From contig NZ_JACOFT010000002.1 in NCBI RefSeq assembly GCF_014699135.1, positions 558,001-622,000 of the forward strand: DNA of 64,000 nt. The letters run 5' to 3'. The position numbers were made by a program, and so were the translations under genes. Position 1 is the stretch's first letter. Every line of letters starts with the position of its first letter. Positions 1-64,000 of the stretch are shown piece by piece. The notes beneath the pieces were generated by a model. That model made no database searches and had not been told where the DNA came from. It saw only the letters and a program-made list of their open reading frames with translations. Source of the DNA: Cognatundibacterium aquatile. Lineage in GTDB: Bacteria > Pseudomonadota > Gammaproteobacteria > Burkholderiales > Burkholderiaceae_D.

Positions 1-1146
1 TCCTTGCTGAAACCCAATCCGGCTCTTGCGACCGAATCGGAAGCATTGGGTCTGGCAGTCAGAGAAGCGAATAATGAGCCTGAATTAAATCAGGTTGCCA
101 GCCGCCTGAAGCAACTTTGCTTTCAGATTGAACTACAAAGCGGCGACAGCGCTGAGCAACATGAATTACTGCTGCGTTTATTCGATTTGTTACTGACGAA
201 TATTCACGATCTGCTCGACAACGACAACTGGCTGCGCGGTCAGATTGAAGTCGTGCAAAATCTGATTTCCGGCCCGATAGATCATCGCGCACTGCAGGAA
301 GCAACCCGCAACCTGAAAGACGTCATCTACAAACAGGGCGTGCTTAAAAATAGTATTGATGAGTCGAATACCTCTGTCAAAAATATGATGGCGGCGTTTA
401 TCGACAGACTCAATGCAATGGCAACCAGTGCCGGCGTCTATCAGGACAAGATGGATCTCTACGCAAACAAAATCAGAAACACCAGCGATGCCAACGAAGT
501 CAGCAACATCATTGGCAACATTCTGGATGAAACCCGGGTCGTGCAATCAGAAACCCTGCGCTCACGGGACATCATCGTCGCCGCGCAGAAAGAAGTGACC
601 GAAGCTGCAGAAAAAATTAAAGGTCTCGAAGATAAGCTGGCACAAATGAGTGAACTGGTGCGCGAGGATCAGTTGACAGGCAGCCTGAACCGGCGCGGCA
701 TGGAAGATATTTTTGAGCGTGAAGCTGATCGCGCTGACCGGCGCAGCACGCCGCTTTGCATCGCCATGCTGGATCTGGATAACTTCAAAAAACTCAATGA
801 TACTCACGGCCACAACGCCGGTGACGAAGCGCTGGTGCATCTGGTGCGGGTAGTAAAACAAACCTTGCGCTCCATTGACGTCATCGCCCGCTGGGGCGGT
901 GAAGAATTCATCATTATCATGCCAGAGACCGGCTTAGAAGAAGCAGCCCAGGCGATGGTCAGAGTGCAGCGCGAACTGACCAAGCATTTCTTCACTGCAG
1001 ATGAACAACGCCTGTTTATCACGTTCAGCGCCGGCGTCGCCCTTCGTATGCCGCACGAGGCTCAGGAAACGCTGATCAAACGTGCTGACAAGGCGATGTA
1101 TGAAGCAAAACAATCAGGGAAAAATCGGGTGGTCAAAGCAAACTGA
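1..1146 (+). CDS. Diguanylate cyclase with C-terminal GGDEF domain (5' end may lie outside window)
   Basis: Makes cyclic di-GMP from two GTP. The C-terminal part (about residues 220-380) is a GGDEF domain with active-site GGEEF at residues 298-302 and a product-inhibition I-site R-S-I-D at 289-292, both counted from the TTG at position 4, so an active, feedback-inhibited enzyme is likely. The N-terminal ~180 residues are helical, with a coiled-coil-like stretch (about 185-225) before the GGDEF domain. I do not recognise the sensory domain and see no membrane segment. The frame is open to the window edge and the only visible start is that TTG, so the true start may be upstream. A strong terminator follows. 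Domain call is seen directly; the input signal is unknown. Confidence 0.9.
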   Translation, partial: SLLKPNPALATESEALGLAVREANNEPELNQVASRLKQLCFQIELQSGDSAEQHELLLRLFDLLLTNIHDLLDNDNWLRGQIEVVQNLISGPIDHRALQEATRNLKDVIYKQGVLKNSIDESNTSVKNMMAAFIDRLNAMATSAGVYQDKMDLYANKIRNTSDANEVSNIIGNILDETRVVQSETLRSRDIIVAAQKEVTEAAEKIKGLEDKLAQMSELVREDQLTGSLNRRGMEDIFEREADRADRRSTPLCIAMLDLDNFKKLNDTHGHNAGDEALVHLVRVVKQTLRSIDVIARWGGEEFIIIMPETGLEEAAQAMVRVQRELTKHFFTADEQRLFITFSAGVALRMPHEAQETLIKRADKAMYEAKQSGKNRVVKAN

Positions 1147-1172
1147 TACTGATACGCATAAACGAACGAAAC

Positions 1173-1201
1173 AAAAAGGCCGCGATATCGCGGCCTTTTT
1201 T
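1173..1201 (+). terminator. Rho-independent terminator after the diguanylate cyclase gene
   Basis: An 11-base palindromic GC-rich core around GCGATATCGC is flanked by an A-run on the left and a T-run on the right. It sits 27 bases after the GGDEF stop, between convergent genes, and the symmetric A/T flanks would let it work in both directions. Confidence 0.85.
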
Positions 1202-1269
1202 GTATTCATCATATCACTCAGCGGAACAACCCCCCCCTGTTTGTGAGCGCCGCTGCTTTGTGCATCACA

Positions 1270-2019
1270 TTAAGCAATCCGCTTCAAGAAGCCATCCGGT
1301 GCGACCGTGATTTGCAATTTATGTTGCATCGCCTTGTCGATCTCAAACTCAGGATGTGTTTGCAAATATTGACGCACTGCTGTTTTTGGGCTATTTCCCG
1401 GCTGCCATGGGCGGCTGTCGAACACATCTGCCGGAACATCTTCGACAAAGGTATCAAACACTACACAGTAGCTGTCTTTGCTGACCAAAGGTGCATACGC
1501 TTCGAGTTCGGCCAGGACGTGTTCATGGGTGTGATTCGAATCGAGAAAAACGATCACTTTTTGCTTATCTTTGGCGGCAGCACGTACTTGCGCGACAATT
1601 TCCGGTGCCACGCTTGAACCTTGCAGCATCGTGATGCGTTTCGACATCGGGTGCTCCAGTATCGCCTGCTTATTGTGTTCGCGAATATCGATATCAATGC
1701 CCAGAACGCGTGCATCGGGGTTGCCGCCACATGCAGCAATCAGCTCCAGCATAGACGCAGAAAAAATGATGGAGCCGCCATGCGCAATACCTGTCTCAAT
1801 GACCAGATCAGGCTGCACCGTCCACATCAGTTCCTGCATCGCCAGTATGTCGATGGGATTCTGGATGATAGGACGTCCCAGCCACGAAAAATTATATACA
1901 TACTGTTTGCGCATGCTCTGCTCCAGCCAGTCGCGGGACTGCGCCTGAAACGCATGGTCTTGCCCAAGTTGTTCTATGCGCGCTGCGCGTTCGGCTTCAA
2001 ATTGCTGAATAGGGTTCAT
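1270..2019 (-). CDS. CmcI-like (cephalosporin hydroxylase family) protein, probable sugar methyltransferase
   Basis: A 249-residue class I SAM-methyltransferase-like fold related to the CmcI/cephalosporin hydroxylase and rhamnosyl O-methyltransferase group. The cofactor-site motif VIETGIAHGGS and the acidic LGIDIDIRE stretch are visible, followed by FLDSNHTHEHV typical of the family. Despite the family name, members in polysaccharide loci are usually thought to methylate sugars. The ATG at 2019 is chosen because it overlaps the upstream SDR stop as ATGA and gives the family N-terminus MNPIQQFE. It is the last gene of the leftward sugar cluster and faces the diguanylate cyclase gene. Sugar O-methylation is inferred from context; the substrate is unknown. 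Confidence 0.75.
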   Translation of the reverse strand: MNPIQQFEAERAARIEQLGQDHAFQAQSRDWLEQSMRKQYVYNFSWLGRPIIQNPIDILAMQELMWTVQPDLVIETGIAHGGSIIFSASMLELIAACGGNPDARVLGIDIDIREHNKQAILEHPMSKRITMLQGSSVAPEIVAQVRAAAKDKQKVIVFLDSNHTHEHVLAELEAYAPLVSKDSYCVVFDTFVEDVPADVFDSRPWQPGNSPKTAVRQYLQTHPEFEIDKAMQHKLQITVAPDGFLKRIA

Positions 2020-2840
2020 GGTGTCTCGCAATAGTGTGAGTAAAGGGTAGGCAAATCCGTTGCCAGTTCGTGGTGAGACGCGCCGCAAAGCGCATGTAAT
2101 TTTGCAACGTTCATGTTGGGAAACAAGATATCTGGCGCATTGTTTTGAAATTTGCAGCGTACTCCTTGCCTCTGTAAGATGCTGGCGATTTCGGCATTTG
2201 ACACATTGCAGCCGCTGGCCAGATTATAAATTCCTGCTTCGCCGTGTTGTGCAATGATGGGCAGACAGCGCACCACATCCTGTACCGCGATGTAATCTTT
2301 TTGCGATTGCGGCGAACTGCGGAAGACAACACATTTGTCTTTGGCTGCTGATGTCAGCACTTCGGACAAAAAATTCTGCGTTGGCATATGTAATCCATAG
2401 ACATTCGATAAGCGCACGATCCGGACATCGCGCTGACTATTCAGACACAAGCTTTCGCCCATCAGCTTGGAAATGTTATACAGATCGCCGGAAACGTGGG
2501 AGCGTACCTGTAACGCCGCCCCCTCATCCGTCGTGCTTGCCCCGGCATATACCCGCGTACTGGATAAGTAAGTCAAGCTCAGAAAAGAAGCCTGTTGCAA
2601 TACGTTCGACAACAATGCGACATGCGCTTCCACAGTGTCATACGGCCGCTGACGAAAATCTGCCGTCAGACCAGCGCAGTAAAAGACGTGTCCGAGATCG
2701 CGTTGAAACAAGCTCACATCATCGCGCAACGGCACATCGCAGGTCCAGCCAAGACTGCGCAATTGCGCCTGCAAATGCCGCCCGACAAATCCATGACCGC
2801 CAATCAGAGTGGCATGCATCGCTGCGGTCGGCACGCTCAT
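2016..2840 (-). CDS. NAD-dependent epimerase/dehydratase (extended SDR) of nucleotide-sugar type
   Basis: A 274-residue extended short-chain dehydrogenase. The nucleotide-binding glycine motif GGHGFVG is at residues 14-20 and the catalytic Tyr/Lys pair in YNISK at 121-125, preceded by the SST active-site serine region (TYLSSTRVY). Such enzymes reduce, epimerise or dehydrate nucleotide sugars in the cytoplasm. Here a plausible role is 4-keto reduction, finishing the sugar begun by RfbF/RfbG. Both ends overlap neighbours by ATGA, so translation is coupled to the acyltransferase upstream and the CmcI-like gene downstream; this supports the ATG at 2840. The exact reaction cannot be read from sequence. 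Confidence 0.8.
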   Translation of the reverse strand: MSVPTAAMHATLIGGHGFVGRHLQAQLRSLGWTCDVPLRDDVSLFQRDLGHVFYCAGLTADFRQRPYDTVEAHVALLSNVLQQASFLSLTYLSSTRVYAGASTTDEGAALQVRSHVSGDLYNISKLMGESLCLNSQRDVRIVRLSNVYGLHMPTQNFLSEVLTSAAKDKCVVFRSSPQSQKDYIAVQDVVRCLPIIAQHGEAGIYNLASGCNVSNAEIASILQRQGVRCKFQNNAPDILFPNMNVAKLHALCGASHHELATDLPTLYSHYCETP

Positions 2841-3325
2841 TCACGCCACCCGACCCGGCGTAAAGGAACGCCGACATTAATCGAAAAGGCCGGCACCTCA
2901 GAGCGCACGACAGAACCCGCGCCAATGACACAACCCTGCCGCAGCACAGCGCCATCAAGAATCACGCAATTAGCACCGATCCAGACATCATCTTCAATCA
3001 CAATACCGCCCTTGCTTGGCAAGAAACCCTGCTGATTGATCCGTCGGCTTTTATCCTGATACGCATGATTGACGGGGGCAAAAGTACAGTTTGCCGCAAT
3101 CGCCACATCGTTGCCGATGCGAATGCCATTGCCTGTGTAGAGCACGCAACCGGAATTAATCGTGGTGCGCTCTCCGATCACGACATCACCGCTGCCGCCC
3201 GCAGGTTTGAATTTGACAAAGCTATCGATACTGGACAACGCACCGATAACGATGCGGGTGCCACGCACAGAATCTTCAATATCTGCCAGCTGGGAAATAC
3301 GCGCATCGGGATGAATCTCGATCAC
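2837..3325 (-). CDS. Left-handed beta-helix (hexapeptide repeat) acyltransferase, WbbJ/maltose acetyltransferase type
   Basis: A 162-residue LbH acyltransferase, probably moving an acetyl or other acyl group from CoA to a sugar. Hexapeptide repeats are visible as runs such as IRIGNDVAIAANCTF and IEDDVWIGANCVILDGAV, with the family histidine in NHAYQDKS. I choose a GTG start at 3325 rather than the further-upstream ATG at 3385. AAAGGAG lies six bases before the GTG, and this leaves an 11-base gap after the methyltransferase stop instead of a 49-base overlap. The stop overlaps the SDR start by ATGA. In context it likely decorates the sugar made by this cluster. Confidence 0.82.
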   Translation of the reverse strand: MIEIHPDARISQLADIEDSVRGTRIVIGALSSIDSFVKFKPAGGSGDVVIGERTTINSGCVLYTGNGIRIGNDVAIAANCTFAPVNHAYQDKSRRINQQGFLPSKGGIVIEDDVWIGANCVILDGAVLRQGCVIGAGSVVRSEVPAFSINVGVPLRRVGWRE

Positions 3326-3336
3326 AATAAACTCCT

Positions 3337-4563
3337 TTACAGAAGATGCAATTGTGGAATAGCGACGACAAAACGGGCATTCCATTCTTTGACGGCAGCC
3401 AGATCATGCATGATTTCTTCCTGCAAATTCCACGGCAAAATCAGAATTCTGTCAGGTTTGTCGGCCAGCAAATGCGCCAGACTGACAATCGGAATCCGGC
3501 TACCGGGAAGAAACTTACCCTGCTTGTGCGGATTAATATCCACCACATAAGGTAATAAGTCAGGCCGGATGCCGGAAAAATTCAGCAAGGTGTTTCCTTT
3601 GGCAGCAGCACCGTAGGCAGCAACGCACAGATTCTGGCGTTTGCAATCGAGCAGGAACTCCAACAAATCAAATTTCGCCTGCTCAGCCCTGCTTTGCACA
3701 TCACGGTAAAACGGCAGCGCATTCATACCGGCATCACGTTCTTTCGCCAGAATATCGCCAACGCCAGGCTGCACGGCTCTGGCTTTTACATCGGCACGTT
3801 GCGCCAGCACACGCAAACTGCCGCCATGTGTAGGCCACTCCTGCACATCAATGATCTGCAGACCATTGCGCTCGAATATCGTTTGCACCGCATGCAAAGA
3901 CAAATACGAATAATGCTCGTGATACGCGGTATCAAACTGATTTTGCTGCACCATGTTGAGCAGATGCGGAAACTCAAAACTAGCAACACCTGCGGGTTTT
4001 AACAACAGTGCAAATCCTGCGACAAAGTCATTAATATCAGGCACATGTGCCAGCACATTGTTGGCCACGGTCAGATCTGCCGCCTGCCCTTGCACGACCA
4101 GTTCCGCAGCAAGCTCACACCCGAAAAAGCGCTCAACTACCGGAATGCATTTGGCTCGCGCAGCATTGGCGGTGCTCTGCGTAGGCTCAATACCCAGACA
4201 GGGAATGCCTGCCGCCTGAACGTATTGCAACAGATAGCCATCATTCGCGGCAACTTCCACCACCAGACTCTGGGAATCAAGCGCCAGTTGCGCGCGCATG
4301 GTCGTGACAAATTGTTCGGCGTGACGCAACCAACTCGACGAACATGAGCTGAAATAAGCATAGTCGGCATCAAACAGATTTTCACGTCCGGTAAAATCCA
4401 GCGTCTGTACCAGCCAGCATGCATCGCACACCATCAGTGTCAATGGCAGCCAGACTTCAGCCTGATGCAAGGCTTCCGCAGTCAGGTAAGCATTCGACGG
4501 CGGCGCGCTCCCCAGATCCAGAAAAGGCTGTGTCAGAGCCTGACCACAATGCCGACATTTCAT
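3337..4563 (-). CDS. SAM-dependent sugar C-methyltransferase (TylC3/NovU-like)
   Basis: A 408-residue enzyme of the three-domain nucleotide-sugar C-methyltransferase family. The N-terminal zinc-binding domain has paired cysteines (C3/C6 and C46/C49). The central SAM domain carries VEVAANDG near residue 103 and NNVLAHVPD. The C-terminal domain has the AYGAAAKG motif near residue 318. Family members add a methyl branch next to the keto group of a 4-keto-6-deoxy nucleotide sugar, here presumably the RfbG product. The start overlaps the epimerase stop (ATGA at 4563-4560). The methylated carbon (C3 or C5) cannot be read from sequence; C3 is usual. Confidence 0.85.
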   Translation of the reverse strand: MKCRHCGQALTQPFLDLGSAPPSNAYLTAEALHQAEVWLPLTLMVCDACWLVQTLDFTGRENLFDADYAYFSSCSSSWLRHAEQFVTTMRAQLALDSQSLVVEVAANDGYLLQYVQAAGIPCLGIEPTQSTANAARAKCIPVVERFFGCELAAELVVQGQAADLTVANNVLAHVPDINDFVAGFALLLKPAGVASFEFPHLLNMVQQNQFDTAYHEHYSYLSLHAVQTIFERNGLQIIDVQEWPTHGGSLRVLAQRADVKARAVQPGVGDILAKERDAGMNALPFYRDVQSRAEQAKFDLLEFLLDCKRQNLCVAAYGAAAKGNTLLNFSGIRPDLLPYVVDINPHKQGKFLPGSRIPIVSLAHLLADKPDRILILPWNLQEEIMHDLAAVKEWNARFVVAIPQLHLL

Positions 4564-5123
4564 ACGCTCACTCCCTCAAAATCATCATCCAGCAACAGCC
4601 ACTGCCGGTCTTTGTCAGACATCGCCGTCACCGGCAAAGGCCAGCCTATCGCCAGCCGCTCGTCAAACACATTCAAGCCCATTTCCGCCGTCGGCTGATA
4701 GGCGTGACTATGGCAATACAACATTTCCACATGATCTGTGAGTGTCTGAAAACCATGCGCAAACCCTTGTGGTATCAGGAATGAGCGCTTATTCTCGGCA
4801 GACAGCACTTCGGCATGCCATTGCAAAAACGTAGGGGAATCTTTACGCAGATCGACGGCGACATCCCAGACCGCGCCTTGCAGACAGGTAATCAGTTTCA
4901 TTTCAGCGTGCGGAGGCAATTGCAAATGCAAGCCGCGCACACTGCCCTTTTCCAGCGTCTGTGTGTGATTCACTTGCGCGACACCCTGCGTCCAACCGAA
5001 TTCCACCAGCTCTTCGGCGCAAAACAGGCGCTGAAAATAGCCGCGCGCATCCGCCAGCGGCCGACGCTGCAAGAGCGACAAACCGATGATCGGTGTCGTC
5101 AACAGTTCAAATCGTTGTGCCAT
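4560..5123 (-). CDS. rfbC: dTDP-4-dehydrorhamnose 3,5-epimerase-like cupin (RmlC/RfbC family)
   Basis: A 187-residue RmlC-family cupin that epimerises 4-keto-6-deoxy nucleotide sugars at C3 and/or C5. The catalytic His region SVRGLH (His66), the substrate Lys (Lys76), IPQGFAHGF and the FDERLAIGWP segment (153-162) are all visible. It sits with CDP-sugar genes rather than rmlA/B/D, so it may act on CDP- instead of dTDP-linked sugar and may be a mono-epimerase. It overlaps the C-methyltransferase by ATGA, and the unusual 212-base gap lies upstream. The family is clear; substrate and stereochemistry are inferred. Confidence 0.85.
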   Translation of the reverse strand: MAQRFELLTTPIIGLSLLQRRPLADARGYFQRLFCAEELVEFGWTQGVAQVNHTQTLEKGSVRGLHLQLPPHAEMKLITCLQGAVWDVAVDLRKDSPTFLQWHAEVLSAENKRSFLIPQGFAHGFQTLTDHVEMLYCHSHAYQPTAEMGLNVFDERLAIGWPLPVTAMSDKDRQWLLLDDDFEGVSV

Positions 5124-5335
5124 ACATTTTTATCTTCATCAGCCCGACATTCACTATCCTGATTTGGCGTTATCGCTGCCTGTTTTCATATACTCCCCCC
5201 ACTTTTGAGAAATTTCCCTCTCATCTCCTTGAAAACAAAGGAGCTTAAAATATACCCGGGGGAGTATATAGAAGCCATTTTCCTGCTTTTTTCCTCTTTC
5301 TACTTACCTTTGCACCGGATTTTCTGGCAGCGTCC
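5124..5335 (-). promoter_or_regulatory. Structured AT-rich gap inside the sugar cluster (nested inverted repeats)
   Basis: This 212-base gap separates rfbG from rfbC in an otherwise overlapping gene string. A perfect 12-base inverted repeat, ATATACTCCCCC at 5188-5199 and its complement at 5258-5269, encloses a second stem (CTCCTT at 5225-5230, AAGGAG at 5238-5243). Two Shine-Dalgarno-like sites (AAGGAG and GGGGGGAG on the minus strand) lie within or beside the stems. Two tiny coupled open frames exist here (see findings). It could be a leader or attenuator, a processing site, or a remnant of a lost gene; I cannot tell which. Confidence 0.45.
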
Positions 5336-6436
5336 TTATTCTGTACCGAGTAAAAATGCGTCCAGATCGCGCTCGCACAAATCGCTGGCACTCACGCCTT
5401 GCTCAAAATCGCGATACCAGCACATCGTTCGGCGCACCGCGCTCTGCAAATCCCAGCGTGCGCGTATGCCCAGTTCACACCGAGCCTTGCTGACATCCAG
5501 CGCCAGCAAACCTGCTTCATGCGGACCAATGATGTCGTGAGCGAAATCGACCTCTCCGCCACCATAAGCGCCCTGCGCCAGTTCAACAACTTCACGCACG
5601 GTGGCAACTTCGTCCGGCCCAAAATTCCAGGCTTCGCCCAGCCCCGGCAAATGGTAAGCCCGTTGCGCCAGGGTCAGATAAGCCGAGACGGGCTCCAGTA
5701 CATGCTGCCACGGCCGCACCGACTCTGGCCTACGAATCTGCAGACGTTCATGCCTTTGCCATGCACGCACTGCATCCGGCAACAAGCGATCTTCCGACCA
5801 GTCACCGCCACCGATCACATTACCCGCTCTGGCGACCGCAACCGTCACGCCCTGCTCTGCCAGAAATGCCGAGCGATAACCAGCGATTACTAATTCAGAA
5901 GCAGCTTTACTCGCGCTGTACGGATCATGGCCGCCCAACTCTGCTGTCTCTGGATACGGCGTCAGTAACTCGCGGTTACGATAGACTTTATCGGTCGTCA
6001 CCATCAGCGCCACGCGAACGCTGTCGACGCCGCGCAAAGCATCCAGCACGTTGGCGGTGCCCATCACATTACTGGAGAAAGTATCGAGCGGGTCTTTATA
6101 ACTTGGCCGCACCAGCGCCTGCGCCGCCAGATGCAAAACGATTTCCGGCTGACTTTCGGCCACAATCTGACGCACCAGCGCAGCATCGCGGATATCACCG
6201 ATATGACTTTGCATGCGCCCGGCCAATCCCAGCGCATCGAATAAATCCGGCGAGGTACGCGGTGCCAGCGCCAGTCCAGTCACCGTCGCGCCCATACGCA
6301 GCAACCAGAATGCCAGCCATGCGCCCTTAAAACCGGTGTGCCCGGTCAGCAAGACCCGCCGCCCCTGCCAGAAGCTGGGTTCAGGTGCAGGAAATGCGCT
6401 GATTGCCCCAGGACTGACTACGCTGGTATTTACCAT
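5336..6436 (-). CDS. rfbG: CDP-glucose 4,6-dehydratase
   Basis: Converts CDP-glucose to CDP-4-keto-6-deoxyglucose, the branch point of CDP-deoxysugar pathways. A 366-residue extended SDR with TGHTGFKG at residues 31-38, the active-site VTTDKVY, YSASK at 173-177 and the [11 protein letters not shown] block typical of RfbG. I choose the ATG at 6436, which overlaps the rfbF stop by seven bases (ATGGTAA). A longer frame from 6466 would overlap by 37 bases. No rfbH (3-dehydrase) follows, unlike Salmonella/Yersinia abequose and paratose loci, so the C3 hydroxyl is probably kept. Confidence 0.93.
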
Positions 6437-7200
6437 GTTCGCCACGGCGCCTGCCCTGATTGCCACAAATCTTCCAACAGATTTTTCTCGCGCAGCGTAT
6501 CCATGGGCTGCCAGAAACCAGCGTGTTCGTAGGCCATGAGTTGCTGCTGTTGCGCTAATCTGGCCAAGGGTTCCGCTTCCCAGCTGACGCTGTCGTCACC
6601 AATAAAATCGAGCACTTTGGGAGACAGCACAAAATAACCACCATTAATCCAGCCGCCATCGCCGCGAGGTTTTTCCGTAAAACCGGCGACCTGATCGCCG
6701 TCACGCTCCAGCGCACCGTAGCGCCCCGGTGGTAATACCGCCGTGACAGTTGCGAGCTTGCCGTGATTTTTATGAAATGCGATTGAGGCAGCGATATCGA
6801 GGTCAGACACACCATCGCCATAAGTAAAGCAAAATGCTTCCTCGTCTTGTACATAGCGCGCCACACGTTTGAGCCGCCCGCCTGTCATCGTGTCTTCGCC
6901 GGTATCCACCAGCGTGACCTTCCAGGGTTCGGCATGTCTTTCGTGCACTTCCATGCGATTGTGCTGCATATCGAAGGTGACGTCCGACATGTGCAAAAAG
7001 TAGTTCGCAAAATACTCTTTGATCAGATAGCCTTTATAGCCGCAGCAGATCACAAATTCATTCACCCCATGTGCCGAATAGCTCTTCATGATGTGCCACA
7101 AAATCGGATGGCCGCCGATTTCTATCATCGGCTTCGGCTTCAGATGGGTTTCTTCTGATATCCGCGTTCCCAGACCACCGGCCAGAATCACTGCTTTCAT
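6430..7200 (-). CDS. rfbF: Glucose-1-phosphate cytidylyltransferase
   Basis: Makes CDP-glucose from CTP and glucose-1-phosphate, the first committed step to CDP-deoxysugars. A 256-residue nucleotidyltransferase with the N-terminal [11 protein letters not shown] signature (from residue 8), [10 protein letters not shown], and [10 protein letters not shown] metal-binding and sugar-site segments. The ATG at 7200 is chosen because it overlaps the glycosyltransferase stop as ATGA and gives the canonical MKAVILAGG start. Directly coupled to rfbG downstream. Confidence 0.95.
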
Positions 7201-9401
7201 TGCGCATTCTCCTTGCAGTAAATCTCCCACATGCCGCGATAGGCTTTTTCAACATCGCGGGCAAAACCTGGCTCATCCATCAATGGAGAGGCTTCCATCT
7301 CGGCGCGCAGCGTCTGCCGTAAATGCACAAGGCCATCAACATCATGGGCGAGGATCAGCGCTTTCTGCGCATATTCCATTTCGGTTTGTGCCACCCATTC
7401 GTCGCGGCTCATCCCCCTTAATACGCTGGCACCAATTCGTCCGACGGATGGACGATCAGCCAGCGTAATGAAAGGAATACCCATATAAATACTCTCCAGC
7501 AGCGTCGTGCCGGAATTATGCGGAAAACAATCGAGGCCGATATCAATTTGCTTCAAGACTTCCCATGATGGGCTGGTAAAACCGATCTCCAACCTTGAAC
7601 GGTCGATACCATATTGCATGAAACGCGAAGCCATTTCATCCTGCACTTTGACGTCTTTAAAGTCGCCGCTATTAATAATCAGGCGGGAATTCGGCATCGC
7701 GTCCAGTATCGCTGACCACACCTTCACAACCTTATGATTGATACGGACTGAGCGCGACAGGCTACCAAAAGTAATCACGCCCGTTTCCAGCACAGGCGGT
7801 GGCACCAGCTCCGCTTTACGTACATCCGGACGATAGGTATACGCTGGGCCATCCAGACACCAGACTTTTTCAGAAAACAGGTGAGCGCAGTTATCAGTAA
7901 CCGTAGCTTTGTCCGTCAGGTAATAATCAATCGCGGTCAAACCCGTGGTGTAGCCGTATTCCAGCCAATGCAGCGAAACCGGCGCAGGTTTGCGCGCAAA
8001 GACACCCAGTCGGTTACTGTTGGTGTGCCCCGCAACATCAATCAACACATCAATACCATCTGCGCGGATACGTTCTGCCAGTTCTGCATCGGTCATTTCG
8101 CGGGTGTAGATCCAGTGATCAACCGACTTTTTGTAATATTCCGTTGTTTCATCTTCAAACGGCGGATTCGCATACGCATAAACTTCGACCTGACTCTTAT
8201 CGTGCTTTTCCAGCAAAGGCAGCAGAAAATATTTACAGACCTGGTTATAAAACGCCTGCGCGACATACCCGACCTTCAAACGTTTATTTGGATCGCGTAC
8301 GTTATCAAAAGGACGCCAGAAGACTTTATTTGGCAAACCAAAACGCTGATCGAAATCCTGATATGCGCCAAAAATGGCTTCTGCGGGTAAATCGGGGTGG
8401 TAATTTAAGCAGAACAGCAAATTGCTGAATATTTTGCGATTAAACGAAGACTGCGAGTCTTTTTTAAATGACAGCGCCCGCATATAGGCCTCAATCGCAG
8501 GATCGAGATGATTAGCCTCGCGCAGGGCATCGCCGTAGCCACCCCAGAATTCCGGGATATTCGCGCAACGATCCATCGCTTCATTACCGCATTCAATCGC
8601 ACGCTGCACCTCGCCATTCTGTCTCAGGGCATCGATCAGGTTCGGATACACCTGAATCAGATCAGGCTGCAATTCCAGTGCAGTATAAAAACACTTGATG
8701 CCCTCGCTGTATTGATTATTCTCACGATATGCCAGGCCTAAATTATTGTGAACATAAGCAAGACCGGGATTAAGACGTACCGCAATCTGCAAAGTATCTA
8801 CGGCAGCCTGCGTCTGCCCTATCATGCGCAAGGCATTGCCAAGATTATTCTGTGCCACCACCATCGCCGGATCAATTGAGACGGCTTTCCGTAAATAAGT
8901 AGCTGCCTCGGCACAACGCTCCAAAGATATCAGCGCGTTACCAATATTCGCCAGCACATGAGGATTGTTCGGCAATAGCGCCACGGCGTGTTGAAGCGCT
9001 TCGTAGGCTTCGGGATATTTCCCCTGTTCCAGGCGGCTGATGCCAAGGTAATCCCAGGCAATACCATCTTTTGGATTAAATCCGGTCAGCCACAGGCTGG
9101 CAATTTCCATTTGTTCATATGAACGACTCTGTATATACCGATTAAGAACCTGATAATAAGCATGCTTATCTGCGTTGAATTGCTGCGCGCCCGAAAACGC
9201 TTTTTGTAAAAAAAGTAGCGATTCCTCATTCAAGCCGCCTTCAAAAGCTAATTTGGCGAGAAAGTAATTGGCATCCTGATGCAAAGGATATTGCTGAACA
9301 ATCCGGAGACAGAGTGCTTTCGCTTTTTCTGCCTGATTAGCCTTATACAAAGCCTTTGCTTCTTTAAATGCATTTCCGGGGTGCAAGCCGACTTTACTCA
9401 T
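7197..9401 (-). CDS. TPR-SPINDLY family glycosyltransferase (O-GlcNAc-transferase-like, GT41), candidate flagellin glycosyltransferase
   Basis: A 734-residue cytoplasmic protein. About residues 1-330 are tandem TPR repeats (blocks such as [16 protein letters not shown] and [20 protein letters not shown]). About 370-734 form the GT41 catalytic region, including HLFSEKVW and the donor-binding segment [10 protein letters not shown] followed by [14 protein letters not shown] (628-662). This architecture modifies Ser/Thr of proteins, with TPRs binding the target. It heads the leftward sugar cluster and is divergent from flagellin, so flagellin is the prime candidate target. The donor is probably the nucleotide sugar made by the genes it is coupled to. 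The fold is certain; target and donor are inferred. Confidence 0.85.
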
Positions 9402-9747
9402 TATCTATTCTCTTTAAGGTGGCAAAGACCAAAAACATGACCAAAAAATAATTCCCGAGGACATTATGATCATCGAAATTCATTTTAAAGGGAAAAAATA
9501 AATGCTTAAGCCCGAATAAAGGGGTGAAAGATATTTAAATTAAGCCCTCAAGAAATTTTAAAAGCTGTCGTTGAGCGGAATATCGCGAAAAACTTAAGCA
9601 AAAAAAATAGTATTTATTTGCGGAAACTAGCTAAAAGTTTTTGATTCCCGTCCGTAACCCTTTACAACGGCGGTGCAACAGTCAACAGACAGACCGAAGT
9701 TTGAGGTTTTAACGCCGAATTTAATAACTTAGGTAAGGAGTATCAAA
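9402..9747. promoter_or_regulatory. Divergent intergenic region between the glycosyltransferase gene and fliC
   Basis: This 346-base AT-rich region holds the upstream sequences of both the leftward glycosylation cluster and the flagellin gene. It contains no plausible ORF. The right part carries a sigma-28-like promoter and the fliC ribosome-binding site (GGTAAGGAG at about 9732-9740, seven bases before the ATG). A second gene-free AT-rich stretch (9402-9600) presumably holds the leftward promoter, but I see no clear consensus. Confidence 0.6.
9632..9657 (+). promoter_or_regulatory. Probable sigma-28 (FliA) promoter of fliC
   Basis: TAAAAGTTT at 9632-9640 resembles the flagellar -35 element TAAAGTTT. 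TCCGTAA at 9651-9657 resembles the -10 element GCCGATAA, with spacing about one base shorter than consensus. Position about 90 bases before the flagellin start fits a class 3 flagellar promoter. The match is imperfect. Confidence 0.55.
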
Positions 9748-11235
9748 ATGGCTTCATATATCAATACCAATATTGCATCCATGAATGCACAACGCAGCCT
9801 GACTACATCTCAAGGCTCTCTGCAAACATCCATGCAACGTCTGTCATCCGGTCTGCGTATTAACAGCGCAAAAGATGACTCCGCTGGTCTCGCAATTTCT
9901 CAACGTATGACTTCGCAGCTGAATGGTCAAAACCAAGCTGCACGTAATGCGAATGACGGTATCTCTCTGGCTCAGACAGCTGAGGGCGATCTGCAACAAA
10001 TCGGTTCCAACTTACAACGTATTCGTGATCTGGCAGTTCAGGCAGCCAACGGCTCTAACAGTGCATCAGACCGCGCATCCCTGAATAACGAAGCCAGCCA
10101 GTTGATCTCTGAAATCAACCGTGTTGCAAGTTCTTCTAACTTTAACGGCGTGAATCTGCTTGACGGTAGCTTTGCAAACCAAACATTCCAGGTTGGTGCA
10201 AACGGTAGCTCAAACGATCAGATCAGTATTTCAGCAATCGCCAGTGCAAAATCGTCCTCTCTTGGTGTTGGCTCAACATCCAGCTACAAAGCAACTGTAG
10301 CAGGTGCAGGTGCTGTAACAACGACAGCTCTGGCATCTGGCGATTTGTCTATCAATGGTTACCAAGTCGGCGCATCTGCTAGTGATGGCGTATCCTTCTC
10401 TAACGCAACTGGCAGTGGTATCGCTAAAGCCGCAGCAATTAACGCAATCAGTGGTCAAACTGGTGTGACAGCAACAGTTGGCTCCACAGCAGTGGCCGGT
10501 ACAGCATCGACAAGCGCAACAGCAATCGCTTCTGGCGACATCACAATTAACGGTGTCAATCTGGGTGCATTGAGCGCCTCGACTTCCGGCGCTCAACGTG
10601 GCGCACAAGTTGCTGCTGCTGTTAATGCGATCAGCTCACAAACTGGCGTATCAGCTACATTTGATACAACAACTGGTGCTGTTGCCCTGGCAGCTGCTGA
10701 TGGACGTAATATCACAGTTACAGCAAGTACTAATGCAGCTGCAGCTGCAGCCAATACAGGTATCACCGTATCTGCAACTGGTGCGACAGACATTGCTACA
10801 TCAACACTTTCCCTGTCTTCCACAAGCTCTGCTGGTATTACTCTGGCAAATGGTACAGGTACAGGTTTGACAGCTGCAAACTTGACAGGTGGCTTCACTT
10901 CAGCAGCAGTCACAGTCGGGGCAGGTGTATCCTCTCTGAATCTGAGTACGGCGGCAGGGGCGCAGTCAGCTCTGGCAACCATCGATTCGGCGATTGCATC
11001 GGTCAATAGTTCACGCGCTTCTTTGGGTGCGATACAAAACCGCTTCACTTCTGCTGTCAACAGCTTGCAAACATCACAAGAAAACTTGGCATCAGCACGT
11101 AGCCGTATTCAAGACTCCGATTTTGCTTCGGAAACAGCAAATATGACTCGTTCTCAAGTGTTGCAACAAGCTGGTACTGCAATTTTGGCTCAAGCTAACT
11201 CATTACCTAACGGTGTTCTCGCACTGCTGCGTTAA
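9748..11235 (+). CDS. fliC: Flagellin (filament subunit)
   Basis: The 495-residue structural subunit of the flagellar filament. The conserved N-terminal D0/D1 region (about residues 1-165, containing RLSSGLRINSAKDDSAGLAI) and C-terminal D1/D0 region (about 400-495, ending NSLPNGVLALLR) are both intact. The middle is a Ser/Thr/Ala/Gly-rich variable domain with two Flagellin_IN-like repeats about 65 residues apart (starting near residues 196 and 261, ASGDLSING / ASGDITING). Its surface-exposed Ser/Thr content makes it a good acceptor for O-glycans, in line with the adjacent glycosyltransferase. It is preceded by a sigma-28-like promoter and strong RBS and followed by a long hairpin. Secreted through the flagellar export channel, so no signal peptide. 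Confidence 0.97.
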   Translation: MASYINTNIASMNAQRSLTTSQGSLQTSMQRLSSGLRINSAKDDSAGLAISQRMTSQLNGQNQAARNANDGISLAQTAEGDLQQIGSNLQRIRDLAVQAANGSNSASDRASLNNEASQLISEINRVASSSNFNGVNLLDGSFANQTFQVGANGSSNDQISISAIASAKSSSLGVGSTSSYKATVAGAGAVTTTALASGDLSINGYQVGASASDGVSFSNATGSGIAKAAAINAISGQTGVTATVGSTAVAGTASTSATAIASGDITINGVNLGALSASTSGAQRGAQVAAAVNAISSQTGVSATFDTTTGAVALAAADGRNITVTASTNAAAAAANTGITVSATGATDIATSTLSLSSTSSAGITLANGTGTGLTAANLTGGFTSAAVTVGAGVSSLNLSTAAGAQSALATIDSAIASVNSSRASLGAIQNRFTSAVNSLQTSQENLASARSRIQDSDFASETANMTRSQVLQQAGTAILAQANSLPNGVLALLR

Positions 11236-11267
11236 TCAATAGCTTCAGTTTTCTATTGATGTAGATA

Positions 11268-11297
11268 ATTCCCCTGATCAGTTATGATCAGGGGAAT
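11268..11297 (+). terminator. Perfect 13-bp hairpin between fliC and flaG
   Basis: ATTCCCCTGATCA and its exact complement are separated by the loop GTTA, 32 bases after the fliC stop. No T-run follows, so it may be a 3' mRNA-stabilising hairpin or partial attenuator rather than a full terminator. It would let fliC transcript exceed that of the downstream genes. Confidence 0.6.
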
Positions 11298-11318
11298 CTA
11301 ACTTTGAAGGAAATGATC

Positions 11319-11693
11319 ATGGACATCCCATCGATTGGCAACCCGCCTCAATCGGGGCAATTGATCAGTGACAAAACTGCCGTCACCAACGTACGGTCAG
11401 CCCCTCCTGCTAATAACATTAGCGCACCCACGGCAACTGCAGCCGACAATTCTGAGAATAAGAAATTTGACAGCACCGAAGTTAATAAAGCAATCGCTCA
11501 TATTAACGATGCGCTGCAGGCTCGCTCACAGGATTTACGCTTCAGCGTCGATACTGACAGTAAGCGTGTTGTTGTCAAAATTATTGATCAGCAAACAAAT
11601 CAGGTGTTACGCCAGATTCCAACGGAAGAGGCACTTGAAATATCTAAATCCTTAGATAAATTAAAAGGATTACTCATTAAGAACGAAGCTTAA
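11319..11693 (+). CDS. flaG: FlaG family flagellar protein
   Basis: A 124-residue protein with a disordered N-terminus and a conserved C-terminal domain (about residues 55-124): FSVDTDSKRVVVKIIDQQTN, then RQIPTEEALEISK. FlaG affects filament length in other bacteria and typically lies between flagellin and fliD, as here. Three starts are possible (TTG 11304, ATG 11313, ATG 11319). AAGGA at 11307-11311 is best spaced for 11319. Confidence 0.88.
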   Translation: MDIPSIGNPPQSGQLISDKTAVTNVRSAPPANNISAPTATAADNSENKKFDSTEVNKAIAHINDALQARSQDLRFSVDTDSKRVVVKIIDQQTNQVLRQIPTEEALEISKSLDKLKGLLIKNEA

Positions 11694-11795
11694 TCGGTAA
11701 CGATCTTTTTAAAATAGCAGGTAAAACCCCTTCTTTCATCTCAATTGAACAAGAATCAGATTTGATATAGTAAGGACCTCAAAAGGAGAATTATT

Positions 11796-13811
11796 GTGGC
11801 CATACAATCCACCGGTGTAGGTTCTGGACTTCCCGTTGACACCATTGTCAGCAAGCTCATGGCCATTGAGAGTCTGCCGCTAGCATCTATTCAGAAAAAA
11901 CAAACAAGTTATCAGGCAGATGTCACTGCATTAGGCGCTTTAAGTGGTTCTGTCAGCTCCTTCCAGTCTTCCCTGATTGCACTGAGCAGTGCGTCCACCT
12001 TTAAGACGCTCGCAGCAACAGCAAGTGATACAGCAGTTGCCTCAGTCACAGCAAGCAGCACCGCCAGTGTTGGCAATTACAACGTCAATGTGACGCAACT
12101 TGCACAGTCTCAGACTTTATCCAGCGCAGGACAAATCAATACTACAGCCTCCATCGGCAGTGGTGCCAGCACAACGTTAAGCTTTCAGTTCGGCAGTATT
12201 TCAGGCGGCACTCAGACTGGCGGAATATATAGTGGAGCAACGTTTACGCAAGATGCCAGCCAGGCAACAGGCACAGTAACGATTGATAGCACAAATAATT
12301 CGCTGCAAGGCATCCGGGATGCCATCAATAACGCAAAAATCGGCGTGAATGCATCCATCGTCGGTGACGGCAGTGCGACTCCTTATCATTTAGTGCTGAA
12401 TTCGACCTCAACAGGTGCAACATCAAGTTTGAAAATCAGTGTTGCCGGGGATGCGAATCTGCAAAATCTGCTTTCTTATGATCCAGCCGGCACACAGAAC
12501 TTCAAAGAAGTGACTACTGGTCAGAATGCCAACCTGACCGTCAACGGCATTGCCGTATCCAGCGCAAGCAATAAGGTCGGAACGGCCATTCAGGGTGTGA
12601 CAATCAGCGCCCAGAAGATAGGCACCACGTCGATTGCAGTCAATACCAATACATCGGCAGTACAAAATAGCATTAACTCTTTTGTCTCTGCGTACAACAG
12701 TCTGAACAGCACGATTGCACAACTGACTTCATATAATCCAACGACAAAAGCTGCGGGGGCGTTACTTGGCGACCCAACTGTCCAGGCAATTCAAAATCAG
12801 GTACGAAACACTTTGTCAACCGCAGTAAATGGTCTGGGTGGAGGCTTCACCAGTCTGGCGCAGATCGGCATCAGCTTTCAGAAAGACGGATCGCTGGCAG
12901 TTGACTCCAGCAAACTGCAGACCGCATTAACAAATAATTTTAATGATGTCGGCGGATTGTTTTCGGCAATGGGCAAAACAACAGATAGTCTGACCAGTTT
13001 GTCCGGCTCCACGGCCGCAACACAGCCTGGCGACTATGCAATCAAAGTAACGCAGATTGCCACGCAAGGTGTGTTAACCGGTGATGTCAACTTGAATTCG
13101 GCATCAACTACGATTGCTGCGGGAACAAAAATTGATGTCAAAATTGACGGCCTCTCCGGCACAGTGAGTTTAGCGGCAGGAAACTACACCGCATCACAAC
13201 TCGCTTCGATGATACAGTCGTCTATCAATGGTACTGCCAGTTTCTCCAATGCAGGTGTCACGGTTACCACCTCAATTGACAGCAATGGCTTCTTGAATAT
13301 TACTTCGGGCAGTTTTGGTAGTGCATCCAATGTCAGCCTGACCAGCAATGCTGGCACGAGTGTCAGTGCATTGACTGGAACAGTCAACACGGGAACAACG
13401 GGTAAAAATGTCGCCGGTACATTAAACGGCGTCTCAGCTACAGGTTTAGGTCAAATATTGACTGGCGCATCCGGCTCACCTTCTGAAGGCTTGCAAATCT
13501 TAGTGAATGGCGGTGCAACGGGTGACCGCGGCAAAGTCAGTTTTTCTCAGGGTTACGCATACAAACTGAATAATCTTGTCACCAGTTTCCTTGGAACGAC
13601 AGGCACGATCAGTAGTGCAACAAAAGGTATTAACACGACATTAGCGTCACTACAGAAACAAACCGACGAGCTGAATGCGCGCTTGCTTAAAACTCAGAAC
13701 CGCCTTCAGGCGCAATATTCTGCTCTTGATTCCGTCATCTCGAAATTAAATGCAACTCAAAGCTTTTTAACTGCTCAGATTGGCATTCTGAACGGTTCAA
13801 CGAATAAGTAA
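11796..13811 (+). CDS. fliD: Flagellar filament cap protein (hook-associated protein 2)
   Basis: A 671-residue cap protein that sits at the filament tip and promotes flagellin folding and polymerisation. The FliD N-terminal domain starts with GVGSGLPVDTIVSKLM; the C-terminal coiled-coil region (KGINTTLASLQKQTDELNAR) and terminal heptad-rich helix are present. Between them are Flagellin_IN-like repeats. It is longer than many FliD proteins (~470 residues) because of an expanded Ser/Thr/Gly-rich middle. The start is GTG at 11796, seven bases after AAAAGGAG. Followed by fliS and fliT, its export chaperones. Confidence 0.95.
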   Translation: MAIQSTGVGSGLPVDTIVSKLMAIESLPLASIQKKQTSYQADVTALGALSGSVSSFQSSLIALSSASTFKTLAATASDTAVASVTASSTASVGNYNVNVTQLAQSQTLSSAGQINTTASIGSGASTTLSFQFGSISGGTQTGGIYSGATFTQDASQATGTVTIDSTNNSLQGIRDAINNAKIGVNASIVGDGSATPYHLVLNSTSTGATSSLKISVAGDANLQNLLSYDPAGTQNFKEVTTGQNANLTVNGIAVSSASNKVGTAIQGVTISAQKIGTTSIAVNTNTSAVQNSINSFVSAYNSLNSTIAQLTSYNPTTKAAGALLGDPTVQAIQNQVRNTLSTAVNGLGGGFTSLAQIGISFQKDGSLAVDSSKLQTALTNNFNDVGGLFSAMGKTTDSLTSLSGSTAATQPGDYAIKVTQIATQGVLTGDVNLNSASTTIAAGTKIDVKIDGLSGTVSLAAGNYTASQLASMIQSSINGTASFSNAGVTVTTSIDSNGFLNITSGSFGSASNVSLTSNAGTSVSALTGTVNTGTTGKNVAGTLNGVSATGLGQILTGASGSPSEGLQILVNGGATGDRGKVSFSQGYAYKLNNLVTSFLGTTGTISSATKGINTTLASLQKQTDELNARLLKTQNRLQAQYSALDSVISKLNATQSFLTAQIGILNGSTNK

Positions 13812-13849
13812 CAAGCAACTGATAATTTAGAAAACTCAAAGGACTAGCT

Positions 13850-14320
13850 ATGTTTGGCTCATCAAAATCCTATGGTGCAAGTGCATATACAAAAATTGGT
13901 GTGGAAACCGGCGTCATAGCTGCCAGCCCCCACAAACTGATCGTCATGTTATTCGATGGTGCGATCACAGCGATTGGAAATGCTTTACAGCAAATGCAAA
14001 AGGGAGAAATTGCAGCAAAAGGAAAATCAATTTCTCACGCCATTTCCATTATTGATAACGGCTTGCGTGCCAGCCTGGATAAGCGAGTCGGCGGTGAAAT
14101 TGCACTCAATCTGGATGCACTGTATGAATATATGAGCAGACAGCTATTGCTGGGAAATCTGAATAAAGATGAAGAAAAATTACTGGAAGTGCAAACTTTA
14201 TTACGTGATCTGAAACAAACATGGGAAACCATAGAACCCGCAGCGCAAGCACCAACGCAGCCGGCTATCAGCGAACACGATCCTTTACAACCACGACAAG
14301 TTCACGTTTTTGAGGCCTGA
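13850..14320 (+). CDS. fliS: Flagellin export chaperone FliS
   Basis: A 156-residue helical chaperone that binds the C-terminus of flagellin and prevents premature polymerisation. The family landmarks AYTKIGVETGVIAASPHKLIVML and the following FDGA are at the N-terminus, with EYMSRQLL in the third helix. A short Pro/Gln-rich tail extends beyond the usual ~130 residues. Lies between fliD and fliT as in most flagellated proteobacteria; the fliT ATG follows its stop by six bases. Confidence 0.95.
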   Translation: MFGSSKSYGASAYTKIGVETGVIAASPHKLIVMLFDGAITAIGNALQQMQKGEIAAKGKSISHAISIIDNGLRASLDKRVGGEIALNLDALYEYMSRQLLLGNLNKDEEKLLEVQTLLRDLKQTWETIEPAAQAPTQPAISEHDPLQPRQVHVFEA

Positions 14321-14326
14321 TTCATA

Positions 14327-14662
14327 ATGGAAAGCATAGAAATTATTAAGCTGTACGAGAATATTGCCGTACTCACTGATCAAATGTTGAATGCCGCCCG
14401 CAACCGCGACTGGGAACAATTGACGGAGCTGGAAAACGATTGCAGCTCAAAGGTTCAAAAAATTCGTGATAATGAGAGTCCGGCATTCTTACCTCCGGAA
14501 CTCAAAGAGCGAAAAATTCGTGTCATAAAAAAAATACTGGCTGACGATAAAGAAATTCGCGACATTACAGAACCGTGGATGGCTGAATTGTCTAATCTGA
14601 TGAAAGCGTCAAGTGCCGAACGCAAACTGAATCACACTTATGGAGCCGCAAGCTCGGCGTAA
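14327..14662 (+). CDS. fliT: Flagellar protein FliT (FliD export chaperone)
   Basis: A 111-residue all-helical protein with the FliT pattern YENIAVLTDQMLNAARNRDW at the N-terminus and a charged KIRVIKKILADDKEIR helix. FliT chaperones FliD, and in enterics also binds FlhDC and FliI. Sequence similarity in this family is low, so the call rests on size, helical pattern and position right after fliS. Confidence 0.85.
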   Translation: MESIEIIKLYENIAVLTDQMLNAARNRDWEQLTELENDCSSKVQKIRDNESPAFLPPELKERKIRVIKKILADDKEIRDITEPWMAELSNLMKASSAERKLNHTYGAASSA

Positions 14663-14667
14663 CCGAT

Positions 14668-15831
14668 ATGCCATACCGCCTCGATAATTCGATTACGACT
14701 GCCGATATCGAGGCGGCATCAGCGAGTTCGGGACTCCATTCGCTCAAGCAGGAAGTTGCCTCAAAACTTGCACAACTCGTTGTAGGTCAACAACTCAAAG
14801 GGGAAATCCTTACCCGACAAAAGGACGGCAGCTTTACTGTCCGGGTCGCTAATTTTAGCGTTCGCATGCAACTCCCGGAAGGCGTTAAGGAGGGAGACTC
14901 AGTCTCGTTGCGTTTAATTTCAACAGATCCGAAACCAACGTTTGCCTTAGAAAGCAAATCTCAAATCACAGAAAGCTTCATTGCCGGGCAAACCTACACA
15001 CCTGGCAAAAAAACGCTATCTGATTTTTCAGCTTCGCCTCAGGCAAGACTGGAAGATGCGGGCAAGTTAGCACAAATAAAAACAATTCCCCAATCCACGT
15101 CAGCCCTCCCCCATCTGGAGGCTGGCATTCAATCGGACAGCAGCGTTACTTTTTTAAGTACGGCCAGCAAACTGATTGGCACCATTCTGCAGTCTGGAGA
15201 TGGCAGTACCGAAGGCAACGCGATTGTCGGAAAAACTGCAATACTAAACTCGCAAGCCGATTTAAATAGCATCGAAAAAACGGCTGTATTATTAGAAAAA
15301 AAAATCAGCCAGAGTGGCCTCTTTTACGAATCTCACCTCGCAGAATGGGTGGATGGGAAAAAGAATTTAAGTGACTTACGAACAGAGCCCCAGGCTGTAC
15401 TTTCAGCACTAAGTCAGAATATTGTCAGCGAAGAAAGCAGTCTTACCTCTGGAAATAAAGAATTAATTCAACTCATTCAGCAACAGTTACGAACCTTGGA
15501 AAATCAAAGCCTGCGTTGGCAAGGCGAGCTTTTCCCAGGACAATATATGAAATGGGAAATCAAGAGAGATAAGCCTTCTCATCAAACCAGCGAATTTTCA
15601 CCTGACGACAATAATTACTGGCAAAGTACCGTCAAGTTTGATTTACCCTCTCTGGGCACAGTTTCAGCAACGTTTAATTTTCGTGCAAATCATTTAAGCT
15701 TAAATATCAATGCAGAAAATGAAGAGACTGTAAGCGCTCTTAAAACTCACGCTGGGCAACTATCGTCCGCCCTGTCCTCTTTAGACACGATTCTGGATAG
15801 CCTGAGTGTCAGAAAAAATGACAGTAAATAA
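14668..15831 (+). CDS. FliK-like flagellar protein (putative second hook-length-control-type protein)
   Basis: A 387-residue protein with a polar, low-complexity middle and a C-terminal domain (about residues 290-380) resembling the FliK/Flg_hook domain: LPSLGTVSATFNFRANHLSLNI, a pattern close to the LPDLG...V.....LNV segment of FliK. The N-terminus includes an OB-like stretch (LKGEILTRQKDGSFTVRV). It is distinct from the classical FliK encoded at 22778-24112. It overlaps an FlhB C-terminal-domain homologue, a pairing that recalls the FliK-FlhB export-switch interaction. Domain assignment is by eye; function is inferred. Confidence 0.65.
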   Translation: MPYRLDNSITTADIEAASASSGLHSLKQEVASKLAQLVVGQQLKGEILTRQKDGSFTVRVANFSVRMQLPEGVKEGDSVSLRLISTDPKPTFALESKSQITESFIAGQTYTPGKKTLSDFSASPQARLEDAGKLAQIKTIPQSTSALPHLEAGIQSDSSVTFLSTASKLIGTILQSGDGSTEGNAIVGKTAILNSQADLNSIEKTAVLLEKKISQSGLFYESHLAEWVDGKKNLSDLRTEPQAVLSALSQNIVSEESSLTSGNKELIQLIQQQLRTLENQSLRWQGELFPGQYMKWEIKRDKPSHQTSEFSPDDNNYWQSTVKFDLPSLGTVSATFNFRANHLSLNINAENEETVSALKTHAGQLSSALSSLDTILDSLSVRKNDSK

Positions 15832-16111
15832 GCCCACCGATAAACACGCAGTCGCACTCGCTTACCATAGCGGGGATAGTGCTCCACGGGTTGTTGCCAA
15901 AGGCAAGGGAATAATTGCTGATGAGATAATCAGCAAGGCGAAAGAACACGGAGTCCACGTCCACGAATCAAAAGAGTTGGTATCTTTATTGATGAAAGTC
16001 GATCTGGACGAAAACATTCCCCCAGTTCTATATATCGCTGTTGCAGAACTGCTCGCTTGGCTTTACCATATAGACAAAGAAAAGTCCGGGGTCGAGCAGG
16101 AGACGCCCTGA
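15818..16111 (+). CDS. Stand-alone FlhB C-terminal (EscU/YscU/FlhB family) domain protein
   Basis: A 97-residue soluble protein resembling only the cytoplasmic tail of FlhB: NKPTDKHAVALAYHSGD, then PRVVAKGKGIIADEIISKAKEHGVHVHES and the LDENIPPVLYIAVAELLAWLY end. No membrane segments are present. The autocleavage motif NPTH of true FlhB is replaced here by the NKPTDKHA region, so self-cleavage is not expected. The start is either ATG 15818 or GTG 15806; neither has a clear ribosome site, and both overlap the FliK-like gene, so translation is probably coupled. Such paralogues are known in many bacteria with little functional data; a role modulating the export switch is inference. Confidence 0.8.
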   Translation: MTVNKPTDKHAVALAYHSGDSAPRVVAKGKGIIADEIISKAKEHGVHVHESKELVSLLMKVDLDENIPPVLYIAVAELLAWLYHIDKEKSGVEQETP

Positions 16112-16165
16112 ACCGTACCACCTCTACCATCTTAAAATTTTGACAGATAAGAGCAAATAAAAAAC

Positions 16166-16924
16166 ATGCAATCCCCTCCTTCTCTCGGGACTGAAAACCA
16201 AAGTCCTTTTCAGGTCGACTCTCGCAGGGAAATTATTTCCTTATTACGCGGCCTGAAAGATAGCAACCAGCTCATCAGCATGTTGATTCACGATGGCGCG
16301 GAAGTATTTATCACTTCCATTCTAGACGTTGACGATAACAATAATACGGTAACAGTTGACTGCGCCCCCGGCCAATTGGCCAATCAGAGAATAATTGAAG
16401 CACACCGGGTTTCATTTGAGGGTTTATTGGATAAAATCGGCATTCAGTTTTCCACGACAGGTGTCCATAGTGCCGAATTTGAGAACCGTCCAGCTTTACA
16501 ATTCAGCATCCCGTCAAACCTGATCCGACTGCAACGACGTGAGTATTATCGAATCAATACTCCAGTCTCAACGCCGATTAAAGTAAGCTTTTCTGTTGAG
16601 GTGAACGATAGTGTTGAAGTTTTAAAATTATCTCTGGTCGATATCAGTTGCGGTGGTATTGCCGTGCTTGATGAGAAAAAAATCCTCGACTGCACTCCAG
16701 GAAAAATCTATGAGCATTGCAAACTGGATTTACCGACAATTGGTCTGATCGATGTAGCGCTACAAATCAGAAACTCTCAAGATCTGGTTTTATTAAATGG
16801 AAAAACGAATCGTCGTATAGGCTGCCAGTTTTTCAATTTATCAAATTCAGTGCTGACCAGCGTTCAACGCTACATCATGAAATTAGAAAGAGAGCGGAAT
16901 TCCAAAATGACTGGAATCCGCTGA
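16166..16924 (+). CDS. ycgR: Flagellar brake protein YcgR (c-di-GMP-binding PilZ protein)
   Basis: A 252-residue two-domain protein. The YcgR N-terminal domain spans about residues 15-115. The PilZ domain (about 120-240) carries the c-di-GMP-binding arginine motif (LQRREYYRI) and the DISCGGIAV motif. When bound to c-di-GMP, YcgR acts on the motor/switch complex and slows swimming. Its position inside the flagellar locus and the GGDEF and HD-GYP genes in the same window fit a c-di-GMP motility control theme. No strong SD is visible before the ATG. Confidence 0.92.
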   Translation: MQSPPSLGTENQSPFQVDSRREIISLLRGLKDSNQLISMLIHDGAEVFITSILDVDDNNNTVTVDCAPGQLANQRIIEAHRVSFEGLLDKIGIQFSTTGVHSAEFENRPALQFSIPSNLIRLQRREYYRINTPVSTPIKVSFSVEVNDSVEVLKLSLVDISCGGIAVLDEKKILDCTPGKIYEHCKLDLPTIGLIDVALQIRNSQDLVLLNGKTNRRIGCQFFNLSNSVLTSVQRYIMKLERERNSKMTGIR

Positions 16925-16953
16925 AATACCGATCACTTCAATTGTGCTTAAGG

Positions 16954-17301
16954 TCAGATCTGCATATTCATGATGTCATGATATGCAGTGATTAATTTGT
17001 TTCTGACTTGCACCGTCGTCTGAAATGAAATGTTTGCTTTTTGCATTGAAATCATGACATCAGACAAACTGACTTTATCGTCTCCTAAGGCAAATTTTTC
17101 TCCCAACTGCTGCGATGTCAGTTGAACTTTGTTTACCTGATCTAATGATGCTTTCAGCGCATCTGCAAAGTCTAAGCGTTTTGGCGCATCACTTTCTTCG
17201 GTACGATTGATTCCGCTACCCGCCTCCATTTTCGCAGCCGTCGCTTTTAACTGGGCAACCATTGCGTCAATGCGACTGCTGTCAATGCCAGCCATTTTCA
17301 T
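16954..17301 (-). CDS. fliE: Flagellar hook-basal body adaptor FliE
   Basis: A 115-residue protein linking the MS ring to the rod. The C-terminal FliE signature is clear: FADALKASLDQVNKVQLTSQ, then SDVMISMQKANISFQTTVQVRNK. The start at 17301 is chosen because GGAG lies five bases before it; a longer frame to 17364 lacks this. It is encoded divergently to fliF, on the strand opposite the rest of the cluster, as in several betaproteobacteria. Its 3' end overlaps a near-perfect inverted repeat (16960-16988). Confidence 0.93.
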   Translation of the reverse strand: MKMAGIDSSRIDAMVAQLKATAAKMEAGSGINRTEESDAPKRLDFADALKASLDQVNKVQLTSQQLGEKFALGDDKVSLSDVMISMQKANISFQTTVQVRNKLITAYHDIMNMQI

Positions 17302-17511
17302 ACATTCTCCATAGTCAATAAAGATTGATCTAGCATCTACCTTACCACCTGAAAAATTATCCATTTCGATAAAAAGATGTACTAATTGATGCTTACTCTC
17401 CTGATTGAAATTCAGAATTCAGTGCAAAATCAGTAGTAAGGAAAAAACCAAAATGGCTTCGTAACATGATGCAAATACACTTCTTAATTTTCAATGCTGA
17501 TCAGGTGATTT

Positions 17512-19221
17512 ATGGCAACCGCTGAAAATATGATCATGGCTCCTGATGAGCTTGTGGAACCCAAAAAAATATTTGGGATTTCGCAAACGCCAGGTGTCCG
17601 CACAGCGATGCTTTCAGCGGGTGCCGCGCTGATACTGGCGATTATGGCCGGGATCTGGCTGTGGGGGCAGCAACCTGAATACAAAGTGCTGTTTTCAAAC
17701 TTTAACGACAGGGATGGCGGCGCGATCGTCGCATCCTTGCAGCAAATGAACATTCCGTATAAATATTCGGAAACTGGCAGTGCGATTCTCGTACCTGCGA
17801 GCCAGGTACATGATGCTCGCCTGAAACTCGCTTCGCAAGGTTTGCCCAAAGGTGGCAATGTCGGTTTTGAATTAATGGAAAATCAGAAGCTAGGAATTTC
17901 CCAGTTTCTCGAACAAGTCAATTTCCAACGTGCACTTGAAGGTGAGTTGGCACGATCAATTCAGGCAGTATCAGCCGTGCAGTCAGCAAGGGTGCATCTC
18001 GCGATTCCGAAATCTTCGGTTTTTATACGTGATCAGCAAAAACCAACAGCATCGGTATTATTAAATTTATATCCAAGCCGGATTCTGGATCAACAACAAG
18101 TCAGCGCTATTCTGCATCTGGTCGCCAGCAGCGTTCCGGAACTGTCGACCAAAAACGTCTCGATTGTGGATCAAAACGGTAATTTGCTTTCGGATATGAA
18201 TAAACAAGCTGGAAGCAACAATCTTGATCCATCCCAGCTCAAATACGTACAGGAATTTCAACAAAATATTGTCAAACGCATCGAATCTATTATTTCTCCG
18301 ATAGTTGGCGCGAATAATGTTCGTGCAGAAGCAACTGCAGATATCGATTTTTCAAAAACTGAACAGGCAGCGGAAAGTTATCGTCCGAATTCGCCACCCG
18401 AGGCATCCACAATACGCAGCCAGCAATCCAGCGAAAGCTACAATAAAAACAATAATGCATCCGGCATTCCCGGCTCACTGACCAATCAGCCACCAGTGCC
18501 AGTAACAGCGCCGATAGTGGCCAGCGGCACTGCAACGTCTGCTTCAGCATCAAACGCAGGGCTTGTACAAAAAGACTCCACCATCAACTATGAAGTTGAT
18601 AAAACTATCCGCTACACGCAGCAGGGAATGGGGGGCGTAAAACGATTGTCCGTCGCCGTTGTTGTGAATTACAAGAACGAGACCGATAAATCCGGAAAGA
18701 TTACGACCAGAGCGCTGACGGATATTGAGAAGGCACAGATTACCGATCTGGCACGCGAAGCGATGGGATTTAATAAAGACCGTGGCGATACTCTGAATGT
18801 TGTTAATAGCCCATTTGCCGGTCCGGAAAAAGAAACTATAGTAGAAGTACCATTCTGGAAACAACCAGAAACAATCCAGTTAGCAAAAGAACTGGGGAAA
18901 TACTTATTAATCGCCGCAGTTTTCGCCTATTTATTCTTTGGCTATCTGAAACCCATGTTGTACAAAATTATGGGCAAAGACGTCGCCGAAGAAAAAGCCA
19001 AAAAAGAAGCTGAAGAAGCGGAAAAACTCACCTCAGCTGAAAAAGAATTACAGCAGGAGGAAGACGATGATGCGTATGTCAATCTCTCCAGCGAAGAAGA
19101 AATACAAGCCGCAAAACAAGGAAACAGTTATGAGTTAACCTTGGACATGGCTAAAGAATTAGCAAAAAATGACCCGAGAATTGTTGCTAACGTAATCAAG
19201 ACATGGATTAACAATGAGTGA
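17512..19221 (+). CDS. fliF: Flagellar MS-ring protein FliF
   Basis: A 569-residue inner-membrane ring protein that scaffolds basal-body assembly. An N-terminal membrane helix (about residues 30-52, AMLSAGAALILAIMAGIWLW) is followed by a YscJ-like ring-building domain (VLFSNFNDRDGGAIVASLQ). A Ser/Asn-rich linker and a second membrane helix (LLIAAVFAYLFFGYL) come next, then a charged C-terminal tail that binds FliG (ending AKNDPRIVANVIKTWINNE). First gene of the fliFGHIJK run; its last bases overlap fliG. Confidence 0.97.
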   Translation: MATAENMIMAPDELVEPKKIFGISQTPGVRTAMLSAGAALILAIMAGIWLWGQQPEYKVLFSNFNDRDGGAIVASLQQMNIPYKYSETGSAILVPASQVHDARLKLASQGLPKGGNVGFELMENQKLGISQFLEQVNFQRALEGELARSIQAVSAVQSARVHLAIPKSSVFIRDQQKPTASVLLNLYPSRILDQQQVSAILHLVASSVPELSTKNVSIVDQNGNLLSDMNKQAGSNNLDPSQLKYVQEFQQNIVKRIESIISPIVGANNVRAEATADIDFSKTEQAAESYRPNSPPEASTIRSQQSSESYNKNNNASGIPGSLTNQPPVPVTAPIVASGTATSASASNAGLVQKDSTINYEVDKTIRYTQQGMGGVKRLSVAVVVNYKNETDKSGKITTRALTDIEKAQITDLAREAMGFNKDRGDTLNVVNSPFAGPEKETIVEVPFWKQPETIQLAKELGKYLLIAAVFAYLFFGYLKPMLYKIMGKDVAEEKAKKEAEEAEKLTSAEKELQQEEDDDAYVNLSSEEEIQAAKQGNSYELTLDMAKELAKNDPRIVANVIKTWINNE

Positions 19222-20209
19222 TGATGGCGTACAAAAAGCAGCAACCTTCATGCTTGCGCTTGGTGAAGACGGTGCTGCAGAGGTAATGAAATTTCTGGGC
19301 CCACGTGAGGTGCAGAAAATTGGCGCTGCTATGGCGACAATAGGTGCAATCCCCCACGAGCGCATAGCGAAGGTTCTCGACGAGTTTAAAGCAGCCGCAG
19401 ATCTCAGCTCATCTGTCGGTTTAGACTCTGACGAATATATCCGCAATGTCCTCACCAAAGCACTGGGTGACGACAAGGCGTCGTCTTTATTGAATCGCAT
19501 CCTGGGTGGAAAAGACGCCAGCGGCATTGAAAGTCTGAAATGGATGGACTCAGCGTCGGTTGCCGACCTGATCAAAAATGAACACCCTCAGATCGTCGCA
19601 ACAATTTTAGTTCACCTGGAAAGCGATCAGGCGTGTGAAATTTTAAATAATTTCTCAGAGCGCTTAAGAAATGATGTTGTTTTGCGCATCGCTACGCTCG
19701 ATGGTATTCAGCCAGCTGCACTCAGAGAGTTGAATGACGTTCTCACCAAACTGCTGACTGGTAATGAAAGCCTGAAGAAAAAATCAATCGGTGGGGTCAG
19801 AGCCGCGGCAGAAATATTGAACTTCATGAGCGGTGAAAACGAAGCGTCTGTTATGGATAATCTGCGCAAATATGATGGTGATATGGCAGAAAAAATCATG
19901 GATGAGATGTTCGTTTTTGACAACATCATGGAAATTGATGACAAGGGTATTCAGTTGCTGCTGCGCGAAGTGCAATCCGATTCGCTGATCATCGCGCTCA
20001 AAGGCGCCAATCAGGATATGCGGGAAAAAATCTTTAAAAATATGTCTCAGCGTGCCGCTGAAATGATGCGCGAAGATCTGGAATCCAAAGGGCCAGTCAG
20101 ATTATCTGAGGTGGAAGCGCAGCAAAAACAAATTCTGCTCGTTGTGCGTCGACTCGCCGATGAAGGCCAGATTATGTTAGGCGCGAAAGGTGAAGACTCT
20201 TATGTCTAG
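19214..20209 (+). CDS. fliG: Flagellar motor switch protein FliG
   Basis: A 331-residue C-ring component that contacts FliF, FliM and the stator. The EHPQ motif (residues 123-126, FliM-binding middle domain) and the C-terminal torque helix region (KGANQDMREKIFKNMSQRAAEMM) with conserved charged residues are present. Overlaps fliF by eight bases and fliH by eight bases (ATGTCTAG), indicating coupled translation. Confidence 0.97.
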   Translation: MSDDGVQKAATFMLALGEDGAAEVMKFLGPREVQKIGAAMATIGAIPHERIAKVLDEFKAAADLSSSVGLDSDEYIRNVLTKALGDDKASSLLNRILGGKDASGIESLKWMDSASVADLIKNEHPQIVATILVHLESDQACEILNNFSERLRNDVVLRIATLDGIQPAALRELNDVLTKLLTGNESLKKKSIGGVRAAAEILNFMSGENEASVMDNLRKYDGDMAEKIMDEMFVFDNIMEIDDKGIQLLLREVQSDSLIIALKGANQDMREKIFKNMSQRAAEMMREDLESKGPVRLSEVEAQQKQILLVVRRLADEGQIMLGAKGEDSYV

Positions 20210-20891
20210 TGTCTTACGAAAAAACGACGTTTCGGCTTACCAACGATGGGAAATGGCATCATTTGGTGAGACGCGCCCTCATCACATTCCAGAGCCCAAA
20301 CACGAACCCGAGCCAGCCAGGTTCGTTCCGACTGTATCGGAACATGAACTGGAAGAAATACGTGAAAAAGCAAGACAGGAAGGCTATGCCGTTGGCTATC
20401 AGGAAGCCTATGAACGCGGCCTGATCGAAGGACAAGAGGCAGGACAGCGCATGGCGACAGAAAATATGCAGCCCGACCTTCAAAGCATGCGTGACTTGTC
20501 AGAAAAATTCTCAACTGAATTAGGTGAAGCAGGAAAAGCGACAGGCAAAGACTTACTTGATCTGGCGATCAGCCTGGCATCAACAATTTTAAAAACGCGG
20601 ATAGAATTGGATGAAAATATTATTCTCCCTATCGTTGAGGATGCGATCGCGCAATTACCATCAGTACAAACAAATGCAAGCATCAGTTTAAATCCAGCCG
20701 ATGCAAGCATCGTTAAGAATAACCTTGGCGACACGCTGATCGCCAACGGCTGGCGTATTGTCTCCGATCAACAACTGTCTCGCGGTGACTGCAAAATTGA
20801 AACATCTCAAAATCTCATCGACTCCAATATTGAAACCCGATGGGAACGCTTAACAGCCTTGATGCGAAAAAATGCATCGGATTCTGAGTAA
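20202..20891 (+). CDS. fliH: Flagellar export ATPase regulator FliH
   Basis: A 229-residue negative regulator and docking partner of the FliI ATPase. The GxxxG-like repeats typical of FliH are visible ([19 protein letters not shown]), followed by a V-ATPase subunit E-like C-terminal domain ([19 protein letters not shown]). The ATG at 20202 overlapping the fliG stop is preferred over a GTG four codons upstream. Confidence 0.92.
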
Positions 20892-20896
20892 ATCCC

Positions 20897-22279
20897 ATGG
20901 ACACTGCTTTCACAGACCAATGGAAATCTATTCTGACTGGCAGCAAAGATCTGCTGGCCGGAAATGATGCCGTTCAACCCGCCGGCAGAGTCACTAAAGT
21001 CACAGGCTTAGTCATGGAAGCCGTCGGTTTGCGCTTACCGGTAGGAAGTGCCTGTTCTATACATTTAGCGGGCGGTGCAAAAATCGAAGCAGAAGTTGTC
21101 GGTTTCGATGGAGACAGGCTGTTCCTGATGCCTCATAGCGACCTCGAGGGGGTTACTCCCGGCGCTCCGGTTTTTGCCGAAGAGTCGCGACAAACATCCA
21201 GTCACCCACTCAGAAGGCCAAGCGACAGAAGCCGTCAACTTCCAGTCGGTTATCAACTATTAGGACGTGTGCTAGACGGCAATGGACGTCCGCTAGATAC
21301 ACTTGGCGCCCTGAAAACGACGGAATCCGCGCCACTTGCGGCGCGGATTTACAACCCTCTGGAACGGGCACCGATTGTCGACACACTTGATGTTGGCGTT
21401 CGCGCTATCAATAGTATGCTCAGCGTCGGACGAGGACAACGTCTTGGTTTGTTTGCCGGTTCGGGTGTTGGTAAAAGTGTGCTGCTCGGAATGATGGCAC
21501 GGTTTACTACCGCAGACATTATCGTCGTCGGACTGATTGGTGAACGGGGGCGCGAGGTAAAAGAATTTATTGAACAGATTCTTGGCGCAGAAGGGCTGGC
21601 AAGGTCAGTAGTCGTAGCGGCGCCAGCGGATGCTCCGCCACTATTGCGTTTGCAAGGCGCGGCGTACGCAACAACGATCGCCGAATATTTCCGAGATCAA
21701 GGACACAGCGTTCTACTGATCATGGACTCATTAACACGATATGCGATGGCGCAACGGGAAATTGCTCTGGCGATCGGCGAACCGCCTGCGACCAAAGGCT
21801 ACCCTCCTTCAGTTTTTGCAAAATTACCTGTGCTTGTCGAACGGGCCGGCAATGGCAAAGAAGGCGGCGGTTCAATTACCGCGTTTTACACAGTACTGAC
21901 TGAGGGCGATGATCAACAGGACCCTATCGCGGACTCTGCGCGTGCAATTCTTGATGGTCATATAGTCTTGAATCGTACATTGGCTGAGAGCGGTCATTAC
22001 CCTGCCATTGATATCGAACAATCTATCAGCCGGGCGATGCACAGCATCACGACTCCGGAACATCAGCAACTTGCCAGGAAGTTGAAACAACTATATTCAA
22101 GATACGAGCGCAGCAGAGATTTGATCAGCGTTGGTGCTTATGCGCCAGGCTCAGATCCCTTGCTTGACGAAGCGATTCGGCTGCATCCGCGAATCATCGC
22201 ATTTTTACAGCAAGATATTACTCAGAAATGCAGCATATCAGAGAGCTTGGATGGACTTCGGGCTCTATTCCAAGGATAG
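20897..22279 (+). CDS. fliI: Flagellum-specific ATPase FliI
   Basis: A 460-residue F1-beta-like ATPase energising flagellar export. Walker A AGSGVGKS is at residues 187-194, the conserved [13 protein letters not shown] follows, and Walker B is [11 protein letters not shown]. The N-terminal beta-barrel and C-terminal substrate region ([19 protein letters not shown]) are complete. Five bases after the fliH stop. Confidence 0.97.
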
Positions 22280-22311
22280 ATAATTTTAGTTAGCTCTATA
22301 CTTAGGTACAG

Positions 22312-22755
22312 ATGGCAAAGAGATCACCAATAAACACTTTAATTGAGATTGCGGACCGGGAAACCGATGACGCGGCGAAGCGCTTGGGACAAGCCATTCG
22401 GTATCACGAAGAAACGCAAAGTAAGCTGAATTTATTAATCCAGTATCGAGATGATTACGACAGCAAATTCCAGGCCGCCGCCGCCGCTGGTATCAGTGCC
22501 AGCCAATATGGAAATTTTCTAGGGTTTTTAGCCAAACTGGACAGTGCCGTTGAAGGTCAAAAAGAAGTGATACGAAATGCTGAATCAAAAGTTCAGGCGG
22601 CGAAACTTGATTGGCAAGGGAATGAAAAGAAACGGCTGTCATATAACACCCTCGATCACAGGGTAAAAATGGTGCAGCAAAAAAAGGACGCCAAATCGGA
22701 TCAGAAACAAACCGACGATTTTGCTGCACGGGCGTATTTTTATAAATCAGAGTAG
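22312..22755 (+). CDS. fliJ: Flagellar export protein FliJ
   Basis: A 147-residue coiled-coil protein that sits in the FliI hexamer, like F1 gamma, and delivers chaperones to the gate. Length, charge and helical pattern match (IEIADRETDDAAKRLGQAIRYHEETQ near the N-terminus). Sequence conservation in the family is low; position between fliI and fliK makes the call firm. Confidence 0.9.
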   Translation: MAKRSPINTLIEIADRETDDAAKRLGQAIRYHEETQSKLNLLIQYRDDYDSKFQAAAAAGISASQYGNFLGFLAKLDSAVEGQKEVIRNAESKVQAAKLDWQGNEKKRLSYNTLDHRVKMVQQKKDAKSDQKQTDDFAARAYFYKSE

Positions 22756-22777
22756 CAACTTAATAACGGCAACATCT

Positions 22778-24112
22778 ATGCAAACACTCAATATTGTCAG
22801 CGCACTCAATAATCAGAACAGTGCGGCGAAAACGAGCAAGAGCAATCCGGTGGTGAATGCTGATAACTCTTTTAATAAGCTGCTCAAGAAAGAAATAAGC
22901 GGAAATAAAGCGACGTCAGCGCCTGCCCCAAGGGAAACCAATAGCAAATTGCCTACAAAAAATGTTGAGCCACCTAAGCAAGACGCTGCAACGCCGCCTG
23001 AAGAATTGAACGACGCTAGCACTGCGCTGAAGAAAAGCGAAGATACTGAAAAAGAAGACACTCAAACGGAAAAAAAAGAAACGGATGACGGCGATCATCA
23101 GTTGATACAATTATTTAACGCCTTAAATGATATTTCCAAGTTGGTACCGGCAAAATCTGGCGATGATGCCGTGTTGAAAAGCGACACAGGCGTCATTTCG
23201 GATGCATCAAACAGCGGCTTATCGCTACAGCCGTTGAATGAAAAAAATGTGTCCCCGTCTGCGGGAATATCAAAAGAAACCGCCTTTGACGTCGTCGTCA
23301 GCAATACCCTATCAGCCCGCCTGGAAACAACTGCCCCCGAGCTCACAGCCGAAACTCCAGCGACAGATACTTCCCAGATTGTAAAAGACAAAGGAATAGG
23401 ATCTGACACATCAACATCGTTTGCAGATCACCTGGACCTTAAATCAGAAAAAGGTGAGCCGCTCAAGTTGCAAACAAGCACTCCACAGGATGTATCGCCG
23501 AAAACAAATGTCTCTGCCGATAAACTGGAACGATCTATTGATCAGCTTACGTTAAGTTTACGAAAAGATGAAGCGATGAGCCCGGCCAACGTCCAACAAG
23601 CGCCGCCACAACAACAGCTTAACGCTACGCAGAATGCGACGCTCACCGGTGCCGTTTCTGCTAACCAGATATCACCTCCACTGAATTCGTCCGCATGGGA
23701 TAAAGCGGTGGGACAAAAAGTAATCTGGATGGTGGGCGCCAGCATGCAATCGGCTGAGTTAACTCTGAACCCACCTGATCTGGGTCCATTACAAATCGTA
23801 TTGAATGTCACGAACGATCAGGCAAACGCAACTTTTATCTCCGCACATCCAGATGTCAGGGAGGCACTGGAGGCTTCTCTGCCTAAATTGCGTCAGATGA
23901 TGGATGATGCCGGAGTCCAACTATCAGGTTTCTCAGTCAACGCAGAAGCATCTAATCAGGGGCAGCAAGGTAGCGAATTCAGACAAACAAATCCATCCAC
24001 CTCAGTTGCCAGAAATGGTGGGAACGAAAGCGTTATCAGCAACCAACCTATATCCGACGTCAAAACGACCAAAATAATCTCTCGCATTGGGGCTGTCGAT
24101 ACGTTTGCATAG
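22778..24112 (+). CDS. fliK: Flagellar hook-length control protein FliK
   Basis: A 444-residue secreted molecular ruler that ends hook growth and triggers the FlhB specificity switch. The N-terminal two-thirds are polar and low in complexity. The Flg_hook domain lies near residues 300-410, with MQSAELTLNPPDLGPLQIVLNV, then SAHPDVREALEASLPKLRQMM. A Gln/Asn-rich tail follows. The start at 22778 (MQTLNIV) avoids overlap with fliJ; a longer frame to 22721 overlaps it. A terminator-like hairpin follows the stop. Confidence 0.93.
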   Translation: MQTLNIVSALNNQNSAAKTSKSNPVVNADNSFNKLLKKEISGNKATSAPAPRETNSKLPTKNVEPPKQDAATPPEELNDASTALKKSEDTEKEDTQTEKKETDDGDHQLIQLFNALNDISKLVPAKSGDDAVLKSDTGVISDASNSGLSLQPLNEKNVSPSAGISKETAFDVVVSNTLSARLETTAPELTAETPATDTSQIVKDKGIGSDTSTSFADHLDLKSEKGEPLKLQTSTPQDVSPKTNVSADKLERSIDQLTLSLRKDEAMSPANVQQAPPQQQLNATQNATLTGAVSANQISPPLNSSAWDKAVGQKVIWMVGASMQSAELTLNPPDLGPLQIVLNVTNDQANATFISAHPDVREALEASLPKLRQMMDDAGVQLSGFSVNAEASNQGQQGSEFRQTNPSTSVARNGGNESVISNQPISDVKTTKIISRIGAVDTFA

Positions 24113-24174
24113 TGCTTAGTTGAAAAACTTGTCTCTCAAACAGGTAGAATAAAGAAATAAAGCATTTAACCGGG

Positions 24175-24215
24175 AATAATGCGTTCTTCATGCATAGACC
24201 GCATTATTATTTTTT
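24175..24215 (+). terminator. Terminator-like hairpin between fliK and fliL
   Basis: AATAATGCG and its complement CGCATTATT flank a 16-base loop and are followed by ATTTTTT. It lies 62 bases after the fliK stop and suggests that fliF-K and fliL-R are separate or attenuated transcription units. The loop is larger than usual. Confidence 0.6.
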
Positions 24216-24328
24216 CAGAATTGAAAAGATGAGTGGTATTTGTCCGTCTTTTCTACTGTTATTCGGTGCTTTTTTTCGAAGATAATATAAGAAATAGCGG
24301 AAAAATACCGCTGCTTGAGAGGAAAAAT

Positions 24329-24832
24329 ATGGCGAAGAAACCTGCTAAGGCAGCTCCCGAAACCGGTGAAGCTGCTCCAGCAAAATCAAAGAAAAAATTA
24401 ATTATTATCATTGCGGCCGCGGTACTTGTTCTCGGTGGTGTCGGTGGTGGTGCTGCTTTCTTTTTATCGAAAAAATCTGCGTCAAAAGAAAAAGAGCACA
24501 AAGCAGAACCAGCGAAGGCGCCGGTATTTCTTCCTTTAGATGCTTTCACAGTAAATCTGCAATCAGATAGCGGCGATAAGTATTTGCAAATCGCGATGAC
24601 ACTTCAGGTAGAAGGTGAAGATCAGTCATCACTGATTAAAGCAAATATGCCTCAGGTGCGCAGTCGCTTGCTGTTACTTTTATCGAGCAAAGATGCCAAT
24701 GATATTCTCTCCACTGAGGGCAAAGATAAACTGGTAGACGAAATCATTGAAAAAGTTAATCAACCTTTTACTGCGAAAGGTGAACCGCAAAAAGTAACTG
24801 GCGTTTTCTTTACTTCCTTTGTAGTTCAATAG
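24329..24832 (+). CDS. fliL: Flagellar basal body-associated protein FliL
   Basis: A 167-residue single-pass inner-membrane protein that supports the stator at the motor. A short Lys/Ala-rich cytoplasmic N-terminus is followed by a membrane helix (about 28-48, KLIIIIAAAVLVLGGVGGG) and the periplasmic FliL domain (FLPLDAFTVNLQ). The C-terminus ends FFTSFVVQ. The ATG at 24329 follows GAGGAAA; a longer open frame from 24233 has no such signal. Confidence 0.94.
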   Translation: MAKKPAKAAPETGEAAPAKSKKKLIIIIAAAVLVLGGVGGGAAFFLSKKSASKEKEHKAEPAKAPVFLPLDAFTVNLQSDSGDKYLQIAMTLQVEGEDQSSLIKANMPQVRSRLLLLLSSKDANDILSTEGKDKLVDEIIEKVNQPFTAKGEPQKVTGVFFTSFVVQ

Positions 24833-24836
24833 CACT

Positions 24837-25841
24837 ATGTCAGATAATTTCCTCTCCCAGGAAGAAGTCGATGCGCTGTTAAAGGGCGTCACGGGAGATC
24901 AAGATGACTCTCAGTCTCAAGAAGACACGTCGGGCGTACGTCCCTATAACCTTGCGACACAAGAGCGCATTGTTCGCGGCCGTATGCCGACGCTGGAAAT
25001 TATCAACGAAAGATTTGCCCGTCTTTTACGCATAGGGTTATTTAATTTTTTACGCCGTAGCGCAGAAGTTTCCGTTGGAACGGTCAGAGTTTCCAAATAC
25101 AGTGAATTCATCCGTAATCTGGTTGTACCGACCAATCTGAATCTGGTACACATGAAACCACTCAGGGGAACTTCGCTGGTGGTGCTCGACCCTGGTCTGG
25201 TATTTCTTTTGGTCGACAATTTATTTGGTGGTGACGGTCGCTTCCACACTCGTGTTGAAGGACGTGATTTCACACAGACTGAGCAAAGAATTATTCAACG
25301 CATTCTGGAAATTATTTTTGAAACCTACGCAAAATCGTGGGAGCCAGTCTATCCAGTTGAGTTCGAGTATATTCGTTCTGAAATGAATACCCAGTTTGCC
25401 AATATTGCTACACCAAACGAGGTAGTGGTATCGACAACCTTCACCATAGAATTGGGGCCAGTTAGCGGTGAAATGCATATTTGCATGCCCTACTCCACGA
25501 TTGAGCCTATCAGGGATATTCTGACGAGTAGCCTGCAAGGTGAAACACTGGAAGTTGACAAACGCTGGGTTCGTTTGATGACGCAGCAGATTCAGATTGC
25601 GGAAGTGGAAATAGTTGCTGACTTAGGCACAACCCGTGTCACACTAGGTGACATTCTGAATATGAAAACTGGAGACATCATTCCCTTAAATATTCCGGAA
25701 GTGATCTCTGCCAAGGTTGATGGCACCCCAGTAATGGAATGCAAATACGGTGTATTCAACGGACAATATGCGTTACGTGTGGAAAAACTGATCAGTTCCA
25801 GCGTACAAGAAGTAGCAGCACAAGGAGAAAACCATGGATGA
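24837..25841 (+). CDS. fliM: Flagellar motor switch protein FliM
   Basis: A 334-residue C-ring protein. The N-terminal EAEIDALL-like CheY-P-binding peptide appears as LSQEEVDALLKGV. A CheC-like middle domain and a C-terminal SpoA domain (VTLGDILNMKTGDIIPLNIP) follow. Overlaps fliN by eight bases. Confidence 0.97.
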   Translation: MSDNFLSQEEVDALLKGVTGDQDDSQSQEDTSGVRPYNLATQERIVRGRMPTLEIINERFARLLRIGLFNFLRRSAEVSVGTVRVSKYSEFIRNLVVPTNLNLVHMKPLRGTSLVVLDPGLVFLLVDNLFGGDGRFHTRVEGRDFTQTEQRIIQRILEIIFETYAKSWEPVYPVEFEYIRSEMNTQFANIATPNEVVVSTTFTIELGPVSGEMHICMPYSTIEPIRDILTSSLQGETLEVDKRWVRLMTQQIQIAEVEIVADLGTTRVTLGDILNMKTGDIIPLNIPEVISAKVDGTPVMECKYGVFNGQYALRVEKLISSSVQEVAAQGENHG

Positions 25842-26271
25842 AAATACAGATAGCCCGATCAGCGAAGACGATTGGGGCGCAGCAATTGCAGAGCAGGAGA
25901 AAGCCGATGCCGCTGCGGCAGCAGCAGCGGCGAGCCAAAAATCCGAACCGCCAGCAAATCCCGCGATATTTAAAGAATTCAGCGCAAAAGGAAGTTCGAC
26001 TGAAACACACAACGATATCGACTTCATTCTCGATATCCCTGTGCAGCTGACAGTTGAATTAGGAAGAACCAAGATCGCGATTAAAAATTTGCTGCAACTG
26101 GCGCAGGGTTCCGTCGTGGAACTTGATGGTCTGGCAGGTGAACCGATGGATGTACTGGTGAACGGCTGCCTGATCGCTCAAGGCGAAGTTGTGGTTGTTA
26201 ATGATAAGTTCGGCATTCGTTTGACTGACATCGTGACCCCCGCAGAACGAATTCGCAAACTGAATAAATAA
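25834..26271 (+). CDS. fliN: Flagellar motor switch protein FliN
   Basis: A 145-residue C-ring subunit. An Ala-rich acidic N-terminal extension (about 1-65) precedes the SpoA domain (IPVQLTVELGRTKIAIKNLL, then AGEPMDVLVNGCLIAQGEVVVVN). It forms rings with FliM and docks FliH. The start overlaps fliM and the stop overlaps the fliO start by one base. Confidence 0.96.
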   Translation: MDENTDSPISEDDWGAAIAEQEKADAAAAAAAASQKSEPPANPAIFKEFSAKGSSTETHNDIDFILDIPVQLTVELGRTKIAIKNLLQLAQGSVVELDGLAGEPMDVLVNGCLIAQGEVVVVNDKFGIRLTDIVTPAERIRKLNK

Positions 26272-26705
26272 TGAAACCTCACAGTAAATTCATATCGTTA
26301 TTTTTACTGGCTGCGTCTGACCATGCCCTCGCTGCAGATGCTGCTCCGCTGACGCCCGGAGCTGGCTTGTTGCAAATCACCTTGGCCCTGCTTTTTGTTC
26401 TCGGTTTAATGTTTTTCGCGGCCTGGGCTTTCAAGCGGATTGGCCCGGCAACCTCTGCAAATAAGATTCCAATGAAGATTCTGGGCGGTCTGAATGTAGG
26501 AAATCGTGAACGAGTAATGGTTATTGAAGTTGGAGATCAATGGCTGGTGCTTGGCGTCACAGCTTCAAATATCACTAATTTGACGACACTCCCAAAACAG
26601 GAGTCCTTATTGCAAGTCACACCGGCAAATCACAGCTCTTTTCAGGATTGGCTGCAACGAACAATCGAAAAGCGTGTGACTACGCCAACTGATACAAATA
26701 CGTAA
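26271..26705 (+). CDS. fliO: Flagellar biosynthesis protein FliO
   Basis: A 144-residue membrane protein that stabilises assembly of the FliP ring. A signal-like N-terminus, one strong membrane helix ([22 protein letters not shown]) and a FliO domain ([20 protein letters not shown]) are visible. Short, as usual for FliO. Overlaps the fliN stop by one base (TAATG). Confidence 0.92.
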
Positions 26706-26712
26706 ATTCCGC

Positions 26713-27480
26713 ATGAAAATCCTGCGCACTTCACTTCTTTATTGTTGTCAGATTGTCGTTCTGATTTCGCTCATATTTCCGGATATCGCCCTGGCTCAGT
26801 CTAGCGGCGCTTTACAGGCGATTACAAGTACTCCAGCTCCGGGCGGTGGACAAAATTACTCCCTGAGCATACAAACACTTTTATTCCTGACTGCGCTCAG
26901 CTTCATTCCTGCAGCGTTGCTGATGATGACGAGTTTTACCCGCATCATCATCGTCTTATCTTTATTACGTCAGGCATTGGGAACACAGTCGGCACCGCCG
27001 AATCAGGTCATGGTCGGACTCTCTTTGTTTTTAACGCTATTTGTGATGGGACCTGTGCTCGACAAAATTTATACCGAAGCCTATACACCTTTTGCGGAAA
27101 ATAAAATTTCCATGATGGAAGCAATGGACAAGGGAGCTGCGCCTCTGAAGCAATTCATGATGAAGCAAACCCGTCAGGCCGATCTCGCGTTATACGTCAA
27201 ATTATCGAATACCCCTCAATTGCAAGGCCCTGAAGAAGTATCTTTGCGGGTATTGATCCCAGCTTTCATTACCAGCGAATTGAAAACGGCATTCCAAATC
27301 AGCTTTGCTATTTTCATTCCATTTTTGATTATTGATATGGTCGTCGCCAGCGTCCTGATGTCTATGGGTATGATGATGGTGTCACCGTCCATCGTATCAT
27401 TACCATTTAAGCTCATGCTTTTTGTATTGGTGGACGGTTGGCAATTAATCATAGGCTCTCTGGCGCAAAGCTTTTACTAA
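26713..27480 (+). CDS. fliP: Flagellar type III export gate protein FliP
   Basis: A 255-residue integral membrane core subunit of the export gate. A cleavable-looking signal peptide (residues 1-28, ending ALAQ) precedes the first TM. The FliP signature [19 protein letters not shown], then [13 protein letters not shown] is intact, and the C-terminal helices include [14 protein letters not shown]. Confidence 0.97.
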
Positions 27481-27488
27481 GGAAAAAT

Positions 27489-27758
27489 ATGACCCCCGAC
27501 AGCGTAATGATGCTTGGCAGGCAGGCAATTGAAGTGACATTACTGGTTTCAGCACCAATGCTGCTGGTTGCGTTGGTCATCGGCCTGTTAGTCAGTATCT
27601 TTCAAGCGGCGACCCAGATTAATGAAACCACGCTTTCTTTTATTCCGAAACTGGTCGGAATTTTCGTCACATTAATTATTGCCGGCCCGTGGATGTTAAC
27701 CATACTCACTGACTATATGAGACAAGCATTCACCAGCATTGCAACGATGGCTGGGTAG
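27489..27758 (+). CDS. fliQ: Flagellar type III export gate protein FliQ
   Basis: An 89-residue, two-helix membrane protein of the export gate. Landmarks are MTPDSVMMLGRQAIEVTLLV, then ATQINETTLSFIPKL and GPWMLTILTDYMR. The start at 27489 follows AAGGAAA and matches family length; the longer frame from 27438 would overlap fliP. Confidence 0.97.
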   Translation: MTPDSVMMLGRQAIEVTLLVSAPMLLVALVIGLLVSIFQAATQINETTLSFIPKLVGIFVTLIIAGPWMLTILTDYMRQAFTSIATMAG

Positions 27759-27768
27759 TATCGCAACT

Positions 27769-28587
27769 ATGCTTTCCGTTGGCAGCAGCGAGTTAATCGC
27801 GCTCATTACGTCGTTCATCTGGCCTCTTACAAGAATTCTGGGGATGATTGCTATCACCCCTCCTTTTGGCAATAACACTGTTCCTGTACAAATTAAGATT
27901 GCACTGGGAGTCATGATTGCCCTCATTGTCGCGCCAACGATTCCTGTGCACCCTGACGTCGATCCAGTCTCACTGACGGGGATGGTGATCCTTGCTCAAC
28001 AACTTGTTATCGGTTTAGGCATGGGGTTTGTTATACGCATCGTTTTTGCAGCTGTCGAAATGGCTGGTGAGGTATCAGGTTTAACAATGGGCCTGGGTTT
28101 CGCCACTTTTTTTGATCCCTTGAGTCAGGGACGCTCTTCTGCCATTGCGCAATTTCTGGTGTTGCTGACAACCTTAATCTTCCTGACATCGAATGCGCAT
28201 CTTGCACTGCTCAGCGCGTTGATTGAGAGCTTCAAAACGATACCCATCTCGACAACGCTACAAAGCGGATTCAATGTCCATAAACTGGTTATTTGGGGCG
28301 AGCAGATTTTTATCACCGGACTCAGACTAGCGTTGCCAATTGTTGCGGCACTACTCGTCATTAACGTTGCTCTTGGAATACTGACCCGCGCTGCGCCTCA
28401 GCTCAATTTATTTGGTATCGGTTTTCCAATTACGATCGGTGTTGGTTTCCTGATGGTGGGTTTGATATTGCCTTACCTACTACTACCGATTGAAAATTTA
28501 TTTCAACAAGGTTTGGAAACAATACAATCCTTAGGGGCGCCAACCGCAACTTCAACGCAACAATTAAAACCTCCCTCCAGTAAATAA
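27769..28587 (+). CDS. fliR: Flagellar type III export gate protein FliR
   Basis: A 272-residue multi-helix gate protein. Family segments ITPPFGNNTVPVQIKIALGV and GEVSGLTMGLGFATFFDP are present. The ATG at 27769 is chosen over a TTG at 27739 that would overlap fliQ; the family usually has ~260 residues. A polar Thr/Pro/Gln-rich tail follows the last helix. Last gene of the flagellar run; no flhB/flhA follows, so those must lie elsewhere. Confidence 0.94.
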   Translation: MLSVGSSELIALITSFIWPLTRILGMIAITPPFGNNTVPVQIKIALGVMIALIVAPTIPVHPDVDPVSLTGMVILAQQLVIGLGMGFVIRIVFAAVEMAGEVSGLTMGLGFATFFDPLSQGRSSAIAQFLVLLTTLIFLTSNAHLALLSALIESFKTIPISTTLQSGFNVHKLVIWGEQIFITGLRLALPIVAALLVINVALGILTRAAPQLNLFGIGFPITIGVGFLMVGLILPYLLLPIENLFQQGLETIQSLGAPTATSTQQLKPPSSK

Positions 28588-28588
28588 T

Positions 28589-30133
28589 GTGACGGATAAA
28601 CCAATGCCTGACTACTTAACACTTTTTTCCTCAAAACAAATCAGGGAACTGGAAACGTCAGGAAAAAAACAGCGTCCCGGGACATCGTTAATGCAAAAAG
28701 CTGGCGAAGCCGCCGCCAATTTTGTGATGTCATTACTGGGACAAGTCTGCGCGCCGATTCTGGTTGTGGCGGGACCAGGGAATAATGGTGGCGATGCTTG
28801 TGAAACTGCCGCCAATTTATCCTCACATGGGTACGACGTCAGCATTTTACTTTGCGCAAACTCTGAAAAATACTCACCTGATGCGCTGTTTTGCTTCGAG
28901 CACGCTGTCGCCAACGGTGCACGAGTTATTTCACCAAAAGATTTTCAAGCAATACTGGAACCGCATTGGCATCTGATCATTGATGGACTATTCGGTATCG
29001 GCCTGACACGGGAAATCACTGGTGTCTGCGCCGATATCGTCGCCAAGCTAAACTCCATATCGAGTGAAAAAAATATTCCCATATTAGCCCTCGATATTCC
29101 CAGCGGACTCGATGCAGATACCGGAGTTGTACTCGGTGAACACAATATTGCGATACGGGCAAACTATACGCTGACGTTTATAGGAAACAAACCGGGATTA
29201 CATACCGCCGACGGTAAAGACTACGCGGGCAAAGTAACCGTTGCTGATTTAGATATCCCAGAATATCTCTACCCGATAAGCACCTGTCTTTTGAATTGTC
29301 CTGAAAGTTTCGAATTCTCTGTGCCTGACCGCAAACAGAATAGCCATAAAGGAAGTTACGGCGAAGTCGTCATTATCGGGGGAGCGAACGGCATGACTGG
29401 AGCCGGAATACTCGCTGCACGCAGTGCACTATTTTCAGGCGCGGGCAAAGTTTTTATCGGATTCATCCATTCAGCGATAACTTACGACTCATCCTACCCA
29501 GAAATCATGTGCAGGAACGCGAAAGACATTCAGTATGCAACGGGAGTTATTGTTGCTGGCCCTGGCATGGGAATCTGTCAAACCGCCAAAGACATTCTGC
29601 ATTCAATATTAGATTCAAATGCGCCATTGGTGCTTGATGCAGATGCACTTAATTTAATCGCATCGGACGTAGCGCTTCAAATCAAACTCAGCAACAGAAC
29701 GACGGCAACGATTCTGACACCACATCCACTGGAAGCGGCACGGCTGCTCGGGGTGACCGCAAAAGAAATTCAAAGCAACCGCTTATCTACAGCAAATCAA
29801 TTATCCGCTAAGTTCAATGCGGTCGTGATATTGAAAGGTGCTGGTAGTATTATTGGACTCCCTGACGGTTCTTTGCGCATCAATACAAGTGGCAATCCGG
29901 GGTTAGCGACAGGTGGCACTGGCGATGTTCTGGCGGGTCTCTGCGGCGCTTTGTTAGCGCAAGGATTCGATTGTTTTCATGCAGCGCAACTGGCAACATG
30001 GGTACACGGCAATGCCGCCGACATTCTGGTTAGCAAAGGAGTCGGACCTTTAGGTATATGCGCGAGTGAATTACCGGTCGAAATCAGAGCGGGTCTCAAC
30101 TCACTGGTAAATTCACACCGTAACCAGGTATAA
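28589..30133 (+). CDS. nnr: Bifunctional NAD(P)H-hydrate epimerase / ADP-dependent NAD(P)H-hydrate dehydratase
   Basis: Repairs damaged (hydrated) NADH and NADPH. The N-terminal YjeF epimerase domain (about 1-220) carries GPGNNGGDAC and LDIPSGLDADTG. The C-terminal ribokinase-like dehydratase domain (about 240-510) carries ILTPHPLEAARLL, then NPGLATGGTGDVLAGL. 514 residues, as for the fused YjeF. The start may be GTG 28589 or ATG 28604; neither has a convincing SD. Begins one base after the fliR stop and ends three bases before convergent cysE. Confidence 0.93.
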   Translation: MTDKPMPDYLTLFSSKQIRELETSGKKQRPGTSLMQKAGEAAANFVMSLLGQVCAPILVVAGPGNNGGDACETAANLSSHGYDVSILLCANSEKYSPDALFCFEHAVANGARVISPKDFQAILEPHWHLIIDGLFGIGLTREITGVCADIVAKLNSISSEKNIPILALDIPSGLDADTGVVLGEHNIAIRANYTLTFIGNKPGLHTADGKDYAGKVTVADLDIPEYLYPISTCLLNCPESFEFSVPDRKQNSHKGSYGEVVIIGGANGMTGAGILAARSALFSGAGKVFIGFIHSAITYDSSYPEIMCRNAKDIQYATGVIVAGPGMGICQTAKDILHSILDSNAPLVLDADALNLIASDVALQIKLSNRTTATILTPHPLEAARLLGVTAKEIQSNRLSTANQLSAKFNAVVILKGAGSIIGLPDGSLRINTSGNPGLATGGTGDVLAGLCGALLAQGFDCFHAAQLATWVHGNAADILVSKGVGPLGICASELPVEIRAGLNSLVNSHRNQV

Positions 30134-30136
30134 AAT

Positions 30137-30877
30137 TTACTCAACCAGACTATTTATTTGTTCTGGATTTAATTTTTCTGTCGCCTGCTCGCAAACAATC
30201 CCTGCACAAGAAATCGCGGCGGTTAATTTTTCAATTTGCTCTTGCTGCGATACCGCGTGATCAATCAACTTATGCAATACCTTTGAGACAGGATCATCAC
30301 TACTCTGCGTAACACCATACGCTGAAAACAGACTGTCACCGACTTGGTCAGTCGCACTGGGTTCTTTTTTGACGATATGCGCAGGGTTACCAACTGCAGT
30401 TGCACCAGCGGGAACCGGTTTCAGCACAACAGAGTTAGAACCAATTTTTGCGCCAGCACCTATCGTAAAGCTCCCTAACACCTTAGCACCAGCACCAACA
30501 ATAACACCAGGCTCAAGAGTAGGATGCCGCTTTGCTCCGCGCGATAAGGATGTTCCACCTAAAGTCACACCTTGATAAATCGTGCAGTCATCACCTATCT
30601 CTGCGGTTTCGCCGATCACAACACCAAACCCATGATCGATAAATACTCTGCGGCCGATTGTTGAACCAGGATGGATTTCGATACCGGTAATTACGCGGGC
30701 GATATATGAAATAAAACGCCCCAACCACTTCAGACCATGAGTCCAGCACCATTTTGCCCAACGGTGCATCACGATAGCCTGAAAACCCGGATAGCAAGTC
30801 ATTACCTCCCACGCATTCCGGGCGGCCGGATCTTTCTTAATAATGCTGGCAATATCTTCACGAAAATGGCTGAACAT
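30137..30877 (-). CDS. cysE: Serine O-acetyltransferase
   Basis: Acetylates serine with acetyl-CoA, the first step of cysteine synthesis. About 246 residues; hexapeptide beta-helix with IEIHPGSTIGRRVFIDHGFGVVIGE, then YQGVTLGGTSL and KRHPTL, which hold the catalytic His/Asp region. The catalytic core is the short type lacking most of the enteric N-terminal domain, and there is a ~65-residue C-terminal extension with a coiled-coil-like helix. The start is ATG 30877; a TTG four codons upstream is possible and no SD is visible. Confidence 0.92.
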   Translation of the reverse strand: MFSHFREDIASIIKKDPAARNAWEVMTCYPGFQAIVMHRWAKWCWTHGLKWLGRFISYIARVITGIEIHPGSTIGRRVFIDHGFGVVIGETAEIGDDCTIYQGVTLGGTSLSRGAKRHPTLEPGVIVGAGAKVLGSFTIGAGAKIGSNSVVLKPVPAGATAVGNPAHIVKKEPSATDQVGDSLFSAYGVTQSSDDPVSKVLHKLIDHAVSQQEQIEKLTAAISCAGIVCEQATEKLNPEQINSLVE

Positions 30878-30922
30878 GTGGGAGTGCAATAAATAGACGG
30901 ACTAGGATAGTAGCTTATTCAG

Positions 30923-30944
30923 AAAAAGTGCGCCGAAGCGCACT
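30923..30944 (-). terminator. Rho-independent terminator after rlmB
   Basis: On the minus strand AGTGCGC-TTCG-GCGCACT forms a 7-bp stem with a UUCG tetraloop, followed directly by a T-run. It lies 28 bases past the rlmB stop, separating rnr-rlmB from cysE. Confidence 0.88.
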
Positions 30945-30972
30945 GAAATAGCATTAAAGATCAATTTTGGTT

Positions 30973-31716
30973 TTAAACAGCTTTAATTAAGCGTTGACGT
31001 CTCGCCTCGTACAAACAAACACCTGAAGCCACTGAAACATTCAAGCTTTCAACCGAACCAAACATGGGTACGCTAACCAGAACGTCGCAGGTTTCTCTGG
31101 TCAGCCTGCGCATCCCCTCACCTTCAGAGCCCATCACCAGCGCACTGCCACCCGTAAAATTCACGTCATAAATGGTTTGATCGACATCATCAGATGTCCC
31201 CACCAGCAAAATATCGCGCTCTTTCAACTCTCTCAATGTGCGTGCAAGGTTGGTAACAGTGATATAGGGCACAGTTTCAGCAGCACCACTGGCAACTTTT
31301 GCTGCAGTCGCATTCAATCCTACGGCCCGGTCTTTTGGTGCGATAACGGCATGCGCACCAACACCATCGGCAACGCGCAAACAGGCACCAAGATTATGCG
31401 GATCAGTAATTCCGTCCAGTACCAATAACAATGGCGGGCCATCAATCGCATCCAATAACTCATCAAGATTGCGAGCCAGAGATAACTCTCCTGCTTTTGC
31501 GACGACACCTTGATGGCGACGGGTACCAACGATGTTCGATAAGCGCTGATCATCTGCAGGAATAACCCGGATACCTGCAGATTTTGCTGCATGCAACAAC
31601 TCCTGCATACGCCGGTCGCTACGCCCGGAATCAACATAAATCTCTTCCACCGACGACGCTTCGTGACGAATACGGGAAGTCACCGCGTGGAAACCAAAAA
31701 TCATTTTACTTTTCAT
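30973..31716 (-). CDS. rlmB: 23S rRNA (guanosine-2'-O-)-methyltransferase RlmB (SpoU family)
   Basis: Methylates G2251 of 23S rRNA using SAM. A 247-residue protein with an N-terminal SpoU substrate-binding domain and the SPOUT knot signature: [17 protein letters not shown], then [14 protein letters not shown] and [16 protein letters not shown]. Lies directly downstream of rnr (20-base gap), the usual proteobacterial pairing. Confidence 0.95.
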
Positions 31717-31736
31717 ATTGCTCTTTACTAATTAAC

Positions 31737-34214
31737 TTAACGTCTTCTTTTTGCAGTTTTTCCTGCCGGTTTACCATTCGATGGCAATTTATTTTTTCCG
31801 ACTACAGGAGATTTTTTGGATGATTTAGAAGGACGACCGCCTGAAGATGCGCGTTCCAATTCCACATACTCAGTGGTTGATCCTCGTCTTGCCCCTGAAA
31901 CCGTTTTACCCGCAGATGCAGAAAGTGATGGGGAATTTCTTTTTGACTTATCTGATCCTGAGCCACGATTAGCAACCGTACTACCGACAACATTTTGAAC
32001 CAGGCTCAAGTCAATTTTACGTGCATCAAGATCTACGCGACTAACCTGCACTTTTACCTTATCGGTCAGTTGGTAACGCTTTCCGGTACGTTCACCGCGC
32101 AGCTCATGTCTGGCTTCATCAAACTGAAAGTAATCAGCGCCAAGCTCGGTGATATGAACCAGGCCCTCAATAAAAATATCGTCTAACTGAACAAAAATAC
32201 CGAACTGCGTAACCCCGGTAATCGTGCCCGTGAATTCTTCGCCCAGCTTATTTTTTATAAAGTAGCACTTCAACCATGCTTCAACATCTCTGGATGCTTC
32301 ATCAGCGCGACGTTCATTTGCAGAACAATGAGTTCCCAAAGCGTCCCAGATGGTGAGATCTTTCTCGGGCTTCTTTTTACCCGCTGCTTTATCCGCAACC
32401 TGCTGCTTACGCGCAGCATTAGAAATTGTCGTATTTAACAAGCTCAGATTGATGCCTTTGGGCTCATAAACCTTTCCTTGCAAAACCGCTTTGATCGCTC
32501 TGTGCGTCAGCAAATCAGGGTAACGTCGGATCGGGCTGGTGAAATGCGCATAAGCCTCATAGGACAAACCAAAGTGACCTATGTTGTCTGGGCTATAGAC
32601 TGCTTGCTGCATAGAGCGCAGTAGCATGGTCTGCAACAACTGCGCGTCAGGTCGTCCTTTTACCTTTTCCATCAGCGCAGCATAATCAGACGCCGACGGG
32701 CTGTCTCCACCGCCAAGAAATAAGCCGACTTGTTTCAGAAAATTTCTGACTTGCGTTAACTTCTCTTTAGTCGGGCCGGCATGAATCCGGTACGTGCCCG
32801 CATGCTTGTAGGTTTCGAGTAAATTCGCAGCACATACATTGGCAGCCAACATACATTCTTCGATCAACTTATGCGCGTCATTTCTTGTGCGTGGAACGAT
32901 TCGTTCTATCTTACCCGCGGCATTACAGATAATGTACGTTTCCGTGGTTTCAAAATCAATCGCGCCGCGCGCTTGACGGGCTTTCAATAATGACTGAAAC
33001 ACTGCGTATAAATTGCTCAGGTGTGGCACCAGCAACATGCGCTTGGCAGCGGCCGTTCCTTTCGTATTTCCGAGAATCTCAGCCACCTCAGTGTACGTAA
33101 AACGCGCTGCCGAATGAATTACTGCAGGATAAAACTGATAAGCCTTAATATCGCCATCTTGTGTTATCACCATATCGCAAACCAACGTCAATCGATCTAC
33201 CTCTGGATTCAGTGAACACAGACCGTTAGACAGTTTTTCCGGCAACATGGGAATAACACGACGTGGAAAATAAACGGACGTACTACGCAACAACGCATCC
33301 TCATCCAATGCGTCATTCGGCGTCACATAGTGGCTGACGTCAGCAATAGCGACAATCAGGCGATGTCCATTGCTACGCCCTATCTTTACGGGTTCACAGT
33401 AAACCGCATCATCAAAATCACGCGCATCTTCACCATCAATCGTGACCAACGGAATATCACGCAAATCTACCCTGCTTTCCAGATCCTTAGCCAGCACCTC
33501 AGACGGTAATTTGGACGCCATTTTTTTTGCTGCATCCGAAAACTCGTGAGGAACACCAAATTTTCTGACAGCAATTTCTATTTCCATTCCAGGGTCGTCA
33601 ATATCACCCAGAATCTCAACAATTTTACCGACCGCCTGCGCATAGCGAGTCGGCTGCTCAGTCAACTCTATACTGACGACCTGCCCGGCCTTAGCTTTAC
33701 CAGGAGAGCCTGCGAGTAAAATATCCTGGCTATAACGTTTATCTTCCGGTGCGACGATCCAGACACCATTTTCGTTTAATAAACGTCCGATAACATGTGT
33801 ATTTGCACGTTCCAGTATTTCAACAATGCTGCCTTCGAGACGCCCACGTCTGTCGGTTCCTGTAACTCGTGCTGTCACACGATCGCCATGCAGTACCTTC
33901 TGCATTTCCCGTTCAGGCAAAAACAAATCTTCACTGCCGTCCTCAGGAATCAAAAAGCCGTAACCGTCTCGATGGCTGCTGACCTTACCCGAAATAAAAT
34001 TATCCTGATTCGCCAGCACGAAATTTCCAGATTGATCTAATGTAATCTGACCATCGCGTTCCATCGCGTTTAATCGTCGCGTCATACCATCAAGCTCCTC
34101 GGTTTTTACGCCTAACTTCGCTGCAATAGCATTCGCCGTCAGCTTTACTTTAGTTGTACGCAGAACACCTAAAATATCTTCGCGACTCGGAATTGTGTAT
34201 AAATGCTTATTCAA
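31737..34214 (-). CDS. rnr: Ribonuclease R (3'-5' exoribonuclease)
   Basis: An 825-residue processive exoribonuclease that degrades structured RNA. Order: N-terminal winged HTH, two cold-shock domains, RNB catalytic domain (acidic site in DGEDARDFDDAVYCE and YFPRRVIPMLPEKLSNGL), S1 domain (FTGTITGVTQFGIFVQLDD), and a basic, Lys/Ser-rich tail. The start is TTG at 34214 (MNKHLYTIPSRE); an in-frame TAG lies six codons upstream, so no ATG start is available before residue 44. A weak start may limit expression. Divergent from the tRNA-Leu genes. Confidence 0.95.
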   Translation of the reverse strand: MNKHLYTIPSREDILGVLRTTKVKLTANAIAAKLGVKTEELDGMTRRLNAMERDGQITLDQSGNFVLANQDNFISGKVSSHRDGYGFLIPEDGSEDLFLPEREMQKVLHGDRVTARVTGTDRRGRLEGSIVEILERANTHVIGRLLNENGVWIVAPEDKRYSQDILLAGSPGKAKAGQVVSIELTEQPTRYAQAVGKIVEILGDIDDPGMEIEIAVRKFGVPHEFSDAAKKMASKLPSEVLAKDLESRVDLRDIPLVTIDGEDARDFDDAVYCEPVKIGRSNGHRLIVAIADVSHYVTPNDALDEDALLRSTSVYFPRRVIPMLPEKLSNGLCSLNPEVDRLTLVCDMVITQDGDIKAYQFYPAVIHSAARFTYTEVAEILGNTKGTAAAKRMLLVPHLSNLYAVFQSLLKARQARGAIDFETTETYIICNAAGKIERIVPRTRNDAHKLIEECMLAANVCAANLLETYKHAGTYRIHAGPTKEKLTQVRNFLKQVGLFLGGGDSPSASDYAALMEKVKGRPDAQLLQTMLLRSMQQAVYSPDNIGHFGLSYEAYAHFTSPIRRYPDLLTHRAIKAVLQGKVYEPKGINLSLLNTTISNAARKQQVADKAAGKKKPEKDLTIWDALGTHCSANERRADEASRDVEAWLKCYFIKNKLGEEFTGTITGVTQFGIFVQLDDIFIEGLVHITELGADYFQFDEARHELRGERTGKRYQLTDKVKVQVSRVDLDARKIDLSLVQNVVGSTVANRGSGSDKSKRNSPSLSASAGKTVSGARRGSTTEYVELERASSGGRPSKSSKKSPVVGKNKLPSNGKPAGKTAKRRR

Positions 34215-34328
34215 ATGTTGTGAATTTCTCTAAAAGTTAAATCTTGCCCCGAATATACAAGACATCGTTACAGTTTACCGGAGCGCACGTTATTTAGCTA
34301 ACTATTCTAATCTGATCAGGCTCACGTC

Positions 34329-34356
34329 TTGACATAATACCGAAACAATCTATAAT
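34329..34356 (+). promoter_or_regulatory. Sigma-70 promoter of the first tRNA-Leu gene
   Basis: TTGACA at 34329-34334 and TATAAT at 34351-34356 with a 16-base spacer match the consensus exactly. The -10 ends 14 bases before the mature tRNA. Confidence 0.85.
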
Positions 34357-34370
34357 AAGCGCCTTCTGTC

Positions 34371-34455
34371 GCCCACGTGGCGGAATTGGTAGACGCGCAT
34401 GGTTCAGGTCCATGTGCCGCAAGGTGTGGGGGTTCGAGTCCCTCCGTGGGCACCA
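34371..34455 (+). tRNA. leuV: tRNA-Leu (CAG), copy 1
   Basis: 85 nt. Acceptor arms GCCCACG/CGTGGGC pair and a CCA end is encoded. Anticodon stem CATGG/CCATG holds the loop TTCAGGT, giving anticodon CAG, which reads CUG. The long variable arm (GTGCCGCAAGGTGT region) is typical of class II Leu tRNAs, and GGTTCGAGTCC is the T arm. Identical to copy 2. Confidence 0.97.
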
Positions 34456-34463
34456 AATTATTG

Positions 34464-34495
34464 AAAGCCCGTTGATTTTATCAACGGGCTTTTTC
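34464..34495 (+). terminator. Terminator of tRNA-Leu copy 1
   Basis: AGCCCGTTGAT / ATCAACGGGCT 11-bp stem with TTT loop and a T-run, nine bases after the tRNA. Confidence 0.92.
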
Positions 34496-34593
34496 TATTT
34501 CATAATTCCAAAGTTCACTCATCTCGCATCATCTCCCGAAAAAGTAATTCAAATTTTCGACTGAAAGTCGTAGTAAATTAATCCTGATTACTC

Positions 34594-34599
34594 TATAAT
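34594..34599 (+). promoter_or_regulatory. Possible -10 element of tRNA-Leu copy 2
   Basis: TATAAT lies at the same relative position as in copy 1 (14 bases before the mature tRNA after allowing for the identical leader), but no good -35 is seen 16-18 bases upstream. Copy 2 may have a weaker promoter of its own. Confidence 0.5.
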
Positions 34600-34612
34600 T
34601 ACGCCTTCTGTC

Positions 34613-34697
34613 GCCCACGTGGCGGAATTGGTAGACGCGCATGGTTCAGGTCCATGTGCCGCAAGGTGTGGGGGTTCGAGTCCCTCCGTGGGCACCA
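34613..34697 (+). tRNA. leuV: tRNA-Leu (CAG), copy 2
   Basis: 85 nt, identical to copy 1, with the same CAG anticodon, class II variable arm and encoded CCA. It has its own terminator, so the two genes are probably separate transcription units or the second is read only weakly from the first promoter. Confidence 0.97.
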
Positions 34698-34705
34698 AAT
34701 TATTG

Positions 34706-34737
34706 AAAGCCCGTTGATTTTATCAACGGGCTTTTTC
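34706..34737 (+). terminator. Terminator of tRNA-Leu copy 2
   Basis: Same 11-bp stem and T-run as the copy 1 terminator. Confidence 0.92.
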
Positions 34738-34782
34738 TTGCTCAAAATAAATCTTTAAATTAAGCATAGCAATCAACCAAAT

Positions 34783-34816
34783 AAAAAAAACGGGAGTAAA
34801 TAACTCCCGTTTTTTA
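34783..34816 (-). terminator. Bidirectional terminator between tRNA-Leu and the phosphoribosyltransferase gene
   Basis: ACGGGAGT and ACTCCCGT form a stem with a short AAATA loop, flanked by A8 on one side and T6 on the other. It can end the leftward purA operon and also back up the tRNA terminator. Confidence 0.88.
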
Positions 34817-34826
34817 TTTCACATCA

Positions 34827-35369
34827 TTAAGCCGTCTCACCTTTTTTCAGCCAGGCATTTAACTGATGCGGCCTGATACTATCGTACTCTTCAAATGGTT
34901 GATGAATCCATGGATTCGTCGCCAGATAATCAAGATGAAAATCAGGTGCGACAGAAGAACAAGCTTTATACCAGATCACCGCGGACTTAACGTCCGTTAC
35001 CGCTGGAAAATTTTCGCGCAAGTGATGCAGAACACGCTCAAGCGTCACACCGGAATCAACAAGGTCGTCAACAACCAAAACACGGCCTTGCAAAGCTCCC
35101 TTGGTCATAGAAATATATTTACCGATATCCAGAGAACCTTGGACGGTACCAGCATCCTCACGATAAGAACTTGTCGAAAGAATTGCCAAAGGGACATCGA
35201 AAATTCTGGAAAAAATATCGCCGGGCCGCAAACCGCCACGGGCAAGACACAAGACCTGGTCAAACTTCCAGCCTGACTCATGCACTTTAAGCGCCAACTG
35301 CTCAATTGAACGATGGTAAGCATCCCAAGAAACCCACAGATCCTTATCCGTAGAAGCAGGTGTATTCAT
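34827..35369 (-). CDS. Phosphoribosyltransferase (xanthine/hypoxanthine-type, PRTase superfamily)
   Basis: A 180-residue purine-salvage-type PRTase. The PRPP-binding motif RVLVVDDLVDSGVTL is at residues 96-110, and CLARGGLRPGD at 41-51 forms the pyrophosphate loop. Substrate is likely xanthine, guanine or hypoxanthine. The start at 35369 follows AAGGAAA; the longer frame to 35447 overlaps purA and is rejected. Lies 13 bases after purA, consistent with a shared purine role. Confidence 0.85.
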   Translation of the reverse strand: MNTPASTDKDLWVSWDAYHRSIEQLALKVHESGWKFDQVLCLARGGLRPGDIFSRIFDVPLAILSTSSYREDAGTVQGSLDIGKYISMTKGALQGRVLVVDDLVDSGVTLERVLHHLRENFPAVTDVKSAVIWYKACSSVAPDFHLDYLATNPWIHQPFEEYDSIRPHQLNAWLKKGETA

Positions 35370-35382
35370 TTTTATTTTTCCT

Positions 35383-36699
<1,317 letters not shown>

Positions 36700-37851
36700 T
36701 CAACCTACATTTTGAAGAATCCATTGTTCACCATCGAATACGACCACACGATTGCAGTCAAATTCATCTTGTTCATTCTCATGCCCAGGGAGATTTTGAA
36801 TCACCACCTCCCCTTCACTACGTAACGCTGCAATTTTCGACAACAAACCTGCATCACGACTCCAAGGAGCACGGATCGCCCCTTTTCTCTCGGCAACAGG
36901 CATCAGACGTGCCAATTCGCGTAAATCCAAAGAAAAACCCGTTGCAGGCCTGGAGCGCCCAAAAGCCTCACCCACGTGATCGTAACGCCCACCACGCGCA
37001 ACGGCATTAGGCAAACCTGGAACAAACGCACTGAACATAACACCACTGTGATAGTGATAACCCCGCAGGTCTGCCAGATCTATTGTTACCTTGTCGTTAC
37101 CAACCAAATTAGCAAGATACTCAAGCTCAGATAACGCAGACATGACACCACCCAGATTAGGTAGCTCTTTTCTTGCCCTAGTAATGACAGACACATCACC
37201 ATACAAAGTTGGCAAGACCTGCAAAGCACGCCTGACCTCGGGAGAAAAACCTTCACTGACACTTTTTATACTCGGAATATCCTTGGACTCTAACAGAGCA
37301 AACAAAATATTCTCTTGTTGCTTCGCAAGTGGATCTGTTTCGAGTATTGCACGCAACACACCCACGTGACACAAATCCAGGCGCACTTGCTCAATGCCAG
37401 CCAGCCTTAAACAGGCAATCACCAGCTCCTGAATCTCTGCATCCGCCTCGAGTCCTGCATGTCCGTATATTTCAGCACCGATCTGAATCGGTTCACGCGT
37501 TGCATGTAACCCTGATGGCTTAGTGTGCAAGACGTTGCCAGCGTAGCATAGGCGAGTCACCGAACTGCGGTTTAAAAGATGGGCATCAATACGTGCCACC
37601 TGAGTAGTCATGTCTGCACGCACACCCATCGTACGACCAGATATCTGATCAACTAGCTTGAAAGTACGTAGATTCATATCCTGACCTGCACCGGTCAAGA
37701 GTGATTCGATATATTCCAGCAAAGGAGGCATAACTAATTCATAACCATACAAACGGAAATGATCTAGAAAAACACGACGCAAGTCTTCAATCTTGCGGGC
37801 CTCAGAGGGCAAGACGTCAGCGATATTTTCAGGTAAGAGCCAGTTCGGCAT
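36700..37851 (-). CDS. hisZ: ATP phosphoribosyltransferase regulatory subunit HisZ
   Basis: A 383-residue histidyl-tRNA-synthetase-like protein that works with a short HisG in histidine synthesis. [21 protein letters not shown], then [14 protein letters not shown] and [14 protein letters not shown] are HisRS-like. The C-terminal [23 protein letters not shown] is seen, but the anticodon-binding domain of true HisRS is absent. The true HisRS is at 44874-46235. The start is ATG 37851; a TTG three codons upstream is also in frame. The purA-hisZ pairing is usual in Burkholderiales. Confidence 0.95.
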
Positions 37852-37907
37852 GAAAAACAATCAAAAATTAAGAAAACGAGAGAATGAACTTTATTGGGCT
37901 CATCCGG

Positions 37908-37949
37908 CAAACAGCGACCTGCGCCAAAGCTGGCGTAGATCGCTGTTTG
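37908..37949 (-). other. Long hairpin between hflC and hisZ
   Basis: CAAACAGCGA and its complement enclose a second, slightly imperfect arm pair around the loop AAGC, giving about 19 paired positions. No T-run follows in either direction, so it is unlikely to be a simple terminator and may be an mRNA-processing or stabilising element between cistrons. Confidence 0.6.
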
Positions 37950-37966
37950 ATCAAAATATATAAGTA

Positions 37967-38869
37967 TTACTTAGACTTTGCTGCCGAGCCACCATTAACA
38001 GAACTGCCGGGAGCTTTAAAATATTTGAAAAATTCAGAACTAGGATCAACGACAACGACGTCACTCTTAGTTTTGAAGCTGGCCCGGTAAGCCTCCAGAC
38101 TTCTGTAAAATTTATAAAACTCAGGATTTTGTCCAAATGCCTGCGCATAAATCCGCGACGCCTCTGCATCACCTTCACCGCGCATTTGCTCAGCTTCACG
38201 GTAAGCCTCAGCAAGTATCACAACTCTCTGCCGGTCTGCGTCAGCCCTGATTTTCTCCGACTCAGCCGAACCTGTAGAGCGAAGCTCATTCGCAACACGC
38301 AAACGCTCTGATTTCATGCGGTCATAAACCGAATTATTAATCTGCTCAACATAATCAACCCGCTTCAAACGGACATCGATAATATCAACACCAATTTGTT
38401 TAGCTTCGTCAGTAACTTTGCTTTTGATCGCCTCCATTACTTTGCCGCGCTCGCCTGAAATCACTTCACGCACAGTCCGCTTTGTAATTTCGTCGTTCAG
38501 TGCCGCTTTTACGATCTGAGACAAGCGATCTTTTGCCCGGCGCTCATCACCGCTGAAGCTCACGTAATACAGCTTCGGTTCAGTAATCTGCCATTTAACA
38601 TAGGAATCGACAAGAATGTTTTTCTTTTCCGCTGTAATGAAGCGATCTGCCTCAGCTGAATCAATCGTCAGAATCCGTTTATCAAGCAACAAAACGTTTT
38701 GGAATGGCGGAGGTAATTTGAAATGCAAGCCGGGTTCGCTGATTACCGACTTGACCTCTCCAAACGCGAACACAATCGCATGCGACTTCTGATCAACAAT
38801 AAAAATTGTCGAATAGGCGACTAAAAGTGCTGCGATTACAGCCAGAAAAAATGAAATCAGCTTATTCAT
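37967..38869 (-). CDS. hflC: Membrane protease modulator HflC (SPFH/band 7)
   Basis: A 300-residue inner-membrane protein with one N-terminal helix (LISFFLAVIAALLVAYSTIFIV) and a periplasmic SPFH domain. It contains KRVDYVEQINNSVYDRMKSERLRVANELRS, the coiled region of HflC. With HflK it forms a large cage around FtsH that limits its proteolysis. Overlaps hflK by one base (shared A at 38869). Confidence 0.96.
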   Translation of the reverse strand: MNKLISFFLAVIAALLVAYSTIFIVDQKSHAIVFAFGEVKSVISEPGLHFKLPPPFQNVLLLDKRILTIDSAEADRFITAEKKNILVDSYVKWQITEPKLYYVSFSGDERRAKDRLSQIVKAALNDEITKRTVREVISGERGKVMEAIKSKVTDEAKQIGVDIIDVRLKRVDYVEQINNSVYDRMKSERLRVANELRSTGSAESEKIRADADRQRVVILAEAYREAEQMRGEGDAEASRIYAQAFGQNPEFYKFYRSLEAYRASFKTKSDVVVVDPSSEFFKYFKAPGSSVNGGSAAKSK

Positions 38870-40128
38870 CAGCGCACCTCTCTGTCACGTGAATCACGAG
38901 TATCTCTGGCACGCCCATCTTTATTGTAACGCATCTCCACAGATGGAATTTGTTCTGCAGTCGTTGGAGCAACAGGCTGTACAACAGCTGGTTTAACACT
39001 ATTTGCTTCTTGGGAAATCATTTTATCAATCGGCAGATAGATCATGTTGTTGCTTTGTTTTGTATCCATCAAAACTTTACTCGTACTGGTAAAAATCTGC
39101 TGCATTGTTTCGAGATACATCCTATCCCTGGTGACTGCCGGCGCCTTCTGATATTCACTCAATACCTGCTTAAAGCGAGAGGCATTCCCCTCAGCATTCG
39201 CCACAATTCGTGACTTGTAACCTTCAGCCTCTTGCAAGGTACGGGAAGCCTCACCACGCGCCTTTGGAATCACGTCATTAGCATAGGCCTGACCTTCATT
39301 TTTTTGCCGCTCTTTATCCTGTCCCGCCTTTACTGCGTCATCGAATGCTGCCTGCACCTGTTCCGGTGGCTGAACGCCTTGCATAGTGATATTCGCGATC
39401 TGAACGCCTGCCTTATAACGGGTCAGTATCTGCTGCATCAGTGCGCCAACATCCATTGCAACTTTTTCCCGACCCTCGTAAAGGACGAAATCCATTTTAC
39501 TTTTACCGACAATTTCACGAATCGCAGTTTCCGCGACCTGTCGGATCATTTCATCCTGATCCCGGTTGTTATAAAGCCACTCAGCGGCACTTTTCAATTT
39601 GTATTGAACTGCGAACTGGATATCGACAATATTCTCGTCATCAGTCAGCATTAAAGATTCATGCGCCTGCTTATTTTTCACATTTGAACGATAGCCGACT
39701 TCGATAGTACGAACCTGTGACACATTCACAATTTCGTGATTCTGAATCGGATAAGGCCAGCGCCAATTCATACCCGCGCCATTCACGTGACTATACTTCC
39801 CAAAGGTCGTGACAACAGCATTCTGCCCTTCCTGGACAATAAAAATACCGCTTACCAGCCAGACAAAAACAAAGACAAAAACAATCGCACCGATACCAAA
39901 TCGGGTAGTGGATGAGTCAGGATTAAACCCTCCGCCACCATCACCGCCGCCGCTTTTTTGTCCTAAGAAACGGGATAAACGCTGATTCAAATCTTTCCAG
40001 ACCTGATCGAGGTCAGGAGGGGTTTCCGGTGACTTCTTGCCATCCTGATTATTTTTTGATCCACGTCCCCACTGAGGATCATTCAGCGATAACGTAACAC
40101 CAATTTTTTTTAGAAATGAACCAATCAT
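38869..40128 (-). CDS. hflK: Membrane protease modulator HflK (SPFH/band 7)
   Basis: A 419-residue partner of HflC. A Gly-rich cytoplasmic N-terminus (about 60-90) precedes one membrane helix (GIGAIVFVFVFVWLVSGIFIV). The SPFH domain and the coiled-coil QAYANDVIPKARGEASR follow, then a polar tail rich in Arg/Asp. Follows hflX with a 30-base gap. Confidence 0.96.
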   Translation of the reverse strand: MIGSFLKKIGVTLSLNDPQWGRGSKNNQDGKKSPETPPDLDQVWKDLNQRLSRFLGQKSGGGDGGGGFNPDSSTTRFGIGAIVFVFVFVWLVSGIFIVQEGQNAVVTTFGKYSHVNGAGMNWRWPYPIQNHEIVNVSQVRTIEVGYRSNVKNKQAHESLMLTDDENIVDIQFAVQYKLKSAAEWLYNNRDQDEMIRQVAETAIREIVGKSKMDFVLYEGREKVAMDVGALMQQILTRYKAGVQIANITMQGVQPPEQVQAAFDDAVKAGQDKERQKNEGQAYANDVIPKARGEASRTLQEAEGYKSRIVANAEGNASRFKQVLSEYQKAPAVTRDRMYLETMQQIFTSTSKVLMDTKQSNNMIYLPIDKMISQEANSVKPAVVQPVAPTTAEQIPSVEMRYNKDGRARDTRDSRDREVR

Positions 40129-40158
40129 TCTTTAGATATCCAATGAGTAATTTTCGAA

Positions 40159-41301
40159 CTACTGGAGATTAAAACGAACGTCATCGAATTGAGAAGTCAA
40201 TTTTTCATCTGACATTTGTTGCGCTTTAACAGAAGCGAAATCAGCGATTGCGTCGCGTAACAGACTTAGTCCGACGCCGGTACGGGCACTCAAAAAAATC
40301 CGGTCAATTTTACCATATTCATTCAGGGCAACTGATGGTTCCAGACCCGCCAGATCAATCTTATTAAACACAATCAACTGCGGAATATGGTCAGCGCCAA
40401 TCTCTTTCAACACCTGATTGACCTGAAAAATCTGCTCTGTCCTGACGGGGCTGTTTGCATCAACTATGTGCACGAGCAAATCAGCGTGAATAGTCTCTTC
40501 AAGCGTTGCACGAAATGCCGCTACCAGTTGATGCGGTAATTCACGGATAAATCCAACCGTATCTGAGATAACAACATTTCCAGCCTCGCCGAGATAGAGG
40601 CGTCTCGATGTCGTATCCAACGTCGCAAACAATTGATTTGCAGCGTAGGCACCAGCCTTCGTCAGAGCATTAAACAGTGTCGACTTACCAGCATTTGTGT
40701 AACCGACCAATGAAACCGAAAAGGTTTTACTGCGATCACGTGAGCGCCGCTGAGTTTCCCGCTGCTGACGCAGCTTATCCAGCTTCGCCTTGAGCATTTT
40801 GACTCGCTCTCCCAGAAGACGCCGATCCGTCTCTAACTGAGTCTCACCCGGCCCGCGCAAACCAATACCACCTTTTTGCCGCTCAAGGTGAGTCCAGCCA
40901 CGAATTAAGCGCGTCGCAAGATGCTGCAGCTGTGCCAACTCGACTTGAACCTTTCCCTCGTGACTCTTCGCCCTCTGGGCAAAAATATCAAGAATGAGAC
41001 TAGTACGATCAATCACGCGAGTTTTGAGACGACGCTCAAGATTTCTTTGTTGAGCCGGAGATAAAGCGTGATTAAAAATGACCAAATCAAGCTCAGAATC
41101 AGCAACAGCAGCAAGCACCTCATCAGCCTTGCCAGAGCCGATAAACAATGCGGCATCCGGCCCTGATCTTTTGCAGGTGATTGTCGTTACAACATCCGCT
41201 CCGGCAGACTGTGCCAGCAGTGAAAGCTCTTCAAGACTATCAGCAAAACCATCTTTGCCGAAATCAACACCGACCAAAGCGGCGCGCATATTTAAAGACA
41301 T
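40159..41301 (-). CDS. hflX: Ribosome-associated GTPase HflX
   Basis: A 380-residue GTPase that splits and rescues stalled ribosomes, for example after heat shock. An N-terminal HflX domain with a coiled linker (GERVKMLKAKLDKLRQQRE) precedes the G domain, with G1 GYTNAGKS at residues 200-207 and DTVGFIRELPHQLVAAF (G3). The G-domain NKID segment appears as FNKIDLAG. Downstream of hfq by 26 bases, the classic hfq-hflX-hflK-hflC order. Confidence 0.97.
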   Translation of the reverse strand: MSLNMRAALVGVDFGKDGFADSLEELSLLAQSAGADVVTTITCKRSGPDAALFIGSGKADEVLAAVADSELDLVIFNHALSPAQQRNLERRLKTRVIDRTSLILDIFAQRAKSHEGKVQVELAQLQHLATRLIRGWTHLERQKGGIGLRGPGETQLETDRRLLGERVKMLKAKLDKLRQQRETQRRSRDRSKTFSVSLVGYTNAGKSTLFNALTKAGAYAANQLFATLDTTSRRLYLGEAGNVVISDTVGFIRELPHQLVAAFRATLEETIHADLLVHIVDANSPVRTEQIFQVNQVLKEIGADHIPQLIVFNKIDLAGLEPSVALNEYGKIDRIFLSARTGVGLSLLRDAIADFASVKAQQMSDEKLTSQFDDVRFNLQ

Positions 41302-41327
41302 GTATCCAAATTATCAGGAGCCAAAAA

Positions 41328-41564
41328 TTACTCAGCCTCAGTTTCAGAATTAATACTCACAGCGCGCGCAGGCACAACAGTGGAGATAGCGTGTTTATAT
41401 ACCATTTGCGTAACGGTATTTCTCAGCAACACGACATACTGATCGAAAGATTCAATATGTCCCTGTAACTTAATACCATTCACCAGGTAGATAGATACTG
41501 GAATATGTTCTTTACGCAGCGCGTTCAGAAACGGGTCTTGTAACAGTTGCCCTTTGTTGCTCAT
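41328..41564 (-). CDS. hfq: RNA chaperone Hfq
   Basis: A 78-residue Sm-like hexamer subunit pairing sRNAs with mRNAs. Sm1 ([19 protein letters not shown]) and Sm2 (YKHAISTV) motifs are intact, with a short C-terminus. The ATG is preceded by GGAG at five bases. A perfect 18-bp palindrome lies 72 bases upstream. Confidence 0.98.
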
Positions 41565-41635
41565 GACAGCTCCATTGTGTTGTTGTGATCAGGAGTTTGG
41601 GATTATCTTGTATTTTTCAAGCAATCCATCCGAAA

Positions 41636-41653
41636 TTACAGATATCTGTAATG
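41636..41653. promoter_or_regulatory. Perfect 18-bp palindrome upstream of hfq
   Basis: ATTACAGATATCTGTAAT is exactly self-complementary with no loop, more like a dimeric protein-binding site than an RNA hairpin. It lies in the 142-base gap between der and hfq. The binding protein is unknown. Confidence 0.4.
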
Positions 41654-41706
41654 TTTTTTAGTTCAATTCGCAGAAATACTGCGTCATACAAAACCGTGAA
41701 AACTAA

Positions 41707-43047
41707 TTACTTCGTTTTATCAAACGGATTTTTACCGGAGCGCATTTCTATTCTCAAAGGAGTTCCCACCAATGAAAACGTTTCCCTGAAATGCTTCTCC
41801 AGATAACGTTTATATACATCACCGACGGCGTCCAGCGCATTACCGTGAATCACAATGATAGGCGGATTTTGTCCGCCCTGGTGAGCATAACGTAATTTTG
41901 GCCTGATCGAACCTTTGCGCTTCGGTTGCTGATGCTCAACCGCCTCAATCAGAGCACGAGTCAATTTCGGCGTTGATAAATTCGCCATCGCAGCAGCGTA
42001 AGCAGAATCTATCGACTTCATTAACGGGCCGATGCCTGTCGATTTCAGGGCTGAGATGAAATGGAATTTTGCAAAGGTGAGGAAATTCAACTTCCGCTCA
42101 ATGTCCATTTTAATTTCATCTCGTCGATCACTTTGCAAGCCATCCCATTTATTCACACCGACAACCAAGGCTCGGCCTGACTCGAGAATGAACCCAGCAA
42201 TATGCGCGTCTTGCTCAGAAATATCCTGCTGCGCATCCAGCAATAAAAGAACGACGTTCGCTTCAGAAACAGATTGCAGGGTTTTGACCACTGAAAATTT
42301 CTCAATAGCCTCAAAAACCTTACCGCGCCGGCGAATACCAGCAGTATCGATTAAGGAATAATGCTTACCATCCCTCTCAAACGGAATCTCAATTGAATCC
42401 CGCGTTGTCCCTGGCATATCAAAGGCAATCACACGATCTTCGCCAAGCAAGGTGTTCACCAAGGTTGACTTACCGACATTCGGGCGCCCAACAATAGCAA
42501 TCCGGATACCTTTAACCGCATCCTCAGCTGGCTCCGATTCTGGTGGTCGCTGTGCAAATGCAATATCGAGCGATTCTTCTACAAGATCAACGACACCATC
42601 CCCATGGGCGGCTGAGATCACATACGGATCACCAAGTCCAAGCTCGTAAAAATCTGCTGTTACTGAAGAATACTTCATACCTTCGGCTTTATTGACAACC
42701 AACATCACCGAACGACCAGACTTACGTAAAAAATCTGTGATCGTTTTGTCGTGCGGCGTCAAACCCTGACGTCCATCAACGATAAAAATAATGACATCAG
42801 CTTCAGCAACTGCCTGCTTGGTCTGCTTTGCCATCTCATGCAAGATACCTTCTTTCGCTACTGGCTCAAAGCCACCAGTATCAATTACCAGAAAAGGTCG
42901 CTCACCAATACGTCCCTCGCCATAATGACGATCACGAGTAAGCCCTGGCAAATCAGCCACCAAGGCATCACGTGAACGGGTAAGCCGATTGAACAGCGTG
43001 GATTTGCCGACATTTGGTCGACCTATAAGTGCAATAACCGGCTTCAT
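41707..43047 (-). CDS. der: Ribosome-assembly GTPase Der (EngA)
   Basis: A 446-residue double GTPase needed for 50S subunit assembly. Two G1 motifs (GRPNVGKS at residues 9-16 and 187-194) are present. NKAEG and NKWDG are the two G4 motifs, and the C-terminal KH-like domain includes [12 protein letters not shown]. Basic C-terminus. Six bases after bamB. Confidence 0.98.
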
Positions 43048-43053
43048 TTAATA

Positions 43054-44199
43054 TTACTCAGTTGCGATAGCAACCACTAATCCTGATTTTGTTTGAACAA
43101 TCAAATTTGAGCCAACCACAACAGGCGCAGCTAAAATCTGACTACCATCAGTAGGCAACCTACCGATGAAAGAACCATCTTCTCTGGAGAGAAAATGCAC
43201 GTAACCTGCCAGATCACCCACGACAACAGAGCGACCGAAAGAAACAGGTGCTGACAAGCGCCGATTGGCAAGCTTATCATTTTTCCAAGCACTAGAACCT
43301 GACTCACGATTATAAGCAGTCACAGCACCACCAACATCTGCAGCAAAGACAAAACGCTCATCGACACCGACACCAACCTCACTGGATAATTTCTTTACCC
43401 AACGAACAGCGCCTGTATTCAGATCGAAGCAACCGACCCGCCCCTGATAAGCACTGGCGCAAACATCACGCCCAATGATCGCAGGAAATCCTGAAACATC
43501 CGCAACACGCTCAAGTTCAGTCGCACCTTTTGGCTCTCCAACCACGGCTTCCCAGCGCAAGCTGCCATTGGCGAGAGATAAAGCTGCCATACGCCCACCT
43601 GGCAAAGCGATGATCACCTGATCACCTGCAACGACCAAACCTGGGAACGCACGTAACGTTAAAGCGGGCAAAGTACGCTCAACCACCCATTTACGGGCGC
43701 CGGTTTCAACGTCATATGCGCTAATTTTATTATCAATGCTACGAACAACAACTAAACTATCAGATAATGCCGGGGCTGATAAAATTTCTGTGGAATCCTG
43801 ATTTTTCCAACGCAGCTTGCCTTCATTATCGAAAGCAAACAAACCACCCTTATCACCTGCAACGACGACCGTTCTGGCATTCGCTCCGACACCGCCCGTC
43901 AAACGCACGCCAGCGTTAATACGCCAGTCTGCACGTCCACTGGCCGCATCAATCTTCAGCAAGGTTCCATCAGCGGCAGCAACATAGAGCTGCTGCCCAA
44001 CAATTGCCGGCGAGAACACGTAGTTTTGAGCCGAACCGACCTGAACGGACCATAACTGTTTAACAGAAAGAGTCGGTTTTATCTCTAACAATGCTGCCGG
44101 TACATTTTTTTCAGATTTTGAGGAGAATGGATTCCACGAAGAACATCCTGCCAAAACACACAATGCAGCCGCCGAAATTATTTTGGCAGAAAAATGCAT
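43054..44199 (-). CDS. bamB: Outer-membrane assembly lipoprotein BamB
   Basis: A 381-residue eight-bladed PQQ-like beta-propeller that helps BamA insert outer-membrane proteins. A lipoprotein signal (AAALCVLAGCSS, lipid-modified Cys) and repeated blade motifs such as YVAAADGTLLKIDAASGRADW and VGCFDLNTGAVRWVKKL are visible. The start at 44199 (MHFSAK) follows AGGAG by five bases and is preferred over GTG 44205. Confidence 0.96.
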   Translation of the reverse strand: MHFSAKIISAAALCVLAGCSSWNPFSSKSEKNVPAALLEIKPTLSVKQLWSVQVGSAQNYVFSPAIVGQQLYVAAADGTLLKIDAASGRADWRINAGVRLTGGVGANARTVVVAGDKGGLFAFDNEGKLRWKNQDSTEILSAPALSDSLVVVRSIDNKISAYDVETGARKWVVERTLPALTLRAFPGLVVAGDQVIIALPGGRMAALSLANGSLRWEAVVGEPKGATELERVADVSGFPAIIGRDVCASAYQGRVGCFDLNTGAVRWVKKLSSEVGVGVDERFVFAADVGGAVTAYNRESGSSAWKNDKLANRRLSAPVSFGRSVVVGDLAGYVHFLSREDGSFIGRLPTDGSQILAAPVVVGSNLIVQTKSGLVVAIATE

Positions 44200-44210
44200 A
44201 AACACTCCTG

Positions 44211-44861
44211 TTATTTGCTTACTGACTCAACAGATCCACCAATCGCATCCAATTTAATTTGAATTAATTGTTTTACTGAATTTTTTTCTGTCGCCTTGTC
44301 CAATGCAACCTGGTAGGACTTTCTAGCGTCGTCCAATTTAGCCTGCGCAACGAAAATATCGCCTTTTCTGTCAGCAACATCTGCTTGCAGCTCAGGCGGA
44401 AATTCACCTGACAACTGTTTCAACGCTTCATCAAATAATTTTTCATCCAACAAAATACCAGCCAGACGTATCTTCGCTAAAGCCTTGTACTCGTCGCCTT
44501 TACCAGAGTCAATTACCCACTGGAGCTGACTTTTAGCAGACTTCAAATCATTTGCATCAAACGATGTTTTAGCTGACACCAATGCGGCCATCGAAGCGTA
44601 CGACGTCGCCGGAAACTTCTCTTTTAAGTCACCCACAGCGCGCTGAATCTTTGCCACATCTTTTGCTGTTACAGACTTCTGCAACTCTTCATATAACTGT
44701 GAGGCTTGCCCCGCCTGATTCGTTTGATAGTTATTCCATTGCATCCATCCTGCATAGGCAGCAAGCGCGATGATCAAAACCCAGGTAATCAAATTACCAT
44801 ATTGCTTCCATGTTGCTTTCAGTGTTGCGAGTTGCTCTTGTTCTTCGAGATCGTATGCCAT
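44211..44861 (-). CDS. yfgM: YfgM family tetratricopeptide protein
   Basis: A 216-residue single-pass membrane protein. A short cytoplasmic N-terminus (YDLEEQEQLATLKATWKQYG) precedes a membrane helix (LITWVLIIALAAYAGWMQW) and a periplasmic TPR-like region (ATSYASMAALVSAKTSFDAND). In E. coli it binds SecYEG and PpiD. It sits in its usual place between hisS and bamB, with 12- and 11-base gaps. Confidence 0.93.
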   Translation of the reverse strand: MAYDLEEQEQLATLKATWKQYGNLITWVLIIALAAYAGWMQWNNYQTNQAGQASQLYEELQKSVTAKDVAKIQRAVGDLKEKFPATSYASMAALVSAKTSFDANDLKSAKSQLQWVIDSGKGDEYKALAKIRLAGILLDEKLFDEALKQLSGEFPPELQADVADRKGDIFVAQAKLDDARKSYQVALDKATEKNSVKQLIQIKLDAIGGSVESVSK

Positions 44862-44873
44862 GTTTTTATAAGA

Positions 44874-46235
44874 TTAATGGTTAATATGAATATGATTCGG
44901 GTCATCGCAGCAAGAGCTGTCATCACCAGTGCCTGCGATCTGATCAACCAGATAATCTACCGCAGCATCAAACGGAACACTGATTTGATTATTTTCAGCA
45001 ATATCGGATCGCATGGATTTTATACTGACATTATTATTGGCAACCTCGTCTTCACCAATAATCACCGCGTATGCGCAACCACTGGCGTCTGCCTTCTTCA
45101 TTTGCGATTTAAAACTACCAACCCCGGTCGCGGTTGCGCAATGTAGCACAACATCAAGCCCGGCATCGCGTAATCGCTCACCAAGAACCAAAGACTGCAT
45201 TTGTCCCTCATCAGTCTGGTGAACCAGATAAACATCACACAAGGAAGGCTGATGAACATCGCCAGCAACCTTCATCAATTCAATCAGTCGTTCAATCCCC
45301 ATTGCAAAACCACACGCGGGAGTTGGCTTTCCACCAAAAGTTGAGAATAAAGTATCATAGCGTCCACCAGCACACACCGTTCCCTGTGACCCCAACTCGT
45401 CTGTCACCCATTCAAAAACAGTGCGATTGTAATAATCCATACCTCTTACAAGACGCGGATTAATCGTGAACGGAATACTATTGTGACGCAGTATTTTTTG
45501 TACTCCATCAAAGTGAGCCAGCGACTCAGCACCGAGATAATCCAACAGTTTTGGCGCAGCATTAACCATTTCTTGCATCGCTGGATTTTTTGTATCAAGT
45601 ATCCGCAGTGGATTGCTATGCAAGCGACGCTTCGCTTCCGCATCGAGAATATCAGAGTGACTCTCAAAATAACTGATTAACGCTGCACGGTGCAAATTTC
45701 GCTCGTTTGCATCACCAATCGAATTTAACTCAAGACGCACATTCTGCAAACCGAGATCATCCCAGAGCCGCTGACACAGCATAATCAATTCAGCATCAAT
45801 ATCTGGCCCACTAAAACCCAAGGCCTCAGCACCTACCTGATGAAACTGACGATAGCGTCCACGCTGAGGCTTTTCATGGCGGAACATAGGACCCGCATAC
45901 CAAAGACGCTTAGGGCCATCATAAACAAGATTGTGCTCAATTGCTGCACGCACCACACCCGCAGTTCCTTCTGGGCGCAACGTCAGCTTATCGCCATTCA
46001 TCGAGTCTTCAAATGAATACATTTCTTTTTCGACGATATCTGTCACCTCACCAAGTCCGCGGGCAAACAGCGGAGTAGGCTCAACTATCGGTGTACGAAC
46101 CTGTTGAAATCCATAGCTCTTTAATACCGAGTGAACCGTATTTTCGAATAGTTCCCAGAGTGCGGAATCGTCAGGGAGCAAATCATTCATTCCCTTAACA
46201 CCGACTATTTTTTCTATTTTTTTATTTTCTGACAT
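44874..46235 (-). CDS. hisS: Histidyl-tRNA synthetase
   Basis: A 453-residue class II synthetase charging tRNA-His. Motif 2 ([22 protein letters not shown]), the His-binding segment [13 protein letters not shown] and motif 3 (GFAMGIERL) are intact, with the C-terminal anticodon-binding domain. Ends with a short Asp/His-rich tail ([12 protein letters not shown]) not usual in E. coli HisRS, possibly a metal-binding quirk. 16 bases after ispG. Confidence 0.97.
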
Positions 46236-46251
46236 AAGAAACTCAGTTCAA

Positions 46252-47520
46252 TTATTCAACTACTGTTGGTGCATAACGTTTTGCGACATAGTTCAGCACA
46301 ATTGCCTGAAATTCTTCAGCAATTCTATCTCCACGCAATGTCATCGCTTTTACACCATCAATAAACACTGGTGCAGCTGGCGACTCACCTGTACCCGGAA
46401 GACTGATACCGATATTTGCGTGTTTTGACTCACCAGGACCATTCACGATACATCCCATGACAGCAACATTCATACTCTCAACGCCAGGGTACTGCTTCTT
46501 CCAGGCAGGCATCTGCTCACGCAAGAAAGTCTGAATATCGTCTGCCAATTCCTGAAATACCGTGGAAGTCGTGCGACCACAACCAGGACAAGCAATCACC
46601 ATCGGCGTGAATTTTCGCAACCCCATGGTCTGCAAAATTTCCTGACCCACAATCACCTCACGGCAACGGTCTCCTCCAGGCTCGGGAGTCAACGATATAC
46701 GTATGGTGTCGCCAATCCCCTCTTGCAACAATACCGAGAGCGCAGCGGTGGAAGCAACGATCCCTTTACTTCCCATTCCTGCCTCGGTCAAACCCAAGTG
46801 TAAAGGGTATTCGCAGCGTGTCGAAAGTTCACGGTACACCGCAATCAGATCCTGCACACCAGAAACCTTGCACGATAAGATAATTTTATCCCCAGCCAGC
46901 CCCAGTTCCTCTGCGCGCTGCGCATTTTCTATCGCAGACGTAATCAACGCTTCATACATGACAGATTGCGCAGTCCAAGGTACGGAACGGCGAGCATTCT
47001 CATCCATAATTCTTGCCAACAGGGTTTGATCCAGACTACCCCAGTTAACACCGATACGAACCGGTTTATCATAGCGGCAGGCCAACTCTATCATCTGAGC
47101 AAACTGAGATTCCCGCTTTGCCCCCTGACCTACATTACCCGGATTAATTCGATACTTCGACAAGGCTTGCGCACACTCAGGAAAATCCTGTAGCAAGGTA
47201 TGGCCGTTATAATGAAAATCACCGACAAGAGGAACATCAACCTCCATTTTGTCGAGTTGTTCGCGAATTGCCGGAACCGCCGCAGCCGCCTCAGAATTAT
47301 TGACAGTGATACGGACCAACTCAGAACCCGCCCGCGCCAGATCCTTGATCTGAATTGCGGTCGCAATTACATCGGCAGTATCTGTATTTGTCATTGATTG
47401 CACAACAACCGGCGCGTCACCGCCGATTAAAACTTTGCGCTTTCCGTAGACGATGCTTGCCGCACGGCTAAGACGCCTCTGGCGAGGACCAGACAAAATT
47501 TCGGACAAAAGAGACTCCAT
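46252..47520 (-). CDS. ispG: 4-hydroxy-3-methylbut-2-en-1-yl diphosphate synthase (flavodoxin)
   Basis: A 422-residue 4Fe-4S enzyme of the MEP isoprenoid pathway. The iron-sulfur cysteines lie in [10 protein letters not shown] and [17 protein letters not shown]. The N-terminal TIM barrel ([23 protein letters not shown]) is complete. The protein is about 50 residues longer than the E. coli form. Two bases downstream of rodZ. Confidence 0.97.
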
Positions 47521-47522
47521 AC

Positions 47523-48524
47523 TTACTTGACAATCAAATTAACGACATTCGAGTCTTTGCCGGTTGTGATATCCATTGCATTACCACGAAGCGACGCATC
47601 AACACCCGCGGCGTTGCCCAATCTCAGTTGCAAGGTTTCTTTCACCTCAAACACTTCTTCAGTCCCCGCTTTTGCCAAATGTGAAGTGAGAACTGTGCCA
47701 TTTTCTTTTTTAACCTGTACCCACGAATCCTGGCGAAACTTCAGCCGCAACTTATCATTACCTGCAGCAACAGGTTGAACCAAAGGCGCATTCTCAGCTG
47801 TATTGGATGTAGCTACGGCAGCAGCGGGATGACTGGTAGATGTCACTTCGACTAAGGTTTTAGCAGGCTCACTGCGTTCAGCATCCGCACTATTGGCAAT
47901 CTCGGTAACCGCAGAAGACGGCGCTGAAACAGAATTGACTTTTTCAACAACGGGCACAGATGCAGAAACTGCATCTACAGAACTTGCCGAAACAGACAGA
48001 GCATCAACCTGAACAGATGGTCTCGCGAAAAAGGCCTTCACATAAGAGGATTGTTCGACATATTGATACGACACAAATAACAATGCAGCCACCGCAAAAA
48101 AGGCGGCAGCTATCAAATATTTGCGATTATTATTTTCACTTCTTCCCAAAAATGGCGAGCGCGATTCCTGAAAAGGAGTTGCCAGCGTAGGTTGCAGACC
48201 AGCATCCAGCGCTTGCCCGGTTTGCTCATCAGGCAAACAAGCAATAAGCTCGGCAGGATCCAGTTTAAGCAGCTTAGCGTAGGAACGTACAAATCCCCGC
48301 ACAATCACTAACTTTGGCAACTGTTCAAAAGCATTATTTTCTAACGCAATAATCTGACGAGGAGACAATTTCAGCTGTCCAGCTACCTGCTCAACGCTCA
48401 GACCGGCCAAAGTGCGAGCTGCAGATAACAGACCACCGGCAGTCTGAACAACACTTAGCACAGGCTTAGACTCACTTCCAGAAGGCAGCACCTCTGACGC
48501 TGGACTCAATCCCACATCACTCAT
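47523..48524 (-). CDS. rodZ: Cell-shape protein RodZ (cytoskeletal HTH protein)
   Basis: A 333-residue protein that anchors MreB to the membrane. The N-terminal HTH ([20 protein letters not shown], then [16 protein letters not shown]) is followed by one membrane helix ([22 protein letters not shown]). A Ser/Ala/Val-rich periplasmic linker and a C-terminal domain ([20 protein letters not shown]) complete it. The start at 48524 overlaps the pilW stop by eight bases; a longer frame to 48593 is rejected. Confidence 0.93.
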
Positions 48525-49323
48525 CAAAAGATCCCCGCTGCAAAAGGCCAAATTCACGCGAACCCGGATGACGCCGGCGCAATTGCGTCGCATAGCCAGT
48601 CATTGCAGCCTCATCTCCGAGTCGCTTTTCAATTTTAATTGCAAGCCACAAAACATCTGCAGTTAATACATCAAACTTAATTACTCTGTTGATGTAAAAA
48701 CGAGCCTGACCATATTCACCACGGTCATACAGAATTTTGGCGAGATTTGCATTAATACCCGGATTTGAGGGATCTTGCTTAAACCCCTCGATGAAATATT
48801 TCTCAGCGCGAGGCGAGTCCTTCATCCTCAGACTACAAAGACCCGCATTGTTATAAGTTTTGCCTAAATTGGCATATGCAGGATTATTTATAACGCGATC
48901 AAGATAAGCCAAGCCCTGTTTTTCGCGACCATTCTGACAAAGAAACCAGCCATAATTATTCTCCACATCGACATTACCAGGAGATAGCTTCAGTGCCTGC
49001 AAAAAATTATCTTCCGCCAGTTGCTTTTCACCCGTATCCATAAAAATAACGGCACGAACAGCGTAGGCATCAACCATATCCGGATAAATCAATAACGCCT
49101 GCCTGATCTCTTCCAATGCAACTTTGTGCTGTCCTTGCTGATAATAGCCAACAGCCAATTGCATCCTGATGGATGCACGCTTCTGCAGTTCAAGCTTTTC
49201 CGCTGAGACAGCGGACTCGTCGACACGCGCATCCAAATGCCTGGACGCACAAGCAGAAATAGACAAAACCAGAGAAAGGAGCAATACCTGTTTTGCACGA
49301 GAGCCAAATTCAAAAATTTTCAC
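48517..49323 (-). CDS. pilW: Type IV pilus biogenesis lipoprotein PilW/PilF (TPR)
   Basis: A 268-residue outer-membrane lipoprotein pilotin that helps the PilQ secretin assemble. A lipoprotein signal ([10 protein letters not shown]) precedes six or so TPRs ([45 protein letters not shown]). The start overlaps the rlmN stop (ATGA). Sits in the conserved rlmN-pilW-rodZ-ispG order. Confidence 0.94.
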
Positions 49324-50477
49324 TGTGTGATCTCCACGATCTTGCCAAAATTTTCGCCAAACTTCTTTTGATATTCCGCCATTTTTTGCATGCGCTCCTG
49401 CACACGCGTCCTATCCTTTACATCACCCGCCAACTGACCACATGCTGCATCAATATCATCACCCCGCGTTTTACGTGTCGTTGTGACGATACCAGCATCC
49501 ATCAACACCTGTGCAAATGCTTTAATCCGTGGATTGGCAGAACGCTTCAGCCCCGACTCCGGAAATGGATTAAACGGAATCAGATTAAACTTACAAGGCA
49601 CATTTTTAACCAATTGAATCAGCTCCCGTGCATGCTGATCCGTATCATTGACGCCATCCAACATGCAATATTCAAAGGTGATGAAATCTCTCGGCGCAAA
49701 TTCCAGATAACGTTTGCACGCCGCCATCAACTCACTTAACGGGTATTTTTTATTTAACGGTATCAAACTGTCGCGCAGCACGTCATTCGAGGCATGCAAA
49801 GAAACTGCCAGTGCAACCGGGCACTCCTGCGACAACTTATCCATCATAGGAACAACACCACTGGTCGACACCGTAACACGCCGACGGGACAAGCCATACG
49901 CATTGTCGTCCAGCATTAAACGCAACGCGGCGACCGTGGGCTCGAAGTTTAACAGCGGCTCCCCCATCCCCATCATCACCACATTCGTGATCTGACGCTC
50001 ACCTTTTGGACCAGGAATTATGCCTTTAGTTTTTCTTAACTCAAACTCTGCCATCCATAACTGACCGATGATTTCCCCTACAGTCAGATTACGATTAAAT
50101 CCTTGCTTACCAGTGGAACAAAAGCGGCAATTCACCGCACATCCCGCTTGCGTCGAGATACACAAGGTCCCACGATTCTCTTCAGGAATAAACACTGTTT
50201 CAACAGCATTCCCCTGTCCTACATCAACCAACCACTTACGGGTACCATCAGAAGAAGTGTGATCACTAATTACTGAGGGAGCAGCAATAACCGCTCTGGT
50301 TGCCAACTTTTCTCGCAAAGACTTCGCAAGATCAGTCATCTCATCAAACGTACTCGCGCCAAACTGATGGATCCAGCGTTGCAACTGCTTTGCACGGAAC
50401 GGCTTCTCACCCAACTCGCCGCAATATGCAGTGAGCTGCGCAGGATCTAAATCCAATAAATTAATGAGTGCCGTCAT
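49320..50477 (-). CDS. rlmN: Dual-specificity 23S rRNA/tRNA adenine-C2 methyltransferase RlmN
   Basis: A 385-residue radical SAM enzyme methylating A2503 of 23S rRNA and A37 of some tRNAs. The 4Fe-4S cysteines are C113, C117 and C120 (CAVNCRFC). [11 protein letters not shown] and the conserved Cys in the C-terminal [17 protein letters not shown] are present. Starts after the ndk-rlmN hairpin; SD is weak (AAGAAAGA). Confidence 0.97.
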
Positions 50478-50495
50478 GCGTTTTTCTTTCTTACA

Positions 50496-50525
50496 CCCCG
50501 CACCACAACATTTTGTGGCGCAGGG
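50496..50525 (-). other. Hairpin in the ndk-rlmN gap
   Basis: On the transcript a 13-base stem (with two G-U pairs) encloses the loop AAUG: CCCTGCGCCACAA pairs with TTGTGGTGCGGGG. No T-run follows. It may lower read-through from the highly expressed ndk or protect its mRNA end. Confidence 0.6.
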
Positions 50526-50560
50526 AGATAATTTCTAATTACTAATCAATCTACTTCAAA

Positions 50561-50986
50561 TTAACGTGAATACACGTTTAATGCTGGGAAGAAGTAAGCG
50601 ATTTCAACTGCAGCTGTTTCAGCAGCATCAGAACCGTGCACTGCATTGGCATCGATAGACTCAGCGAAATCAGCACGAATAGTACCTTTTTCTGCTTTCT
50701 TAGGATCAGTTGCGCCCATCAGATCACGGTTTTTCAGAATCGCGCCTTCGCCTTCCAGAACTTGCACGAATACAGGGCCGGAGATCATGAAGTCAACCAG
50801 ATCTTTGAAGAATGGACGTGCTGCATGAACAGCGTAAAAGCCTTCTGCTTCAGCGCGGGACAATTGAGTCAGGCGAGCAGCAACAACTTTCAGACCTGCG
50901 TTTTCAAAACGGCTGACAATTTGACCAATTACGTTTTTCGCAACTGCGTCAGGTTTAATAATAGACAATGTACGTTCGATAGCCAT
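50561..50986 (-). CDS. ndk: Nucleoside diphosphate kinase
   Basis: A 141-residue enzyme balancing NTP pools. Catalytic His lies in [30 protein letters not shown] is the N-terminal signature. The start at 50986 matches family length; the frame to 51028 adds an unlikely hydrophobic leader. Confidence 0.98.
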
Positions 50987-51124
50987 CAAAAACTCCAATA
51001 AAAAGAAAGGGTTAAGACAAAAACTCAAGAATTCATCTAACCTTCGATTTTAGCATGAAACACTTGGCAGAACATGTCTTTAGAGTAAGCCAAAGCCAAA
51101 TGCTTCACGTCAACGCAATCTGAC

Positions 51125-52462
51125 TTAGTTAATCAGATCAAATACCGCCATTGATTCGACATGCGAGGTATGCGGAAACATGTTCACCACGCCAGCATAA
51201 CTCAGCTTGTACCCTGCATTTCCTACCAGCATACCTGCATCCCGGGCCAGCGTGGATGGACTACACGAAACATAGACAAGTCGTTTCGGTTTTAATTCAG
51301 GTTTTTTCTCGGTCAAATCAATCAAGGCCTGACAAAGAGCCATGGCACCGTCACGCGGCGGATCAATCAGGAAGCGATCAAACTTGCCCAAGGCAATCAA
51401 ATCGTCCGCCGTCACCTCAAACAAGTTCCGCGTACTGAACGAGGTTTTCTCCGCCAAGCCATTATGCACTGCATTTTCAAGAGCACGCTCAGTCAGAGCA
51501 GTACTACCTTCAATGCCAACCACCTCTCTTGCCATCGTTGCTATCGGCAGCGTGAAATTACCTAATCCACAAAAAAGATCTGCAATACGCTCATCTTTCT
51601 GCACATCCAGCAAACGCAAAGCGCGTGCCACCAATACGCGATTAATGTGATGATTCACCTGCGTAAAATCCGTCGGCTTGAAAGGCATCTTAACGCCAAA
51701 TTCTGGCAGCAAATAATGCAAATCACTTTCCGCCGGGTAGTAAGGCACAGCAGTATCCGGCCCTTTCGTCTGCAACCACCATTGAACACTATGCTCATCT
51801 GCAAACGCTTTTAACTTCACTTCATCGTCCGGAGTCAGCGGCTCCATGATGCGCAGCACCATTGCGGTCACACCCTCGCCTATCGCCAATTCAATTTGCG
51901 GCAAGGATTCAATAATCGACAACGAGGCAATCAGTGAGCGCAACGGCACCAGCATTGCAGAAACATGTGGTGGCAGTATCTGACAGGTTTCCATATCAGC
52001 CACATAGCGGGATTTTTTTTCGTGAAAACCAACCAGCACCTTATTTTTTTTAATGACATGACGAACCGATAATCTGGCACGGTACCTATATCCCCAGGTG
52101 GGCCCATAAATTGGGCGCAGCATTGTCTCAGCTTTTACTTTTCCGATATGCCAGAGATTATCTTCCAAAATGCGTTGTTTCATCGCCACCTGCGCATCCG
52201 GCTCCAGATGCTGCATCGAGCATCCGCCGCAAGTGCCAAAAAATTCACACTTAGGCTGAATACGTTGAGAAGATGCGTGAACGACATCCGTCAGCGTCGC
52301 CACTTCCCAGCTTGGTTTCTTTTTATAGCTACTAAAAGTAACCGTCTCACCTGGCAACGCACCCTCGACAAAAATAACTTTACCTTGCGTACCATCTTCA
52401 TTTTGCAAATGCCCGACGCCACGCGCGTCCATATCAAAAGCACGTATTTCAATTTTATTCAT
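51125..52462 (-). CDS. rlmD: 23S rRNA (uracil-1939-C5)-methyltransferase RlmD
   Basis: A 445-residue RumA-type SAM enzyme. N-terminal TRAM domain (KIEIRAFDMDARGVGHLQ), then the 4Fe-4S cysteine cluster CEFFGTCGGCSMQHL, and the C-terminal methyltransferase with DLFCGLGNFTLPIA, DPPRDGA and the catalytic Cys in YVSCSPSTLARD. Solitary gene between ndk and rpoS. Confidence 0.96.
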   Translation of the reverse strand: MNKIEIRAFDMDARGVGHLQNEDGTQGKVIFVEGALPGETVTFSSYKKKPSWEVATLTDVVHASSQRIQPKCEFFGTCGGCSMQHLEPDAQVAMKQRILEDNLWHIGKVKAETMLRPIYGPTWGYRYRARLSVRHVIKKNKVLVGFHEKKSRYVADMETCQILPPHVSAMLVPLRSLIASLSIIESLPQIELAIGEGVTAMVLRIMEPLTPDDEVKLKAFADEHSVQWWLQTKGPDTAVPYYPAESDLHYLLPEFGVKMPFKPTDFTQVNHHINRVLVARALRLLDVQKDERIADLFCGLGNFTLPIATMAREVVGIEGSTALTERALENAVHNGLAEKTSFSTRNLFEVTADDLIALGKFDRFLIDPPRDGAMALCQALIDLTEKKPELKPKRLVYVSCSPSTLARDAGMLVGNAGYKLSYAGVVNMFPHTSHVESMAVFDLIN

Positions 52463-52592
52463 GGGAATGTCGGCGCGAAAAACAGCTGCGCCATGTTAAT
52501 GATCGATTTCAAAAGCGGAATTATAAAAGAAGTGAGAGACTCTACCCTAGCAATAAACAACTAAAGTGCAGAATATCCAGAACGAATACCCG

Positions 52593-53642
52593 TCACAGCA
52601 AAGAATCCCGCCCCAGTCCGCGCGATGAAAATGAGCGCTTCAACTTAATCAAGGCTTCTTGCTGAATCTGACGAACACGTTCTCTTGTGATACCCATTTC
52701 ATCAGCCAGAGCTTCCAGAGTGGCCGGATCATCATTATCCAGCCCAAAACGCCGGATAACGACTATACGCTGCTTATCGGACAGCCGCGAAAGCCAGTCT
52801 CTGACAAGTATGGTCATTTCATGATGCTCAGCCAGAGCATCAGGAGCCGTATCACTATCGCCTGGCAACAAATCCATCAAGCTAGATTGCGGGTCATTAT
52901 CCAAAGGCATGTCAAGAGAAGTTGCATGTTCAGACAATGCAAGGATATCCTGCACTTCATCCGCTGGCCGATCGACCAGTAATCCGATATCCTCAGCTTT
53001 TGCCTCGCGGCCATCACTCTGACGTGACTCAAGGTGATACTTTGCCCGAAGAATCTGATTCAGCTCACGAACTACATGAACTGGTAAGCGAATGGTCCGC
53101 GCCTGATTCATAATTGCCCGCTCTATACTTTGACGTATCCACCAGGTTGCGTAGGTAGAGAAACGAAAACCACGCTCAGGTTCGAATTTGTCAATTGCAT
53201 GCATTAAACCGAGATTCCCCTCCTCTATCATATCGAGCAGAGCAACACCGCGATTAATGTAATGCTTGGCAATCGAGACGACCAGCCTGAGATTGTGCTC
53301 TATCATTTTCTGTCTGGCGTCGAAATCTCCTTGTTTTGCCAGCGTCGCAAAATGCAGCTCCTCCGCAGAGTTAAATAAGGGGCGAGTGCCGATTTGATTC
53401 AGATAATACTGGGTAGTGTCAGTAGATAATTCACTCGCCAGTACAGTCTTGAGCTCATCGATAGGCGCGACAATCAAAGAAATGGGATCGACTTCGCGCC
53501 CATTGGGCTCATCAACATCGTCACTTACTTCGACATCCAAAACAATACCTGTCTCAGCATTATCCAGATAATCTTCAGGAGTGATTTCAGCGTCTTCGTG
53601 TGCGGCGACATTTAACTTGCGGTCGATCGTATTTTTTTGCAT
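52593..53642 (-). CDS. rpoS: Stationary-phase sigma factor RpoS
   Basis: A 349-residue sigma-38. An acidic N-terminal region leads into region 1.2 ([14 protein letters not shown]). Region 2 holds [32 protein letters not shown], here written in two overlapping motifs, and RLPVHV. Region 4 carries the -35 HTH ([18 protein letters not shown]). Downstream of nlpD with a 125-base gap; in many proteobacteria rpoS promoters lie inside nlpD, though none is visible here. Confidence 0.97.
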
Positions 53643-53767
53643 AGATTTCCATCTGAATAAAATATGTATACGAAACGGACAACTTTAAGAAATGACCAAC
53701 CTCAACAAAAAAACATTACCAACAACACTCTTTAAACAAATCACCAATAAAACCAGACAAAATAAAT

Positions 53768-54700
53768 CTAGCGCGCAGGCAAATAACGTGATGGATCAAC
53801 CGGCTTTCCCTGCAAGCGTATTTCAAAGTGCAACTTAACGCCATCGCTATCCGAGTTCCCCATCTCAGCTATTTTTTGCCCTTTAGTGATGGACTGCCCC
53901 TCTTTGACAAGAATTGTCTTGTTATGTGCATACGCTGACAACAAGCTGTTGTTATGCTTCACAATCACTAAATTTCCATAGCCACGGATACCACTACCGG
54001 CATACATCACTTTACCAGCGCCAGCTGCGAAAATATCCTGCCCCATACGCCCAGCAATATCGAAGCCTTTATTCTTATCGTCAAACCCGGCTAACAGCTT
54101 GCCATCAACTGGCCACATCCAGTCAACCGCATCAACATCTGCAGCACTCTCTGCAGATCTTTCTTGCGGCTTTACTACTGCAACTTCAGTTTTGACGGGT
54201 GCAACTCCACTACCTTCTGGCTTCTGAAGCTCCGCAAGATTGCTTTCTGAATATGGACGTTTATCTCCCTTAGGTGTCATCTTGGTCCCACTCGAACCTG
54301 CAGACAGCGGCTTCACCTCAATTGAGGACGAGGATGCGATTGCCACTGGCTGTGCTCCATTGATTTCAGGAGGCGCAACCCGCAACACCTGATCCACCTT
54401 GATGTCATTCGGATTTTTCAGATTATTCCAGACGACCAGATCACTGTAACTCTGCCCATGATCTAAAGCGATTCGGTACAAAGTATCACCGCGCTTGACC
54501 ACATAATTCCCGCGCGCGGATTCAACTGGTTTAACCACCTGTTTAGGCGCTGGTGGAGGCACATAAACCTCGTTGGACGAGGACATACCGCGCTCAACCA
54601 CTGGCGCTTTATTCGGCGTCGAGCTACACGCTGCCAGAAGCGAAGCGACGCATCCCAACGCCATTAAATTTTTCAGGCTTTTTATTTTGTTCATTCTCAT
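53768..54700 (-). CDS. nlpD: Murein hydrolase activator NlpD (LysM and LytM domains)
   Basis: A 310-residue outer-membrane lipoprotein. Lipobox LLAACSS, then LysM (YVVKRGDTLYRIALDHGQSY) and a C-terminal LytM/M23 domain. As in E. coli NlpD, the first zinc-ligand His is lacking (GFDIAGRMG) although KLHFEIR remains. It is therefore probably an activator of the amidase AmiC rather than a peptidase. Two close start codons (54700, 54694) are possible. Precedes rpoS as in many proteobacteria. Confidence 0.94.
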   Translation of the reverse strand: MRMNKIKSLKNLMALGCVASLLAACSSTPNKAPVVERGMSSSNEVYVPPPAPKQVVKPVESARGNYVVKRGDTLYRIALDHGQSYSDLVVWNNLKNPNDIKVDQVLRVAPPEINGAQPVAIASSSSIEVKPLSAGSSGTKMTPKGDKRPYSESNLAELQKPEGSGVAPVKTEVAVVKPQERSAESAADVDAVDWMWPVDGKLLAGFDDKNKGFDIAGRMGQDIFAAGAGKVMYAGSGIRGYGNLVIVKHNNSLLSAYAHNKTILVKEGQSITKGQKIAEMGNSDSDGVKLHFEIRLQGKPVDPSRYLPAR

Positions 54701-54739
54701 TACAAATTTACAGGTGAATTACGATCTTGTGCCACGACC

Positions 54740-55582
54740 TCAAATGACTCCGGAGCGCAAAGGAACGAAGTGACAATTTTCTACCATAGTGCTGTTCCAG
54801 TCATTTACTGAAACACGCTCGATTAGCTGTAAAACCTGATGCCGATCACCGACTGGCGCAATCAAGCGCCCACCGATTTTCAGTTGCGTCAGTAAGGCGT
54901 GAGGCACTTCCAAGCCGGCAGCAGCCAATATGATACCGTCAAACGGGGCAACCTGAGGCATACCTAACATGCCATCACCATAATGCAAACGGATATTCGC
55001 AATGCGCATTGGCCGCAGATTATTTTTCGCCAATTCGTGCAAGGCCTTGATACGCTCAACAGAATAAACATCTTTCGCTATTAGCGACAACACTGCGGCC
55101 TGATAACCACATCCGGTTCCTATTTCCAGCACTTTATCAAGAGCTGCTCCGTTCCGCAAAATCTCCAACATCCGGCCAACAATGTATGGCTGCGAAATAG
55201 TCTGATGATGACCAATAGGAAGCGACGCATCAACATACGCCTGACTGGCGAGACCGGAGTCCAGAAACATGTGCCGGGGAATCGCTTGTAATGCTGCTAA
55301 AACCAGAGTATCACTGACTCCCTGCTGCGCCACCCTTGCAACCATTGCACGTCGGACGCCATCAGAAACCAAAGGACTGGCGAACGGCACAGCTTGTTCA
55401 GGTGCTTTTTTCCCACCGTTTTCCGCAGAGCTTATGCGGGCAGCCAGATTAGCACCCTGCCTTGCATTTTGCGTTGCCGTCTGCGTCGATGCACTGCGAC
55501 CTGAACGATCGCCACGCCCTGCCTCACGTTGATCAACAACCGACGATAAGGAGAGAGGGAAACGCTTTTCTTTCGTTGTCAT
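54740..55582 (-). CDS. pcm: Protein-L-isoaspartate O-methyltransferase
   Basis: A 280-residue repair enzyme methylating damaged Asp/Asn sites using SAM. SAM motif [16 protein letters not shown] begins at residue 151; [18 protein letters not shown], then [14 protein letters not shown] precede it. An N-terminal extension of about 70 polar residues is longer than the usual ~210-residue enzyme. The start overlaps the surE stop by ATGA, which supports keeping the extension. Confidence 0.94.
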
Positions 55583-56316
55583 TGAATGTTCATGGCCAGC
55601 ATGTCCAATTGTCGCGTATTGGTTAAATCAACTTGCAAAGGTGTGACGGACACGTAATTTTTCGATGTCACGTCAAAATCAGTTCCCTTACCACCGTCAA
55701 GAACACCTCCTGGTGGTCCTATCCAGTAAATATCACGTCCGTGCGGATCTCTCATCGGAATAACGGGCTCAGAACTGTGTCGCTTCCCGAGGCGCGCCCG
55801 GCGTATTCCTTTTATGTCACTCTTGGGTAGATTAGGAATATTCACGTTCAGCAAATAAGGTGAAGGCAACTCAGGAAACCCGCGCAGAACCAATTCAGCA
55901 GCCACTGCCGCCGCCGCATCCAGATGCTGCCACCCCTTATGCACCTGAGAAAACGCGATTGCGGGAATTCCAAATAAGTATCCCTCAGTAGCCGCGGCCA
56001 CTGTACCGGAATACAAAGTGTCGTCGCCCATGTTTTGTCCCTGATTGACGCCTGAAACAATCAAATCAGGTCGTTCAGTCATAATCGCCGTTAATGCGAT
56101 ATGCACGCAGTCGGAGGGAGTACCGTTCACAAAATAAAAGCCGTTTGCTGCCCGTTGCACCGACAACGGTCTGTCCAGCGTTAAGGCATTCGAAGTACCG
56201 GAGCGGTTGCTGTCTGGCGCAACAACCGTAATCTCGGCAAAAGGCATCAGCGCTTCCGCCAGAGCAACGATGCCAGGGGCAAGATAACCATCATCATTAC
56301 TAATTAAGATTTTCAT
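55579..56316 (-). CDS. surE: 5'/3'-nucleotidase SurE
   Basis: A 245-residue metal-dependent phosphatase acting on nucleoside monophosphates. The [13 protein letters not shown]-terminus holds the two acidic metal ligands, and [23 protein letters not shown] is the second signature. The ATG at 56316 is chosen over longer frames to 56364. Coupled to pcm; surE-pcm-nlpD-rpoS is a conserved order. Confidence 0.97.
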
Positions 56317-56425
56317 AAGCCACATTCTACCTGATGCGGAAAAACAAATTCCTCCTGTCATCAATTTTTACGGCATAATCAAAAAAATTAAACGGTCGTA
56401 CTATTTTTAAAACTGGAGACTTCAT

Positions 56426-57406
56426 ATGAAAGCCGTTGTATGTAAAACCTGGGGCACCCCGGACACCTTGGAAGTAATCGAACTCCCGGACCTGACACCC
56501 GGAGCCGGAGAGGTGGCGATTGCCGTCAAGGCCGCTGGTGTTAACTTCCCTGACTTCCTCATCATACAAAACAAATATCAGTTCAAACCTGAACTACCGT
56601 TTACGCCGGGCAGCGAGTTGTCCGGAATTGTTTACGCTGTCGGTGAGGGTGTAAAACATATCAAGACTGGTGACAAGGTAATTGCCTTTATCGGTCAAGG
56701 GGCGTTTGCCCAACAAGTTTTAGCGCCCGCCAACGCTGTTATTCCTATGCCGGAAGGAATGGATTTTGATATAGCTGCTGCAATCACGCTGACTTATGGC
56801 ACATCACATCATGCGGTTGTTGACAGAGCGCAACTGAAAGCGGATGAAACCATGTTGGTACTGGGTGCTGCAGGTGGCGTCGGACTGGCTGCGATTGAGA
56901 TCGGAAAAGCGATCGGTGCCAAAGTCATTGCAGCAGCGTCAACAGATGAAAAACTCGACATCTGCCGCCAACATGGCGCCGATATGACGATTAATTACAG
57001 CAACACTGATCTACGTGAGGCGATCAAAAACGCGACCGGAGGCAAAGGACCGGACGTGATATATGACCCGGTTGGCGGCATCTACGCTGAGCCTGCATTC
57101 CGCTCTATCGCTTGGCGTGGACGTTATCTGGTCGTCGGTTTTGCAAATGGTGAGATTCCGAAATTACCACTGAATCTCGCCCTGTTAAAAGGCGCATCTC
57201 TGGTCGGTGTGTTTTGGGGTGAATTTGCCAAGCGCGAACCCAAAGCCAATATGGCGGCAATGAGCGAAATGATAGGCTGGCTGAGGGAGGGCAAAATCAA
57301 GCCCCATATTTCTGCCCGATATGCATTGAACGAAACAGCCAACGCGTTGAACGATATCGCAGCCCGCAAAGTGACCGGTAAAGTAGTGATACAACCAGAA
57401 AGATAA
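56426..57406 (+). CDS. Zinc-independent quinone oxidoreductase (MDR family)
   Basis: A 326-residue NADPH-dependent oxidoreductase of the zeta-crystallin/QOR type. GroES-like N-terminal domain (AVKAAGVNFPDFLI) and Rossmann domain (LVLGAAGGVGLAAIEIGKAIGA) are present. There are no catalytic zinc cysteines. Substrate may be quinones or enoyl compounds. The only rightward gene in this part of the window; SD AACTGGAG and a strong terminator bound it. Confidence 0.9.
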   Translation: MKAVVCKTWGTPDTLEVIELPDLTPGAGEVAIAVKAAGVNFPDFLIIQNKYQFKPELPFTPGSELSGIVYAVGEGVKHIKTGDKVIAFIGQGAFAQQVLAPANAVIPMPEGMDFDIAAAITLTYGTSHHAVVDRAQLKADETMLVLGAAGGVGLAAIEIGKAIGAKVIAAASTDEKLDICRQHGADMTINYSNTDLREAIKNATGGKGPDVIYDPVGGIYAEPAFRSIAWRGRYLVVGFANGEIPKLPLNLALLKGASLVGVFWGEFAKREPKANMAAMSEMIGWLREGKIKPHISARYALNETANALNDIAARKVTGKVVIQPER

Positions 57407-57423
57407 TGCATCACGCGTTATTG

Positions 57424-57457
57424 AAAAAAACTCCACGCTATGCCGTGGAGTTTTTTT
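57424..57457 (+). terminator. Bidirectional terminator after the quinone oxidoreductase gene
   Basis: ACTCCACG / CGTGGAGT stem with a six-base loop, A7 before and T7 after, between convergent genes. It should also terminate the leftward HD-GYP gene. Confidence 0.93.
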
Positions 57458-57484
57458 ATATCGAATCAAATGAAACCGTACAAG

Positions 57485-58717
57485 TCAATGTGGAGCAGCA
57501 TCACCAAGCCAATAGCGATTGATGTCTTTTAACCCCCACTTCGATGCATCTTCTCTTGCGACAATTTTATCTTGCAAGCCCGGACCAGCCAGATCCAGCA
57601 ACTCAGGAACGATATAACCCATAGATTTGACAGAAAAAAACACCCTGACTTTGGGCGATAACAAAGACTTGCCGACCTGTTGTTCAACAACGACGCCGAG
57701 TCGCCCGGACTCCATCCGCACCAGAGTACCTACAGGATAGATGCCTATACTCTTTACAAATGCCTGGAATACTTTTTCATCGAAATGGCCCTTACTCCAC
57801 TCGGCCATTTTCCGTAAAGATTCTGCAGGACACCAACCTTGTTTGTATGGACGGTCTGAGGTGATCGCATCATACACATCACACACCGCTCCCATCCGCG
57901 CAAACAGGCTGATTTCTTCACCTTTCAGACGATCCGGGTAGCCGCTGCCATCCATTTTTTCGTGATGATGCAAACACACATCGAGCGCAACCTGACTGAC
58001 GCCATTTGCCTCCAGCAGCATTTTGTATCCAGCCGCCGGATGCTCTTTGACAGAGACAAATTCCGCATCAGTCAACTTACCTGGCTTATTCAGGATGTCA
58101 GGGTCAATGCCCATCTTACCAATATCATGCAACAAGCCTGCCAGCCCTGCCTCACGGGTGTCCACATCACTTAAGCCTAATTGCTTGCCCAACGCGACCA
58201 TCAACGCACAGACCGCAACCGAATGCATGTAGGTGTAATCGTCCTTGGTTTTCAGTCTCGCAAGGCCAATCAGAGCACCGGGATTACGCATCACCGAGTC
58301 GGCAATTTCCTCGACCATTTCCTGCGCATTACCGACGTCAACGGCTTTTCCCATCCGAGCTTCACTGAACATAGAAAAGACCGCCGCACGCGATTTATTC
58401 ACAATCAAGGATGCTCTGTCGATCTCCTCTGCCATAGAAACCGGTGCTGTCTGCCTTGGAACTGGCTGTTTTACGACAACGGTTTCGACGACAGGTTCAG
58501 GTTCTTGCTTTGCTTCGGGCTCGGCTTGAAGAACATCAAGGCCTTTGCTTGTGTCTATCCACGCTTCCTGTATCTTTGATTTCTGGATCTCCAGCAATTC
58601 CGCGGAATCAGAGAGAAGAAACGATTTTTTCCAGAATGGCGTATCTATCCATGAGCCGCATAACTCAGTGACAAACATACCCACTCTCAATTCAGATGTT
58701 TTAATTTTTTTTAGCAT
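57485..58717 (-). CDS. HD-GYP domain protein with DUF3391 N-terminus, probable c-di-GMP phosphodiesterase
   Basis: A 410-residue cytoplasmic protein. The N-terminal DUF3391 domain (KKIKTSELRVGMFVTELCGSW) leads to a Glu/Pro/Val-rich linker, then HD-GYP about 150-340. HD ligands LLHDIGKMG are near 195-203, and HHEKMDGSGYP at 251-261 holds the GYP motif. HD-GYP proteins hydrolyse c-di-GMP to GMP or pGpG. With the GGDEF and YcgR genes it completes a synthesis-sensing-breakdown set in this window. Confidence 0.93.
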   Translation of the reverse strand: MLKKIKTSELRVGMFVTELCGSWIDTPFWKKSFLLSDSAELLEIQKSKIQEAWIDTSKGLDVLQAEPEAKQEPEPVVETVVVKQPVPRQTAPVSMAEEIDRASLIVNKSRAAVFSMFSEARMGKAVDVGNAQEMVEEIADSVMRNPGALIGLARLKTKDDYTYMHSVAVCALMVALGKQLGLSDVDTREAGLAGLLHDIGKMGIDPDILNKPGKLTDAEFVSVKEHPAAGYKMLLEANGVSQVALDVCLHHHEKMDGSGYPDRLKGEEISLFARMGAVCDVYDAITSDRPYKQGWCPAESLRKMAEWSKGHFDEKVFQAFVKSIGIYPVGTLVRMESGRLGVVVEQQVGKSLLSPKVRVFFSVKSMGYIVPELLDLAGPGLQDKIVAREDASKWGLKDINRYWLGDAAPH

Positions 58718-58820
58718 AAAGAAACGAGTGGAAGCGATAACTGACGACGTGAAGCCTGTAAAAACCCAAGCTTAGATTATTCTACAAAGGCAAGAACTAC
58801 GCCACAATAAGCGCATGCTT

Positions 58821-59639
58821 CTAACAAAAATTTTCCTTTGAGCAATTATGTAGTAATTGCATAGGACGAAAAAAATCCTGCATCTCTTTGTTTTTGATAA
58901 AACTCAGGTTATACGGGTGTTCTGCAAGGATTTGCGGAAAGTGCGCCGTTTCCGGAATCCGCTTCAACTGTTCTGCAATTTTTCCCCACAAAACAAGGGA
59001 TGGCAGAGATGTAGAAGACTTCTGCCTCAGTAAACTGGCAAAAATGGCTTGTAAAAACGGCTGCCAGGATTTGCCATCCTTGACCGGTGCCACGTTATCA
59101 CGAAAAACCAGCGTCGCATTCAGTAGCAGAAAGCCATGCTTGTGCATATTTTGTTGCAAATCAGCGAGTTTCCGGATAAACCTTGCACCATCATTCAAAG
59201 CAGAGGTGGCAACAGTTTTCATCACATCACCACTCGTATGCTCCTGATTGAGATCGCCGGTAGCGACCAGCAGCATTTTCATAAAGTTGCGTAACGACGT
59301 CGCACGATTGACTTTTTTAGATAAGCCAGAACCATCTTCAGCCCACAGACTGTCGACCGCACCATCCATAAAACAAACACCAGTTGCACTATCAGCGCGC
59401 GGATAAGGTCCCTCACCGATCAACACATAGCGAACTTCATTTAACGGTTGTTGAAACGCTGCAAACAAACGCCCTTCCGTCGGTAAAAATTCAGTCGAGC
59501 ATAAGCGCGAAAAATATGTGGCATCTGCTGCATGCATCGCCTGTAAACCATTCAATATCGCAGGATGCCAGGATGGATGGGCGAGTTGTATGCAATCGGT
59601 AATCTGCGCTGGTAAATTGTCGGGACTGCGTACAGTCAT
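58821..59639 (-). CDS. Uracil-DNA-glycosylase-fold protein with altered catalytic motif
   Basis: A 272-residue protein aligning along its length with family 1 UDG (Ung). YVLIGEGPY at residues 71-79 corresponds to the GQDPYH water-activating loop. LLLNATL at 171-177 matches the uracil-pocket LLLNTVL, LVLWG follows, and HPYNLSF at 241-247 corresponds to HPSPLS. The catalytic Asp is Gly77 here and the His after GQDPY is Pro80, so ordinary uracil excision is doubtful. The start overlaps the gspC stop by ATGA, placing it as the last gene of the T2SS-side operon. Alternatives are a UDG acting on another base or a non-catalytic binder. Confidence 0.75.
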   Translation of the reverse strand: MTVRSPDNLPAQITDCIQLAHPSWHPAILNGLQAMHAADATYFSRLCSTEFLPTEGRLFAAFQQPLNEVRYVLIGEGPYPRADSATGVCFMDGAVDSLWAEDGSGLSKKVNRATSLRNFMKMLLVATGDLNQEHTSGDVMKTVATSALNDGARFIRKLADLQQNMHKHGFLLLNATLVFRDNVAPVKDGKSWQPFLQAIFASLLRQKSSTSLPSLVLWGKIAEQLKRIPETAHFPQILAEHPYNLSFIKNKEMQDFFRPMQLLHNCSKENFC

Positions 59640-60244
59640 TGTGCAGCACCAGGTATGCCAGGCATCACTGCAGGCAACGAGGCGGTAGAAAGCCCCGGAG
59701 TGACAACCGGACTCGGAACCGGTGCCGGACCGCCCGGCGGAACCGGCTGCGCCTGATGCGCAGGAAATGCCACCGGTGCCACAGGGTTAATGCCGATAAT
59801 CTCGGTTGGCGGAGGACGAACCGGATTTGCTGCGATATTCACGACCGCATTTTGTAGCAGATCGACTCGACGAACCACGCCGTTATCTGAAATCAGCACA
59901 TACTGCTCGTGCACTTCCTTCAATACAACACCGGGCGCAATCTGCATCTCAATCGCGACTGACTGCGCAGGTTTGCCATTGGCACTGACAATCGCCAGAC
60001 TTTCTGCTGATCGCTTTGCGATGATCACACCTTTCAATTGATAATTGCTGGCTGCCATCTGACTTGCGGGCGCAGCACCGAACAAGCTGCCCCACTGCCC
60101 AGAACCAGGCTCTATGCTGTTCTGCTGAGTTGGTGCAGCAACACTACGGTTCTGTGGATTAAAAATACGCAAGCCCCAGAAACTGACAGTCACGCACAAT
60201 AATGCAAATGCAATCACACTACACAAAAGAGGTAAACGCTTCAT
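59636..60244 (-). CDS. gspC: Type II secretion system inner-membrane protein GspC (short form)
   Basis: A 202-residue protein with one N-terminal membrane helix (LLCSVIAFALLCVTVSFWGL) and a periplasmic homology region (YQLKGVIIAKRSAESLAIVS, then APGVVLKEVHEQYVLISDNG). It bridges the inner-membrane platform to the GspD secretin. No PDZ domain; a Pro-rich tail ends the protein, as in some beta-proteobacterial GspC. Follows gspF with an 11-base gap. Confidence 0.82.
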   Translation of the reverse strand: MKRLPLLCSVIAFALLCVTVSFWGLRIFNPQNRSVAAPTQQNSIEPGSGQWGSLFGAAPASQMAASNYQLKGVIIAKRSAESLAIVSANGKPAQSVAIEMQIAPGVVLKEVHEQYVLISDNGVVRRVDLLQNAVVNIAANPVRPPPTEIIGINPVAPVAFPAHQAQPVPPGGPAPVPSPVVTPGLSTASLPAVMPGIPGAAQ

Positions 60245-60255
60245 TTCTATCCTTG

Positions 60256-61476
60256 TCAGCGTACCAGCTGATTAATTTCAATAATAGGCATCAGGACTGC
60301 CAACACGATCAGCAAAACCACCGCGCCCATTGCGAGTATGAGTACAGGCTCCAGCAAACCGGCGATCGTCAGCGCCCTGCGTTCCAGATCCTGCTCCTGC
60401 GCATTCGATGCACGTTCCAGCATAGCAGGCAGCTCACCCGTGACTTCGCCTGCGCGTATCATATGAATCAGCATAGGTGGGAAATATTTATGCGCAGACA
60501 ATGCCCGTGCCAGACTGACGCCCTCACGGACACTTGCCGTAGCATCCTCGACCTGAGCGCGCATTGCGACATTCGATAAGGTCTCCCGGCTCGTTTGCAG
60601 GGCACGTAAAATCGGCACGCCCGAACCTGTCGTAATCGCCAGCGTGCTGGCAAACCTGGACGTGTTTAAACTGCGCTCAAACTTGCCATAAACGGGTGCC
60701 GTCAACAACCACTGATGCCAGCGCATTTTTATTTCGGGATTTTTCAACGCAAGACGCCAAACTGAAAAAACCGCAATACCAAGCAAAGCAACCAGCCAAC
60801 CATACACCCGCACAAAATCTGAGACGGCCAGCATCAACACGGTCAGCAGCGGCAGTTTTTGTTTGGTGTTCGCAAACACAGAAACAATTTGCGGCACCAC
60901 ATACGTCAGCAAGAAAATCACAATCGCAAATGCCACGACCGTCACAATCGCCGGATAAGTAAAAGCCAGCTTCACCTTCTGCACCAGCGCGTTACGACGT
61001 TCGATGTAATCGGCCAGACGCGACAAAACACGCGCCAGATGACCAATTTGTTCGCCTGACGCCACCAGAGCGCAATAGATATCGGCAAAATCATCCGGAT
61101 GCTGTTTCAGTGCATCAGATAAGGCGGCGCCAGCCATTACCTCTGAGCGCACAGAAGCAATGATGTCGCGGATAAAGGTACGCTCAGATTGTTCCAGCAA
61201 TGCTGTTAATGACTGTTCGAGCGGCAATCCTGCTTCCAGCAAACTGGCAAGCTGGCGGGTAAATAAAGCCAGCTCCACGCTGGATAAGCGCTCGGAGAAA
61301 AAAGAGCGTCGCTGACGGGCACCGCCGTCAGCATTGTTATTGATAGCCTCAACCGACACAGGAACAAGACCCTGTGCTCGCAAATCACTGCGCGCCGCTC
61401 TCGCACTATCGGCGTTTAACACACCGGTACTGCTACTGCCATGACTATCTATCGCTTCATATCGAAATGCCGGCAC
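60256..61476 (-). CDS. gspF: Type II secretion system platform protein GspF
   Basis: A 406-residue inner-membrane protein with two T2SSF domains and three membrane helices (for example AFTYPAIVTVVAFAIVIFLL and the C-terminal LILAMGAVVLLIVLAVLMPI). ALFTRQLASLLEAGLPLEQSL is the first domain signature. Likely couples the ATPase to pseudopilus growth. Five bases after gspE. Confidence 0.96.
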   Translation of the reverse strand: MPAFRYEAIDSHGSSSTGVLNADSARAARSDLRAQGLVPVSVEAINNNADGGARQRRSFFSERLSSVELALFTRQLASLLEAGLPLEQSLTALLEQSERTFIRDIIASVRSEVMAGAALSDALKQHPDDFADIYCALVASGEQIGHLARVLSRLADYIERRNALVQKVKLAFTYPAIVTVVAFAIVIFLLTYVVPQIVSVFANTKQKLPLLTVLMLAVSDFVRVYGWLVALLGIAVFSVWRLALKNPEIKMRWHQWLLTAPVYGKFERSLNTSRFASTLAITTGSGVPILRALQTSRETLSNVAMRAQVEDATASVREGVSLARALSAHKYFPPMLIHMIRAGEVTGELPAMLERASNAQEQDLERRALTIAGLLEPVLILAMGAVVLLIVLAVLMPIIEINQLVR

Positions 61477-61481
61477 GGTAA

Positions 61482-62912
61482 TTATTCCTTAGTGACGCGC
61501 AATAATTCTTCAGGCGTTGTCACGCCACTCTTCACCCAGCGATCGCCATCTTCGCGCATGGTTCTCATACCATTATGCTGAGCGGCAAGCCGGATTTCTG
61601 CCTCCGATGCCTGATGGTGAATCTGCGCACGGATGTCTTCCGTCGTCTGCAACAATTCATACACACCGACGCGCCCCTGATAACCAGTATGGCCGCAGTG
61701 TTCACAGCCGGTCGCATGCCATTGCCCACCCTCTTCACGACGGCAATGCGTACAAAGTTTGCGTACCAGACGTTGTGCGACGACGCCCAGCAATGACGAG
61801 GACAACAAGAAAGGTTCTATCCCCATATCCAGCAAACGGGTCACTGCGGCAGAAGAATCATTCGTATGTAAAGTCGCCAGAACCAGATGGCCTGTCAATG
61901 AGGCTTGTACTGCAATCTGCGCTGTTTCCAGATCACGGATCTCACCGATCATGATCACATCCGGATCCTGGCGCAAAATAGCGCGCAGCGCTTTGGCAAA
62001 CGTCATGTCTATCTTCGCATTGACCTGCGTTTGCCCAACACCGGCCAATTCATATTCAATCGGATCTTCGACTGTCAGAATATTGGTTGTGCCGGCATTG
62101 ACGCGAGATAGCGCAGCATACAGCGTCGTCGTTTTACCTGAACCAGTCGGCCCGGTAACCAGGACGATGCCGTGCGGCTGCGCGATCAGCTTATCAAAAT
62201 TTTCAAGAACATCCGGACTCATGCCAAGATTACTCAGATCCAAACGCCCGGCTTCCTTATCCAGTAAACGTAACACGGCACGCTCACCATGACCGGTCGG
62301 CAAAGTCGAGACACGCACATCAACGGGCTTACCGCCAATCCGCAATGTGATGCGCCCATCCTGAGGCAAACGCTTTTCTGCGATATCCAGTTGCGCCATG
62401 ATCTTAATACGTGAGATCAGGGAAGCATGAATTGCTTTACGCGGCCGAACGACGTCCCGTAACGATCCATCGATACGAAAACGCACGACTGAAATCTGTT
62501 CAAACGGTTCTATGTGAATATCGGAGGCGCCATCACGTAATGCCTGCGTCAACAGAGCATTAATCATACGAATGACGGGTGCATCGTCAGCCGATTCCAG
62601 TAAGTCTTCTATCGCTGGCATATCCAGCATCAGCTTCGCCAGATCAAGGTCGGACTCCACCTCGCCGACAACATCAGCAGCATCGCCGCCGGAGCCTGCA
62701 TACGCTTTGGCAATCAGGTCACTCAGCGCATCGTGGCTAAGCATATTCAGCTTGATCGTGCCAAATTTACGCCCGACCTCAGCGATCGCAGCAGGGCTGG
62801 TTTTATTCGATACGGATAACTCTACCGGTGCCCCTGCGACAGCATTGTCGCGGCTGGCCAACACAGAAAAATCCCGCGCAAACCCGTATGGCAATAAGCG
62901 ATTCTCCATCAT
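61482..62912 (-). CDS. gspE: Type II secretion ATPase GspE
   Basis: A 476-residue secretion ATPase. Walker A GPTGSGKT at residues 254-261, Asp box VEDPIEY at 281-287, Walker B DVIMIGE at 318-324 and His box LHTNDS at 348-353. The zinc-binding tetracysteine module is C387/C390 and C403/C406. The N-terminal domain docks GspL. Three bases after gspD. Distinguished from PilB by length and by linkage to gspD/F/C. Confidence 0.96.
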
Positions 62913-62915
62913 GGC

Positions 62916-64000
62916 TTACTTGCTTTCCTGACCGCCGGACTTCGGCTTATCTGACGGTAGCGAAGTCAACGTCGACATCAGCTTGCCTTTTTCCATCTCA
63001 GGCAACTGCGCAGCCGGTACCCCATCCTTATTTGGTGCGATTTGCGTACGCATATAGTCGTAGCGATCAACAGAAACACTGTTGCTCTGATCTGCATTAC
63101 GTATCACCGTCGGGCGCAAAAATACCATCAGATTAGTTTTGCCGCGCTTGGCCGTCTGATACTTAAACAAATTACCTATAACAGGAATATCCGCCAGACC
63201 CGTCACCTTTTCAACGGAGTCAGAAGTACTGTCTTCCATCAGGCCACCCAGCGCCAGAATCTGCCCATCTTCAACCAGCACATTGGTGGAAATGGAACGT
63301 TGTTTGGTAATCAGGCCTGACGAGGTCACCGTCGCAGATTCGTCAATACTTGAGCTTTCCTGATAGATCGCCAGCTTCACCGTACCGCCTTCGGAAATTT
63401 GCGGTTTGACAGTCAGTTTCAGACCAACTTCCTTACGTTCTATGGTCTGGAAAGGATTCACACCAGCCGTGCCTGTCGAAGCAGAAGTGGTGAACTGGCC
63501 GGTAATGAAAGGCACGTTTTTACCAACTACAATTTTTGCTTCTTCATTGTCCAGCGTGACCAGATTCGGCATCGACAAGATATTTGCATTGCCGCTGCTA
63601 TTGAGGATATGCGCCACAGCCCCCAAACCCAGTTTACCGTTGATCTGCTTGAACACACCGATAGACAAACCATTGCCTGGTGTCGGCGTCGCTGCTGTGG
63701 CAAGACTGAGTATGTTATTTCCAGTTGTCGTAAATGCAGTGCCGCCACCAACACGATAATTGCTATTACTATCGCCAGACAACCCCAGCCATTGCACGCC
63801 GAATTCATTCGCTTTATCTGCACTGATTTCAACGATCAGCGCCTCGACATACACCTGCGCACGTCGTGCATCTAACTGATCAATCACGGAACGCAGGTTT
63901 TTATACACTGCTTCGCTCGCCGTAATGATCAATGTATTCGTTGCCGCATCGGCCTGAATGAAGCCGGCTGCACCACTGGAATTACCCGATGCAGAGCTGC
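62916..64000 (-). CDS. gspD: Type II secretion secretin GspD (C-terminal part; 5' end outside window)
   Basis: The frame runs off the window, so only the last ~360 residues are seen. These include an N-domain remnant (DAATNTLIITASEAVYKNLRSVIDQLD) and the secretin domain with LGLGAVAHILNSSGNANILSMPN. VVVGK-type KIVVGKNVPFITGQFT and the LALGGLMEDSTSDSVEKV gate region follow. GspD multimers form the outer-membrane channel for folded exoproteins. Probably the first gene of the leftward gspD-E-F-C-UDG operon. Confidence 0.95.
   Translation of the reverse strand, partial: SSASGNSSGAAGFIQADAATNTLIITASEAVYKNLRSVIDQLDARRAQVYVEALIVEISADKANEFGVQWLGLSGDSNSNYRVGGGTAFTTTGNNILSLATAATPTPGNGLSIGVFKQINGKLGLGAVAHILNSSGNANILSMPNLVTLDNEEAKIVVGKNVPFITGQFTTSASTGTAGVNPFQTIERKEVGLKLTVKPQISEGGTVKLAIYQESSSIDESATVTSSGLITKQRSISTNVLVEDGQILALGGLMEDSTSDSVEKVTGLADIPVIGNLFKYQTAKRGKTNLMVFLRPTVIRNADQSNSVSVDRYDYMRTQIAPNKDGVPAAQLPEMEKGKLMSTLTSLPSDKPKSGGQESK

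Follow-up and report, generated by a model that had tools for sequence, protein, structure and literature searches.

A fliC-linked GT41 glycosyltransferase with CDP-sugar genes in Undibacterium: a candidate flagellin O-glycosylation cassette

Introduction

What is the role of a block of nucleotide-sugar genes that lies back to back with a flagellin gene, and onto which acceptor would its sugar be moved? The block in question is headed by a member of GT41, a family of enzymes that attach sugars to proteins in animals and plants. Few donors are known for these enzymes, and work on SPINDLY (SPY), as far as described in PMC9715652, points to one pocket residue as decisive for donor choice. The window, a stretch of 64,000 nucleotides of an Undibacterium genome, was analysed by sequence and fold comparison and by comparing the locus across the genus and beyond. 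The open-licence literature, searched mainly at the level of titles and abstracts, gave no paper on GT41 enzymes with CDP-sugar genes or on flagellin glycosylation in Undibacterium.

Results

Layout of the locus

Coordinates and open reading frames confirmed that fliC (9748..11235, plus strand; PF00669 and PF00700) stands divergent to eight leftward genes headed by a TPR/GT41 transferase, as the initial annotation had it, and a Pfam family was found for each of the nine. In leftward order, all on the minus strand, the eight encode a 734-aa TPR and GT41 putative protein O-glycosyltransferase of the R-type clade defined below (GT; 7197..9401; PF13844 132.3 bits, cutoff 25, plus TPRs), the glucose-1-phosphate cytidylyltransferase RfbF (6430..7200; TIGR02623 472.3 bits, cutoff 300.25), the CDP-glucose 4,6-dehydratase RfbG (5336..6436; TIGR02622 439.3 bits, cutoff 278.45), an RmlC-like sugar 3,5- or 5-epimerase (4560..5123; PF00908 194.4 bits), a sugar 3-C-methyltransferase (CMT, 3337..4563; PF08421 and PF08484), a hexapeptide-type acyltransferase (2837..3385; PF00132), an SDR that is probably a 4-ketoreductase (2016..2840; PF01370) and a CmcI/rhamnosyl-O-methyltransferase-like sugar O-methyltransferase (1270..2022; PF04989 317.3 bits). 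The listed start of the acyltransferase probably lies about 20 codons too early, the alignment with most relatives covering about 162 of its 182 residues. Among NCBIfam models only RfbF and RfbG scored above curated cutoffs; the RmlC-like protein fell just below (TIGR01221 154.4 against 155.75) and the other five had no match over cutoff, the O-methyltransferase staying far below its equivalog cutoff (98 against 400). On the far side the slot is bounded by a GGDEF protein (1..1146, plus strand).

Joint expression had been proposed from four-base overlaps, which indeed occur at three junctions (GT/RfbF, RmlC/CMT and acyltransferase/SDR). Seven-base overlaps are seen at RfbF/RfbG and SDR/O-methyltransferase if the chosen ATGs are the starts, and RfbG and the RmlC-like gene are separated by 212 nt that contain an inverted-repeat element with ATATACTCCCCC arms (5188..5269, no strand assigned), so that one tight operon is not quite the right description. 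The arm has 87 exact copies genome-wide, and its reversed control has none. No Rfam family matched at gathering score in positions 1-16000.

An altered active site in one GT41 clade

Membership of GT41 is given by sequence, PF13844 being above its curated cutoff, and a GT-B fold of the OGT/SPY type is joined to TPRs. Both in sequence and in fold, SPINDLY is among the nearest relatives of known structure; according to the available part of PMC9715652 it transfers fucose, a 6-deoxyhexose. The active site departs from that of canonical OGT/SPINDLY enzymes, for the catalytic Lys (SPY K665) is Arg (R553), the donor-size residue SPY Y744 is His, and SPY H495 is replaced by Gln. Among 105 aligned rows the K665 position reads Arg in 48 and Lys in 57, of which at least four are duplicates; this count left out 12 rows (duplicates, G592 rows, one misaligned row and SPY) and one untypeable row. 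In a tree of 102 rows, from which eight rows, namely short or badly aligned ones and the G592 protein, and eight duplicates had been dropped, the Arg rows form a single fully supported clade of 48 rows, here called R-type, the Lys sequences being called K-type. The Y744 position is His in 46 and Gln in 2 of the 48 Arg rows and Tyr or Phe in 44 of the 57 Lys rows, and donor-pocket residues are unlike those of SPY throughout the clade. A GT41 clade in which Arg takes the place of the catalytic Lys, and His or Gln that of the donor-size Tyr, appears to be new. Three proteins stayed untyped, namely a fragment short of the motif (G018), a fliC-side GT with a broken frame (G042) and a weak 31% match (G036).

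The G592 protein (locus L211) carries two GT41 domains. The first reads Asn...Lys, and the second, directly upstream of RfbF-RfbG-CMT-RmlC, reads Ser...Arg. The best tree placed this second domain apart from the R clade; a forced single clade with the R rows was not rejected, however (p-AU 0.436), and convergence, considered as an origin of its Arg, is therefore not claimed.

The predicted donor sugar

RfbF is the sole over-cutoff copy in the genome. RfbG matched PDB 1rkx and 1wvg, both CDP-glucose 4,6-dehydratases, the RmlC-like protein matched RmlC relatives, and the 10 PDB matches of the CMT all bear the name sugar 3-C-methyltransferase, D-mycarose 3-C-methyltransferase or TcaB9. The SDR had no PDB match at 1e-5, and in some sister cassettes it is swapped for a DegT aminotransferase. 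As the R-type clade goes together with CDP-glucose and 3-C-methyl-sugar genes, the donor is predicted to be a CDP-linked 3-C-methyl-6-deoxyhexose. The product may resemble CDP-vinelose of Azotobacter, although vinelose was not mentioned in the open-licence literature searched. Plasmid records held CMT relatives in named species, and GT-domain matches whose best identities were about 40%.

A fixed slot, filled, empty or swapped

Among 43 genomes of the genus, the cassette adjoins fliC in 27, the slot is empty in 7 and a different GT41 cassette is present in 3. The cassette occupies the same place between fliC and the GGDEF gene in all 25 loci whose contig reaches that gene, the window included, and the recurrence of the window's gene order is more than chance would give. 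The search for GT41 beside fliC in relatives that had been suggested thus revealed fixed linkage. An R-type GT went with RfbF in 31/31 against 0/12 genus genomes, scored on the best candidates (at most 11) per genome and with two genomes (G007 and G040) less than 70% complete; as the genomes are related, these figures stand for few independent events. K-type GT41s share the fliC slot with CDP-sugar genes in three genomes (G019 and G034, loci L168 and L169; G026, locus L218). R-type copies also occur away from fliC, and 6 of 16 of these are in loci that also have genes for type IV pilins, that is, for other surface subunits.

Outside the genus, RfbF, RfbG and CMT are present in four of the five R-type loci found; the gene order differs in two of the four, and in L205 the CMT is a contig-end fragment. 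Two adjoin fliC (L204 and L207), while L205 and L206 join an R-type GT41 to CDP-sugar genes with no fliC in the stretch. None of 34 K-type loci, a selection of the matches, shows RfbF, RfbG and CMT in the stretch. The order-level search gave a match in 61 of 399 genomes, and as the best loci (L176-L203) were the ones typed, weaker R-type matches could be missed.

Flagellin composition, promoters and co-variation

The fliC product is the only flagellin match in the genome, and its middle, described at the outset as Ser/Thr-rich, has 13% Ser and 16% Thr. The Ser fraction of the middle is 0.142 with the cassette against 0.102, and that of the N-terminal region 0.174 against 0.140, a weaker enrichment, so that the extra Ser extends beyond the exposed part of flagellin.

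A pattern scan of 29 intergenic regions with a sigma-28 consensus found a sigma-28-like element of fliC (9633..9657, plus strand) and another pointing at the GT (9573..9597, minus strand). In most of the 29 regions the latter is found some 150 nt away from fliC. It was considered as a sign of co-regulation of the cassette and rejected, since it is present at 6 of 7 empty sites as well, and so is neither cassette-specific nor evidence for the cassette.

GT distance followed that of the exposed FliC middle (rho 0.60-0.62, 21/24 loci) and less that of the FliC core (0.32-0.34) or FliD (0.33). The correlation with the middle remained at 0.54-0.56 in partial tests given FliD, and none of 300 permutations was as high. 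Three loci (L064, L065 and L076) were out for a missing gene, and L051, L059, L073 and L074 were not included. The neighbouring gene RfbF gave 0.50-0.56 against the GT, and as fliC and the GT are themselves neighbours, their correlation could be strengthened by recombination tracts that span both. TPR part and catalytic part tracked FliC alike, so recognition by the TPRs is not singled out.

Discussion

The locus is best read as a dedicated flagellin O-glycosylation cassette in which an R-type GT41 moves a CDP-sugar, a reading to which we give a probability of about 0.72 on genomic grounds. Direct transfer to flagellin, proposed from the start, is well supported by comparison as a prediction: the fliC linkage comes with empty and swapped slots, export genes are lacking, the fold is that of GT41, the sole PF13844 protein goes with the sole flagellin match, and GT divergence follows exposed FliC. 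RfbF and RfbG, by their curated families, would make CDP-4-keto-6-deoxyglucose. The CMT would then place a methyl branch on C3, the order of steps being itself tentative, the RmlC-like enzyme would invert C5, the SDR would reduce the 4-keto group, and an acyl group would come from the hexapeptide protein and an O-methyl group from the CmcI-like enzyme. A cytoplasmic TPR-GT41 would finally take this one sugar from CDP and attach it to Ser residues, perhaps also Thr, of the exposed FliC middle prior to export, and lipid carrier, flippase and polymerase would be dispensable. Arg and His in the R-type GT may be an adaptation to such a CDP-linked, 3-C-branched 6-deoxyhexose.

That the GT instead puts a common donor sugar such as UDP-GlcNAc on flagellin, the CDP-sugar being added on top or elsewhere by a transferase coded outside the locus, would agree with the GT41 donors known from the available part of PMC9715652, which are UDP-GlcNAc, UDP-glucose and GDP-fucose. 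It would also agree with the single glycosyltransferase of the cassette, since any second sugar would have to be added by a transferase from outside it. We hold it to be unlikely, given that R-type GT41s stay tied to CDP-sugar genes even in other orders and without fliC, and that the donor pocket differs from that of SPY in every R-type row. A supply of sugar for O-antigen, capsule or exopolysaccharide is improbable. No Wzx, Wzy or ABC gene was recognised among the eight by Pfam or NCBIfam, as first annotated, so an O-antigen or capsule cluster is not what the locus looks like; the linked transferase is a TPR-GT41, the linkage to fliC is fixed, and GT divergence runs parallel to that of the exposed flagellin domain. 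The presence of Wzx/Wzy genes beside the cluster in relatives had been named as contrary evidence. None were seen between fliC and GGDEF in the genus's R-type cassettes, all but a few of whose genes were identified by similarity or Pfam. In other bacteria the sugar operon alone, with no GT41 in the stretch, has Wzx-like or ABC transporter genes as neighbours in three of four loci examined (L127, L134 and L128; not L132), and a Desulfolutivibrio plasmid has it with GT2-type genes; the sugar is hence not specific to flagellin, which leaves the GT41-fliC linkage untouched. One Wzx-like gene (PF01943) is present in the window's own genome, on another contig.

The GT might also act mainly on another protein, such as FliD, a pilin or an outer-surface protein, or be an inactive regulator that binds flagellin. 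The paralogues in pilin loci and the exchanges of the catalytic Lys and of SPY H495 speak for this; mutation of Lys K665 inactivates SPY in the part of PMC9715652 available, and the R-type Arg at that place could mean lost activity, a point that weighs against the cassette reading too. Such a role is nevertheless improbable, as the only PF13844 protein of the genome adjoins the only flagellin match, GT distance tracks the FliC middle (0.60) more closely than FliD (0.33) and the whole sugar operon stays with the GT. PF01973 (Maf) had no match in the genome; its controls matched in four archaea alone, and the family may therefore miss the Maf proteins of bacteria.

A dedicated flagellin cassette fits into a wider proposal that we regard as evenly poised between right and wrong. 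R-type enzymes would be the first protein O-glycosyltransferases to use CDP-activated sugars, the OGT/SPINDLY scaffold having been re-tuned by Lys to Arg, Tyr to His and a Trp near the base-binding loop, and one sugar factory at fliC would feed several TPR-GT41s near their own acceptors, flagellin here and pilins elsewhere in species with larger genomes. A natural clade in which the catalytic Lys and the pocket residue are both replaced, tied to a nameable sugar pathway, makes donor choice directly testable. The genus is a natural experiment in which one and the same flagellin-glycosylation slot is filled, empty or swapped, and the two sugar endings, by SDR or by DegT aminotransferase, should give different flagellin mass shifts.

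Among known systems, SPY K665, N661 and Y744 correspond to Arg, Ser/Thr and His/Gln in the R clade, and the base-stacking H728 is lost; SPY itself, as described in part in PMC9715652, uses GDP-fucose on plant protein targets. For the OGT-like protein of Thermobaculum terrenum, the PDB entry (5djs) is a K341M mutant whose Met aligns at R553 of the window GT; the unmutated position is therefore Lys. This protein has shown no O-GlcNAc activity, according to the same portion of PMC9715652. Flagellin glycosylation islands of Burkholderia and Pseudomonas likewise combine flagellar genes with neighbouring sugar and transferase genes and are strain-variable, as far as PMC3958885 was available, with glycans of rhamnose or viosamine type or with incompletely assigned masses; the word CDP is absent from that review. 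Pathways to 3-C-methyl-6-deoxyhexoses (mycarose and a virenose proposal), in the portion of PMC3539893 consulted, employ the same 3-C-methyltransferase class on an NDP-4-keto-6-deoxyhexose, with the sugars linked to TDP or GDP and destined for antibiotics or LPS, whereas the window has CDP and a protein transferase. A close parallel is FlmG of Caulobacter crescentus, by the accessible text of PMC7591256 a soluble cytoplasmic protein whose TPR N-terminus binds flagellin and whose GT-B C-terminus O-glycosylates it. Both parts are shared with the window GT, here recognised from sequence and fold. FlmG, in that same text, requires pseudaminic acid, whereas a C-methyl-branched CDP-6-deoxyhexose is what the genes linked to the window GT suggest; a further difference is that the window GT gene is divergent to fliC. 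The cassette would thus represent the FlmG kind of flagellin glycosylation in a new variant, with a CDP-linked 3-C-methyl-6-deoxyhexose.

Results

The locus and its fixed place beside fliC

The initial annotation described eight leftward sugar and transferase genes back to back with fliC (9748..11235, + strand), and this was borne out gene by gene. The host genome belongs to Undibacterium (3.90 Mb, 17 contigs), and the cassette (1270..9401) reads, leftward from fliC, TPR-GT41 glycosyltransferase (GT; 7197..9401, − strand), RfbF, RfbG, RmlC-like epimerase, C-methyltransferase, hexapeptide acyltransferase, SDR and CmcI/rhamnosyl-type O-methyltransferase. RfbF and RfbG score above the curated cutoffs of the glucose-1-phosphate cytidylyltransferase and CDP-glucose 4,6-dehydratase families, respectively, and the 10 solved-structure matches of the C-methyltransferase are exclusively 3-C-methyltransferases or TcaB9. 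The only over-cutoff RfbF copy, the only PF13844 protein (the GT) and the only flagellin match (fliC) of this genome all lie here. The nearest named record of the GT, its own possibly having been left out of the comparison, is that of U. rivi FT147W (98% identity).

Within the 212-nt RfbG-RmlC gap, an inverted repeat with ATATACTCCCCC arms (5188-5269) looks like a REP/MITE-type element. The ATATACTCCCCC arm has 87 exact copies genome-wide versus 0 for the reversed control, some of them paired at a spacing of about 55-70 bp, and also occurs in relatives' loci L050, L057, L072 and L080. The core of the repeat resembles a CsoR/RcnR-type operator.

The slot between fliC and the GGDEF gene (1..1146, + strand) was surveyed in 43 Undibacterium genomes, the present one included. 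The proposed check for a GT41 gene next to fliC in relatives turned out positive, with the cassette GT adjoining fliC in 27/43 and a different, K-type cassette (catalytic Lys of OGT/SPINDLY kept) at fliC in 3/43 (G015, G019, G034). By motif, 26 of the 27 are R-type, with Arg at that position; the G042 copy (L074:8764-10950) is broken across two frames and untyped, although G042 carries R-type GT41s elsewhere (L151, L155). In G003 a short fliC-like piece separates GT and fliC. Two genomes (G018, G025) have GT and sugar genes with fliC on another contig or on none, seven lack the cassette and have fliC directly adjoining the GGDEF gene (gap 424-758 bp), and four (G041, G036, G035, G007) show another arrangement or no flagellin match. 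In 25 of the 27 genomes with the GT beside fliC, the GGDEF gene forms the opposite border; the contigs of G020 and G017 end before it. Filled, swapped and empty slots with a constant GGDEF border therefore make this an exchangeable cassette at a fixed genomic place.

Most genomes have a tail of acyltransferase plus SDR and, in all of these but four (G001, G010, G012, G037), the O-methyltransferase after them. DegT aminotransferase and acetyltransferase-like genes form the tail in G005, G026 and G029 (Pfam) and in G017 (by similarity). Because DegT replaces the SDR, and a 4-keto sugar would be the substrate of either enzyme, the SDR is read as a 4-ketoreductase.

R-type GT41 and the CDP-sugar genes

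RfbF (at least 82% identity) is present in 31/43 genomes, and all 31 carry an R-type GT41: 27 were typed by their cassette GT, another three (G019, G034, G042) via other copies, and G018 solely by a 76% identical fragment that stops short of the motif. No R-type GT41 was found in the 12 genus genomes without such an RfbF, among the 11 or fewer candidates scored per genome, two of these genomes being less than 70% complete; the 31 and the 12 are related and not independent. Among the 12, G022 carries a 70% RfbF in another cluster, and G015 and G036 carry K-type GT41s, G036 also one weak untyped match.

In an order-wide search (399 genomes), five of the typed loci outside the genus had an R-type GT. 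RfbF, RfbG and the C-methyltransferase (cut by the contig end in L205) lie beside the GT in four (L204, L205, L206, L207); in the fifth, L208, the contig edge comes just past the GT. L204 and L207 have the GT adjoining fliC; L205 and L206 differ in gene order and have no fliC in the stretch. RfbF, RfbG and C-methyltransferase were found within the stretch in 0/34 fetched K-type loci. K-type GTs share the fliC slot with CDP-sugar genes, further off, in three genomes (G019, G034, G026). The class-wide search (369 genomes, E 1e-85) added one match, the K-type GT of G296, unlinked to that genome's CDP-sugar operon. At L211:1050-5723, directly upstream of RfbF-RfbG-CMT-RmlC (CMT, C-methyltransferase), an ORF of 1557 aa encodes two GT41 domains, of which the second has the Ser...Arg motif.

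Where the sugar operon has no GT41 in the stretch, Wzx-like or ABC transporter genes are present in 3/4 examined loci (L127, L134, L128; not L132). RfbF-RfbG-RmlC-like-3-C-methyltransferase (66% identity) is also found on plasmid p1 of Desulfolutivibrio sulfodismutans (L213), accompanied by GT2-type genes.

Type IV pilin genes occur in the loci of 6/16 R-type copies away from fliC, which fits an R clade of surface-subunit transferases with one common sugar. These paralogues come from larger-genome Undibacterium (L153:5564-8227, L154, L155, L156, L157, L160), and in L153 the GT41 directly adjoins four pilin genes. K-type GT41 and DegT also lie in loci with type IV pilin-like sequences (L122, L123, L124, L165, L166, L167), with WbqC in L122, L165 and L166.

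Co-variation with flagellin

Distances were correlated over 21 loci, with the GT split into TPR and catalytic parts. The FliC middle gave the strongest correlation with the GT of the partners compared (rho 0.60 TPR, 0.62 catalytic), the adjoining RfbF was intermediate (0.50, 0.56), and lower values were obtained for FliC core (0.32, 0.34), FliD (0.33), GGDEF (0.30, 0.31), RfbG (0.24, 0.30) and C-methyltransferase (0.24, 0.25). Given FliD, the partial rho of GT and FliC middle was 0.54-0.56, matched or exceeded in 0/300 permutations; FliC middle and C-methyltransferase were uncorrelated (-0.12).

The Ser fraction of the flagellin middle is 0.142 with the cassette (n=26), 0.102 without (n=8) and 0.089 with a K-type GT (n=4), Thr being similar (0.175, 0.172 and 0.191). 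Nearest-relative pairs, which share partners, agree with higher Ser in cassette flagellins in 8/8 cases by GGDEF, one more not being measurable, and in 10/10 by FliD, one by just 0.001. Since Ser in the N-terminal region shows a similar tendency, the enrichment is a weak sign of a flagellin link.

Discussion

The cassette is real and conserved: its gene content, its linkage to fliC, the clade and residue changes of its GT and the co-variation with flagellin were all observed. From these we infer the order of reactions, the sugar, the acceptor residues and the donor preference, the donor being predicted as CDP-3-C-methyl-6-deoxyhexose. The cassette is best read as a flagellin O-glycosylation system of the kind of FlmG, the cytoplasmic TPR flagellin O-glycosyltransferase of Caulobacter crescentus, from which it would differ in that predicted donor; the GT has a GT41 active site distinct from that of OGT/SPINDLY.
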